A stretch of DNA of 64,000 nt from Malania oleifera (Eukaryota > Streptophyta > Magnoliopsida > Santalales > Ximeniaceae). Positions 1 through 64,000 of this stretch are shown here, piece by piece; the stretch's first letter is position 1, and each line of letters starts with the position of its first letter. Location: positions 96,495,025 through 96,559,024 of the forward strand of contig NC_080423.1 in assembly GCF_029873635.1 (NCBI RefSeq), read 5' to 3'. Position numbers and translations under genes: made by a program. Under the pieces are notes generated by a model. It was not told the origin of the DNA, did not search any database, and saw only the letters and a list, made by a program, of their open reading frames with translations.

Positions 1-453
1 TTCCAACGCCATGTCTCTAGAGGATGAGGGTTCTTCTTGGAAATTTATGGATGGGGATGCTTGTGATGGCTCATTTTCGAAAAGTCTAAGTGACGTTGAA
101 ACTACATCGAGAAGTCCACTCCTTAACAAGCCTATTAGTTCCTCATGAACCCACTCAACATACACTATGAATACAAAATTTCAAGAAAATGAATAAAAAA
201 GAAAAAATATAATAATTAGTTCCTGCAAAAGAAAGAACATGTTACTACAGTTATATAATAGTTCAGGTGGTAACACCGTCCATGGAAAACAAGGAACGTA
301 ATACAAATAACTGTGCAAAAAAATTAAATAAATATATCATAGTTAGACCAGTGGCAGTAGAAAACCAGCCTTGTAATGTACATCTATATAGATATATAGT
401 ATTATACCCTTTTTTTCTCCAAACTTACACAATCCTCGCAACGGCGCAAAAAA
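1..453 (-). pseudogene. Athila-like gag 5' end and leader (copy A), cut by window edge
   Basis: Read on the minus strand, positions 1-160 match the amino end of the gag region seen complete at 46652-47062. Positions 161-430 match its untranslated leader. A primer binding site resembling the tRNA-Asp type (GCGCCGTTGC core) lies at 432-449, next to the LTR end at 454. Most of gag lies outside the window. Many small indels relative to copy B show decay. Confidence 0.7.
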
Positions 454-1765
454 TGCTTGTCATTTTATTTTGTTCATCATTGTCCAATTCCCAAGCGTAG
501 GAAAATTCCATTGTCAAGCAAAGTAATCTTGGAGTCCCGAGGTCATTTCCACAAGGATTCAATTGGGAAGTTTAAGAGTCCGTACGTCACAGATTAACTC
601 AGAGTGAGATGTGTGGGGATTGATTTTAATGAATACAACTATCACTTGATTATAACAATTTAATTAAAGCGCTAGGCTTTAGATTTCATCCTAATCTCAT
701 CAATGGTAATCAAATCTCACATCTTTATAACTCAACCAACATCAATATACCTATTGAACTTGATCGAAAAATATATCAATTGAAATGCATAGATCTAACA
801 AAAATTGTTGATTAATGTCAAATGAAAATATTTTAGCAAACTTTTCGAATATAAGAACAAAAAGCATTGGTTGTAGCAAGATTTAACTTGTCTACAATCA
901 ATCAAGAAGTTTACAAAACTAAAAGTTTTTAGAAAAAGATCATTGAACATTAATCAATTTTAAACATAAAATACTTGAAGACTGAGGTGAGAATTACCAA
1001 TAAAGGGATGTAGGACTCCACCCTTAGCCTAACTTGAAATTTAGTTGGCCATTAGAACGAAAAGAAGAAATACTTAAAATAAATACTTCTGAATGTTTAC
1101 AAGGAAATGAGAGAGAGAATACAAGAAAATGAGGTAGCTCCTCCTTTTTAAGGCTAACACAAACCTCTTATTTATAGGTTGAAAAACTACTCCCTCCACT
1201 CCAAAACCTAACACAATTTATTAGTTACACTCCTATACCTACCACAAACACCTCCACCTACCAAAATGGTAGTTGCACTCCTTATGTTGTTGAAATTTAT
1301 TGTTTAATCTCGTCACCTTTCTTCCAGCTCAAGTTTGGACAGCTAAACATTGTAATTTGGACTTCCTCGTGAAATGTAAATTTGTAGGGCTTGAAGTCTT
1401 TTTTGCAATGAAACCAAGTTTGCATAAATTGGATAACCAAGTCAAAGGTTATGACTGATTTACCAAAATTGCAGAAAACTGCTACATTACTTCAATTGAC
1501 CCAAATTAAAGCACTCTTGGATGTTATTCAATTCTTCCAAACATCGTTCCTTACTTCACAAATTAGTACTTTGAATCTTTAAAGTCTTTTTAGCCATTCC
1601 ATACTCCACACAAGGGCTAATCATTATTTATTGAAATTTACTTACAAATGACAAAAATCACACAATAAGTTTTATATGCATGTTACGTAGATGATTTAAC
1701 TTATTTATGTGCACTAAGATGGCGTATAAATGTTCATAAATATGCAATATTATGTACTAATCACA
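454..1765 (-). mobile_element. Athila-like LTR, copy A
   Basis: About 1.31 kb, with TG/CA termini. On the minus strand it begins TGTGATTAGTAC at 1765 and ends at 454 beside the primer site. It is preceded on the minus strand by a polypurine tract (AAGTTCGGGGG, 1766-1776). It matches 47360-48702 almost throughout. Its pol-side and gag-side neighbours are both internal sequence, so it sits between the 3' half of one element and the 5' half of another. No gene lies within it. Confidence 0.75.
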
Positions 1766-3867
1766 CCCCCGAACTTGCACATTGCTAGTCCCTAGCAATC
1801 AAAATAATTTTAAAGAAAACTTCAAATAAAGTACAAAATTAGAAAATAAAGCCACTTTCGTAGGGAAAAACGATTGCATTTAGCGCATGCAACAAGCCTT
1901 TAAACCCCTAGGTTCCCCCTAGTGGACGAGTTAAGTCTCGTGCGGGCTTGTAGAGATGATACCCACAAACATCTTCCATGCTGTCAAAAGAAAATAGAAA
2001 TGACTACAGTAAAAATAAAAAGAAAAGAACAACAAAAAATAAAATAAAATAAACTACTACTACCTCAAAACAAAAAATAAAACTTAAAACAAGCACTCCC
2101 TTATCCAAGTTATGAATTTTAAACTAGCCCAATAAATAGAATGCTCAATTAATTAATTTACTTATAAATAATACAAAGTTTTAGAGAAAAACTCAAATGT
2201 ATCAATCCAACTCTCGATGTGTAAGGGAATTTAGCCATTCAAAATAATTCAAGTTATCCAAATGCATATGAATTTAGATCATTCCATTTTTGAGTGTTGA
2301 CTTCAAGACCTTACCATGGATTCTCTCAAAAATAAAACCTCTCATTGAAAATAGGGTAAACATCCACCCAAGAACTCGTGTGAACAAGAGTATTTGACTA
2401 GCAATTTCAAGTATAATTCACATGAATAGAAAAATGGCACAGATGGAAACAAGTCTCAAAAAATTAGTAATGAATTACAATATTGATAAGTGGCATGTTA
2501 GCGGCACATGATTCATTAAAATTATTCAACATTGAAACACACGGCAATTCTTAGAATCAAAAAGGATTTTCATTGGTTGTAATGTAATTCGGGTAAGAAG
2601 GAAAGGAAATCAAAATTGTGATGCCTTTTAATGTGGCTTAGGACACTACCTATGACGATCACAAATTCTAACCTATCCAAACACATAGTTAAACACCCAA
2701 ACATAAAATGGGATTGAAGAGAACACACCATACAAGGTTGTAAACCACAATCTTCAAGAAGCTATTGCGCGAGAGGGCTACAAATGGGGCATTAAATACG
2801 GCACCAACGTGCTAATTATAAAGGGTATGCCTTGAGTTTTCTTTTCTTTTTTTTTGTTTTTCTTCTTCTTCTTTTTTTTTTTTTTGAACGAACTCTTACC
2901 CAGTCCTATGTTCCTTCAACGTTTACAAGCCACTACCAATGATATCCATCCAACATTGCCAACCCTTGAACAATATTTACCCATAAAAGATTTCCCTAAG
3001 CTGGCCAAGAATGGGAAAAACACTAATGGCTCAAAAAAATGGTACAAATGATATTGAAAGTTAGAAGAATTAAGGCTCCAATTTTCAAGAAGGCCTAGGA
3101 TCATGTTCTATAAATTGCCATGATTCAGTATTGAATAATAATAAGGCTTATATATATGTCACTAACATTGGAAAATTTATGTATTGAAAAATTGAATTAA
3201 AGTTACCCCCAATTGAAAGATAGGCACAAATATATCAAGAAGGTTTAAGTCTCCACTCGATTTGTAAGGATTTCATTCACAAGCATTATTAACTCAAATA
3301 TGTTTCAAATGGCTTGTAGATATGCATGAGTGAGATGCCAATTTGATGATTAAGCATGTCTCAAACAAAGTATTACACTAAGTCTATGAATCACATAAGA
3401 GCATACTAGAAATCAAACAGAGTTTAAATTCACTCATCAAAAAGTCTTCTCTCTTTCTCACTTTTTTTTTCAAAAATAGAAAAAAAAAATTGAATGATTG
3501 ATATCTCCACACCGCCGAACTTAAATTATGCGTTGCCCTCAATGTATATAGATGAAATACGAAGAAAAGATTTGGGAGAGTGAGGAGAAGGTATCACCTT
3601 GAGAATGAATCTACGACATATCTACAATTAATGGGTTAGAAAACAGACAAAACACCAAAATCAAAGTAAATGTCTGGGCTGCGCACGCCGGCAATCTTAT
3701 CCTGACAACAAATTTGAGAAACTAGGAAAGAAAGCCTTTATTTGATGAGGTTTTTCTCTGTCCTTCCAGATTTGAATGATCTACCTGCAACCAACACAGA
3801 CAATGGGATAAGGAGACAGATTATCCACCCTTTCAAAAAGGTCTGGAATATGAGATGTAATTGTGCC

Positions 3868-3874
3868 TATAAAT
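3868..3874 (+). promoter_or_regulatory. TATA box for the antisense ORF, copy A
   Basis: TATAAAT about 100 bases before the ATG at 3970, on the strand opposite to gag-pol. The same motif is kept at 50788-50794 in copy B at the same spacing. Function as a promoter is inferred from motif and spacing only. Confidence 0.4.
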
Positions 3875-3969
3875 GGAAGTGAATGCACAAGGGTTAGGAA
3901 CTCAAGACATCAGTTTGATCTTGCACTCCAAAATTTCCTAACTTCTCTTAAAGACTCTCAATCATCCCT

Positions 3970-4424
3970 ATGGCAGGATCATCTTCCAACCCAATTCTGG
4001 ATCTGAATGTGGCACCAGATGTGACAACCAGTCCTAATGAGCTACTAAGATATATCCCTGGTCTATCTTATTTTTCCCCTCAACTCCAAGGTGATGTGAT
4101 GAGGACTGAAATGGTAATGGCCACAATATCCGATACAAGTGCAGCTTCCCATGCGATTTCTTTGAGTGCTCAAGTGGTCACTTCGATATCTCACTTGACC
4201 CAACGTCTATAGAGTCGAAACACTACTGTGAACCGCCTCCAAAATGAGATTTCCTTTCTGCAGCAGAAATCCTGAGAAGACCAACAAAAAATAAAAGACT
4301 TGCGGCAAGAAAATAAAGAGCTAAAGCGGAGGTCAATGAACTAAGGAAACTGGTGAAAAATTACTCCAACGATCTTGGGCTTAGGGTAGTAGGGCTGGAC
4401 GAAAGTTGGGAGCATTTCCAGTAG
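3970..4424 (+). pseudogene. Antisense extra ORF of Athila-like element, coiled-coil protein with DLNxxP motif (copy A)
   Basis: This ORF runs against gag-pol, downstream of integrase. The amino part (first 80 residues) is hydrophilic and contains DLNVAP, which fits the plant EAR repression motif DLNxxP. The carboxy half is rich in K, E, Q and L in heptad-like spacing and predicts a coiled coil. In this copy the frame has a TAG at codon 81 (CAG in copy B), a TGA at about codon 104 and a one-base deletion near 4330. The final TAG at 4422 is shared with copy B. Copy B lacks the first three lesions, so the common ancestor probably had an open frame of 151 codons. Extra ORFs, some antisense, are known between pol and the 3' LTR in several plant gypsy lineages. 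I do not recognise this protein family. A function in repression is inference from one short motif. Confidence 0.55.
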
Positions 4425-4825
4425 GAACATAAATGACTCAAAGTTATGGAGTAAAGAAAGGGCAAGACCTCCTGCTTTTCAACTTGAGGGGGGAGGCATG
4501 ACAGAGATTCGGTCTAAGGGTCTTCTTTTTTTTTTGCTCTTTTTTTTTTTTTTTGGCACAAATAGACCAAGTACCAAGGTGTGTAAACCTCTCCCCCCAA
4601 CTTGAAATGTACATTTTCCTTAAAAATGTGTATTTTCCTTATTGTCCAAAGTGATGGAATGATGCAAACCTGTGAAAGGGGTTAGAAAGAATACGAGAGA
4701 ACAAGAACAATTAAAAGAAAAGAAAAAAAATAAAAATAAAAATACAAGAACATAAAAATAAAATAAAGAAAATGAAATATATACAAGACCACGAGACTAA
4801 ATGTGGTCTAAGTTGAGGAGAGGTC

Positions 4826-6930
4826 CTAGTAAACTGGATCCACCAATTCCTCTCCAATGCTAACACGAGGAAAATCTTTTAAAAATGGTTTTAGACGTTG
4901 CCCATTTACCTTGAAAACATTACCATCTTTGGGATTTTCAATATCCACAGTGCCATGAGGGTAAACCGTCCTTACTATGTAAGGACCTATCCAACGGGAT
5001 CTTAGCTTACCTGGAAACAAGTGAAGCCTAGAATCGTACAATAAGACTTTTTGGTTAGGTTCAAATTGTCTCCTCACAATATGTTCATCATGATAACCCT
5101 TTACCTTCTCTTTATAAATTCTAGAGTTCTCATAAGCATCTCTTCTTAATTCTTCAAGTTCATTTAGTTGCAAACGACGATGGTCACCAACCATTCCAAG
5201 ATTGGAATTCAAAGTTTTAATGGCCCAGCGGGCTTTATGTTCCATTTTCACAAGTAAATGGCAAGTCTTACCATAAACTAGCCTATAAGGAGACATACCC
5301 AAAATAGTTTTGAAAGCAGTGCGGTATGCCCAAAGCGCAGCAACTAATCTCAAGGACCAGTCTTTACGGTTCGGGTTTACCATTTTTTCAAGAATAATTT
5401 TAATCTCCCTATTAGCCAATTCCACTTGCCCATTAGTTTGCAGGTGATAGGCCGTTGAAATTTTATAAGCGATACCATATTTTTTCATTAAAGTTTCAAA
5501 AGATCTATTACAGAAATGTAAGCCGTCATCACTAATGATTGCTTCAGGCATCCCAAAACAAGATAAAACATTTTTAAAAAAAAAAACTTAATCACTACCT
5601 TGTGATTGTTAGTTCTCGTTAGAATAGTCTCTACCCATTTGGATACATAATCCAATGCTAAAAGAATGTACAGATAGCCAAAGGAGAAGGGGAAAGGACT
5701 CATAAAATCGATGCCCCAACAATCAAAATTTTCAATAATCAAAAAAGGGTTTAAGGGCATCATATTTCTATGTGTGATCCCTCCTAATATTTGGCATATG
5801 TCACACCGTTTGCAAAATTCATGAACGTCTTTAAAAAGAGTGGGCCAGTAAAAACCACTTTGTAAAATTTTTGCAGTGGTTTTTCTTGAAAAGAAATGCC
5901 CACCATAGGTTCCACTATGATAGAATGAGATGACACCTTGAGTCTCTTCATTTGGCATACATCTTCTCAAAATCTGGTCTGGACAATATTTAAACAAGTA
6001 TGGGTCATCATAAAAGAAACGTTTGACCTCAGCTAGAAATTTTTTTTCTATCTTGGGCATTCCAATGCAATAGAAGTTGCCTAAACACGAGATAGTTAAC
6101 AATGTCAGCGTACCAAGGTAGGTTCACCACAAGGAACAAATGTTCACCCGAGAAACTATCTCTGATAGGGATGTGCTGTAGAGGGTTATCAAATACCAGT
6201 CGGGACAAATGATCAGCCACAACATTTTCAACTCCTTTCTTGTCTTTAATAATTAAATCAAATTCTTGAAGGAGTAAGATCCACCGGATGAGCTTTGGCT
6301 TAGCATCCTGCTAAGAGAGCAGATACTTGAGCGCAGCATGATCTGTAAAAACAACAATAGGTGAACCAATGAGATATGACCGAAACTTGTCCAGTGCAAA
6401 AACTATTGCTAGTAACTCTTTTTCTGTGATAGTGTAATTCATTTGTGCATCATTAAGAGTTCTACTAACGTAGTACACCACGCAAAACTTATTATCTCTC
6501 CTCTACCCTAGCACCGCTCCAATGGCATAATCACTTGCATCACATATAAGTTCAAAAGGCATCTTCCAATCTGGTGGTTGCATTATAGGCGAAGAAATTA
6601 ACATTTTTTTTAGTTTTGAAAAAGCCGCTTCACATGCATTTGTCCACTCAAATGGAACATCCTTAGCAAAAAGGTTGCACAAAGGATGTGCAATGACACT
6701 GAAATCTTTTATAAACCTTCTATAAAAACCTGCGTGTCCAAGGAAGGACCGCACGTCCTTGATGCAAGTTGGTGTAGGCAAATTTGAAATAATTTCCACC
6801 TTGAACTTGTCTACCTCTATACCCTTAGCAGAAACAATGTGGCTCAACACAATACCTTGTGTCACCATAAAATGACATTTTTCCCAATTTAAGATGAGAT
6901 TTTTCTCCTCACATCTAGTGAGGATTTGGG
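4826..6930 (-). pseudogene. Athila-like pol fragment: end of RT, RNase H, integrase (copy A)
   Basis: In minus-strand order there is the end of RT (LNWEKCHFM near 6870; GFYRRFIKDF near 6720), RNase H (CDASDYAIGAVLG near 6520; ADHLSRLVF near 6200), and integrase. Integrase shows a zinc-binding amino end, core segments with CWGIDFMSPF (5720), ISDDGLHF (5530) and [14 protein letters not shown] (5430, with its Glu), and a carboxy end with [10 protein letters not shown] (4880). These sequences are typical of the Athila lineage. Frameshifts near 5500 and 6060 and stops near 6310 and 6506 break the frame. The upstream part of RT is missing because the CACTA-like sequence begins at about 6931. Confidence 0.85.
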
Positions 6931-7089
6931 GATTTTAGTCAGACTATTAGTGATGATTTTAAAACCGTCACTAAAACTCTTAAAACTGTCACTAGTAGGC
7001 TGTTATTAGTGACGGTTCTCCTAAACTGTCACTAATAGTCTATCATTTAAAACTAAAATTAAAAATATTGTACCAATTAGGAGTGAGCA

Positions 7090-8113
7090 TGCATAATTTC
7101 GAGAAACCCGAATTCACCGAATAAAGAGACCAATTTCAGTCAATTCGGTTCAGTCAATAAATAGGGTCGGTTCGATTCATAGGTTATGATTTTACCAATT
7201 TTTGGTTCATCGGTTATCGATTCGATTAACCGAATTAATAATTAATTATAAATTTAATATAAAGTAATGCTTAAAGCTACTCTGGAGTGTTTTGATAATC
7301 ATTTAGTCACTAATTTAAATTTTTTATTTTATTAATAATAGAATTAATGGATTAATTAGCTGTTTAACTAAGCTGAATGATTAGTGACAGTTGATGAAAA
7401 CCGTCACAAATATAAAGACTATTACTGACGATCTTTCTTCTTAGACAATATATAATAGCAACATTTCCTATTTGTCCACATGCTACAAAGATGGTCTCAT
7501 ACTGACTCATCTAAATTGTAATCATCTTCACGAGCAACCCACCCATGCACACACCGACATGGCTGTTGCAAAATGAATCTCATTCCGGCTTAACAACGGC
7601 TGATACTAACCTCGAAATCCTTCGCTCAGATAGCTAGCTCCTGGTAATCCCTATATTCGCCTGGTTCACTATCAATGACATCTCTCCCAAATTTTTTCTA
7701 TCCACTATGTTAAGAACAATAATCTCAGTCCATTGCCAAACATATAAATCTTTCCTTCAGATTTGAAAGAGGTTACTTCTATTAACTAGGAAAAGTAAGA
7801 AAAGATTTTCATGATCGACCTGATTCATTTAAGAAGCTAAAACTAAAAATGAGTAATGCTTACTTGAAACCTTGGCACAATACTACAAAGTCTCTCTCAA
7901 AGAAGCTGAAAAAATATTTCTCAGATGGTGAAAGTACTAGAACTTCATTGGGGGACAAGTTATATAATTAATATGATGTGTATGGGCTCTGGTCCCATAA
8001 AACCTAGGACAAGTTCTGAATTGTAATCATCTTAATTCCATGAACAGTTTCAAAAGATCTCTCAAACTAGCTCAATTGCATAATTAAAAATCACAAATTA
8101 ATGAAGCATACAC
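7090..8113. other. CACTA-internal sequence without recognised gene
   Basis: AT-rich sequence between the left subterminal motifs and the AGO4 fragment, matched at 54005-57738 in copy B (there split by a solo LTR). It has one pair of CACTA-type inverted motifs at about 7380-7410. On the minus strand, 7500-7700 looks exon-like but has no family I recognise. It does not continue AGO4 past the MID-coding exon. Confidence 0.4.
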
Positions 8114-11100
8114 CTTGGCATTGATCTTGAGTAGAACATTTGTAAGATACGGTCGATAACTCTAGTAGGAGCAATGCATTGAGTGACAATTCCAAAATCG
8201 GCAAGATTCTTTCACTTCCAATGACCTTAAACATTAGATAGATTCATTAGCACCAACCAAAAATTAACTTTATAAATACAAAAAAAACTAGCCATAACCA
8301 TAAAAATTGGAGTTCTTCCTCCCCTAAAGAAGGCAAAGAAGGAATTTTGGAGCTCCGGGAAGTTTAGATTGTATATTTTCAAACATTTTCTCCACTTTAA
8401 CAATAGGTGGAGCCCATCTAGACTGAGGGTTCTCTTCAAATATATCGAATGGAGGTTCAATGACCTACAGAACACATGACAAAGAACTTCTATTAATCTC
8501 AACTCTTATATTGTAGAAAACATAATAATAAAACTTACAATTCCTTTCATTTCTCCACATTTGATTAGATCTCTCACAAGACCACGGATATCATATCCAG
8601 CTAAGAAATTTACAACAGCCCAATGTTTAATCTTTACTTGCTTTACTAGTTTCTAAAACAAAGCACAAAGAATATTGTGAGATCAGTTGAACTAAGATCC
8701 TAATATGACAGAACATAAGGAGAAGCACCTTATCGTTGAAATTCCATCTCCCATTTTGAGGGAAGAAATCCTCTCCATTTCCTACTTTCAACTGCAATAA
8801 AACAAAATAAGATCAAATAAGATACAAAACCAAGCTTTGCATTCCATGTAAGGGAAGGTAAAGTTAAAATTCAATCTGTACGTACAACTAAAATAATTTT
8901 ACAACCTATTTCAATATTTCATTTAAATGAAAAACATACGCACCCTGGGTGCCGATAGAACCTGACCTTCTACTTGAGTAACTGGGAATTAATTGAGACC
9001 TCGCAAGAACGTAGCATGGGCCCAGCATCATAATTGTTGATTTTTAAAGCCTTCTAGAAACTTTTGAAGTAGTGACCAAAAATTTAAGCAAATCATGCTC
9101 TGTATTACATCATCAGTTATAATTTCAGTCAAGACACCTACATCACCCAAAACTTTGATCCTTTTTTTGGGGTTTTTGTCTTGATTTCTCCAACTAGAGA
9201 AGCCAAATTTGTAGGGTGCTTAGAGCTTTTGCATACTGTTGCAATGAAACCAACGAACAAAGCTATTAAAAGAAAAGTGCCCACCTGTTTAAACCATATA
9301 TACAACAATCATTAGGCAAATCTTTCAAACAAAAAGAAATAAAAAACCACAACAATTCACCTCAAGAGGAATGAACGTGTGTAACGCCCCGAACCCCTAA
9401 ACTCAAGTCCAATGCGTTATACCTGATAATATCCTAATGATCCATAAATCATAATATACACAATGGAAAATATAAACATAATCTCCATATATAATACCAT
9501 AATATCGTAATACCAGAGTTTACTATTCCTATCTAAATTCCATATAATTCATCCATCACCTGTATTTCCATAAATCTACATAACTCCCAAAACATTTCAA
9601 TATTTTCATAACCATTCCTTACTCAATATCCTTAAAACATAACGACATAAAACATATATACTTAAACTTAATACAATCCCACAGTATATCAAAAATATAC
9701 CCTTTCTCTTTTACAATCCTCAAAAGACTATAAACCCTCAAGCTCCCTAAGCCCGACCTCGAGGATGTCCTGAAAAAGAAATAATCATATTCGGGTGAGA
9801 CACATCTCAGTAAGGGAAGAAATATACATATTAAAACAACGTGTGGCTAACATGAGGTATATGGATATCATTTTAAATACATTTGCAAATCATTAGCGTA
9901 ACACTAAAAACATTCTCTAAACCTAATCAATCACAAGCAAAGATTTAACCCACGAGATTACTTAAGGATAGGGGTGATTACCCGTCCATACAAGTAGCAC
10001 CCCTCTGCTCTGATACATAAGCAACCCGAAGGTCACTACTAAAGCATACCAGAGCACTCACCTTACTCATTAAGCCCTCAAGTATTAGATTAATCTCGTA
10101 CTCACACAGTTCAACAATGGTTTACTATCAAATGCCCTAAGGATAGGAAAATCTACCCATACAAGTAGGTTCCCTCTGTCCTAGTACGTTATATAGCTAC
10201 TATCACATCTAAAGTTACTAGTGCACTCGCCTTACTCAGCAAGCTCTCAGGCGAAGAGTATACCCCGCCCAATCATAACATGTTCTACATATATAGATAC
10301 TTCTAATATCATAATACATTATTCTTTCTGTCATTATTCTTTCTGTCATTATTCAATCATACACATATGTTCATGTTCATAGCTAAACATAACATTGCAT
10401 TTCACTTCAAGTGACTCTTTCCATTTATATCATTCACATTTCATATTTCATTCCATGATCATTACATTTCCATTACATTGCCTTTTCCTTTCTTTCCTTC
10501 GTACTGTAGCTAGTCTTTGGCCATCATCAGTTAGTCTACAGCTCCTTTTAGCTGTCATCAGTTAGTTTACATAGAAATGTGTTAGATCTGCTAATATGGC
10601 TTTCTTTCAGCTGTCTTACATTTACATGATTGCATTAACATACACAAGCAGCATAGTCCATAACATATTTTATTCTTAATACTTTACTTACTTAGTCTGC
10701 ATCTCATACATTTAACATATATTTGCACAAAATTTACATTTACTCATGCTACACAATTTAATAGTAAAATTCATACATATTCCTGTAAAATAGGCCAATC
10801 AACTCTTAATGTTCATATACTGAAAATATATCGTTCATTTCTTACATAATAATCATGAAAACATTATTCACTTTCAATGATTCATTTTCACATATACATA
10901 GCTATATATGCAATCCTAAGCTCAGAAAACATAATTTACATGATTGGCATTTTATACCCAAATGAAAATTCATTTACATATATATAACATGGTCCATTTT
11001 ATTTAATTCATAACAACCTGAATTAATATATTATTTCCCCTTACCTGACTTCCGAACTATGCTGGTGGGATCCCCGAACTAATACCCACAGTGTTTACTT

Positions 11101-11843
11101 GGACCCTGAACCAAAAATCCTATTTTAATTAAAATAAATTCCAGCTAACTCAAATCTTAAGAAAAACACTTATTTGCTACTTTCTAGGCTTCAAATAACA
11201 TTATTCATTAAGAAAATCCCAAAATAATTCACTTACCATGATTTTGGGATGTTTCCCAAACCTCTCCAAACAACGATTAGCTCCTACAGCCTTACAGAGA
11301 ACGATCCTACGAACTTCGTGGTGGTTTCAGATTGTCAAACTGGGTCAAATCCAACCCAAAATCAAAGAAAGAAGGCTAGGAAACCGTTTTAGAGAGAGAG
11401 AGGGAAGAAGGATCTCGAATTCTCGCTGAAAATGAAAGAAAACTCTACTTATAGGCAGGGCTTCATCGATGAGACACGTGGGTTTGTCGACGAGAAAATA
11501 CATTCATCGACGAGGGACTGAGTTTGTCAACGATCTCTAGAAGAACTCTCGTCGACGAAGACAGGACATTCGTCGATGAGACCTACTATTCCTCTTCTAA
11601 TTTCTTTCCTTTTCCCCTCATTATCCATTAATCCATTTCATTTATGATATTTCCTAATTATTTTATAGTTTTAATTCTCCAGGTCATTACAACGTGGGTC
11701 GCTTTGGCTTCCTTACATTAATACATGGAAGATCTGCTGAATATCGCATTTCTAAGTGATGGTAATTAACAAAATAATCGTAAACGGTCACTTCAAGTGC
11801 TTCATCTTCTCCATCCTTTCCACCTCTCTACTTCAACAAAAAC
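8114..11843 (-). pseudogene. AGO4-like: ARGONAUTE4-like gene fragment (PAZ, L2, MID) captured in the CACTA-like element, copy A
   Basis: Seven exon-like blocks, minus strand. Block 1 is 11692-11843 continued at 9361-9379 (VTVYDYFVNY, RYSADLPCINV, KPKRPT), split by a solo LTR. Block 2 is 9141-9284 (LCSLVSLQQYAKALSTLQ, EKSRQKPQ). Block 3 is 8944 to about 9050 (NYDAGPMLRSC, EGQVLSAPR). Block 4 is 8729-8791 (NGEDFFPQNGRWNFN). Block 5 is 8539-8652 (WAVVNF, GLVRDLIKCGEMKGI). Block 6 is 8299-8464 (PPFDIFEENPQSRWAPP, LPGAPKFLLCLL). Block 7 is 8114-8225 (KNLADFGIVTQCIAPTRV, YLTNVLLKINAK). Most introns are short (about 75-150 bases) and keep GT/AG ends, so genomic DNA was captured rather than a processed transcript. 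This covers the PAZ end, linker and MID of an AGO4-clade protein. The amino domain and the PIWI catalytic domain are absent. In-frame stops in blocks 6 and 7 and frameshifts in blocks 2, 3 and 7 make it a pseudogene. Clade assignment is from remembered AGO4 motifs and is firm at that level. Confidence 0.9.
9380..11691 (-). mobile_element. Solo LTR of a gypsy-type element inside an AGO4 exon
   Basis: 2312 bp with TG/CA ends (on the minus strand it starts TGTAATGACCTGGAG at 11691 and ends GGGGCGTTACA). It is flanked by a perfect 5-bp target duplication ACGTG (9375-9379 and 11692-11696). Removing it together with one ACGTG restores an uninterrupted AGO4 exon reading through KRPT. Internal marks on the minus strand are a TATA-like TATAAGT at 11447-11453 and, upstream of it, a cluster of TCGTCGACGA-like palindromes (11461-11580). 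No internal retrotransposon sequence is present. The short ORF at 11238-11429 is not a gene. Confidence 0.9.
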
Positions 11844-12229
11844 CTACAACAAAGGGAGAATAAGACCACTCAATTAAATTCACTAATTCAATATTTTCTT
11901 AGTTTTGTGAAGGAAAAATAGAGATCATGGTAACTGAAACATAAGAACCCCAAAAAAGTAACAGAATCCATAACAGGGAATGAAAAACTTATCTCGAGGA
12001 ACTGCAAAAAAAATTTCAGCAATGACAAGAAGAAGAAGAAGAAGAAGAAGAAGAACCTAACGGAATGAACTCAGGCGAGCGGCAATGGTTGCAGGGGGGT
12101 TTGACCCGGGAGATTGGGAAAGGAGGGAGGGGGGAAATGAGGGAGAAATGCGAGGAAAAATGGAGGCAGATTGGGAAATCGTGTGAAGAAGGTAAATTTA
12201 ATAGGTTAGGGTATTAGTGAAGAATCCTC
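11844..12229 (-). other. 5' UTR-like sequence upstream of the AGO4 fragment
   Basis: On the minus strand this is CT-rich, has a (TTC)n run (12027-12054 on the plus strand as AAG) and several intron-like tracts, resembling a plant leader with an intron. It is not recognisable as AGO4 coding sequence. It may be a second captured fragment or the leader belonging with the AGO4 piece. Nothing else is seen. Confidence 0.3.
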
Positions 12230-13190
12230 TAAACCGTCAATAATACCCTATTATTAGTAACGAATGCTCTAAACCGTCACTAATATTCTTAAATAAATTA
12301 TTTTTATATTTTTAAAATCAAAACACTATTAGTGACGGTTTATGAAACTGTCACTAATAATAGACTAATAGCAACGAATCTTGTGAACCGTCACTAATAT
12401 AGTTAAATAAATCATTTTCATATTTTTTAAATAAAAACTATTAGTAACAATTTTATAAACCGTCACTAATAATTGGCTATTAGTGACGAATCCTCGGAAC
12501 CGTCACTAATAGTGTTAAATAAATTATTTTTATATTTTTTAAATAAAAAAACTATTAGTGATGGTTCCTAAAACTGTCACTAATAATTGGCTATTAGTGA
12601 CGACTACTCTGAACTGTCACTAATAGTGTTAAATAAATTATTTTTATATTTTTTAAATAAGTAAATTATTAGTGACGGTTCCTAAAACCGTCACTAATAA
12701 TTGGCTATTAGTCACAAATCCTCTAAACCGTCACTAATAGTGTTAAATAAATTATTTTTTTATTAATACAATAATAGTAGTGACGGTTACTTAATCGTCA
12801 CTAATAATTGACTTTTAGTGACAAATATAATCCGTCACTAATATCCTAAGAATCGTCGCTAATATTTTTCTGGAATAATTTCTACTCGAAAAATGGTTTC
12901 CCGCGATAGATTGAGCAGGAAAATCGATTTTTAGTGATAAAATTATTAGTGACGATTTTGAAATCGTCACTAATAGTGTCGTATTAATGACAGTTGCTAA
13001 AACTGTCACTAATATGACACTATTAGTGATGAAATTGAATCCGTCACTAATGCTTTCGTCACCAAAAATCAGTTTTTTTATAGTGACAGCCATTATAGTC
13101 ACCAATTTATAAGCGTCACCAAATCGTTACTAATAATTAATAGTGATAGTTTTCTATTATTAGTGACGGTTTAAAAGTGTCACTAAAAGT
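12230..13190. repeat. CACTA subterminal array, 114-bp tandem units of paired inverted motifs
   Basis: Roughly two dozen copies of TTAGTGACGG or its inverse CCGTCACTAA. Between about 12230 and 12800 they form about five tandem units of some 114 bp, each holding two motif pairs separated by an AT-rich spacer (anchor GGCTATTAGT at about 12474, 12589 and 12703). Beyond 12800 the spacing is shorter. Subterminal repeats of this kind bind the TNPA-type protein in CACTA elements. The ORF at 12815-13105 is only a by-product of the repeats. Confidence 0.75.
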
Positions 13191-13205
13191 CTTCTTTTTG
13201 TAGTG
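13191..13205 (-). repeat. CACTA terminal inverted repeat
   Basis: Minus strand CACTACAAAAAGAAG, the outer end of the CACTA-like element. A near-identical end lies at 25016-25031. Both are followed by the same 0.7-kb sequence. Confidence 0.75.
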
Positions 13206-13925
13206 TTCTTTCATTAAAGGAAATCAAACTAATCATTTGAGAAAAGAAAGAAGATGAAATTGTCTCTAATAAAATGTGATCAATAAGCAAACCATTGCAC
13301 GCTAGAAAATCAACCTCAAATTTTTTTTTACCATTGAAGCAAGCCTTTTTTTTTTTAAATGAAATTCCAAGACCTTTTAAAAGGAACTTGAGTTTTGGTG
13401 TGAGCCCACTAAACCAATTAAAACGAAGATGGGGGGGAAAAGGTACATGAAGCCCTTGCTTTCCTATGATTAGGAATTTTGTAAGCCAGGGTCTTCTTCC
13501 TCAAGCATAAAGCTAGGGTTTCAGAACCTTAGCCATGGCAACCTATAGCCGCCACAACTAGAACAAGTGCTGCTCCTCACATCCCCCACGGCTGCTACTA
13601 CATATGGTAGCTAGGTTTGTTTCAGCCAAAAAGAAGCCTCCTAACCCTAGTTTTCACTCGCACAGTAGATGATGCTACCCTAACCCTAGTCTTCAGCCCC
13701 TACACAGCAATATACACACAGCCTAACCCATGCTCTAGCCCCTACACAGCAGCCATGCTTCCTTAATCCGTGCTCGAACCCCCCCTACCCATTAACATAC
13801 ACACAGCCTGAACCTTACACAGGAGTTGCAACCATTCAAACCCCACCACAACTATTTGATGTAAACAACCAAAGTGTCCCTACATTTCCCCCATTCTCAA
13901 AAAGCCCATAAAAAAAAAAAAAAAA
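13206..13925 (+). repeat. 0.7-kb repeat next to the CACTA end, first copy
   Basis: Matches 25032-25690 at high identity, with indels. It contains a leader-like stretch and then an ATG (13535) opening a short basic, Ser/His/Pro-rich reading frame. Here an in-frame TAG closes it after eight codons, while in the second copy it stays open for 63 codons (25282-25473). The protein is not recognised. It could be a fragment of a host gene or of another element. The CCCTAA words here are scattered, not telomeric. Confidence 0.6.
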
Positions 13926-13946
13926 GCAAAACCTCCCACCCACCTC

Positions 13947-13947
<1 letters not shown>

Positions 13948-13989
<42 letters not shown>
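13948..13989 (+). repeat. (ATT)n microsatellite
   Basis: About fourteen uninterrupted ATT units. From here to the glucosidase stop codon the only other feature is a compound TA/GA microsatellite. Confidence 0.95.
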
Positions 13990-14136
13990 GCTCTGTGCTT
14001 ATTATCCTTCCTTCTCCTTTTAGATTCTTTCTTCCTTCTCTTTTAAAAGTATTCACTGATTCACTTTGTTAATTACCAAGAATCTTTTGTGAGTCAAATC
14101 ATGGAATTACAACTTTTATTTAGCAACAAGCAATGG

Positions 14137-14141
<5 letters not shown>

Positions 14142-14222
<81 letters not shown>
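14142..14222 (+). repeat. Compound (TA)n(GA)n microsatellite
   Basis: About 15 TA units run straight into about 25 GA units. It lies 150 bp downstream of the glucosidase stop codon and is likely polymorphic. Confidence 0.95.
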
Positions 14223-14225
<3 letters not shown>

Positions 14226-14349
14226 TAATGGCTACATATATATATAGATCACAAAGTCATTATTTATTAAATATAGATAATGAGAAAGAAGCTATAGTCT
14301 TCCTCTTGCTAATTTAGTACATCCAAGTAGAATAAGGAAAAGGCACATT

Positions 14350-14355
14350 TTTATT
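14350..14355 (-). terminator. Possible polyadenylation signal of the beta-glucosidase gene
   Basis: AATAAA on the minus strand, 17 bases after the stop codon. That is unusually close, so a later AT-rich signal may be used instead. Confidence 0.3.
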
Positions 14356-14371
14356 CTTGAAACATTCTCTC

Positions 14372-19456
<5,085 letters not shown>

Positions 19457-19514
19457 ATACCCACTGAGCAATTAGCTTTGGTGGTGTGTGCTTCAACCCT
19501 TGCTCAAGCTCTCC

Positions 19515-19522
19515 TTTATATA
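19515..19522 (-). promoter_or_regulatory. TATA box of the beta-glucosidase gene
   Basis: TATATAAA on the minus strand, 59 bases before the chosen ATG. It predicts transcription start near 19485 and a leader of about 30 nt. This spacing supports the start at 19456. Confidence 0.6.
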
Positions 19523-19804
19523 GAGCTAGCTAGGGTTGATTAATTATTGTATCCAACAAACTTTATCCTTCCATGGCTTTCTCGTGCCACAAATTTTGTA
19601 TGCCACTTGCATGCATGTATGCATGTATATGGCCATTATTAGCCTTTTCTTAGTTTATTTTTTATAAAAAATAAAAAATAAAAAGAGTTAGCCTTTTCTT
19701 CATTAATGCTAGCAATCCATGCATTCATGATTTAATTTCCTTTTTTGCAATTAAAAAAATAATTTAATAATGCACACCCAGTACAATATATTAGAGGTCA
19801 CATA

Positions 19805-19916
19805 CAACCGGTTGTATGAGATGCATAGTTTCTCTCATCTCCTTTTTTTTCTTTTATCTGTTTCAAAAAAAAAAAAAAGGAAATGAAAGAAACTAAGCAT
19901 CCCATACAACCAGTTG
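19805..19916. repeat. Foldback (MITE-like) inverted repeat upstream of the glucosidase gene
   Basis: Arms of about 46-50 bp (19805-19850 and 19866-19916) pair almost fully. The outer ends carry the palindrome-like CAACCGGTTG and CAACCAGTTG, and the inner ends are T-rich and A-rich tracts. It lies about 350-460 bp upstream of the ATG. No clear target duplication was identified. Confidence 0.7.
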
Positions 19917-19964
19917 TGGAAATCTTTCATCCCATCAAACGTGAGTTTTGTTTTTTGCTAGCTA

Positions 19965-20511
19965 GCAATTAATAACAAAATTCTAACAACAGATAATTTG
20001 CGAAAAAAGAGGATGGAGGATGCCTTTAATGTGTGTCTTGTGTAAGAAGGAAAGCGAAAGAGTTGATCACATTTTCCTTCACTGTCACTTTAGTAAGAAA
20101 ATTTGGGTTCTCATGATGTGTAATCACATGATCATGCCAAATTCTTTGAAATCAATGTTCTTAGCATTGAATGTATCGAAGCTTAAAGGGTTTTTTAGAA
20201 GGATGAAAACAGTTGTTTCAACAATCATTTGTTGGGAAATTTGGAAGAAGAGAAACGGAAGAATCTTTAGGGAAAATTACTCCACACTCGTAAATGTGTG
20301 ATAATTGTTTATCAAATTTGTACCTTTGGACTATGCTTAATTCCTTCTTGTTTTATTTGGATTGGGAAGAGTTTTTATATATTTACTCTAATTTGGGAGG
20401 GTGATTTCGCTCATTTCTCCCCACTTTGTCATTTTCTTCTGCTTGGGAGGATTTAAGTTGTTTTCTTGTCGCTTTAATAAATTTACCTTTTCTTGAAAAA
20501 AAAAAAAAAAC
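19965..20511 (+). pseudogene. 5'-truncated LINE: zinc-binding RT tail and poly(A)
   Basis: The translation around 19970-20300 shows the zf-RVT pattern of plant LINEs: TTDNLRKRGW (needing one extra-A correction near 20003), CVLCKKESERVDHIFLHC with its Cys and His residues, then WEIWKKRNGRIF. A T-rich 3' end and a poly(A) run at 20496-20511 follow. Only the last part of the RT-containing ORF is present. A target duplication is not certain. Confidence 0.8.
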
Positions 20512-20902
20512 AAAAGGGGGATGAAAGAAAAACGATATGAGTAGTGGACTACTTGAATTTTTGTGCAGCTCAAGCATAATAGGACGCTTTAAAAATTATA
20601 TTTATTTTGTATCAGGTTTTTAATATGGTATCAGATATTCACAATAACATTTCCTTCACACTTATGTACTCTTGATCATCATTCATCATTTTGTTGTTAT
20701 ATATTGTACCATGCAAATTTTTTTTTATTTTTTTTTATTAGTAGATAATTTGTTTTCATCATCTTCTAATGGATCATTTTAATGTGCTCATAATAGAGCC
20801 AGTGGTGACTCTTTAATCATGATTAACAATTATATATAACGGAGGCAGTGACCAGTATTTTATAATATTTTTAAATTAATTTTTGCGAAGATCTTTTATG
20901 CC

Positions 20903-20943
<41 letters not shown>

Positions 20944-22229
20944 ATTTAAACTTAGCACATCTATCATTTACATTAAAAAAAAAAAATAGGCAAAAAATAT
21001 CTTCATATACCTAAAAAAGTAACATAGAAATTAGTATATATTTTTTTCATACATACTAATGTATTAGAATCAAATATTAAAATCAATTAATGCCATTACT
21101 ATTGGTTTCAATCAATCCGACCACACCAATCCCTGCCCATTCTATTATTAAATTTTCTAGGCTGTGGGTCTGTGCACACATATCATCCCACTGACATAGA
21201 TAACCTAACCAGCCTTGTGTTTTGTGAACATACATTGGACGCATACTCATTTACTTTGGCTCTTAGATAATTCATCAATTAATGCATGGTGAAGCCTTCG
21301 TCCCATTCTCCATAATTGAAGGCAAAAGAAAAACCAAAAGCAATGTAGGTCCGGATAAGGCTGAAAAGAGGGCAGAGAGGCTCCCCTCCTTTGCTTGCAA
21401 ATTCACATCAATTATATATTGACATGTACCTTCAATTTAAGGCCAACCACGCATCCAAGTTTTCACGTACGATCTTTAAGGCTTAAGCACTGTTCGATCT
21501 GTGAGATTTATTTTTTAAATCGATTTCATGAGATCATGTATACAGGCAGTATTTGATATTCATATTTGTTTAGAGAAAAAACTATGTCCCAAGATCTCTC
21601 CTGTGACGTAAATTTTTGTATGCAACTGCTTATACTGTGTTGTTTTATCAAAGGGAAGCCTATATGTATGCCTCAAGACATTAAATGCATGTTCTCGTGT
21701 TTTAGCGATAAGGGGTATGTGATGATAAATATTGCTATAGTTCTCGGGGTTCTAATCTGAGCCTTTCAACATTAAAGTTTTAAATTTGAGTAATTAAGAT
21801 AATTTACCGTACAATGTACAACAGATTTTTTTATATAAATTTTTTTGAAAAGGTATATATATATATATAAGATAGGCTGCAGACTTTCTCCTCGATGTGG
21901 AAAGCACAGATAAAGGCCAGAAAAAAAAAAAAAATGTAATGCACAGATTAGAAAGGAAAGAAAAAGAAAAGGGAACAGCATTACCAAAGGAGGAAAAGCA
22001 AAGAAAATTACGAAAAGCTTTACGGGCAGAAAGAGAAATTGCTGCACATATTGCTTTTTTACTAAATGCATGGCAGAAGATATGATCTGTTTGGCTAGCA
22101 AACGACAATTCCAACATATAAATGAAACCATGCACACATGGTATTAGGCCTTGTGATCAATTTAAACCAAATTTGAACATTGACAAAAAATTAAATTACA
22201 TTTTATTTATGGAGTGTTTATTCTCAAAG
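20512..22229. other. Intergenic stretch, no gene recognised
   Basis: AT-rich sequence with a (TA)n run at 20905-20941, an A-run near 20974 and a short (TA)n at 21856-21869. An ORF at 21897-22085 (plus) would give a 62-residue, Lys/Glu/Arg-rich helical peptide ending HIAFLLNAWQKI. It is preceded by an A-run and has no visible relatives or splice context, so I do not call it a gene. Confidence 0.5.
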
Positions 22230-22400
22230 TAATTATAATAGAGAATGTGATAGTAACCCCAAGATCGCGAGTTCGATTCCCTCTTGAGAGTTCACCCCGG
22301 TGAATTTTCAGGGGTGCGTTAATAGGTGGGCGGCTTTCACCCCCGAGTTTTGTGCTACACAATAGTGTCCAAAGAGACTCGATAGTGAGTGGTTTTCTCG
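22230..22400 (+). mobile_element. Possible tRNA-derived SINE remnant
   Basis: GCGAGTTCGATTCCCTC at about 22267 fits the polymerase III B box and sits in a compact GC-richer stretch unlike its surroundings. The A box is unclear, and no acceptor stem or cloverleaf forms, so this is not a tRNA gene. The stretch ends at a (TA)n run. Confidence 0.35.
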
Positions 22401-22406
22401 GGTTAT

Positions 22407-22407
<1 letters not shown>

Positions 22408-22452
<45 letters not shown>

Positions 22453-22558
22453 TTTTCCTATTCACTATTATTATGGTTTTGTTTAAATTAAGTATTTTTT
22501 TAATAAAAGGAAAGGAAAGGAGAAGAAACTACGAAATATATTCATTTTTAATGTATTT
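22408..22558 (+). repeat. Direct repeat, left copy
   Basis: (TA)n followed by about 110 bp that recur nearly unchanged at 23303-23450 (shared TTCTTTTCCTATTCAC and GGAAAGGAAAGGAGAAG). The two copies bracket an LTR-like insert. The repeat is far too long to be a normal target duplication. Confidence 0.85.
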
Positions 22559-23301
22559 TGTGATGACCCAAAAATATATATATATATATATATATGATTA
22601 AATTACAATAATAATAAAATAATAAAAATAGTCAATAAGTTAATATCAATACAGAAGTGTTTTTCTGTAGGATCCTTGATTCCATGTTTGATGCCTAAGA
22701 AAGACCTTGTCTTAGCGAGTGCTCAGAGACCATTGCGGCTCAGTCGCTCCCTGGAGGTCGGCCTGGTCAAAATGGAATTTCATAGGATAAACAGGATAGA
22801 CACTATTTGTACACGTAAATAAGTATATATACATAAAATAGTGTTTTGAAAGATATAATTTGTCGAAATACATAATAAGATAATAATAATATAGGTATCA
22901 TATGTGGGGCCCACAAGACTATGTGGGGTCCACATGAGTCCCGGAGCCACAAGACACTGTTTATATACGTAAATAAGTACATAAAATAATGTTTTAACTG
23001 ATATAATTTGTAGAAATATATGATAAAATAATAATAATATAGGTATCTTATGCGGGGCCCACAAGACTGTGTGGGGCCCACATGAGTCCCGAAGCCGTAT
23101 GGAGGTTTTCACAAGTCTCAAAGCTATGTAGGATGCATTAAATCGTATAAGAGTTATTCGAGTTACGTAGGATCCATTCGGGTCTCGAAGTTGTGTGGGG
23201 CCCAAAGCTATGTATGTACATATGCTATTATCATAAAGCCAATAACCATACAAAATTTTTATAATTTTGTAAAAATAAATAAAAAATGTATAGTTCCCAA
23301 A

Positions 23302-23302
<1 letters not shown>
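22559..23302 (+). mobile_element. LTR-like fragment with an internal 150-bp tandem duplication
   Basis: It begins TGTGATGACCC, a common plant gypsy LTR start, directly after the left direct repeat. It holds two tandem units of about 150 bp (22800-22952 and 22953-23098), each ending in GGGGCCCACAAGACT and GGGGYCCACATGAGTCCC. No primer site or internal region is seen, and a clean CA end was not found. The ORFs here are repeat by-products. Confidence 0.5.
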
Positions 23303-23334
<32 letters not shown>

Positions 23335-23450
23335 CTTTTCCTATTCACGATTATTGTGGTTTTGTTTAAATTAAGTATTTTTTTAATAAAAGGAAAGGAA
23401 AGGAGAAGAAACTACGAAATATATTCATTTTTAATGTATTTTATTTCTAC
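23303..23450 (+). repeat. Direct repeat, right copy
   Basis: Second copy of 22408-22558, differing at a few positions. It diverges right after ATGTATTTT, where the left copy is joined to the LTR-like fragment. Confidence 0.85.
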
Positions 23451-23858
23451 ATCAAAGTAATATTAAGAATGATTTTTGTTCTAATGTAGGTAAAAATTAA
23501 GAGAATATATAACATTAAATTTTGTTCATTGACTTATTATATATTTACTTTTCTTTTTCACTTTCCTTAATAATCAAATATGAAATAGTATATTCCTTCA
23601 TGTCTTTCTTTCGTTAATATTTTTTTAATTCCAAACAAGGCCTATGGGAATATCTATGCTCAAATTTCTCTCTACATCTTATCTTATTCCTAAAAATAGT
23701 TATTCTGCAAACCATATATCACCTTACGGAATGCTTGTCGAAGAAATCACTTTTCCTGTTATCTTATTTTGAAATCGCACATCAAAATTTTTAAAATATA
23801 AGATTATGATTTTTGTTCAACATAACGAGCATGACCGTTTATGAAACATCCAAGTAGT
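23451..23858. other. Intergenic stretch before the copia element
   Basis: Nothing recognised. The last five bases (GTAGT, 23854-23858) pair with GTATT after the copia 3' LTR as an imperfect target duplication. Confidence 0.5.
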
Positions 23859-24219
23859 TGTTGACTTTTTTAGTCAGATCCCTGATTTTGATTATGACAA
23901 ACCGTAAGTTACTTATGTGTGTATTCAGTGCTTGAAGCAGACTTAACACTTTAGCACACACATAAGGAAGAGATGGAAGTTAGGAGGAACAAAAAGATCA
24001 TATCATCTGGCGCATTCAAAGGAAGTTAAAAGAGCAAAGAAAATTAAAGACATTTAAATTTCATTTTTATTACATTTTGTTTTATAATTTGATCTATAAT
24101 AATGCATTTGCATTCATGATGTTAATGACAAGCTCAGAACGACTGTAGACAAACCTTAGGGACCAAAAAAATTTTAGGAAAATCATTTAGGGTCAAAAAC
24201 AACTTTATAAAGACTTCGG

Positions 24220-24670
24220 TCGATTGATTTTTGGGGTCAAATTGAGGGCTAAAATTGTATCTCTGAGTAGCCCCAGTCGACCAAACCATTCTAGTAATAA
24301 CCAGCTTGGTCAACCAAATACATTGTTGGCTGAAAAGACTAAACTTTGGTCGATCGAATCCCTGACAGTGTAAAGTCTTGGTCGACCGAACCGATCAAAA
24401 GTCAACGAGTTGACTTCTCACGGTCGATTGTTCTAAAATGAACGTATCGTCCTTGGTCGACCAAACCAAAACATGTCTAACCCCCAACTGTTCAGCCGAC
24501 CGTTTGTATAGTTCAAACTGGCCACAGTCCACCGAACCTTAGCCATGGTCGATCGAACCCCCGAAGGGTTCAAAATCGCCTCAAGACAATCGACCAAATC
24601 CGTAGTTCAAAATTGACACGGCCGACTGAACTTAGTAATATGGCCAACCGAATCTTGAATATGGTTGACC
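24220..24670 (+). repeat. Cluster of GGTCGACCGAACC-like motifs in the 5' LTR
   Basis: About fourteen imperfect copies of a 13-base word with a GGTCGACC palindromic core, spaced 20-50 bases apart, upstream of the TATA-like motif. The 3' LTR holds about ten at 32750-33120. Confidence 0.8.
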
Positions 24671-24965
24671 GAACCTCTTAGGTTGGCGAAATTTTTACCG
24701 TGATTAAACAGGATTATTTTTCATTAAACCTAATTAAATATTTTTAAAATACCCAATAAGTCCCTAACGGTTATATTTTTTGCAATATCTATATATACCC
24801 CTCCATTTGTCTTAATTAGGACAAGATTAACAAAAATCATTAAGAAAAGTTCTCTTAAATTTTTTATACTCACACTCTCTTATTGCTCAAATTCTTCCAA
24901 TCTTTTCAAAACATATTACTTATACTCTCTTACATTCCTTGTTTTAAAATCATCTTTGAAGAACT

Positions 24966-25757
24966 AAATTAAAAATTTATTTTAATTGTATTAAAATAAA
25001 AGGGTCACTAAAAGCCTTCTTTTTTGTAGTGTTCTTTTATGGAAGGAAATCAAACTAATCATTTAAGAAAAGAAAGAAGATGAAATTGTTTCTAATAAAA
25101 TGTCATCAATAGGCAAACCATTGCACACTAGAAAATCGACCTCAAATTTTTTCTACCATTGAAGCAAGCCTTTTTTTTTTTTTTTTTAAATGAAATTCCA
25201 AGATCTTTTAAAAGGAACTTGGGCTTTGCAAGCCAGGGTCTTCTTTCTCGAGCATAAAGCTAGGGTTTCAGAACCTTAGCCATGGCAGCCTATAGCCGCC
25301 ACAACTGGAACAAGTGCTGCTCCTCACATCCCCCACAGCTACTGCTACATATGGTAGCTAGGTTTGTTTCAGCCAAGAAGAAGTCTCCTAACCCTAGTTT
25401 TCACTCGCACAGTAGATGTTGCTACCCTAACCCTAGTCTTCAGCCCCTACACAGCAATATACACAGTGCCTAACCCATGCTCTAGCCCCTACACGGCAGC
25501 CGTGCTACCATAATCCATCAACATACACACAGCCTAACCCTTACACAGTAGTTGGCTGCCCTAAACCATGCTCCGACCCCTATTCAAACCCCACCACCAC
25601 TATTTGATGTAAACAACCAAAGCGTCCCTACATTTCCCCCATTCTCAAAAAGCCCAGAAAAAAAGAAAAAAAAAAAGTGAAAAAGCAAAAACCTCCCACC
25701 CACCTCTTTTCTTCTATATATACATTTCTTGAATATATATATATATATATATATATA
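24966..25757 (+). repeat. Foreign insert in the copia 5' LTR: CACTA end plus 0.7-kb repeat, second copy
   Basis: The segment replaces about 20 bp of LTR sequence relative to the 3' LTR. It contains a CACTA end (25016-25031, minus strand CACTACAAAAAAGAAGG) and then 25032-25690, matching 13206-13925. It ends in a (TA)n run (25734-25757). An open frame of 63 codons starts at ATG 25282 (MAAYSRHNWNKCC; MVARFVSAKKK) and is unrecognised. Confidence 0.75.
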
Positions 25758-25969
25758 TTTAGGCATTTATTTTCTTCATCCAAAAGTTATACTCTCACTT
25801 GTTCTTTGTTTGTGAAAACTTATTTTTAAGAGTTAACTTCTTGGATCTATCATATATTTTATTATTTAGGCATTTATTTTCTTCGTCCAAAGCTTATACT
25901 CTCACTTGTTCTTTGTTTGTGAAAACTTATTTTTAAGAGTTAACTTCTTTGATCTATCATATATTTTAT
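25758..25969 (+). repeat. Tandem duplication of about 105 bp in the 5' LTR
   Basis: Two copies of a unit starting TTTAGGCATTTATTTTCTTC lie head to tail. The 3' LTR has the unit once (from 33425), so the duplication arose after insertion of the element. Confidence 0.85.
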
Positions 25970-26901
25970 AGATAAATATTATTGGGAGAAATTTTATATT
26001 AGTTATTTTTGAAATACTTGAGCGCATATAATTTGTGTTAGGATAGTCTTATTGCAATCGTGCTTACACTCACACATACTATTTTTGTAAGTTCATTTAT
26101 AAGCAAAAATCCTAGATTCTCCTGTACTTTATTTGGGAAAAACATTTTTGGAGAAATATTTTGTTTGGGTTTAAATCCTTGAGCATCCATCATATATATT
26201 TTTATTTAAGGATTATTTTAGTGAGAAAATCACCATACTCACATTGAGCTTCATTTCATATCATACGTGAGGGCATTGTGCATATTGTGTACACATCTTC
26301 TTAGTATAGAAGCAACATTCATTGTTGTACGAAAAATATTTCATTTGAATATTATTGTATTCCCGACAAGTGGTCAAAAGAGGGAGATTAGTCCTGCGAA
26401 TAGTCCCGAATTGCTCAGACTCGGTTAAGTGAGTACCAAACTAGTTCAAAACCTAGTTAGGAGAACTAAGTGCACCATCCTGGTACGGTGTTGTAAACGA
26501 TTTCACTCCACCCGCAAGTGAACAACTTAGTGGAATTCTCTTGCTTGTGAGCTTGAGGCGGGGACATAGGCAGTATCGGCTGAACTCCGATAACATAATT
26601 TGTGTTGGCTCTCTATTTAATTTCCACACTTTCAATTCCGCACATGTATGCTAGTACTTGAACTGATGTGAATGTATTAATTGCTTTAAATATTTGCATA
26701 CATACTTATTTGGGGTATACTGAGCTTGCTATATTTGTCTCTATCATTTGCTCAGTTTTATATTAGTGAGTAATTGGCATTCGCTTAGAAAGACCCTAGA
26801 TTGCGAAATACTAGCTGAGGAATTAACCTAGGTAGAAAGTTTTAAATACCCAATTCATCGCCCCCCCCCCCTTTTCTTGGAAATACACCAATTCCAACAA
26901 T

Positions 26902-26914
26902 TGGTATCAGAGCC
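26902..26914 (+). other. Primer binding site of the copia element
   Basis: TGGTATCAGAGCC, complementary to the 3' end of plant initiator-Met tRNA, two bases after the 5' LTR end. Confidence 0.9.
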
Positions 26915-26953
26915 TCGTTACACTAAACTTAAACGTCTTTGTAAAAGATCGCA

Positions 26954-27960
26954 ATGACTCACATTGGTGTATCCCCATTCGGCGAGGGTCAGTCACCTTC
27001 TAGCCCTCCATTGTTTTGTGGTATTAACTATACCCACTTGAAAATTCGAATAAGCGTTTTTATGAAATCTATGAATTGGAGGGTCTGATAGGTGACTATT
27101 AAGGGAATTCATATGCCTTTGAATGAAAATGATATTAATTTAATGCATGCAAATTCTCATCCCATGGATTTATTGTATTGCACTTTAAATTCTAATATTT
27201 TGCTTGAGATTATGGCATGTACAAGTGCAAAGGAAATTTGGGATGAACTCGAAAGGTAAATGATAGGGCAATTGCGTTAAGAGACAGAGAGGTATATGAT
27301 CCTATCTCAGCCTCTATAGATGATTTTGTTGCTGAATTTTGTGATATATTATATACTGAATCATCTATTGAATATAATCATAGTTCTGTTGATAATGCAT
27401 GTGATAATTCTTATGAAAAATCTTATGATATAACTTATGATGAATCATCTATTGTTTCTGATGATATTAGTGCATGCAATGATTCATTTGTTAATGATTA
27501 TAATAATTCCTATGATGAATCATGTGTTGAATTGATAAATGAAAGCATGCCTTCATGTGAAAAACATGAAAATGCTTTATCGAAAATTGATAAATTTCTA
27601 GTTAGGATGTCTAATCATAAAATCTTCTTGAGAAATGAAAATAAAAAGGTGGCAAAACAATTAAATGAATTAAAAGAATATCGTGCCACTCTAGAGAAGA
27701 AAAAGATTAAGAAAATATTGAAAATTATCTGTCTAGAAGAAGAAATATAAGATGATAAATCCTTAGGACTTAAAAATAAAATTATTTTCAAAAAGGATTC
27801 AAGTTGTTCGCATAAAATCCATAGTCTGGCCTCATCGAGCAAAAATAGGACAAATAAGCATTGCCCTTCACGAAAATCCAAAATTTGCTTATGTTGAAAA
27901 ATGAAATGGCACATTCAGTTTACTTGTCCATCTAGAAGTGTCAGAGGCTTAGACAAGGAG
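26954..27960 (+). pseudogene. Copia gag remnant
   Basis: The reading frame from ATG 26954 has PPLFCGINYTHLKIRISVF, the gag amino-domain signature of copia elements (family form PPxFxGxNYxxWKxRM). A long acidic middle follows, then a coiled-coil segment (27532-27747). Near 27885 is a zinc knuckle in which the second Cys is replaced by a TGA stop, with His and last Cys kept (HIQFTC). Several earlier stops and frameshifts are present. A related coiled-coil piece lies at 42850-43200 on the minus strand. Confidence 0.7.
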
Positions 27961-29116
27961 ATGGCGTGGGTAGTTATGAAAGCAAACCCCATAGGACTTG
28001 AGGAAGATCAGTGGGATCAAATAAGAATTAGATATTCGTTTTAATTTCTTCCTTAGCTCCTAGGTTTAGGGGGTAGTGATGATCACAAGGTTAGAAAGTG
28101 GTCTATGCTTAAAATATCAAATCTTAGTATTTGCATTCACTACATAATATTATTTTACTAAGAACCATTAGAGAATCACGCCAATGTGGAAATACATGTA
28201 AGATATCCAATATGAACTTAATGCATCTATATCACAATAATTGGGTAAAATATGAAAACATTGGCTATAGCATACACACCCACTTCCAATTGGACGGGGC
28301 ATTCTTGCCTAGTATATAATGCTTAATGCTTATCCCATGTCTCTATGACAATCTAAAGTTAAACATATTTTTGTCCATTAAACAAACCTGAGCTTTGAGG
28401 AATCCAGTCCTATACACGAGTGGTATAAATTGAGAGTCATTTGAACGTGAGCCTCTCACAAATTGAGATTCACAAGAAAAGAGGCTATATAAGCTTTGTA
28501 CATTGAAAGAATATTGATTGTAACCTTTTAGTCTGTTAAAGCCTATGCATTCAGGGCCAAGACCAAACCACTGAAAATCTTTAAAATCTTGGCTGATGGA
28601 ATTTGAAAATAGAGAAAAGGCATAAAATGAATTAGTGCATAACTCAAGGGGAGCATTTTTATTTCATGCCTATATACTTTGAATGCTCTCATGATATTTA
28701 TATTCATATGCCCTTATGATAAATGCATTGCAAATTACTATCCATAACATGCTGATTGGTTAAATATCTTTGATGGATAGCTTTATTTTATGAACTATTG
28801 ATTGCTACTGGATTGTATGCTTGTATTGAAAGTTTCCTGAATGGCGAATGCAGTGATGTGAATTGCATGCTGGTATTGGAATTTTAGGTTGTTGCATGTT
28901 TTATATGAATATTTTGTTGAGAACAACCATTTATTAGGTACAGGTTTTATGGGAAACTGTCTGATTTACAGACGGCATGTTGCAGAAATTTTGACAAGAA
29001 TTTTTCCAAAATAAAATCTTGTACATAGATGATTATGATAAAATTAATATTAAAATATTTTTGAAATGATGAGTGAAAAATTGAAAAATTTTGAATTTCA
29101 TCCTTACATAATCATC
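27961..29116 (+). other. Copia interior, no coding region recognised
   Basis: AT-rich, with stops in all frames. It ends in the LINE target site CTTACATAATCATC (29103-29116). Confidence 0.5.
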
Positions 29117-31112
29117 ATATGGCTAAGGCGTATGACAGAGTGAATTGGAATTTTCTTTTAGAGGTTTTTAAGGCTTTTGGTTTCTCTGAGAGGTTTTGCA
29201 AGCTTATAAAAAATTGTGTGGAGTCCCCGTAGTTTTCTGTCTTGATAAACAGAACCTTTAAAGGGTTTTTTTAATCTACGAGAGGCTTGCGGCAAGGGGA
29301 TCCACTCTCTCCTTATTTATTCATCATAATAGAGGAGGTTTTGACAAGGTTGCTTAGGAAAGTTGTGAGACTGGTTAGATTGGTCAATTTAATCATCCGA
29401 TTGGGGCCCCATTGGTTTCGCATTTGCTATATGTGGATGATATTCTTATTTTTTTCGAATGGTGGGAAGAAGCCTATTAGAAATTTAGTTTACACTCTAG
29501 AAATGTATGAGAAGTGGTCGGGTCAAAAAATTAGTAAGACAAAGTTAGTGTTATTCCTTTCGAAATACATCACTTCTACTCAAAAGCGTGGTTTATTGAA
29601 AATCACGGGTTTCATGGAAGGTAAATTTATAGTTACATATTTGGGTGCGCCTTTGGTGTCTAGAAAATTGTCTTTCAAGACATTGGAGCCTCTTGTGGAG
29701 AAGATTAGAAAGAAAATTGTAGGGTGAAAATCTAAGTTGTTCTCACAATGTGGAAGATTGGTTTTATTAAGACATGTGTTGTCTAGCATGCCTATTCATT
29801 TGATGTCTATTATTAAGGTTTCGCAGGTCACATATTCTCGCATTAACTCTCTTCTTTCTAATTTTTTTATGGGAAAAGGTGAAAGATAAAAGGAAGATTC
29901 ATTGGCACTCTTGGGGGAAAATTTGTAAACCTACCTCAGAAGGGGGTTTAGGCCTGAGAGATCTTAAGGAAGTTCAGAAATCTCTTCTCATGAAATTTAC
30001 CTTCAGATTGCTCACCTCTAACAATCTATGGGCAGGTTTTTTCAAGGCTAAATATTGCAAAAATGATCATTTATTAATAAGGAATGGGAGACCAAATGAC
30101 TCTCAATTCTGGAAATCAATTATGGCAATCATTCCAGAAGTTATGGATAATGTTAAAATTTTGGTGAGAGGTGGGAACTCTTCTTTTTGGTTGGACAGGT
30201 AGCTGTCATCAAGCCCGTTATCTGTGAGCACTGAGGATATTTTGAATAAAAAACTTTGTATTAAGGATTGCTGGCTGAATAATAATTGAAACACTGATTT
30301 AGTACTAGAATTGGTTGGCGCCAATAAAACAATGGAAATTCTGCACCAGGTGCTGGCTAGTAAAAGTGGGCAGGATATTTTTGTCTAGAAGCTTGCCTCG
30401 GATGGTAATTTTTCTACAAAAATGGCTTGGGAGGCAGTGAGGAGCAGAAGTGATAATTTTGTATGGAATGACTGGTTTTTGCATTTTTATTGCCCAGAAG
30501 AATCTTAATGTGTTTATGGAGAGCCTGGTTTAGATGCTTGGTTGTAGATGATAGAATTCAAACTAAAGGAATATTGATGGCTTCAGTTTGTGATTGATGC
30601 GTTCAAAGAAGTCAGGAAAACATTGATCATATTCTTTCTTTAGGTGAGGTGGCTTTAGAGGTTTGGCATCGGGCTAGTGTGGTGTCGGGCAAGTGCGGCT
30701 GATTTTTTTGCTAAAGAATGAGAAATGGGAAACAATGTAATCTACAAAGAATAACACTTTCTACCATGTTATCTGAAAGGTATTCTTCGGATCGATAGGT
30801 GGGGTCTCGTTTCCATTCGCCGTTAGTTCATCTCTAGAGTTTCGTTTGGTGTATTTTGATTTGATTTTGGTTGTGTTTATGTTTTTATCTTTTTTGTTAG
30901 TTATGTTTAGTTTTGTTTGTCCTAACTTGGTTGGTTGCTAGTGTTGTTTTTTTTTGGGAGGATTTTTCTGTAATCTACCTTTTGCTTATCTTGTAACCAC
31001 GGTATTCTTCCGCCAAAAGTGAGGGTATATTAATAAATAAATAGAGGTGCCGCCCTCTTTTAGTAAAAATAAAAAATAAAAAAAAAATAAAAAAATAAAA
31101 AATAAAAAAATT
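29117..31112 (+). pseudogene. 5'-truncated LINE inserted in the copia element
   Basis: It begins inside the RT domain (AKAYDRVNW at 29120), then RQGDPLSPYLFII (29290), a YMWMIFLFFSN segment where family members have a YADDxLxF box, HWHSWGKICKPTSEGGLGLRDL (29905), and NSSFWLDR (30180). A broken RNase H end (SAADFFAKE, 30690) and the tail YLKGILRIDRWGLVSI (30770) follow. The poly(A)-rich tail is 31066-31112. A 14-bp target duplication CTTACATAATCATC flanks it (29103-29116 and 31113-31126). Several stops and frameshifts are present. Confidence 0.92.
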
Positions 31113-31126
31113 CTTACATAATCATC

Positions 31127-32370
31127 TGGTATTTAGAGAGCTAAGAACCTTCCCTATAGAAAGAACTTAAAGGAAACACATTACTTTCATTTATTGAAAT
31201 ATTGAGGTTCTTCTAAGAACCTATAACATCATATCCAGCACTTAAAGTTTTATGAACAGATACGAATTGTTCTTGGTTATAGACATTATTGTATGTCTTA
31301 ATATATTTTCTCTGTTGCATTTGTAACCTATAGGCATGATTATATTGGTCGCATAGTAAAATGAATAAAATTTAATCCAATATACTCATTTTAAAAGACT
31401 TAAATATGAAGGCTTATACTACGTGGCATGTTAAATGAATTTAATCTTGTGCTAGTATAAGTAGTTCACTGTATCTAAGTTAGAATTCAAATCGAAAGGG
31501 GGAGCATCTAAACATAAATTCCTTTCATGTTATGCTCACTAATATTTTCAGCTTAAATCTAGTTTGAACCCTTTGTGGCATGCGCTTAATTGTTAAGATC
31601 TTATTGAATATTTTAAAATGAAAATATACTGCCTTGCCACAAGTTCTTTGTTTCTTTTGCCATATGATCCTCGTGTTAAGTTTGACTAATATATTTAGGA
31701 TCTTTGTGGTTATTTTTTCTAGTCATATTATGTGTATGCTTAAATGATAAACCAGAAAGTTTTGCTTGCATGCTCTTTAAAGTTTCTTTTTCAGTAAGCA
31801 CACCCCCAGCATTTCTTGAAAATATCATAAGGGGGATATATATTTACATACATACATATATATTAATTTACATATACTTTTCTTGGCAAGAAATGATTTT
31901 ACATGAAACATAGTTTGTTTCTTGCTTATGTGTTAAATTGTTATAAATTTTAAACACTTGCAAATTTTTATGCCTAAATGCTATATGAAAAAGGGGGAGA
32001 ATTTTTCTTGCGTGCTTAAACGCCAAATAGGGGAAAAGTTTTTCAAAAAGGAGTTTCTCTTTGACTAAGTTTTTTTTTAATGACCAAATTTTTATACTTA
32101 ACCTAACATTTTTGCTGATACCAAAACGGGGAGAACTTTTGTGAGCAAAATGTTTGACCAAACAGGAATTTTTTTTTTTTTTGGGGTACTTATCTCAGCT
32201 GCATGCATGTATGTATTTGTGTCTTACTGCTAAAACTAAATGCATATAAGTTGAAATGTCTTCTTTGATATATATGCTTAAGCTATGATGTTTATATTTA
32301 AATTATGCATACTCTTTAGGGGAGCCTTTTTAGGCTAAACCTCATTTTGCTCTGATGCATTTGTTATCAT
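31127..32370 (+). other. Copia interior after the LINE, no coding region recognised
   Basis: AT-rich sequence with several GGGGGAG-like purine patches. The ORFs at 31704-31913 (plus) and 31868-32161 (minus) have no family features. Confidence 0.5.
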
Positions 32371-32385
32371 CAAAAAGAGGGAGGT
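32371..32385 (+). other. Polypurine tract of the copia element
   Basis: CAAAAAGAGGGAGGT immediately before the 3' LTR TGTTGAC, in the usual position for plus-strand priming. Confidence 0.8.
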
Positions 32386-34447
32386 TGTTGACTTTTTGAT
32401 TCCGATCCTTGATTTTGATTATGACAAATCACAAGTTACTTATATATGTATTCAGTGCTTGAAGTAAACTTAATACTTTTGCACACACATAAGGAAGAGA
32501 TGGAAGCCAGGAGGAACATAAAGACCATATCATCTTGCGCATTCCAAGGAAGTCACAAGAGCAAAGAAGATTGAAGACATTTAAATTTCATTTTTATTAC
32601 ATTTTGTCTTATAATTTGGTCTGTAATAATGCATTTGCATGCATAATGTGAATGACAAGCTCAGAACGACCGTAGACAAACCTTAGGGATCAACAAATTT
32701 TTAAGAAAGTCATTTAGAGCCAAAAATAATTTTACAAAGACTTCGATCAACCGATTTTTAGGGTCAAATTGAGGGCTAAAATTGTACCTCTGAGTAGCCC
32801 CGGTCGACCGAACCATTCCGGTAATAACCAGCTTGGTCGACCGAATACATTGTTAGTTGAAAATGAATGTATCATCCTTGTTCAACCATACAAAACGTGT
32901 CTAACCCCCAACTGTTCAGCCGACCGTTTGTGTAGTTCAAACTGGCCACGGTCAATCGAACCATATGAGCAGTCAACCGAACCTTAGCCATGGTCAACCG
33001 AACCTACGAAAGGTTTGAAATTGCCCAAAGACGGTTAACCAAATCTGTAGTTCAAAATTGACATGGTGGACCAAACTTAGTAATATGGTTGACCGAACCT
33101 TGAATATGGTTGACCAAACCTCTCGGGTTGGCGAAATTTTTATCATGGCTAAACAAAGTTATTTTTCATTAAACCTAACTAAATATTTTCAAAAATACCC
33201 AATAAGCCCTAATGGTTATGTTTTTTGCAATATCTATATATACCCCTTCATTTGTCTTAATTAGGTCAAGATTAGCAAAAATCATTAAGAAAAATTATCT
33301 GAAATTTTTTATACTCATACTCCTTTTATTGCTCAAATTCTTCCAATCTTTTCAAAGCATGCTACTTATACTCTCTTACACTCCTTGTTTTAAAATCATC
33401 TTTGAAGAGAGCATTTGATTAATCTTTGGGCATCTATTTTCTTCATCCAAAGCTTATACTCTCACTTGTTCTTTGTTTGTGAAAACTTATTTTTAAGAGT
33501 TAGCTTCTTTGATCTCCCATATATTTTATTAATAAATATTATTGGGAGAAAATTTATATTAGTTATTTTTGAAATACTTGAGCGCATATAATTTGTGCTA
33601 TGAAAGTTTTATTGCAATCATGCTTACACTCACACATACTATTTTTGCAAGTTCATTTGTAAGCAAAAACCCTAAATTCTCCTGGACTTTATTTGGGAAA
33701 AATATTTTTGGAAAAATATTTTGTTAGGGTTTAAATCCTTGAGCATCCATCATATATATTTTTATTTAAGCATTATTTTAGTGAGAAAATCACCATACTC
33801 ACATTGAGCTTCATTTCATATCATGCGTGAGGGCATTGTGCATATTGTGTATACATCTTCTTAGTATAGAAGCATTAATTGTTGTACGAAAAATATTTCA
33901 GTTGAATATCATTGTATTCCCAAGGAATGGTCAGAAGAGGGAGACTAACCCTGTGAATAGTCTTGAATTGCTCAGATTCGGTGAGGTGAGCACCGAACTG
34001 GTTCAGACCCAGTTAGGAGAACTAGGTGCACCATCCTGGTAAGGAGTTGTAAACAGTGTCACTCCACCTGCAAGTGAGCAACTTAGTGGAACCCTCTTGC
34101 TTGTGAGCTTGAGGCGGGAACGTAAACAGTATTGGCCGAACCCTGATAACATATTTTGTGTTAGCTCTCTGTTTAATTTCCGCACTTTCAATTCCACATA
34201 TATATGCTAGTACTTGAATTGCTGTAAATGTTTTAATTGCTTTAAATACTTGCATACATACTTATTTGGGGTATACAGAGCTTGCTATGTTTGTCTTGAT
34301 CATTTGCTCAGTTTTATATTAGTGGGTAATTGGAATTTTCTTAGAAAGACCCTAGGTTGCAATAATAGTTAAGGATTTAACATAGGTAGAAAGTTTTAAA
34401 TACCCAATTCACCCCCCCCTTCTCTGGGGAATACACCAATTCCAACA
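32386..34447 (+). repeat. Copia 3' LTR
   Basis: 2062 bp, TGTTGAC to CCAACA. It lacks the foreign insert and the tandem duplication of the 5' LTR and has lost about 95 bp of the GGTCGACC cluster. The TATA-like motif is at 33234-33243. Many single-base differences between the LTRs indicate an old insertion. Confidence 0.9.
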
Positions 34448-34562
34448 GTATTTCTAATAATAAGAAAAGTGTCACAAATAGTTATTTGCACTGAATTTGG
34501 TAAAAGCCATCATAAAAAATAAAAATAAAAAAATGGCATCCTCAAGCTATAAGACTCCTCCT

Positions 34563-34706
34563 TTGGTGAGAATAAGGGAAAGGTCGTCACAGTGTATGCA
34601 ACCTTACCCTTACTTTTAAGCAAAGAGCTTGTTTTGTTGAACCCAAACCTCATGACTAACTAGTCACAAAGAAGCAACCTTACCATTTATCCAAAACCTA
34701 CCCTCA
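34563..34706 (-). mobile_element. Au-like tRNA-derived SINE
   Basis: Read on the minus strand it follows the layout of the widespread plant Au SINE: an A-box-like GGATAAATGGTAAGG, the TTGTGAC segment, a degraded B box (GGTTTGGGTTCAAC), the CTCTTTGC segment, then GTAAGGTTGCATACACTGTGAC near the 3' end. Degraded copy, no coding capacity. Confidence 0.75.
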
Positions 34707-35245
34707 CAAAATAGTCATTGGTTACCCTTTCTTAAAAGGGTCACAAATAGCCCATCATTGGTGACCCTACTCGACTTGTGCCATGGCTGCATGATTAGAA
34801 GATCAGACCCATAATCACAACCCCACTAAAGCATTAGATGGTCTAGAAACCCCTCTGCACATTCAAAGGTGAAGCACTACTCCCTCAAGCAATTTCAGGT
34901 TACAACTAACTCAAACTCGATCTCGACCTTGGAAACGTGGAACATTAGCCCATACCAGCCACTACTAGATCCTTTTATATTTTATTTAGTTTGAAGACTA
35001 ACATTGCCAAAACTAAATTTTCTTTTGTGGCATAAGCTTGAAATCTACAAAATTCTGGGAATCCCTATCACACTTTCCCATGAAAATATCTTGGATTTCC
35101 TCTAGTAACCAAGAAAGTTGTTTAAGCAAGGTTATGCTATTTTAATTAAAGAATCCCTTCCAAGATGCATAAATATTGGCATCACTTTCTCTGTTATGTT
35201 GGTCATTTTCAGCTCATGAAATCAGTTTTTCCAAGTATTAGTGTT
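34707..35245. other. Intergenic stretch, nothing recognised
   Basis: No ORF, RNA or element signature seen between the SINE and the minus-strand LINE tail. Confidence 0.5.
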
Positions 35246-35870
35246 CAACTTTTCTTTTTTTTACTAAAAATGGCAGCACCTCAATTTATTTATTAATATA
35301 CCCTTACTTTTGGCAAAGGAATACCATGGTTACAAGATAAAACAAAAGGGAGAGTACAGAAAAATCCTTCCAAAAAACACCAACATTAGCAACCAACCAA
35401 ATTAGGACAACCAAACTAAACATAACTAACAAAGAAGATAAAAACATAAAAACAACCAAAATCAAAACAAAATACACCAAACAAAACTCTAGAGTTGAAC
35501 TAACGACAAATGGAAATGAGACCCCACATATCCATCTGAAGAATACCTTTTAGATAACGTGGTAAAAGGTGTTGTTCTTCGTAGAGTGCATTGTTTCTCA
35601 TTTCTCCTTCTTTAGCAAGAAAATCAGCCACACTATTGTCTTCTCTATATTGATGCATCACCATGACGATCACTCCTTCTAGCTCCACCACAAACTCCTC
35701 CAAAAATTCCCAAAAATACCACAAAGTACATCTACCTTCCCGAAGCCAATCAACTACAATTCGTGAGTCACTTTCAGTAATCACATTAAAATAATGCAAA
35801 CGTTTGCACAAATGAATTCCTTCACTGATTGCTTTTAATTCCGCACTATTATTCATACCAATGTTTAATA
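35246..35870 (-). pseudogene. 5'-truncated LINE: RNase H domain and 3' end
   Basis: The minus-strand frame 35500-35856 encodes a LINE-type RNase H end: NNSAELKAISEG, ESDSRIVVDWL, then HQYREDNSVADFLAKEGE with the conserved Asp. After the stop at 35500 comes a 3' UTR that matches the one at 30830-31060, and a poly(A) tract (plus strand T-run at 35253-35262). It belongs to the same LINE family as 29117-31112. No target duplication was found, and its 5' end abuts the Tekay LTR. Confidence 0.85.
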
Positions 35871-35879
35871 CTGGAATTT

Positions 35880-37396
35880 TAAATTTCAGGGTATTGATCA
35901 GGAAGTCATACGGGGGTCAAGTTAGGATATTTTAGGAGTTTTCTTAGTAGTCAGGTAAGGGAATAAACTAAAGCAGTTATTTTCCACGCAATTTATTATT
36001 AATTATGAGTAAATTTATTTTCAGAAAGACAAATGTTATACTTGTATATTATAGATGAAATGTACGTTTAGGAAATATTACTATTATGATAGAACATATA
36101 TGTATGTATGAGATGCTAAAGGACCATGATTTTAGAATAAGAAGTATGATTTTATACAGTGCACGTGTGGCATGAATATTATGTTATGTGAACATATTAT
36201 GATATGAAAGAATTTATGAACAAAGTATGATTTCAGGTATTATGAAAAGATATGTTATGTTACGATCATTTTGACGAATGTATGATAAATAAATTATTTT
36301 CAGAATATATATACTTTAAACGATGTTGGCACGAGGCCATGTATTTTATGTTATCGGCACGAGGCCGTATTCATGTTTTGGCGCGGGACCATGTATTTAT
36401 ATTATCGGCACGAGGTCATATTTACGATTTTGGCGCGAGGCCATGTATTTTTGATTTCGGCACGAGGTCGTATCTATGTTTTCGGCATAAGGCCGTGATG
36501 ATGTTATGTATGTTCATGTATTATATGTTATTACAACTAGGATGTTAGTTTAGTTCATTTTAGGGCTCAATACCGTAGCTATATGTGTAGATCAGATATT
36601 TACTTCAAATTAGTGTTAACCATCCCACGAGGGGATGGGAAATGGATAGTCGATATGGCTTTCAGTAGAGTGTGGATGTCCACCTCGCAGTCCGGACCAA
36701 GGTGTGGCGGGCCCATTGTACTTACAGACATATTTGATTCAACAGTGGTTGGCTAGCCATTGTCGAGTCCCGCCTTCAGGCTGCACAACCCGTCATGGGG
36801 GGGGGGGGTAATACATAACATTAGTTAGCTATTCATCCTGGGTATATTTTCAGTATTACAGTTATAGCAGATGCTTATGTATGTTATGATTTATTGACAA
36901 ATATAAAAGTACATGATTATCCAGTATGATAGTATGATTATTTCCAGAGTTATAAAATGTACTGTATATTTATAAGCACTTTAAATGTTCATATTGTCAC
37001 ACGGCTGTATTTAGTTTATTTTCCCTTACTGAGAAGTGTCTCACCCCCAACATTAAATGATTTTTAGGAAACCCAGAGAGATCGGCGGGTCAGGGCCGCC
37101 ATTGAGTGATTGGTGCTTCCCTAATAGAAGGGTAAGCTATGTACTAGGATCAGTAGATTTTTGTTATATGGTCCTAGTGTCATTTTGAGATTTTGTGGGT
37201 TGTATATATGTACAATTTTTGGAGATGAAGTAAACTCTGGTGTTATGTTTCTGATGTTAAGTTTTATGGATGGATGATTTAAATTTTATGTCACTGCTGC
37301 GTAGAATTCCACTGTGATTGACAGGTGTCCCTGTTACCCACGAGTTCGGGTTGACCATTGTATTTATTATGATATATTTTATGGAGGGTCGCTACA
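35880..37396 (+). repeat. Tekay-like 5' LTR
   Basis: It ends GTCGCTACA just before the primer site. The middle (36600-36900) resembles the LTR at 62470-62660 in the CCCGCC..GGGCTGCACAACCC segment, showing related families. It contains a seven-unit degenerate tandem repeat and a run of G at about 36797-36808. The left boundary is uncertain. Confidence 0.65.
36318..36510 (+). repeat. Degenerate tandem repeat in the Tekay-like LTR
   Basis: About seven units of 25-30 bp with core GGCACGAGGCC followed by an AT-rich spacer. Unit length and sequence vary. The ORF at 36252-36548 is a by-product. Confidence 0.85.
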
Positions 37397-37398
37397 TT

Positions 37399-37411
37399 TG
37401 GTATCAGAGCC
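37399..37411 (+). other. Primer binding site of the Tekay-like element
   Basis: TGGTATCAGAGCC, tRNA-iMet type, two bases after the LTR end. Confidence 0.9.
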
Positions 37412-37702
37412 TAGGATACTAGGTTCTGTAGACTCTAGAGTGCAGCAGTAATAATACCAGAGTATAGGATAAGGGAATTTGAGGCTTCGTTTTGTAAGCT
37501 AGATGCAGGACTTCTGTGGTGGTTTGTGTGATTTTCCTGGGGTAACAATTTCAGGAAAGTCATTGTAAACTATCGTCGGGTTGGGTATCTAGGTTGCAAG
37601 ATTGAACCTTGAATTGTGATTAAGAGGGACAAGTTAATTAAGAAAAATATACTATATGAGTTGAGTGACGTGTATAGTGAAGGGGTTTTAAGTTAAGTTA
37701 TC

Positions 37703-38709
37703 ATGTTTTTCAAGATGGACCTTGGTGGCAATAGTGCCCACGCTAGTGGGAGTGAGGGTGCTAGACCCTCAGGCACTGTAGGCAGTGATTCAGATGCCGT
37801 CTTACGCAGTGTAGCACAGCAAGTTATGGCGGAGATTGCTAGGAGTTCGAAGGAATAGGGTGGTCCATCGGCAGGCCACGGTAGTTCGATTGAGAAGTTT
37901 ATTAAGATGAGTCCTCCAGCTTTCTCAGGAGGGACATATTCTGCAGTTGTTGAAAAATAGGTGTAGGAGATGGAGAAGATATTTGCAGTACTGCAGTATT
38001 CAGAGGAGCAGAAGGTGCTGTTTGCCACCTATAAACTTACTGGAGAGGTTGAGAGATGGTGGTCAGCAGTAAGACTTTTAGAGCAGCAGAGGACTATACC
38101 TTTAGAGATGACGTGGGAGCGATTTAAAGAAATATTCTTCGACAGGTATTTTCTAGCCTCTTCCAGGGAGGCTAAGATTAAAGAGTTCCTGAATATGAAG
38201 CAAGGACAGCTGTCAGTACAGTAGTACGCGGTGAGGTTCATCGAGCTAACTCGCTTTGCCCCGTACATCATTCCAAATGAAGTGAAGAAGGTACGACAGT
38301 TTGAAAGAGACCTGAGGAGAGAAATTTTCAAGCAGGTATCGATTCTGAAGTTGCAGAATTTTGCTGAGCTAGTGGATAGAGCCACTATAGCAGAGATTGG
38401 AGAGCGGTTGGAGGCGGAGGAATAGAGATAGAAGAAGAGGTCTACACCTTCTAGTTCCCAGCAGGGAGTCGGCCATGCTATGTGGAAGAGAGGTGGCTAT
38501 TATGGGGACCAAAGACAGGAGACCGGGAATCATGGTTTCCAGGGTGCACAGCCATCTCCAACTTGCCCATCTTGTGGGAAGAGACACTTGGGGGAGTGTC
38601 GTGCTGGGCAAGGTGTCTGCTACAGGTGTGTGGAGCCAGGGCATATGATGAGGGAGTGTCTGACACAGACAGGTATGGCTCCTGCTCTTATACCTGCACG
38701 AGGAGGTTA
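37703..38709 (+). pseudogene. Tekay-like gag
   Basis: It starts at ATG 37703 (MFFKMDLGG). The retrotransposon gag domain is visible at 37900-38420 (PPAFSGGTYS, KLTGEVERWW, TWERFKEIFFDRYF). Near 38620 there is an intact CCHC zinc knuckle, CYRCVEPGHMMREC. Stops at 37857, 37959, 38222 and 38424, and another just after the basic region, break the frame. Confidence 0.85.
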
Positions 38710-38764
38710 ACAGGCACCACTAGGAGGCCAGTAGAGGAATACGGCCCCAGTCAGAGTTTTCGCT

Positions 38765-39200
38765 TTGACACCGTGCGACGTTGAGGCGACCGGCGACGTG
38801 GTGATAGGTACTATTAGTATGTTTTCATTTAAAGTTATTGCACTTTTTGATTTTGGTGCCACACATTCGTTTGTGTCCTTGGAGTGTGTTAAGTTATGTG
38901 GGGCAGAAACGCAATCATTAGATGTCGAGTTATTAGTGGCTACACCGACCGGGTCAGCAATGAGATGTAGTAGGATACTCTGTGGTTGTCTAGTTGATGT
39001 TTAAGGGAAGATTTTATCTGCTGATTTGGTGGTATTAGATATGCACGAGCTTGACATTATTTTCGGCGTGGATTGGCGAGCAGCTAATTCTGCTATTATC
39101 GACTGTCGTGCTAGAGAAGTGATATTCAGACCTCCAAGGAAACCAGAATTCAGATTTATAGGGTCATGAGTGCAACCCTTACCTCATACGGTCTCAGCTG
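38765..39200 (+). pseudogene. Tekay-like aspartic protease
   Basis: The active-site segment reads LFDFGATHSFVS where the family has D-S/T-G-A, so the key Ser or Thr has become Phe. A stop at 39002 follows. The later part (LDIIFGVDW, about 39050) is recognisable. Confidence 0.75.
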
Positions 39201-39241
39201 TTCAGGTGAGGAGATTGCTCTAGAATGGCTGTCTAGGATTT

Positions 39242-40630
39242 GTGGCTTTTGTGAAAGAAATGTCAGAAAATGAATTGAAGCTTATAAATACGCCTGTGTT
39301 GAAAGAATTTACAGACATGTTTCCAAATGAATTGCTAGGTTTGCTGCCTAATCGTGAAGTAGATTTTTTCATTGATCTACTTCCAGGTACAGGGCCTATT
39401 TCTAAAGCACCGTACCAAATGGCGCCAGCAGAGTTGGTAGAATTGAAAGACCAGTTACAAGATTTGCTAGATAAAGGCTTCATAGGCCCGGTGTATCGCC
39501 GTGGGGAGCTCCAGTGCTGTTCGTAAAGAAGAAGGACAGGTCTATGAGGATGTGTATAGATTACAGAGAGATTAATAAAGTGACCATCAACAACAAGTAT
39601 CCTCTACCCCATATAGATGACTTGTTTGATCAGCTCCAGGGTATACGGGTGTATTCCAAGATCGATCTTAGATCAGGTTATCATCAGGTGAAGGTGAAAG
39701 CAGAAGATTTATCGAAGATGGCTTTTAGGACCAAGTATGGGCATTATGAGTTTTTTGTTATGCCATTTGGTTTGATGAATGCTCCTGCAGTATTTATGGA
39801 CTTGATGAATAGAGTCTTTCACCAATACTTAGACCAGTTCATGGTTTTTTTTATTGATGATGTACTGGTCTATTCAAGGAGCTATGAGGAGCATAAGATA
39901 CATTTGAGGTAGATTTTGCATATGCTTAAAGAGAAAAAGTTGTATGCCAAGTTCAGCAAATGTGACTTTTGGCTCGAGAAAGTTGTGTTTTGGGGCATGT
40001 AATTTCAGGAGGCGGAATTTCTATAGATCCCAGTAAGATTGAGGTGGTAGTAAATTGGGCTAGACCGAGGAACGTCCAGGATATTAGGAGTTTCTTGGGT
40101 TTAGTTGGATATTACCGTCGTTTTGTCGAGGGGTTCTCAGCCTTATCAGGGCCTCTGACACGACTAATGAAGAAGAATGCTGAAATTGAGTAGGACAATA
40201 ACTGTGAGCAAAGTTTTCAGGAGTTGAAGTATAAATTAGTCATAGCACCGGTATTAATCATCCCGTTTAGGGGTGAGGGTTATACCATCTATAGTGACAC
40301 GTCCCTAAAGGGTCTTAGCTTTGTGTTGATGTAGTATGGCAAGGTAGTAGAGTATGCGTCTAGACAGTTGAAAAAGTACGAAAAGAACTACCCTACCCAC
40401 GATCTTGAGTTAGCAGCAGTAGTACACGCACTGAAAATTTGGAGGCATTATCTATACGGCGAGCAGTGCGAGATTTTCTCTGACCATAAGAGTTTGAAGT
40501 ATTTCTTCACCGAGAAGGACTTGAATATGAGACAGAGAAGATGGTTAGAGTTGATTTAAGATTTTGATTGTACTATCAGTTAGCACCTAGGGAAAGCAAA
40601 CGTGGTAGCTGATGCACTGAGCAGGAAGTC
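39242..40630 (+). pseudogene. Tekay-like reverse transcriptase and RNase H
   Basis: RT carries [45 protein letters not shown] and the catalytic FIDDVLVYS (39850). The connection shows FLGLVGYYRRFVEGF. RNase H shows [30 protein letters not shown] and ADALSRKSG. The catalytic residues of RT are intact. Breaks are a frameshift near 39510, stops near 39910, 40192, 40333 and 40557, and an altered first RNase H block. Confidence 0.9.
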
Positions 40631-40859
40631 TGGAGTATCAGCATTGGCAATTATGGAGGTCCAGCGTCTGATCATGATGGATCTGGAGAGACTTGGCATT
40701 GAATTGATAGAGAGTGATACTCCAGTATGTATCGCCAGCCTAGTGGTACAGCCTACTTTGCAAGAAAGAATTAAAGCTGCTCAGAAGGAAGATCCAAAGT
40801 TAGTAGAGGTGATAGACAGGGTACGGAGTGGACAAGGAGAGGAATTCGACATCTCATAT

Positions 40860-42180
40860 GATGGAGCTTTACAGTTCTGATCCAGATTATGTGTTCCTGC
40901 TGATGCTAACATTAGGAGGACGATTTTAGGGGAGGCTCATAGATCCTTGTATACGGTTCATCCCGGTAGTACAAAAATATACAGGGATCTGTGAGAGTTT
41001 TACTGGTGGAGTGGTATGAAGAGAGAGATTACCGAGTATGTAGCCCAGTGCTTGACATGTCAACAGGTAAAGGCTGAGCATCAGAGGCCGGAAGGGCAGT
41101 TGCAGCCGTTATTTATCCAAGAGTGGAAGTGGGGTCATATTTCTATGGACTTTGTTTCAAGGCTGTCGTCGACATCGCATGGCCAGAATGCGATTTGGGT
41201 GATAGTAGATCGATTGATGAAGACCACCCACTTTATTCCTATCAAGCTCAACTATTCCCTCAACCATTTAGCAAAGATCTACATTTAGGATATAGTTCGT
41301 CCTTATGGGGTGTCTGTATCTATTGTGTCAGATCGAGACCCGCGATTCACGTCACGATTTTGGAGGAGCTTGCAAGAGGCTCTGGGGTCTCAGTTATCGT
41401 TTAGTATGACATTCCACCCTTAGTCAGACAGTTAGACTGAGAGGACGATACAGATACTAGAAGATATGTTCCAAGCATGTGTTTTAGATTTTGGGGGTAG
41501 CTGGATTCAATTTATGCCACTGGTAGAGTTCGCGTACAATAATAGTTACCAGTCCAGTATTGACATGGCACCATTTGAGGCACTATATGGTAGGAGATGT
41601 CGATCTTCTTTGTATTGGGATGAGATAGGTGAGCGGCGAGTTGTGGGATCAGAGCTAGTGCAGCAGGCATACAATAAGGTTCGGCTTATCAAGGAAAGAA
41701 TCAGTACAGCTCAGAGCCGACAAAAGAGTTATGCTGACAATCACCGCAGGAATCTAGAATTTGACATGGGTGATCACGTATTTTTGAAGATAGCTCCGTT
41801 AAAAGGAGTTATGAGATTTGGTAGGAAGGGTAAACTTAGCCCTAGGTTCATCGGTCCATTTGAGATTTTAGAGAAAGTGGGATCGGTGGCCTACAAGTTA
41901 GCTTTACCGCCTTCATTATTCAGAATTCACGACCTATTCCACGTATCTATGTTGAGGAATTATGTCCCAGATCTTTCTCATATTATCAGTTATGATGAGT
42001 TGGAGCTTAGTGATTCACTGGGATATGAGGAGGTACCAGTATAGATTCTGGACAGGAAAGTGCAAGAGCTATGCAACAAGAAGATTTCTCAGGTAAAAGT
42101 TTTGTGAAGGAATCATGTGGTAGAAAAGGCTTCTTAGGAGTCCGAGGAGCAGATGAGACATATGTATCCACATCTATTTC
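40860..42180 (+). pseudogene. Tekay-like integrase with chromodomain-like tail
   Basis: The zinc-binding HHCC region is at 40930-41075 (CLTCQQVKAEHQRPEG). The core shows [20 protein letters not shown] (frame-shifted) and a degraded third acidic block near 41440. The carboxy part (41466-42044) ends in FRIHDLFHVSMLRNYVPD. Beyond it, ILDRKVQEL, QVKVL and MRHMYPHLF (42045-42180), broken by three stops, match the degenerate chromodomain of Tekay elements. Confidence 0.85.
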
Positions 42181-42307
42181 TAGAAGTTTGATTCGGTAAA
42201 ATATAAGTAGTTAAGTTATTTTCCTTGACAAGTACATGTATGGTTTTAGTAGTGTAGTATTTAGTTTTGAGAGGAATTTCTTTTGATATATGTAATCTCC
42301 CAAGACT

Positions 42308-42372
42308 TGAGATGTAACCACAGTATTCTTCCACCACAAGTGAGGGTAAGTAATAAAACAAGTAGACCATTT
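42308..42372 (+). repeat. LINE 3' UTR fragment inside the Tekay-like element
   Basis: TGTAACCAC.GTATTCTTCC followed by AAGTGAGGGTA and TAATAAA matches the 3' end of the LINE at 30992-31050 and its minus-strand relative at 35270-35340. It has no poly(A) and no target duplication. Confidence 0.65.
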
Positions 42373-42428
42373 TGCCTAAGGGATGATAAACTATGTGAAT
42401 AGTAAATTTTGAGGATGAAATTTTTATA

Positions 42429-42440
42429 AGGAGGGGAGGA
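42429..42440 (+). other. Polypurine tract of the Tekay-like element
   Basis: AGGAGGGGAGGA directly before the LTR start TGTAACGACCC at 42441. Only some 35 bp of this 3' LTR are identifiable. Confidence 0.75.
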
Positions 42441-42475
42441 TGTAACGACCCGAATTTCAGTATTCAATATAGTGT

Positions 42476-42849
42476 ATAGTGAATGCATATACTAAGATTT
42501 GGAATTTTAAGCACGCACCACTTCCCGATCCTATAGTAATCACAACCCTTAAACCTAAACACTAAGGAAAGATTAACTAAAAAATAATTTCAATTTAAAT
42601 CCATTTTTCCTTTGGTCCTATAGGGTTTACTTTGCTGATTATCCACTTCATTTCATTTTCAAAGCCTCTGGCACTTCTGAGTAAACAATTAGATTGAATA
42701 TGCCATTTCATTTTTCGGCATAAGCAAATTTTTGATTTTCGTGAAGCGTTGTGCTTATTTATTTTATTTTAGCTTAATGAGACATTTATGTGACAACGAG
42801 TTTTAAAATATGAACCATTTTTCAAAGATTTATTTCTTTTAATTTCCAA
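42476..42849. other. Intergenic stretch, nothing recognised
   Basis: AT-rich. No ORF or element motif is supported. Confidence 0.5.
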
Positions 42850-43290
42850 GGGTTTATTATGATTGATCTTCTCACTTTTAGCCTTAAGCGACACTTTAGA
42901 ATGATCTTCTGTTTTTCTCTCCAAGCAAGATTTTCAATATCTTCACTATTTTTTTCTTTTCAAGAATATCATGATAATTTTCTAACCTCTTTAATTGTTT
43001 TGCTATTCTTTTGTTCTCATTCTTCAAAAATAGTTTATGCTTAGATGCTCTAACTAGAAACTTATACATTTTCAATAAAGTTTTTTCTAGTTTTTCATAC
43101 GACAGCATAATTTTAATGTTCAATTCGGAACGTGATTCAACAAAAGAATTAATACAATAATTTTCACATGAGTCATTGCATGCAAAGTCAACAGTATAAT
43201 CATAATTTTCAACAGATGATTCAATGCATAATATATTCTTGTATTCTACATGAAATCATTAAATGCATCAATAATAGAATTTACATAACA
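42850..43290 (-). pseudogene. Copia gag fragment (coiled-coil part)
   Basis: The minus-strand frame 42896-43123 aligns with the coiled-coil segment of the copia gag at 27532-27747 (shared KFLVRxSxHKxFLxNENK and LEKKKI). The acidic upstream part lies at 43130-43290. No LTR of this element is seen here. Confidence 0.65.
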
Positions 43291-43596
43291 CGTGACAAAG
43301 AATGTAAGTACTAGGACTCTATTAGGTTGTCATTTTGGGGGTTTGGTTGGCACCGGGGTTTATGTTTTGTATTATGGAGCCTAGACTCCTTTTGTATAGA
43401 CTCTGGTAAGATATAATGTATGTATAGAAAGAACAGTTTCTACTGCCTATTTATTATATATGTGAATGTGTATAAGGTGTACAAGAACCCCACGGGTCGG
43501 ACCCTCATTCATTATAGCGTATCATTGATGTTTTGTATGATACAGGAATAGGTTAGTTTACTTATTCACCCCTGAGTCCCATTACAGGGTTCGAGG
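43291..43596. other. Unassigned repeat-like stretch
   Basis: Resembles LTR sequence in style (GTACAAGAACCCCACGGGTC near 43478) but has no ends or primer site of its own that I can identify. Confidence 0.35.
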
Positions 43597-44020
43597 CATG
43601 ATAGCATCAATTCCAAGCAAGGGTGCCGACGGGCTGGCACGCCAAGCACTATCGAGCTGGAGCCCACTGCTACGATCCCTCACAATAGGGTTGACTGCTG
43701 ACTTCCCATAAAGCCAACAATCAAACCCCCAGCTGCTACCCTGGGAGCGCTCGAACCTATGACCTCGCTCTGATACCACTTGTCAAGATCAAGCACTACC
43801 AGTTCTTCTAAAACCAATTGGTGGTAGAAGGGGTGCAACTTTTTCCTTTAAATAGTAGTGCAAAGCCCACACTAAGCATCAGGTGGACATGAGGGGCTGC
43901 ACCAACTCCAAGCAGGGCTGCCAACGGGCTGGCATGCCAAGCACTGTTGAGCTGGGGCCCACTGCAACAATCCATAGCAACAAGTTGACTGCTGACTTCC
44001 CATAAAGCCAACAATCACTA
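43597..44020 (-). mobile_element. TRIM-like element: short direct repeats around a primer site
   Basis: A 105-110 bp block (43618-43727) recurs at 43913-44018 in direct orientation. Between them, on the minus strand, lies GTGGTATCAGAG (43768-43781), fitting a tRNA-iMet primer site, two bases after an LTR-like end TTGACA, followed by GGTCATAGGTTCGAG. Plus-strand 43784-44018 would be the LTR. The left copy lacks its outer half. No coding capacity, as expected for TRIM elements. Confidence 0.5.
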
Positions 44021-44049
44021 ATCGTAAATAAAACAAATAATAAACATAG

Positions 44050-44093
44050 TCAATTGATTATTAGTCTACATAGTATGACTAATAATCAATTGA
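44050..44093. repeat. Perfect 17-bp inverted repeat with 10-bp loop
   Basis: Arms 44050-44066 and 44077-44093 (TCAATTGATTATTAGTC) pair perfectly. They lie in the AT-rich gap between the TRIM-like element and the truncated Athila protease. Role unknown. Confidence 0.85.
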
Positions 44094-44149
44094 ACTTTAT
44101 TAATTGATTTGTCTCACATGTACGATGAAGCATGAATGTATAGTAACTC

Positions 44150-44962
44150 CTCAAATTTTGGAGTCTAACTGTGAACTTCAAAGACCTCAATTATATCAAG
44201 AAGAGAGCGGAAGTGCTCCGCTTCGGGGTTCTCAACACAGTCATCCTCTACAACATTTACCAGGCATGCTTCAAGAGGGTCTTCACAAGAGAAAGCATCC
44301 AAGTGTTCCTGCAAAATAACATCAATGCTATTAGCTTCAAACACATCACCATCATCCCTAACTTGCTTCATGAAATTAAAAATGTTATGTTCAGTAGTCA
44401 TGTTCCCAAATGAGATTTTCATCAAACAATTCCTGCATTGGATGTTAGAATTTCTCGTAGTAAGGAATGGTCTACCAAGGATAATTGGGATATGGGAATT
44501 TTTGGTCACCACTTGTTGAGTATCGAGTACCACAAAATCAACAGGGTAAAAAAATTAATCCACTTGAACTAAAACATCCTCCACGACTCCCTTAGGAATT
44601 CTAATAATTATATCTACCAGTTCTAAAGTCATCTTTGTTGGCTTCAACTCTCCCAACCCAAGTTGTTCATACACAGAGTAGGGGAAAAGATTCACACTCG
44701 CCCCTAAATCAAGCAAGGCATGCTCGAATTTGAATTCCCCTATCACTATGGAAATGGTCAGGTTCCCAGGGTCATTATATTTGGGAGGTGTAGTTGCATT
44801 CAGAATTAAGCTCACTTGTTCAGCCAAAAGGACTTTGCTATGCACGTTATGCTTACGCTTCACAGTGCATAGATCCTTTAAAAATTTAGCATATGTAGGC
44901 ACTTGTTTTATGGTATCAAGTAAAGGTATGTTTACCTTCACTTGTTGGAACAATTCAAGCAT
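44150..44962 (-). pseudogene. Athila-like protease region (copy B)
   Basis: The minus strand shows VKVNIPLLDTIKQVPTYAKF, the protease site ALLDLGASVNLFPYSVYEQL with its Asp, GELKPTKMTLELVD, then ILGRPFLTTRN and LMKISFGNM. All are hallmarks of the Athila gag-protease junction. A stop divides the two frames at about 44553. The element ends at about 44150 without RT, so the rest of this copy is missing. Confidence 0.85.
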
Positions 44963-45397
44963 TTCAGCATTACATCTTCCCTTTTGAGGAGCCTTGAGTC
45001 TCTATGGGTACGGGATGACTATTGGATCTTTTGCAACAAATTTCTCACCCTCAATCTCTTGCGGCTCTTACGTCACCTCATTACTCTTAGATTCATGAAT
45101 AGGCTCTCTGAAAACATTGCTTGAAGAGCCTTCATCATTTCTTTTTGAAATCTCTTTTTGCGGAATTTTTCTTTCAACTTTCTTACCACTTCTACGGGTA
45201 ATGGATTTAGCATGCTCCATAGTCACCTAAGAGTCACTAGTACTCGCAATACTATGTTGACCCACTGGATTAGCTTGGGGTTGAGATGGAAATTTACCTT
45301 TTCCTTGTTGAAGTACCCCAACAGCAGTGTTCAACTTTAGAATTTGAGCTTTCATGTCCCCAATAGATTGAGTGATTTGAGAAATTGATTGACTCCT

Positions 45398-47062
45398 TTA
45401 GGTTATAAACTGTTGCATTTGATCCTCCAAACTTCTCTTATGAAAGGGTTGGTATGGTGGAACATTTTGTTGCCCTGGAGGGGCATATGCTTGAGGATGA
45501 TTTTGAGCATACCCCAGAGAACCTTGACTTTGATGGAATTGGGCTCCTTGCCCTTGAAAATTTTGTGGGGCATGGTGATTGAAAATTTGAGCAGGAAATG
45601 AAGGATTAGCCACCTCTTGATTCTTCCAACTAAAGTTAGGGTGATTTGACCACCCTTTGTTGTAAGTTTCAGAGTATGGATTGTTGAAGAGCCTTTTGAA
45701 TTGATTCAAAGAATTTACACTTACCTAACCACTAATCACTTCTTTTGGGGAGGGAATGGTGGGACACTCACTAGTGGAGTGTTCCTGGGTCTCACAAATT
45801 GCACAAACCTTTTCCAATCTAGGTCCAGTGGTAACCTCATTTACCTTTTTCATTTGCAAAACCTCCATTTGCCTTGTATGGTTTGCATTCTTAACTAACA
45901 TATCGTCCTTTTCTTTGAGTTGGTACATCCCTCCTCTACTCTGAATACCAAGGTGCCTTAATGTTACAACGGATTGAGAAGTGCCCCAAGTTTGGGCTCG
46001 TTCCACAAAAACATCAAAGTAATATAATGCATCCTCGGGTGATTTGTTTAAAAACTCGTCATTGCACATCAAGTCTATATACTAGCAATTCTTAGGTGAA
46101 AGCCCTTGCATGAAAAAGTTTCCAATTTGCTAAGTATCTAGACCGTGATGTGGAATGGTTTGTAAAAGCTCCTTGAAGCATTCCCACACTTGATGAAATT
46201 CTTCATTAGGTTTTTCAGAAAAATTTTGAATTTGATTGGTCAAATCAATGGGTTTTTGTGTAAGAAAAAACTTCTTCAAGAAGTTTCTTTGTATTTCTTC
46301 CCAAGATGTAATAGAATGAGGTTTAAGGGAATATAAACATGACTTAGCTTTATCCTTTAAAAAAAAAGGGAAAAGCTTAAGTTTAACCATATCTTCAGGG
46401 ACAACGGGGTTAGTAAGAGTTGAACAAACCTATTCAAATTCCTTCAGATGTAAATAAGGGGACTCTGAATCCATCCCATGAAATGTGGGCACCATCTTAA
46501 TCATTTCAGGTTTCAACACAAAGTGGTGAGCTTGCATTGGTAAACGAATATAAGAGGGCTCACTAGACCTTAGAGGATTGAAATAATCTCCTAATGTTCT
46601 TGCATGTTGAATGGCGGGAACATTAGGGACATTTTGTTAATTTGGGGCATATTAAAATTTTTGAAAATTTTGAAATTGTTGTGCCCCCACTCCTTCTTGG
46701 TCTTGCATATTGCGTTGATTTCCAAAGAAACGCAGTTGCCCCACTTGACCTTGGCGAAAGGGTTCGTTGTTGTAACCCCCTTGATTAACTTGAGTGAATA
46801 AAGGGTTGGCTTCTCTATATTGGGGTGGAGCATTCCTAGGAGAATGAATTGGGCCTCCATTTCCATCCCTTTCATGTGGCGGTTCTTGGTTATTTTGGGG
46901 TTCCAACGCCATTGGTCCTCTAGAGGATGAGGGTCCTCTTTGGAAATTTATGGATGGAGATGCTTGGATGGGCTCTTTCGAGAATTCTAAGTGACGTTGA
47001 ACTAATCTAGAAGGCCACTCCTTAACAAGCCTATTAGTTCCGTCATGAACCCAACTCAACAT
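45398..47062 (-). pseudogene. Athila-like gag (copy B)
   Basis: Amino part at 46652-47062. Gag core at 46130-46390 (LFPFFLKDKAKSCLYSL, SWEEIQRNFLKKFF, HQVWECFKELL). Nucleocapsid at 45725-46072, with an intact zinc knuckle CAICETQEHSTSEC. Then the NPYSETYNKGWSNHPNFSW segment typical of Athila (45640). Several stops and frameshifts separate the pieces. The order and spacing fit one former polyprotein continuing into the protease at 44962. Confidence 0.88.
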
Positions 47063-47337
47063 ACACTATGATAACAAAATTCAAGAAAATGAAGAAAAAA
47101 TAATAATAATTAGTTCCTGCAAAAGAAAGAAAATGTTACTACAAGTTAATATAAATAGTTCAGGTGGTACAACCGTCCATGGAAAACAAGGAAACGTAAA
47201 TACAAATAAATGTGCAAAAAAAATAAATAAATATATAATAGTTAGTACAAGTAGGCAGTAGAAAAACCAGCCATTGTATGTACATATATATAGATATATA
47301 GTATTATACACTTTTTTTTCTCCAAACTTACATAGAA

Positions 47338-47356
47338 TCCTCGGCAACGGCGCAAA
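47338..47356 (-). other. Athila-like primer binding site
   Basis: The minus strand reads TGCGCCGTTGCCGAGGA, close to the tRNA-Asp-complementary site of Athila elements (TGGCGCCGTTGCCGGGGA), a few bases after the LTR end at 47360. Confidence 0.75.
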
Positions 47357-47359
47357 AAA

Positions 47360-48702
47360 TGCTTGTCATTTTATTTTGATCATCATTGTCCAATTCCCAA
47401 GAGTAGGAAAATTCCATTGTCAAGCATAGTAAATCTTGGAGTCCCAAGGTCATTTCCATAAGGATTCAATTGGGAAGTTTAAGAGTTTGTACGTCACAAA
47501 TTAACTTAGAGTGAGATGTGTGGGGATTGATTTTAATGAATACAACTATCACTTGATTATAACAATTTAATTAAAGGGCTAGGCTTTAGATTTCATCCTA
47601 ATCTCATCAATGGTAATCAAATCTCACATCTTTATAACTCAACCAACATCAATATACCTATTGAATTTAATTGAAAAATATATCACTTGAAATGCATAGG
47701 TCTGACAAAAATTGTTGATTAATGTCAAATGAAAATATTTTAGCAAACTTTTCGAATATAAGAACAAAAAGCATTGGTTGTGGCAAGATTTAACTTGTCT
47801 ACAATCAATCAAGAAGTTTACAAAACCAAAAGTTTTTAGAAAAAGATCATTGAACATTAATCAATTTTAAACATAAAATACTTGAAGACTGAGGTGAGAA
47901 TTACCAATAATGGGATGTAGGACTCCACCCTTAGCCTAACTTGAAATTTAGTTGGCCATTAGAACAAAAAGAAGAAATACTTAAAATAAATACTTCTGAA
48001 TGTTTACAAGGAAATGAGAGAGATAATACAAGAAAATGAGGTAGCTCCTCCTTTTTAAGGCTAACACAAACCTCTTATTTATAGGTTGAAAAACTACTCC
48101 CTCCACTCCAAAACCTAACACAATTTATTAGTTACACTCCTATACCTACCACAAACACGTCCACCTACCAAAATGGTAGTTGCACTTCTTCTCCAACCAA
48201 AATGATAGTTGCACTCCTTATGTTGTTGAAATTTATTGTTTAATCTCGTCACCTTTCTTCCAGCTCAAGTTTGGATAGCTAAACATTATAATTTGGACTT
48301 CCTCGTGAAATGTAAATTTGTAGGGCTTGAAGTCTTCTTTACAATGAAACCAAGTTTGTATAAATTGGATAACCGAGCCAAAGGTTATGATAGATTTACC
48401 AAAATTGCAGAAAACTGCTACATTACTTCAATTGACCCAAATTAAAACACTCTTAGATGTTATTCAATTCTTCCAAACATCGTTCCTTACTTCACAAATT
48501 AGTACTTTGAATCTTTAAAGTCTTTATAGCCATTCCATACTCCACACAAGGGCTAATCAATTATTTATTGAAATTTACCTACAAATGACAAAAATCACAC
48601 AATAAGTTTTATATGCATGTTACGTAGATGATTTAACTTATTTATGTGCACTAAGATGGCGTATAAATGTTCATAAATATGCAATATTATGTACTAATCA
48701 CA
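47360..48702 (-). mobile_element. Athila-like LTR, copy B
   Basis: 1343 bp with TG/CA ends, matching 454-1765. On the minus strand it is preceded by pol and the 3' region and followed by the primer site and gag. It is thus a single LTR joining the 3' half of one element to the 5' half of another. Confidence 0.75.
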
Positions 48703-50787
48703 CCTCCGAACTTGCACATTGCTAGTCCCTAGCAATCAAAATAATTTTAAAGAAAACTTCAAATAAAGTACAAAATTAGAAAATAAAGCCACTTTCATAG
48801 GGAAACACGATTGCATTTAGCGCATGCAACAAGCCTTTAAACCCCTAGGTTCCCCCTAGTGGACGAGTTAAGTCTCGTGAGGGCTTGCAGAGATGATACC
48901 CACAAACATCTTCCATGCTGTCAAAAGAAAATAGCAATGACTACAGTAAAAATAAAAAGAAAAGAACAACAAAAAATAAAATAAAATAAACTACTACTAC
49001 CTTAAAAAAAAAAAAATAAAACTTAAAACAAGAACTCCCTTATCCAACTTATGAATTTTAAACTAGCCCAATAAATTGAATGCTCAATTAATTAATTTAC
49101 TTATAAGTAATACAAAGTTTTAGAGAAACTCAAATGCATCAATCCAACTCTCAATGTGTAAGTAAATTTAGCCATTCAAAATAATTCAAGTTATCCAAAT
49201 GCATATGAATATAGATCATTCCATTTTTGAGTTTTGACTTCAAGACCTTACCATGGTGTCTCTCAAAAATAAAATCTCTCATTGAAAATAGGGTAAACAT
49301 CCACCCAAGAACTCATGTGAACAAGAGTATTTGACTAGCAATTTCAAGCATAATTCACATGAATAGAAAAATGGCACAGATGGAAACAAGTCTAAAAAAC
49401 TGAGTAATGAATTACAATATTGATAAGTGGCATGTTAGCGGCACATGATTCATTAAAATTATTCAACATTGAAACACACGGCAATTCTTAGAATCAAAAA
49501 GGATTTTCATTGGTTGTAATGTAATTCGGGTAAGAAGGAAAGGGAATCAAAATTGTGATGCCTTTCAATGTGGCTTAGGACACTACCTATGACCATCACA
49601 AATTCTAACCTATCCAAACACATAGTTAAACACCCAAACATAAAATGGGATTGAAGAGAACACACCATACAAGGTTGTAAACCACAATCGTCAAGAAGCT
49701 ATTGCTCGAGAGGGCTACAAATGGGCATTAAAAACGGCACCAACGTGCTAATAATAAAGGGTATGCCCTGAGTTTTTTTTTTCTTCTTCTTTTTTTTTTT
49801 GAACAAACTCTTACCCAGTCCTATGTTCCTTCAACGTTTACAAGCCACTGCCAATGATATCCATCAAACATTGCCAACCCTTGAACAATATTTACCCATA
49901 AAAGATTTCCCTAAGCTGGCCAAGAATGGGGAAAACACTAACGGCTCAAAAAAATGGTACAAATGATATTGAAAGTTAGAAGAATTAAGGCTCGAATTTT
50001 CAAGAAGGCCTAAGATCGTGTTCTATAAATTGCCATGATTCGGTATTGAATAATAATAAGGCTTATATATATATGTCACTAACATTGGAAAATTTATGCA
50101 TTGACAAATTGAATTAAAGTTACCTCCAATTGAAAGATAGGCACAAATATATCAAGAAGGTTTAAGTCTCCACTCGATTTGTAAGGATTTCATTCACAAG
50201 CATTATTAACTCAAATATGTTTCAAATGGCTTGTAGATGTGCATGAGTGAGATGCCAATTTGATGATTAAGCATGTCTCAAAACAAAGTATTACACTAAG
50301 TCTATGAATCACATAAGAGCATACTAGAAATCAAACAGAGTTTAAATTCACTCATCAAAAAGTCTTCTCTCTTTCTCGCTTTTTTTTTTTTTCAAAAATA
50401 GAAAAAAATTTAAATGACTGATATCTCCACACCCCCAAACTTAAATTATGCATTGTCCTCAATGTATATAGATGAAATACGAAGAAAAGATTTGGGAGAG
50501 TGAGAAGAAGGTATCACCTTGAGAATGAATCTACGACATATCTACAATTAATGGGTTAGAAAATAGACAAAACACCAAAATCAAAGTAAATGTCTAGGCT
50601 GCGCACGCCGGCAATCTTATCCTGACAACAGATTTGAGAAACTAGGAAAGAATGCCTTTATTTGATGAGGTTTTTCTCTGTCCTTCCATATTTGAATGAT
50701 CTACCTGCAACCTACATAGACAGTGGGATAAGGAGACAGATTATCCACCCTTTCAAAAAGGTCTGGAATATGAGATGTAATGATACC

Positions 50788-50794
50788 TATAAAT
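50788..50794 (+). promoter_or_regulatory. TATA box for the antisense ORF, copy B
   Basis: TATAAAT 102 bases before the ATG at 50890, as in copy A. Confidence 0.4.
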
Positions 50795-50889
50795 GGAATT
50801 GAATGCACAAAGGTTAGGCATTCAAGACATCAGTTTGATCTTGTGCTCCAAAATTTCCTAACTTCTTTTAAAGACTCTCAATCATCCCT

Positions 50890-51345
50890 ATGGCAGGATC
50901 AGCTTCCAACCCAATTCCGGATCTGAATGTGGCACCAAATGTGACAACCAGTCCTAATGAGCTACTAAGATATATCCCTAGTCTATCTTATTTTTCCCCT
51001 CAGCTCCAAGGTGATGTGATGAGGACTGAAATGGTAATGGCCACAATGTCTGATACAAGTGCAGCTTCCTATGCGATTTCTTTGAGTGCTCAGGTGGTCA
51101 CTTCGATATATCATTTGACCCAACGTTTGCAGAGTCGGAACACTACTGTGAACCGCCTCCAAAATGAGATTGCCATTCTGTAGCAGAAATCCCAAGAAGA
51201 CCAACAAAAAATAAAAGACTTGCGGCAAGAAAATAAAGAGCTGAAGCGAGAGGTCAATGAACTAAGGAAATTGGTGAAAAATTACTCCAACGATCTTGGG
51301 CCTAGGGTAGCAGGGCTGGAGGAAAGTTGGGAGCATTTCCAGTAG
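50890..51345 (+). pseudogene. Antisense extra ORF of Athila-like element (copy B)
   Basis: 151 codons, antisense to pol, with one in-frame TAG at codon 98 (CAG in copy A) and no frameshift. DLNVAP is kept. The carboxy half (about residues 75-140) is a strong coiled-coil candidate (KIKDLRQENKELKREVNEL). Over the first 81 codons the copies differ by about seven replacement and six silent changes, which looks near neutral. Identity of the protein is unknown. Confidence 0.55.
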
Positions 51346-51745
51346 GAACATAAATGACTTAAAGCCATGGTGCAAGGAAAGGGCAAGACCTCTTGCTTTT
51401 CAATTTGAGGGGGGAGGCATGACAGAGATTCGGTCTACGGGTCTTTTTTTTTTTTTTTCTCTTTTTTTTTTTTCACAAATAGACCAAGTACCAAGGTGTG
51501 TAATCCTCTCCCCCCAACTTGAAATGTACATTGTCCTTAAAATATGTATTGTCCTTATTGTCCAAAGTGATGGAATGACGCAAACCTGCGAAAGGGGTTA
51601 GAAAGAATACGGGAGAACAAGAACAATTAAAAGAAAAGAAAAAAATAAAAATAAAAATACAAGAACATAAAAATAAAATAAAGAAAATGAAATATATACA
51701 AGATCACGAGACTAAATGTGGTCTAAGTTGAGGAGAGGTTCTGGT

Positions 51746-53845
51746 AAACTGGATCCACCAATTCCTCTCAAATGCTAACACGAGGAAAATCTTCTAAAAA
51801 TGGTTTTAGACGTTGCCCATTTACCTTGAAAACATTACCATCTTTAAGATTTTCAATATCCACAGTGTAATGAGAGTAAACCGTCCTTACTGTGTAAGGA
51901 CCTGTCCAACAGGATCTTAGCTTACCTGGAAACAAGGAAGCCTAGAATTGTACAATAAGACCTTTTGGTTAGGTTCAAATTGTCTCCTCGCAATATGTTC
52001 ATCATGATAACCCTTTACCTTCTCTTTATAAATTCTAGAGTTCTCATAAGCATCTCTTCTTAATTCTTCAAGTTCATTTAGTTGCAAACGACGAAGGTCA
52101 CCAGCCATTCCGAGATTGGAATTCAAAGTTTTAATGGCCCAGCAGGCTTTATGTTCCATTTCCATAGGTAAATGGCAAGTCTTACAATAAACTAGCCTAT
52201 AAGGAGACATACCCAAAATAGTTTTGAAAGTAGTGTAGTATGCCCAAAGCACATCAACTAATCTCAAGGACCAGTCTTTACGGTTCGGGTTTACCGTTTT
52301 TTCAAGAATAATTTTAATCTCCCTATTAGCCAATTCCACTTGCCCATTAGTTTGCGGGTAATAGTCCGTTGAAACTTTATGAGCGATGCCATATTTTTTC
52401 ATTATAGTTTTAAAAGATCTATTACAGAAATGTAAGCCGCCATCACTAATGATTGCTTTAGGCATCCCAAAACAAGATAAAACATTTTTAAAAAAAAAAC
52501 TTAATCACTACCTTGTGATTGTTAGTTCTCGTTAGAATAGTCTCTACCCATTTGGATACATAATCCACCGCTAAAAGAATGTATAGATAGCCAAAGGAGG
52601 AGGCGAAAGGACCCATAAAATCGATGCCCCAACAATCAAAAATTTCAATAATCAAAAAAGGGTTTAAGGGCATCATATTTCTATGTGTGATCCCTCCTAA
52701 CATTTGGCATATGTCACACCATTTGCAAAATTCATGAACGTCTTTAAAAAGAGTGGGCTAGTAAAAACCACTTTGTAAAATTTTTGCAGTGGTTTTTCTT
52801 GAAGAGAAATGTCTCCACCATAGGCTCCACTATGATAGAATGAGATGACACCTTGAGTCTCTTCATTTGGCACGCATCTTCTCAAAATCTGGTCTGGACA
52901 ATATTTAAACAAGTATGGGTCATCATAAAAGAAACGTTTGACCTCAGCTAGAAATTTTTTTCTATCTTGGGCATTCCAATGCAATGGAAGTTGCCCAAAC
53001 ACGAGATAGTTAACAATGTCAGTGTACCAAGGTAGGTTCACCACAAGGAACAAATGTTCACCCGGGAAACTATCTCTGATAGGGATGTGCTGTAGAGGGT
53101 TATCAAATACCAGTCAGGACAAATGATCAGCCACAACATTTTCAACTCCTTTCTTGTCTTTAATAATTAAATCAAATTCTTGAAGGAGCAAGATCCACCG
53201 GATGAGCTTTGACTTAGCATCCTGCTAAGAGAGCAGATACTTGAGCGCAGCATGATCTGTAAAAACAACAGTAGGTGAACCAATGAGATATGACCGAAAC
53301 TTGTCCAGTGCAAAAACTATTGCTAGTAACTCCTTTTCTATGATAGCGTAATTCATTTGTGCATCATTAAGAGTTCTACTAGCATAGTACACCATGCAAG
53401 ACTAATTATGTCTCCTTTGCCCTAGCACCGCTCCAATGGCATAATCACTTGCATCACACATAAGTTCAAAAGGCATCTTCCAATCTGGTGGTTGCATTAT
53501 AGGCGGAGAAATTAACATTTTTTTTAGTTTTGAAAAAACCGCTTCATATGTATTTGTCCACTCGAATGGAACATCCTTAGGAAAAAGGTTGCACAAAGGA
53601 CGTGCAATGACATTGAAATCTTTTATAAACCTTCTATAAAAACCTGCGTATCCAAGGAAGGACCACATGTCCTTGATGCAAGTTGGTGTAGGCAAATTTG
53701 AAATTAGTTCCACCTTGGACTTTTCTACCTCTATACCCTTAGCAGAAACAACGTGGCCCAACACAATACCTTGTGTCACCATAAAATGACATTTTTCCCA
53801 ATTTAAGACGAGATTTTTCTCCTCACATCTAGTGAGGATTTGGGG
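51746..53845 (-). pseudogene. Athila-like pol fragment: end of RT, RNase H, integrase (copy B)
   Basis: Same domains as 4826-6930. Integrase core segments are [20 protein letters not shown] and [16 protein letters not shown]/RNase H shows FYRRFIKDF and CDASDYAIGAVLGQ. A one-base deletion near 51935 removes the integrase end, other frameshifts are near 52490 and 52700, and the RT is cut at about 53845 by the CACTA-like sequence at the same base as in copy A. Confidence 0.85.
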
Positions 53846-54336
53846 ATTTTAGTCAAACTATTAGTGACGATTTTAAAACCGTCACTAAAACTCTTAAAAC
53901 TATCACTAGTAGGCTGTTATTAGTGACGGTTCTCCTAAACTATCACTAATAGTCTGTCATTTAAAACTAAAATTAAAAATATTGTACCAATTAGGAGTGA
54001 GTGTGCATAATTTCGAGAAACTCGAATTCACTGAAATAAGCGACCAATTTCAATCAATTCGGTTCAGTCAATAAATAGGGTCGGTTCGATTCATAGGTTA
54101 TGATTTTACCAATTTTTGGTTCATCGGTTATCGATTCAGTTAACCGAATTAATAATTAATTATAAATTTAATATAAATGAATGCTTAAAGCTACTCTGGA
54201 GTGTTTTGATAATCATTTAGTCACTAATTTATATTTTTTATTTTATTAATAATAGAATTAATGGATTAATTAGATGTTTAACTAAGCTGAATGATTAGTG
54301 ACGGTTGATGAAAACCGTCACAAATATAAAGACTAT

Positions 54337-54596
54337 TGTAGACACCCTATTTTTGCCCTAGCCAAATAGAACAAAGGGTCCCCTCTTATTATTTTCATTA
54401 TTATTATTATTATTTTCAGTACTATTATTATTATTTATTTATTTTTGTTATTACTATTGTTTTTATTTTTATTATTATTATTTTGTTATCATTATTTTTA
54501 GCATTTTTATTATCATTATTACTATTATTATTATTATTATTTCTACTATCTTTATTATTAGTTTTACTATTATTATAATTATTTTTATTATCTTAC

Positions 54597-54649
<53 letters not shown>

Positions 54650-54831
54650 TTTACCATTATTAGTATTACTATTATTATTTTTATTCTTATTTATCTATCT
54701 ATCTATTATTATTATTTTCTCTATTATTAATATTACTTTTAGATATTATTTTACTATTATTATTGTTTCTATTATTATTTTATTATTATTATTTATTCTC
54801 AAATATTATTGTTATTATTATTATATTTAGT

Positions 54832-54871
<40 letters not shown>

Positions 54872-57042
54872 GGAATGTCGGTATAAGGGTTTTAAGTGGG
54901 AGAGCCTATTTATATGCTCTTATTCACACAGCTAGGGGCGCACAGCCAAGCCATGGGAGAGCCAAACGAAACAAAAAAAAAAAGCCTAATCTTTTTCTGG
55001 CCGGATTTCTGTCCAAGTGGCAACAGCCGCTGCATCTCAGCCCCCCTCTCTTCTCTGCTCCATTCTCTCTATTTCTCCCTTATCTCCCTATAACTCTCCC
55101 TCTCTGCTTCCTAGAACCACATCATCTTCACGTGGCTCTACAACTCCACGTCTGCTTCCTAGAACCAGAGACCCGAGCACCTCTGCTCCAGCCACCCTTC
55201 AGGTCTCCAGCAATCCAGCCCTGAAGTCCCTCTACTGCACACCCGATTTTCTCCGGCAAAGCAGCAGCGGCCACCCTTAAGCTCCGGCGATCCACTTTCG
55301 ATGGCTCCCTATTCTCTGTCATACTGGTACTGCACCTACAATGGAACTCCACGATGCCGCCACCACCGTCATCAGTGCCCAGGGCCGTCACTCCTCAGAC
55401 TCCTTCATCTTCGCCTCTCACCATTCGTCGTCGCTGCCGTTTCTCCGTTCATCACCAATCTTGCAGCAGCACTCCAGTAGGCTAGCATTCTGGCCACCAT
55501 CCTCACAGAACCAGTCTCGGCCACCACGGACTCCTGCAGCCCCGACGACCTCCTCCTTAGTCCCTGGCTATGTAAATCAGTACGAAAGGTGGTATCTTTA
55601 GGTATTATATATATACGTATATGGTGTTCTTTTTGTTATGTAAGTATTAAGTTCAGATTTTTATTTTTACCTTCACTTTTATTATTTATTATGTTTAGTA
55701 CGTTTGGTATAGTAGTTAATTTACTAGTTATACTTATGTCCATTATTATTTTTGTTTAGCATTTAGATTATTTCATGATTAACATTGCTTGGGTATTTTT
55801 AGTTTAGATTATTTTTCACATTAATATTGTTTAAGTTTTGTTTAAGGTCTAGATTGTTTCATGATTGTTTATATAGTTTTATTTAGGGTTTTGATTATCC
55901 CATATTTATACTTATTAGGGCTTCGATTACTTCACATTAATATTGTATATTTTGGATAATCATTATGGTTTTATTAGTATGGTATATTTTGGATTATTAG
56001 TATTGTTGCGTTAATATTGTATACCTTGGGTTTTTCCATATTGCCATGTTGAGTGCGTATATATCTTAGGGTTTTGATCAGTTCATATTGTTTATGATAT
56101 TTTTAGGGTTTCCATTATTGCATGCTGCTATTTACGTATTATGGTTTATTTATTTATTATTATTGTTATGTTTGTATTTGGTATTTCTTATTATTATTTT
56201 AGTATATAGGGTATCATTTATTATGGTATTTTTAGCTATTTTAGAATCTTAGCATATATGGTGTTTGTAGTATTTTAATTATAATATTTTTATTATGTTT
56301 ATATGTGGTGATATTTATTATAGTATCTTTAGTATCTTAGTATATATGGTATTATGACATTTGATTACTTAATATATATAGTATTGTGGAATTTTATTAC
56401 TTATTTTGGTATTTGTAATATTCTCACTATTATTATGTGTATTGTGATAGTGTAGTATTTTTGTTCATGTCATATATTTATATTCAGTATTTTAGTTTAT
56501 TATCCTATTATCACACATCGAAACCTCCCAAAAATTTTGGAAATATCATAAAGTATTTATAAAATCCTATAAAATTTTGAAATAAATTTGGGAGTTATTT
56601 TCATAAAATAATTTCTTGATTTTTTATCCCTATGATTTTAATGTGGGGGTATGAGCCTTCGGACTTCACGTACCTTAAGCTCTGAGGGAATATATGTATA
56701 TATTTATTTATTTATTTATTTTTCATATATATTTATAAATTCATAAAAAGGAGTAATTTAAAGACTTATTAGATTAACTTAGGGATAATTTCAAATTAAT
56801 TAGGTACCGTTCGTAAGAACGGGCGCGTCGGGGGTGCTCGTACCTTCCCCTCGCGTAACCGAACTCCCGAACCTAACTTTGGTAATGTAGACCTATTTTA
56901 CCACTAACAAGGTAGTCATTACGTGTTCTAACCACACTAAAGGTTAGTGGCGATTCCGACGTTCCATGTTTTTCCATGAAAATATTAAAATTAATTTCAA
57001 TTTCGCCGCCCGGGGCACACGCGCTCCCGGGACGTCGCGACA
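54337..57042 (+). mobile_element. Solo LTR (TGTAGACACCC type) inserted in the CACTA-like element
   Basis: 2706 bp, TGTAGACACCC to CGTCGCGACA, flanked by a perfect 5-bp target duplication ACTAT (54332-54336 and 57043-57047). The empty site is kept in copy A (GACTATTACTGACG at about 7427). It contains a long ATT-rich microsatellite, then a GC-richer leader-like stretch (54950-55600) whose ORFs are not genes, and near the end GTTAGTGGCGATTCC, a motif I associate with Tat/Ogre-type LTRs (tentative). Confidence 0.92.
54385..54870 (+). repeat. ATT-rich microsatellite inside the solo LTR
   Basis: Nearly 500 bp of imperfect (ATT)n, with pure runs at 54600-54650 and 54834-54870. A matching region occurs in the partial LTR at 62895-63330, so it belongs to the LTR family. 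Confidence 0.9.
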
Positions 57043-57738
57043 ACTATTACTGACGATCTTTCTTCCTGGACAATATATATTAGCAACATTTCCTATTTGT
57101 CCACATGCTACAAAGATAGTTTCATACTGACTCATCTAAATTGTAATCATCTTCACGAGCAACCCACCCATGCATGCACCGACATGGCTGTTGCAAATTG
57201 AATCTCATTCCAGCTTAACAACGGCCGATACTGACCTCGAATTCCTTCACTCAGACAGCTAGCTCCTGGTAATCCCTATATATGCCTGGTTCACTATCAA
57301 TGACATCTCTCCCAAATTTTTTCTGTCCACTATGTTAAGAACAATAATCTCAGTCCATTGCCAGACATATAAATCTTTCCTTTAGATTTGAAAGAGGTTA
57401 CTTCTATTAACTAGGAAAAGTAAGAAAAGATTTTCATGATCGACCTGATTCACTTAAGAAGCTAAAACTAAAAATGAGTAATGCTTACTTGAAACCTTTG
57501 CACAATACTGCAAAGTCTGTCTCAAAGAAGCTGGAAAAATATTTCGCAGATGGTGAAAGTACTAGAACTTCATTGGGGGACAAGTTATATAATTAATATG
57601 ATGTGTATGGGCTCTGGTCCCATAAAACCTAGGACAAGCTCTGAATTGTAATTATCTTAATTCCATGAACAATTTCAAAAGATCTCTCAAACTAGCTCAA
57701 TTGCATAATTAAAAATCACAAATTAATGAAGCATACAC

Positions 57739-59000
57739 CTTGGCATTGATTTTGAGTAGAACATTTGTAAGATACGGATGTAACTCTAGTAGGAGCAATG
57801 CATTGAGTGACAATTCCAAAATCGGCAAGATTCTTTCGCTTCCAATGACCTTAAACATTAGATAGATTCATTAGCACCAACCAAAAATTAACTTTATAAA
57901 TACAAAACAAACTATCCATAACCATAAAGATTGGAGTTCTTCCTCCCCTAAAGAAGGCAAAGAAGGAATTTTGGAGCTCCGGGAAGTTTAGATTGTATAT
58001 CTTCAAACATTTTCTCCACTTTAACAATAGGTGGAGCCCATCTAGACTAAGGGTTCTCTTCAAATATATCGAATGGAGGTTAAATGACCTACAGAACACA
58101 TGACAAAGAACTTCCATTAATCTCAACTCTTATATTGTAGAAAACATAATAATAAAACTTACAATTCCTTTCATTTCTCCACATTTGATTAGATCTCTCA
58201 CAAGACCACGGATATCATATCCAACTGAGAAATTTACAACAGCCCAATGTTTAATCTTTACTTGCTCTACTAGTTTCTAAAACAAAGCATAAAGAATATT
58301 GTGAGATTAGTTGAACTAAGATCCTAATATGATAGAACATAAGGAGAAGCACCTTATTGTTGAAATTCCATCTCCCATTTTGAGGGAAGAAATCCTCTCC
58401 ATTTCCTACTTTCAACTGCAATAAACAAAATAAGATCAAATAAGATACAAAACCAAGCTCTGCATTCCATGTAAGGGAAGGTCAAGTTAAAATTCAATCT
58501 GTACGTACAACTAAAATAATTTTACAACCTATTTCAGTATTTCATTTAAATGAAAAACATATGCACCTGGGTGCCGACAGAACCTGACCTTCTACTTGAG
58601 TAACTAGGAACTAATTGAGACCTCGCAAGAATGTAGCATGGGCCCAGCATCATAATTGTTGATTTTTAAAGCCTACTAGAAACTCATGAAGTAGTGACCA
58701 AAAATTTAAGCAAATCATGATCTATATTACATCATCAGTTATAATTTCAGTCAAGACACCTACATCACCCAAAACTTTGATCCTTTTTTGGGGTTTTTTT
58801 CTTGATTTCTCCAACTAGAGAAGCCCAATTTGTAGGGTGCTTAGAGCTTTTGTATACTGTTGCAATGAAACCAACGAACAAAGCTATTAAAAGAAAAGTG
58901 CCCACATGTTTAAACCATATATACAACAATCATTAGGCAAATCTTTCAAACAAAAAGAAATAAAAAACCACAACAATTCACCTCAAGAGGAATGAATGTG
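57739..59000 (-). pseudogene. AGO4-like: ARGONAUTE4-like gene fragment, copy B
   Basis: Exon-like blocks at 58982-59000 (then the old solo LTR), 58763-58904, 58567 to about 58671, 58353-58415, 58163-58276, 57923-58088 and 57739-57849, matching copy A. Some sites are closer to the expected AGO4 sequence than in copy A (NGRWNFNNK, KLVEQVKIKHWAVVNFS, KMFEDIQSKLP). It shares the stops after LLCLL and in WK*KN with copy A, so decay began before the duplication. It has its own extra stops in the exon 57923-58088 and has lost the acceptor of 58763-58904. The 5' part of the split exon lies beyond the interrupting LTR, outside the window. Confidence 0.9.
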
Positions 59001-61181
59001 TGTAATGCCTCAAACCCCTAAACCCGGGTCCAATGTATTATACCTAATAATATCTTGATAATCCATAAATCATAATATACGCAATGAAAAACATAAACAT
59101 AATCTCCATATATAATACCATAATATCGTAATACCAGAGTTTACTATTCCTATCTAAATTCCATATAATTCATCCATCACCTGTATTTCCATAAATCTAC
59201 ATAACTCCCAAAATATTTCAGTATTTTCACAACCATTCCTTACTCAACATTCTTAAAACATAACGACATAAAACATAAAACATATACTTAAACTTAATAC
59301 AATCCCACAGTATATCAAAAATATACCCTTTCTCTTTTACAATCCTCAAAAGACTATAAACCCTCGAGCTCCCTAAGCCCGACCTCGAGGATGTCCTGAA
59401 AAAGAAATAATCATATTCGGGTGAGACACATCTCAGTAAGGGAAGAAATATACATATTAAAACAACGTGTGGCTAACATGAGGTATATAGATATCATTTT
59501 AAATACATTTGCAAATCATTAGCGTAACACTAAAAACATTCTCTGAACCTAATCAATCACAAGCAAAGATTTAACCCACGAGATTACCTAAGGATAGGGG
59601 TGATTACCCGTCCATACAAGTAGCACCCCTCTGCTCTGATACATAAGCAACCCGAAGGTCACTACTAAAGCATACCAGAGCACTTACCTTACTCAGTAAG
59701 CCCTCAAGTATTAGATTGATCTCGTACTCATAAGTTCAACAATGGTTTACTATCAAAGGCCCTAAGGATAGGGAAATCTACCCGCCCATACAAGTAGGTT
59801 CCCTCTGCCCTAGTACTTTATGCAGCTACTGTCACATCTGAAGTTACTAGTGCACTCGCCTTACTCAGCAAGCTCTCAGGCGAAGAGTATGCCCTGCCCA
59901 ATCATAACATGTTCTACATACATAGATACTTCTAATATCATAATACATTATTCTTTCTATCATTATTCAATCATACACATATGTTCATGTTCATAGTTTA
60001 AACATAACATTGTATTTCACTTCAAGTGACTCTTTCCATTTATATCATTCACATTTCACATTTCATTCCGTGATCATTACATTTCCATTACATTGCCTTT
60101 TTCTTTCTTTCCTTCGTACTGTAGCTAGTCTTTAGCTATCATCAGTTAGTTTATAGCTCCTTTTAGCTATCATTAGTTAGTCTACATAGAAATATGCTAG
60201 ATCTACTAACATGACTTTCTTTCAGCTGTCTTACATTTACATGGTTGCATTAATACACAAGCAGCATAGTCCGTAATATATTTTATTCTCAATACTTTAC
60301 TTACTTAGTCTGCATCTCATACATTTAACTTATATTTGCATGAAATTTATATTTACTCATGCCACACAATTTAACAGTAAAATTCATACATATTCTTGTA
60401 AAATAGGCCAATCAACTCTTAATGTTCATATACTGAAAATATATCGTTCATTTCTTACATAATAATCATGAAAACATTATTCACTTTCAATGATTCATTT
60501 TCACATATACATAGTTATATATGCAATCCTAGGCTCAAAAAACATAATTTACATGATTGGTATTTTATACCCAAATGAAAATTCATTTACATATATATAA
60601 CATGGTCCATTTTATTTAATTCATAACAACCTGAATTAATATATTATTTCCCCTTAGCTGACTTCCGAACTATGCTGGTGGGATCCCCTAACTGATACCC
60701 ACAGTGTTTACTTGGACCCTGAATCAAAAATATTATTTTAATTAAAACAAATTCCAGCTAACTCAAATCTTAAGAAAAACACTTATTTGCTACTTTCTAC
60801 ACTTCAAATAACATTATTTATTAAGAAAATCCCAAAATAATTCACTTACCCTAATTTTGGGATGTTTCCCAAACCTCTCCAAGCAACGATCAGCTCCTAT
60901 AGCCTTATAGAGAACGATCCTACGAACCTCGTGGTGGTTTCAAATCATCAAACTGGGTCAAATCCAACCCGAAATCAAAGAGACAAGGTTAGGAAACCGT
61001 TTTAGAGAGAGAGAGGAAAGAAGGATCATGAATTCTTGCTGAAAATGAAAGAAAACTCTATTTATAGGTAGGGCTTCGTCGACAAGACACGTGGGTTTGT
61101 CGACAAGCAACTATAGATACTTTGTCGACGAGAAAATACATTCATCGATGAGGGACTGAGTTCGTCAACGATCTCTAGAAG
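59001..61181 (-). mobile_element. Old solo LTR, copy B, truncated by a later insertion
   Basis: Counterpart of 9380-11543. The target duplication at its left is now ATGTG (58996-59000). It is interrupted at 61181 by the LTR that starts at 61182. It keeps the TCGTCGACGA-like cluster (61074-61175), with some extra copies relative to copy A. Confidence 0.85.
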
Positions 61182-62838
61182 TGTAGTGACCTGAAGAATA
61201 ATAGCATTTTAATAATAAGAGGGAGAGAAAATAGAACCAAGATCAGAAGGAGGCCGTAGACTTCATCAACGACATTGCATTTTGGAGATAATATTAAATA
61301 ATAATAATTTCAAGGAAATTGCTCAACTTCATCGACTAACACAGGGTCTCCTTGATGAAGGTCTCTAGAATTTCGTCAACGAACACAGGGCTTCGTCGAT
61401 GAGAAAATACCGAGAGGCGATTCAGGCTGCTCTGAATTTCGTCGATGAACACAGGGGCTTGTCGATGAATTTTGTGAAGGGCTCGTCGACGAAGTGACGT
61501 GACTCGTCGACGAACCTGGCCCTATAAAAGGCGGGAAACTGAGATATTTTTCATTTTCTCTCGCTGCTCTCTCTCTTCTCTCTCTCCCTTCTCTCTTCAT
61601 TTTCGATCCCACCAGTCGTCGGATCGACGATCCGAAGCTACCACAACGCTCCTGGCGGAGTTCTCTATGCACCTACTGGAGCGAATCGTCGGGGAATCGG
61701 AGTTGGAAATCATCCCAAATTCAGGGTAAGGGCTTTTAGTCTTCTTTTGGCCTTGTGGTAGTTATGGGAAATGATACAGGTGGAAAAATACTGATGTTTA
61801 GTTCTGGAAAATATTGGTTTCAGGGTGTTTTGTAGGAGGCCCTGCGGGTATTAGGCTAGAGTACAGTAGGGGCTTTTCAGAGTTAAGGTAAGGGATATAT
61901 GTTATGTTAGGAAATTTCTAAATATTATGCAGTGTATTTATTTACGAAAATTATGTATTACAATATGGTGTGACTTGAGTATACGTATGTAATATGGGAG
62001 TATGTTTTATGAACCGTAGTTTCATGATTTTATGTATTTCAGTGCTATGATTATGTGAATTACAGTATCATGATTTTACGGATTTTATTACCATGATTAT
62101 ACGAATTACGGATATAGTATTATGATTACGTAATTCCAGTACTATGATTTACAGAGTTTAAAGCATATCATGTTTTCTATTACCATAACATACAGAGTAT
62201 ATAGGCAGAGTATTTATAGAGTATATATATATAGACAGTTATATAGAGGTAGCATCGACATACTACACTTACAGTATTTACAGAACAGAAAGAAAGCATT
62301 ATGGTAATTTTGAAAACATGATGAAAACAGTGAAAGAGTATATATGAATATGTATATAGGATCAAACCTTGTTGGACCATACAGTTTACAGAGCACGGTA
62401 CCGTAGCTACATGCAGCATATAGTTCACATAGTGCAACCGTCTATTAAGATAATAAGATGTAGGTCGATCGTATAGTACCCTTGACGTAGACAGGCTCCC
62501 CATCAAATATGGGTAGAGGTGGGCAGATTAACCGAGGGAGTATAGTGATTTACCTGGTCAGCCAGCCAGTGTAGATCCCGCCTACGGGCTGCACAACCCT
62601 GTCATGAGGGGTTAAATCATGACATACAGATATTCACAGGGAAAGTTTTACAGTTATTATTATGTATATTATGATTTACAGAGACAAAGGAATTACTTAT
62701 GTATGTTAGAAGTATTTTGAATATTAACTTAAATACAGATGTATTAAATGACATGAAATTGGTAATGAATATCATGATTTATACTGTATTTATAGATCCA
62801 TATGTACATGATTATATGGAAACAGATTTTTAAGATAT
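61182..62838 (+). mobile_element. Gypsy LTR inserted in the old solo LTR
   Basis: It starts TGTAGTGACCTGAAG right after AGAAG (61177-61181). The empty site TAGAAGAAC in copy A (11537-11545) fixes the boundary. It belongs to the same family as the solo LTR it entered (start TGTARTGACCTGRAG). A TATA box TATAAAAG lies at 61513-61520, with about nine TCGTCGACGA-like words upstream (61262-61512), and a GGGCTGCACAACCC segment at 62585. It is itself interrupted at 62839. The ORFs at 61376-61729 are not genes. Confidence 0.85.
61513..61520 (+). promoter_or_regulatory. LTR TATA box
   Basis: TATAAAAG just after the palindrome cluster, followed about 40 bases on by a CT-rich leader, as expected for an LTR promoter. 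Confidence 0.55.
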
Positions 62839-62955
62839 TGTAGACACCCTATTTTTGCCCTAGCCAAATGGAACAAAAGGTCCTTTCTCATTGTATTATT
62901 ATTATTATTATTATTTCCTTATTTTTATTATTATTATTTTATTATCACTATTATT

Positions 62956-63016
<61 letters not shown>

Positions 63017-63104
63017 GATTTCTATTGTTGTTATTTATATTATTATTATTATTTTTATTTTCACTATTATTATTATTAATTATTTTCCTATATTGTTATA
63101 AGTA

Positions 63105-63138
<34 letters not shown>

Positions 63139-63287
63139 TTATTTGTTATTTTTACCACTATTATTATTATTATTTTTATTATTTTTATTTTTATTAACAT
63201 TATTATTATTATTTGGCTATTATTATTATTATTAATTTTTATTACTCTTGTTATTATTATCATTTACTGTTATCATTATTTCTATAT

Positions 63288-63324
<37 letters not shown>

Positions 63325-64000
63325 ATTAGTATTATGCTTATATATATTATTACCATAAAATATAAAAGAAAAAAATATATAATAAAAAATAAAAAAACCA
63401 AAAAAGGAAAAGGAGAGGAGCTAGGGTTTCTAAAATTTTTATAAAAGGGCCTTTCACACACACCCAAGAGAGGGGGGTCGGGGGGCGCTGCACGGCAGCG
63501 CACAACCGGGAGCTTCTCCTTCTTCTTCTTCTTCTTCTTCTTCTTCGCCTACACCTAGCCATAACTCCCACTACGGCCACCACCCAGCCTGCTGTAATCC
63601 ATCCCTCAGCAACCTCCTCGGCCACTCCTGCAACTCCAGCATACCAGCCATCTCAGCCAAAACTGCCGAGGACACCCGCAGCTATCCCAAGTCATCCTTC
63701 CTGTAGAGGCAATCTCCGTCCACCCCACTGCTATCAAGCCGACCCACTGCTGCGACGCTGCTGGAGTCACCAATTCACTGCTCCGGTCATCTTCAACCAC
63801 ATAAGCCCGAGCCACTCCTCCACAGCAGAACAGAGCACATCGCAGCAGCCCCTGCAGATCACGAGCAGAGCATCCCTCCCAAAGACACCAGTTGAGTCCA
63901 GCCATCGTCTCCGGTGTCCCTCTATCACGCCACAGCAGCAGCAACAGCCCAAGCAGCATCATCTCCAGCTACATCTGCTCCAAATCTCCACGAGCCTCGA
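62839..64000 (+). mobile_element. Partial LTR (TGTAGACACCC type) running off the window
   Basis: It starts TGTAGACACCCTATTTTTGC like the solo LTR at 54337 and shares its ATT-rich block, then diverges into a GC-richer leader with a TATA-like TATAAAAG near 63440, a (TTC)n run (63514-63546) and CAG/CCA-rich sequence. It splits the LTR 61182-62838. Its end is not in the window, so solo LTR and full element cannot be told apart. The ORFs on either strand here are not supported as genes. Confidence 0.8.

Follow-up and report, generated by a model that had tools for sequence, protein, structure and literature searches.

Seven decayed AGO4-clade exons between CACTA-type sequence blocks in Malania oleifera

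An AGO4-clade fragment with its introns

The window analysed here, a 64 kb stretch of Malania oleifera DNA, carries on its minus strand, at 8114-11843, seven exon blocks of the AGO4 clade that stand in the correct order and keep their introns, as the preliminary description of this DNA had proposed. Position 11843 is the first and position 8114 the last exon base of the fragment, and exon A is split by a solo LTR. A second copy of the locus (copy 2, detailed below) lies in the same window. The features of copy 1 are listed here, with domain labels that, Pfam matches excepted, are putative.

11692..11843, minus strand: 5' portion of AGO4 exon A (PAZ end), with an in-frame stop close to where it starts
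9380..11691: solo LTR in AGO4 exon A; 2,312 bp, TG...CA on the plus strand (TGTAACG...TTACA)
9361..9379, minus strand: AGO4 exon A, 3' part (FIPLE), past the LTR insertion
9142..9262, minus strand: AGO4 exon B; a stop common to both copies, frameshift
8944..9050, minus strand: AGO4 exon C; frameshift
8729..8791, minus strand: AGO4 exon D (LKVGNGEDFFPQNGRWNFNDK)
8539..8652, minus strand: AGO4 exon E (linker 2 / MID)
8299..8464, minus strand: AGO4 exon F (MID); in-frame stop in both copies
8114..8225, minus strand: AGO4 exon G (MID end, ...YLTNVLLKINAK); in-frame stop (copy 1 only), frameshift

In a protein search with the exon peptides, 1,149 of 1,690 candidates passed and the best 120 were listed. 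The top match among those listed is the M. oleifera 'protein argonaute 4-like' (P0001; E 9.3e-127, 85% identity, 93% of the query), and the rows after it, among the matches listed, reach 77-79% identity. The argonaute numbers that appear in the names of the best 120 of 1,149 are 4, 4A or 4B only, the other names being hypothetical, unnumbered, unnamed or otherwise worded. Pfam matches to PAZ (E 5.6e-05), Piwi (0.0014) and ArgoMid (0.01) were obtained with the exon blocks as a broken query, all three below the Pfam gathering cut-offs, and the solved chains matched are those of plant argonaute 10 (3.4e-07) and argonaute 5 (3.1e-04). By tblastn, residues 334-616 of the 911 of P0001 align collinearly with the minus strand of 8114-11843, residues 384-388 (past the LTR) having been placed by eye, and the second copy corresponds to residues 389-616; over the whole 64 kb, no match with E < 1 occurs outside both copies. 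Agreement with P0001 extends to 225 of the 258 residues compared in in-frame segments, which is an overestimate since the stretches around the breaks are excluded.

The splice boundaries, previously considered mostly intact, are all GT or AG in copy 1 (14/14), and so are the 12 that are readable in copy 2, where one of the other two falls past the end of the copy and one on an alignment gap. An origin as a retrocopy was rejected because introns are present. The fragment comprises the PAZ end, linker 2 and most of MID, and is devoid of the N domain, the PAZ start and the catalytic PIWI part. A functional AGO4 has N, PAZ, MID and PIWI in one frame; the locus offers residues 334-616 only, broken by stops, frameshifts and the LTR, and cannot encode an AGO protein.

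The solo LTR is bordered by the TSD ACGTG (9375-9379 and 11692-11696). It contains a TATA-like site on the minus strand at ~11445-11453, which hints at a reading direction shared with the AGO4 exons.

A full AGO4 gene at this site was rejected within the window: tblastn revealed no further AGO4 exons, and the annotated protein is on another contig. A nearby beta-glucosidase exon (16991-17299) is 100% identical to M. oleifera P0215, which represents a 10-member cluster, over 83% of the 86 residues used as query; P0215 is the only 100% row among those listed (the rest at 61-80%), yet ninth by E-value. It maps to 14375-19456 on the minus strand with 11 matches, nine of them at 96-100% and the remaining two extending into introns. 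Since P0001 is annotated on another large contig (151,837,026 bp) than P0215 (111,994,049 bp), the intact AGO4 probably lies elsewhere in the genome; this would not follow if the listed beta-glucosidase were a paralog from a different chromosome. A search for short AGO4-like proteins gave 85 matches, none of them named Malania and some in nameless rows. Besides, there are gene models in Castanea, Tanacetum and Salix that fuse AGO4 pieces with unrelated domains, so that dispersed AGO4 fragments may be common.

CACTA-type blocks on both sides of the exons

CACTA (En/Spm) elements are recognised by CACTA...TAGTG ends, subterminal repeat arrays and a 3-bp TSD, and a transposase is found in autonomous members only. 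The exons had been described beforehand as bounded by CACTA motifs. This holds for the blocks on both sides and for the right terminus, while the left terminus proved to be lost. The sequence around the exons of copy 1 is composed as follows.

1..6940, minus strand: truncated Ty3/gypsy element joined to the left CACTA block; RNase H and integrase by Pfam
6941..7417: left CACTA subterminal block with 7 motif matches; adjoins the gypsy element and lacks the initial 13 bp of the terminus
7418..8113: begins with the AGO4 intron that follows exon G
11844..12205: begins with the AGO4 intron that precedes exon A
12206..13205: right CACTA terminus and its subterminal array with 26 motif matches

With up to 2 mismatches, the motif TATTAGTGACGGTT has 39 matches in 64 kb against 0.46 expected, and all 39 are confined to three clusters that flank the AGO4 fragments, with 7 at 6945-7412, 26 at 12232-13171 and 6 at 53859-54326. 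The locus thus has the subterminal arrays of short direct and inverted repeats that are expected of CACTA elements, and four subterminal pieces fold with z values of -3.1 to -8.6. The right terminus, CTTCTTTTTGTAGTG, lies at 13191-13205 with the array on its inner side; it ends in TAGTG at 13205 and is followed by the trinucleotide TTC. The general CACTA terminus motif is, on its own, barely above chance (16 matches versus 9.8 expected, a number reached by 2 of 100 shuffles), and its weight here rests on its position at the end of the array. The last 34 bp of the right block recur, together with ~750 bp of flank and with a gap, at 24997-25713.

On the left side, the terminus has lost its first 13 bp in both copies, in which the gypsy element is also cut at this junction (its RT end was read by eye, and its extent was annotated beyond 4800). 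The outermost 78 nt that remain of the left block align best, mirrored and from base 14 on, with the terminal units at the right end (score 56 over 77 nt), the next placement scoring 50 over 40 nt; the start of this query was picked from a prior alignment. A part of the block (6978-7040) fits internal units better (63), in forward direction, and the palindromic nature of TATTAGTGACGGTT makes orientation a weak guide. From these alignments, the two blocks appear to face outward with the AGO4 exons inside, and the left one may be the truncated other end of a CACTA element. Neither a left TIR nor a TSD pair was found for this element, whose right flank is TTC. No transposase domain is present in the 10 scanned pieces among the 14 stop-free ones (at least 55 aa) of the element, nor in the other pieces of the window that were tried. 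Once the LTR and one TSD are subtracted, the element (6941-13205) would measure 3,948 bp. It is CACTA-derived and incomplete, not an intact member of the superfamily, and cannot move on its own.

Seven exons of host coding DNA between two such blocks, one of which lacks its terminus, recall a Pack-CACTA, and we consider it likely that the locus is the relic of a non-autonomous Pack-CACTA-like element of ~3.95 kb (6941-13205 minus the LTR) with a captured AGO4 segment. A different origin would make the AGO4 fragment an ordinary DNA-level pseudogene piece, delivered by segmental duplication, as filler DNA or by another transposon such as a Helitron, around which CACTA remnants came to lie independently. 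This is unlikely in our view: repeat blocks of this type lie only beside the AGO4 fragments in the 64 kb, they appear to face outward, and several plants provide documented cases of capture within CACTA elements, although the left TIR and the TSD are absent, 0.36 and 0.70 kb of other DNA separate the AGO4 exons from the CACTA blocks, and the window holds several local duplications. Insertion of a CACTA element into an AGO4 pseudogene is likewise unlikely, with the blocks apparently facing outward and AGO4 inside. Additional captured genes in 7418-8113 or 11844-12205 were also considered and rejected for want of a credible Pfam family, no family falling below E 0.05 in the pieces of 7418-8113 tested and one piece giving just two matches, both above E 0.1. 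A string upstream of exon A, ATGGATTCT, resembles the MDS start of P0001 and is too short to carry meaning.

Transposable elements make up 75.1% of the M. oleifera genome in one annotation, TIR elements accounting for 1.3% (PMC10199050). Elsewhere in the window, a pair of inverted repeats (30692-31076 and 35251-35634) was examined as a Mutator-like element, a reading that was rejected as no TSD of 8-10 bp was found. By eye, the arms of this pair look like pieces of LINE RNase H, and reverse-transcriptase-like domains lie near them.

Segmental duplication and neutral decay

The second copy consists of the following features.

46901..61181: repeats 1-11543 in two pieces, at 94.7% and 94.5% identity, split by a solo LTR
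54337-57042: solo LTR of copy 2; 2,706 bp, TSD ACTAT

The AGO4 block of copy 2 is at ~57736-58998, and the copy ends at 61181, where sequence starting TGTAGTGACC begins. Because both copies include the gypsy flank and the junction, they are a segmental duplication (~95%) and not a second insertion; as products of one such event, they do not demonstrate independent transposition or mobility of the element with its cargo. Unmerged haplotypes could in principle yield two copies in the assembly, and the identical order, the 94.5-94.7% identity and the distance of 47-50 kb would suit such an artefact. It is nevertheless extremely unlikely, given a heterozygosity that a report on M. oleifera puts at ~0.06% (PMC6377399) versus 2.8-5.0% between the copies, and given the separate solo LTR, TSD included, of copy 2. 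The solo LTR in the first exon, the duplication with 46901-61181 and the missing left CACTA terminus were all absent from the preliminary description.

Between the copies, the AGO4 block is the least divergent part (2.84%), compared with 4.18% for the left CACTA block, 4.46% for the gypsy part and 4.99% for the LTR. In the AGO4 block, 20 of 692 exon sites (2.9%) and 16 of 571 intron sites (2.8%) differ, counted with approximate exon bounds that deviate by a few bases from the final set. As exons diverge to the same extent as introns, the AGO4 fragment apparently decays neutrally. Exon F of copy 2 has two stops more than that of copy 1. The stops listed for exons B and F are present in both copies and that in exon G is confined to copy 1, which indicates that decay began before the duplication and continued after it.

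C/T changes in the AGO4 block affect 6 of 30 CG, 10 of 48 CHG and 9 of 371 CHH sites, i.e. 16/78 for CG and CHG together versus 9/371 for CHH (p 9.5e-08). The pattern of these changes suggests that the fragment has probably decayed under CG and CHG methylation. However, the same excess is equally clear in the gypsy part (88/495 for CG and CHG versus 113/2,061 for CHH), and it therefore says nothing special about AGO4.

Regulatory potential, precedents and history

AGO4 carries siRNAs that direct DNA methylation to transposons. An active fragment could be imagined from which sense transcripts started in the solo LTR, or siRNAs of the locus, act on the host AGO4 as miR820 does on DRM2, but we hold this to be very unlikely. 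The TATA-like site of the LTR (TATAAATAG in copy 2, TATAAGTAG in copy 1) points to the exons, so that sense transcripts of exons B-G are conceivable; yet the site is weak, with nine other TATA-like matches on the same strand of this AT-rich LTR. Eleven runs of 8-18 residues (128 in total) identical to P0001 would leave room for 24-nt matches, as judged from protein identity and not from the nucleotide sequence of the intact AGO4, and the rice miR820/DRM2 pair, as reported (PMC3459959), provides a precedent. Against such activity, the exons have decayed as the introns have. None of the 72 windows (200 nt each, LTR excluded) folds with z < -3 (lowest -2.3), compared with -4.1 to -10.7 for subterminal control windows, and Rfam gave no match at gathering scores in 6500-20000. 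With no unusual fold and no Rfam match, a miRNA-like precursor was rejected and the locus is not miR820-like. A siRNA or decoy function of the AGO4 fragment is unsupported. In the same vein, we find it highly improbable that the locus represents, after rice miR820/DRM2, a second and independent uptake of part of the RdDM machinery by CACTA elements that also has an effect, with small RNAs of the AGO4 exons or LTR transcripts dampening the host AGO4 and easing the silencing of transposons.

That CACTA elements capture genes, as had been assumed from the outset, is well documented in several plants (PMC8903248, PMC13317346, PMC8195511) and includes a DRM2-like piece in rice. The Pack-CACTAs of Arabidopsis, rice and maize appear to share with the Malania element CACTA-type ends around host coding DNA and, in the pieces scanned here, the absence of a transposase domain; the Malania element differs in having no left TIR or TSD and in being only a fossil, not a demonstrated multi-copy family. 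The nearest precedent in our comparison is found in rice, where CACTA elements are reported to carry pre-miR820, which resembles one exon and intron of OsDRM2, the gene that miR820 represses (PMC3459959). Both cases involve a piece resembling an RdDM gene, exon and intron together, in a CACTA element. By contrast, the Malania locus holds AGO4 in place of DRM2, forms no hairpin, is decayed, and has no known small RNA or known amplification. In lettuce, the non-autonomous LsC1 is described with 3,913 nt (PMC8195511), a size near the 3,948 bp of the Malania element, and the truncated LsC2 has a single TIR and is hence inactive (PMC8195511), which is a shared trait. LsC2 is, however, described as a recent derivative of LsC1 (PMC8195511), whereas the Malania element is old and contains AGO4 exons. 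In maize, gene fragments captured by Helitrons, Pack-MULEs and Sirevirus elements are presented as siRNA reservoirs (PMC13317346). The Malania locus similarly has captured host exons in a probably methylated transposable element and could yield siRNAs matching the donor. As for AGO4 as cargo, for which the preliminary description knew of no report, none appeared among the listed open-access papers on CACTA, gene capture and argonaute/AGO4; in the papers on CACTA and capture searched by term, AGO4 or argonaute is absent or named only as RdDM machinery, and the main text of a 2026 review of gene capture contains neither 'argonaute' nor 'AGO4' (PMC13317346). The locus is of a known kind, a host gene fragment captured by a transposon, and as a CACTA element it lacks one defining feature, the second terminus.

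For Pack-CACTA uptake, the proposed mechanism is that adjacent elements lose complementary termini and that the remaining outer pair transposes as a single unit (PMC13317346, PMC8616336, PMC8903248). The anatomy of the locus fits a capture of this type with three later events, namely an LTR insertion, the loss of the left end and a duplication. In the history that we propose, a CACTA element would have captured the seven AGO4-clade exons at the DNA level, introns included, in Pack-CACTA style; an LTR retrotransposon would later have entered the PAZ exon and been reduced to a solo LTR, and the left terminus would have been lost at a junction with gypsy DNA. The locus would then have been duplicated along with its flank and left to neutral decay, probably under CG/CHG methylation. 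The role of a CACTA event as the cause of capture and the order of LTR insertion and terminus loss are what we infer from the present arrangement.

To conclude, the locus resembles a neutral relic of gene capture more than a working weapon, and as such it apparently adds AGO4 to the captured RdDM genes. A transposon with AGO4 exons raises the question of whether captured silencing genes help the transposon. Rice miR820 suggests that such help can occur, with DRM2 (PMC3459959), and the locus offers a simple test: are there small RNAs in Malania that correspond to the fragment as well as to the intact AGO4?

Cytosine changes in the solo LTR and the AGO4 block

When the first copy of the duplicated segment was compared with the second, C/T changes in the CHH context proved more frequent in the solo LTR that splits an AGO4 exon (57/577; window 9381-11543 against its copy, which extends up to 61181) than in the block of AGO4 exons (9 of 371; p = 5.3e-06). 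The higher rate may be a sign that the LTR was subject to methylation of the RdDM type.

Two LTR-like sequences belong to one family; they start with TGTAGACACCC and contain long (ATT)n tracts:
54337-57042, solo LTR with the TSD ACTAT
from 62839 on, LTR-like sequence

Surroundings of the right CACTA end and other repeats

The CACTA element's final 34 bp occur a second time, 12 kb away and with a gap, together with about 750 bp of the DNA that flanks the element. Next to the CACTA end lies a largely complete beta-glucosidase gene, oriented like the AGO4 fragment:
13172-13953 and 24997-25713, recurring CACTA end with flank
14375-19456, minus strand, GH1 beta-glucosidase gene

Positions 23857-26899 and 32384-34447 form a further local duplication (85-90% identity), and 30692-31076 and 35251-35634 an inverted pair of about 385 bp with arms 88% alike. 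By eye, each arm resembles an RNase H piece of a LINE, the two being oppositely oriented; no TSD was found for the pair.

AGO4 pieces in gene models of other plants

In gene models of Castanea, Tanacetum and Salix, AGO4 linker/MID exons are fused with unrelated domains, namely Nek kinase, RuvB-like and WAT1 (proteins P0155, P0156, P0161, P0169, P0170, P0193, P0182 and P0184 from a search limited to short AGO4-like proteins). One AGO4 segment with a similar tail is found in Castanea in both kinase and RuvB-like contexts. Either these fusions are chimeras of gene models, or several plant genomes may harbor dispersed AGO4 fragments.
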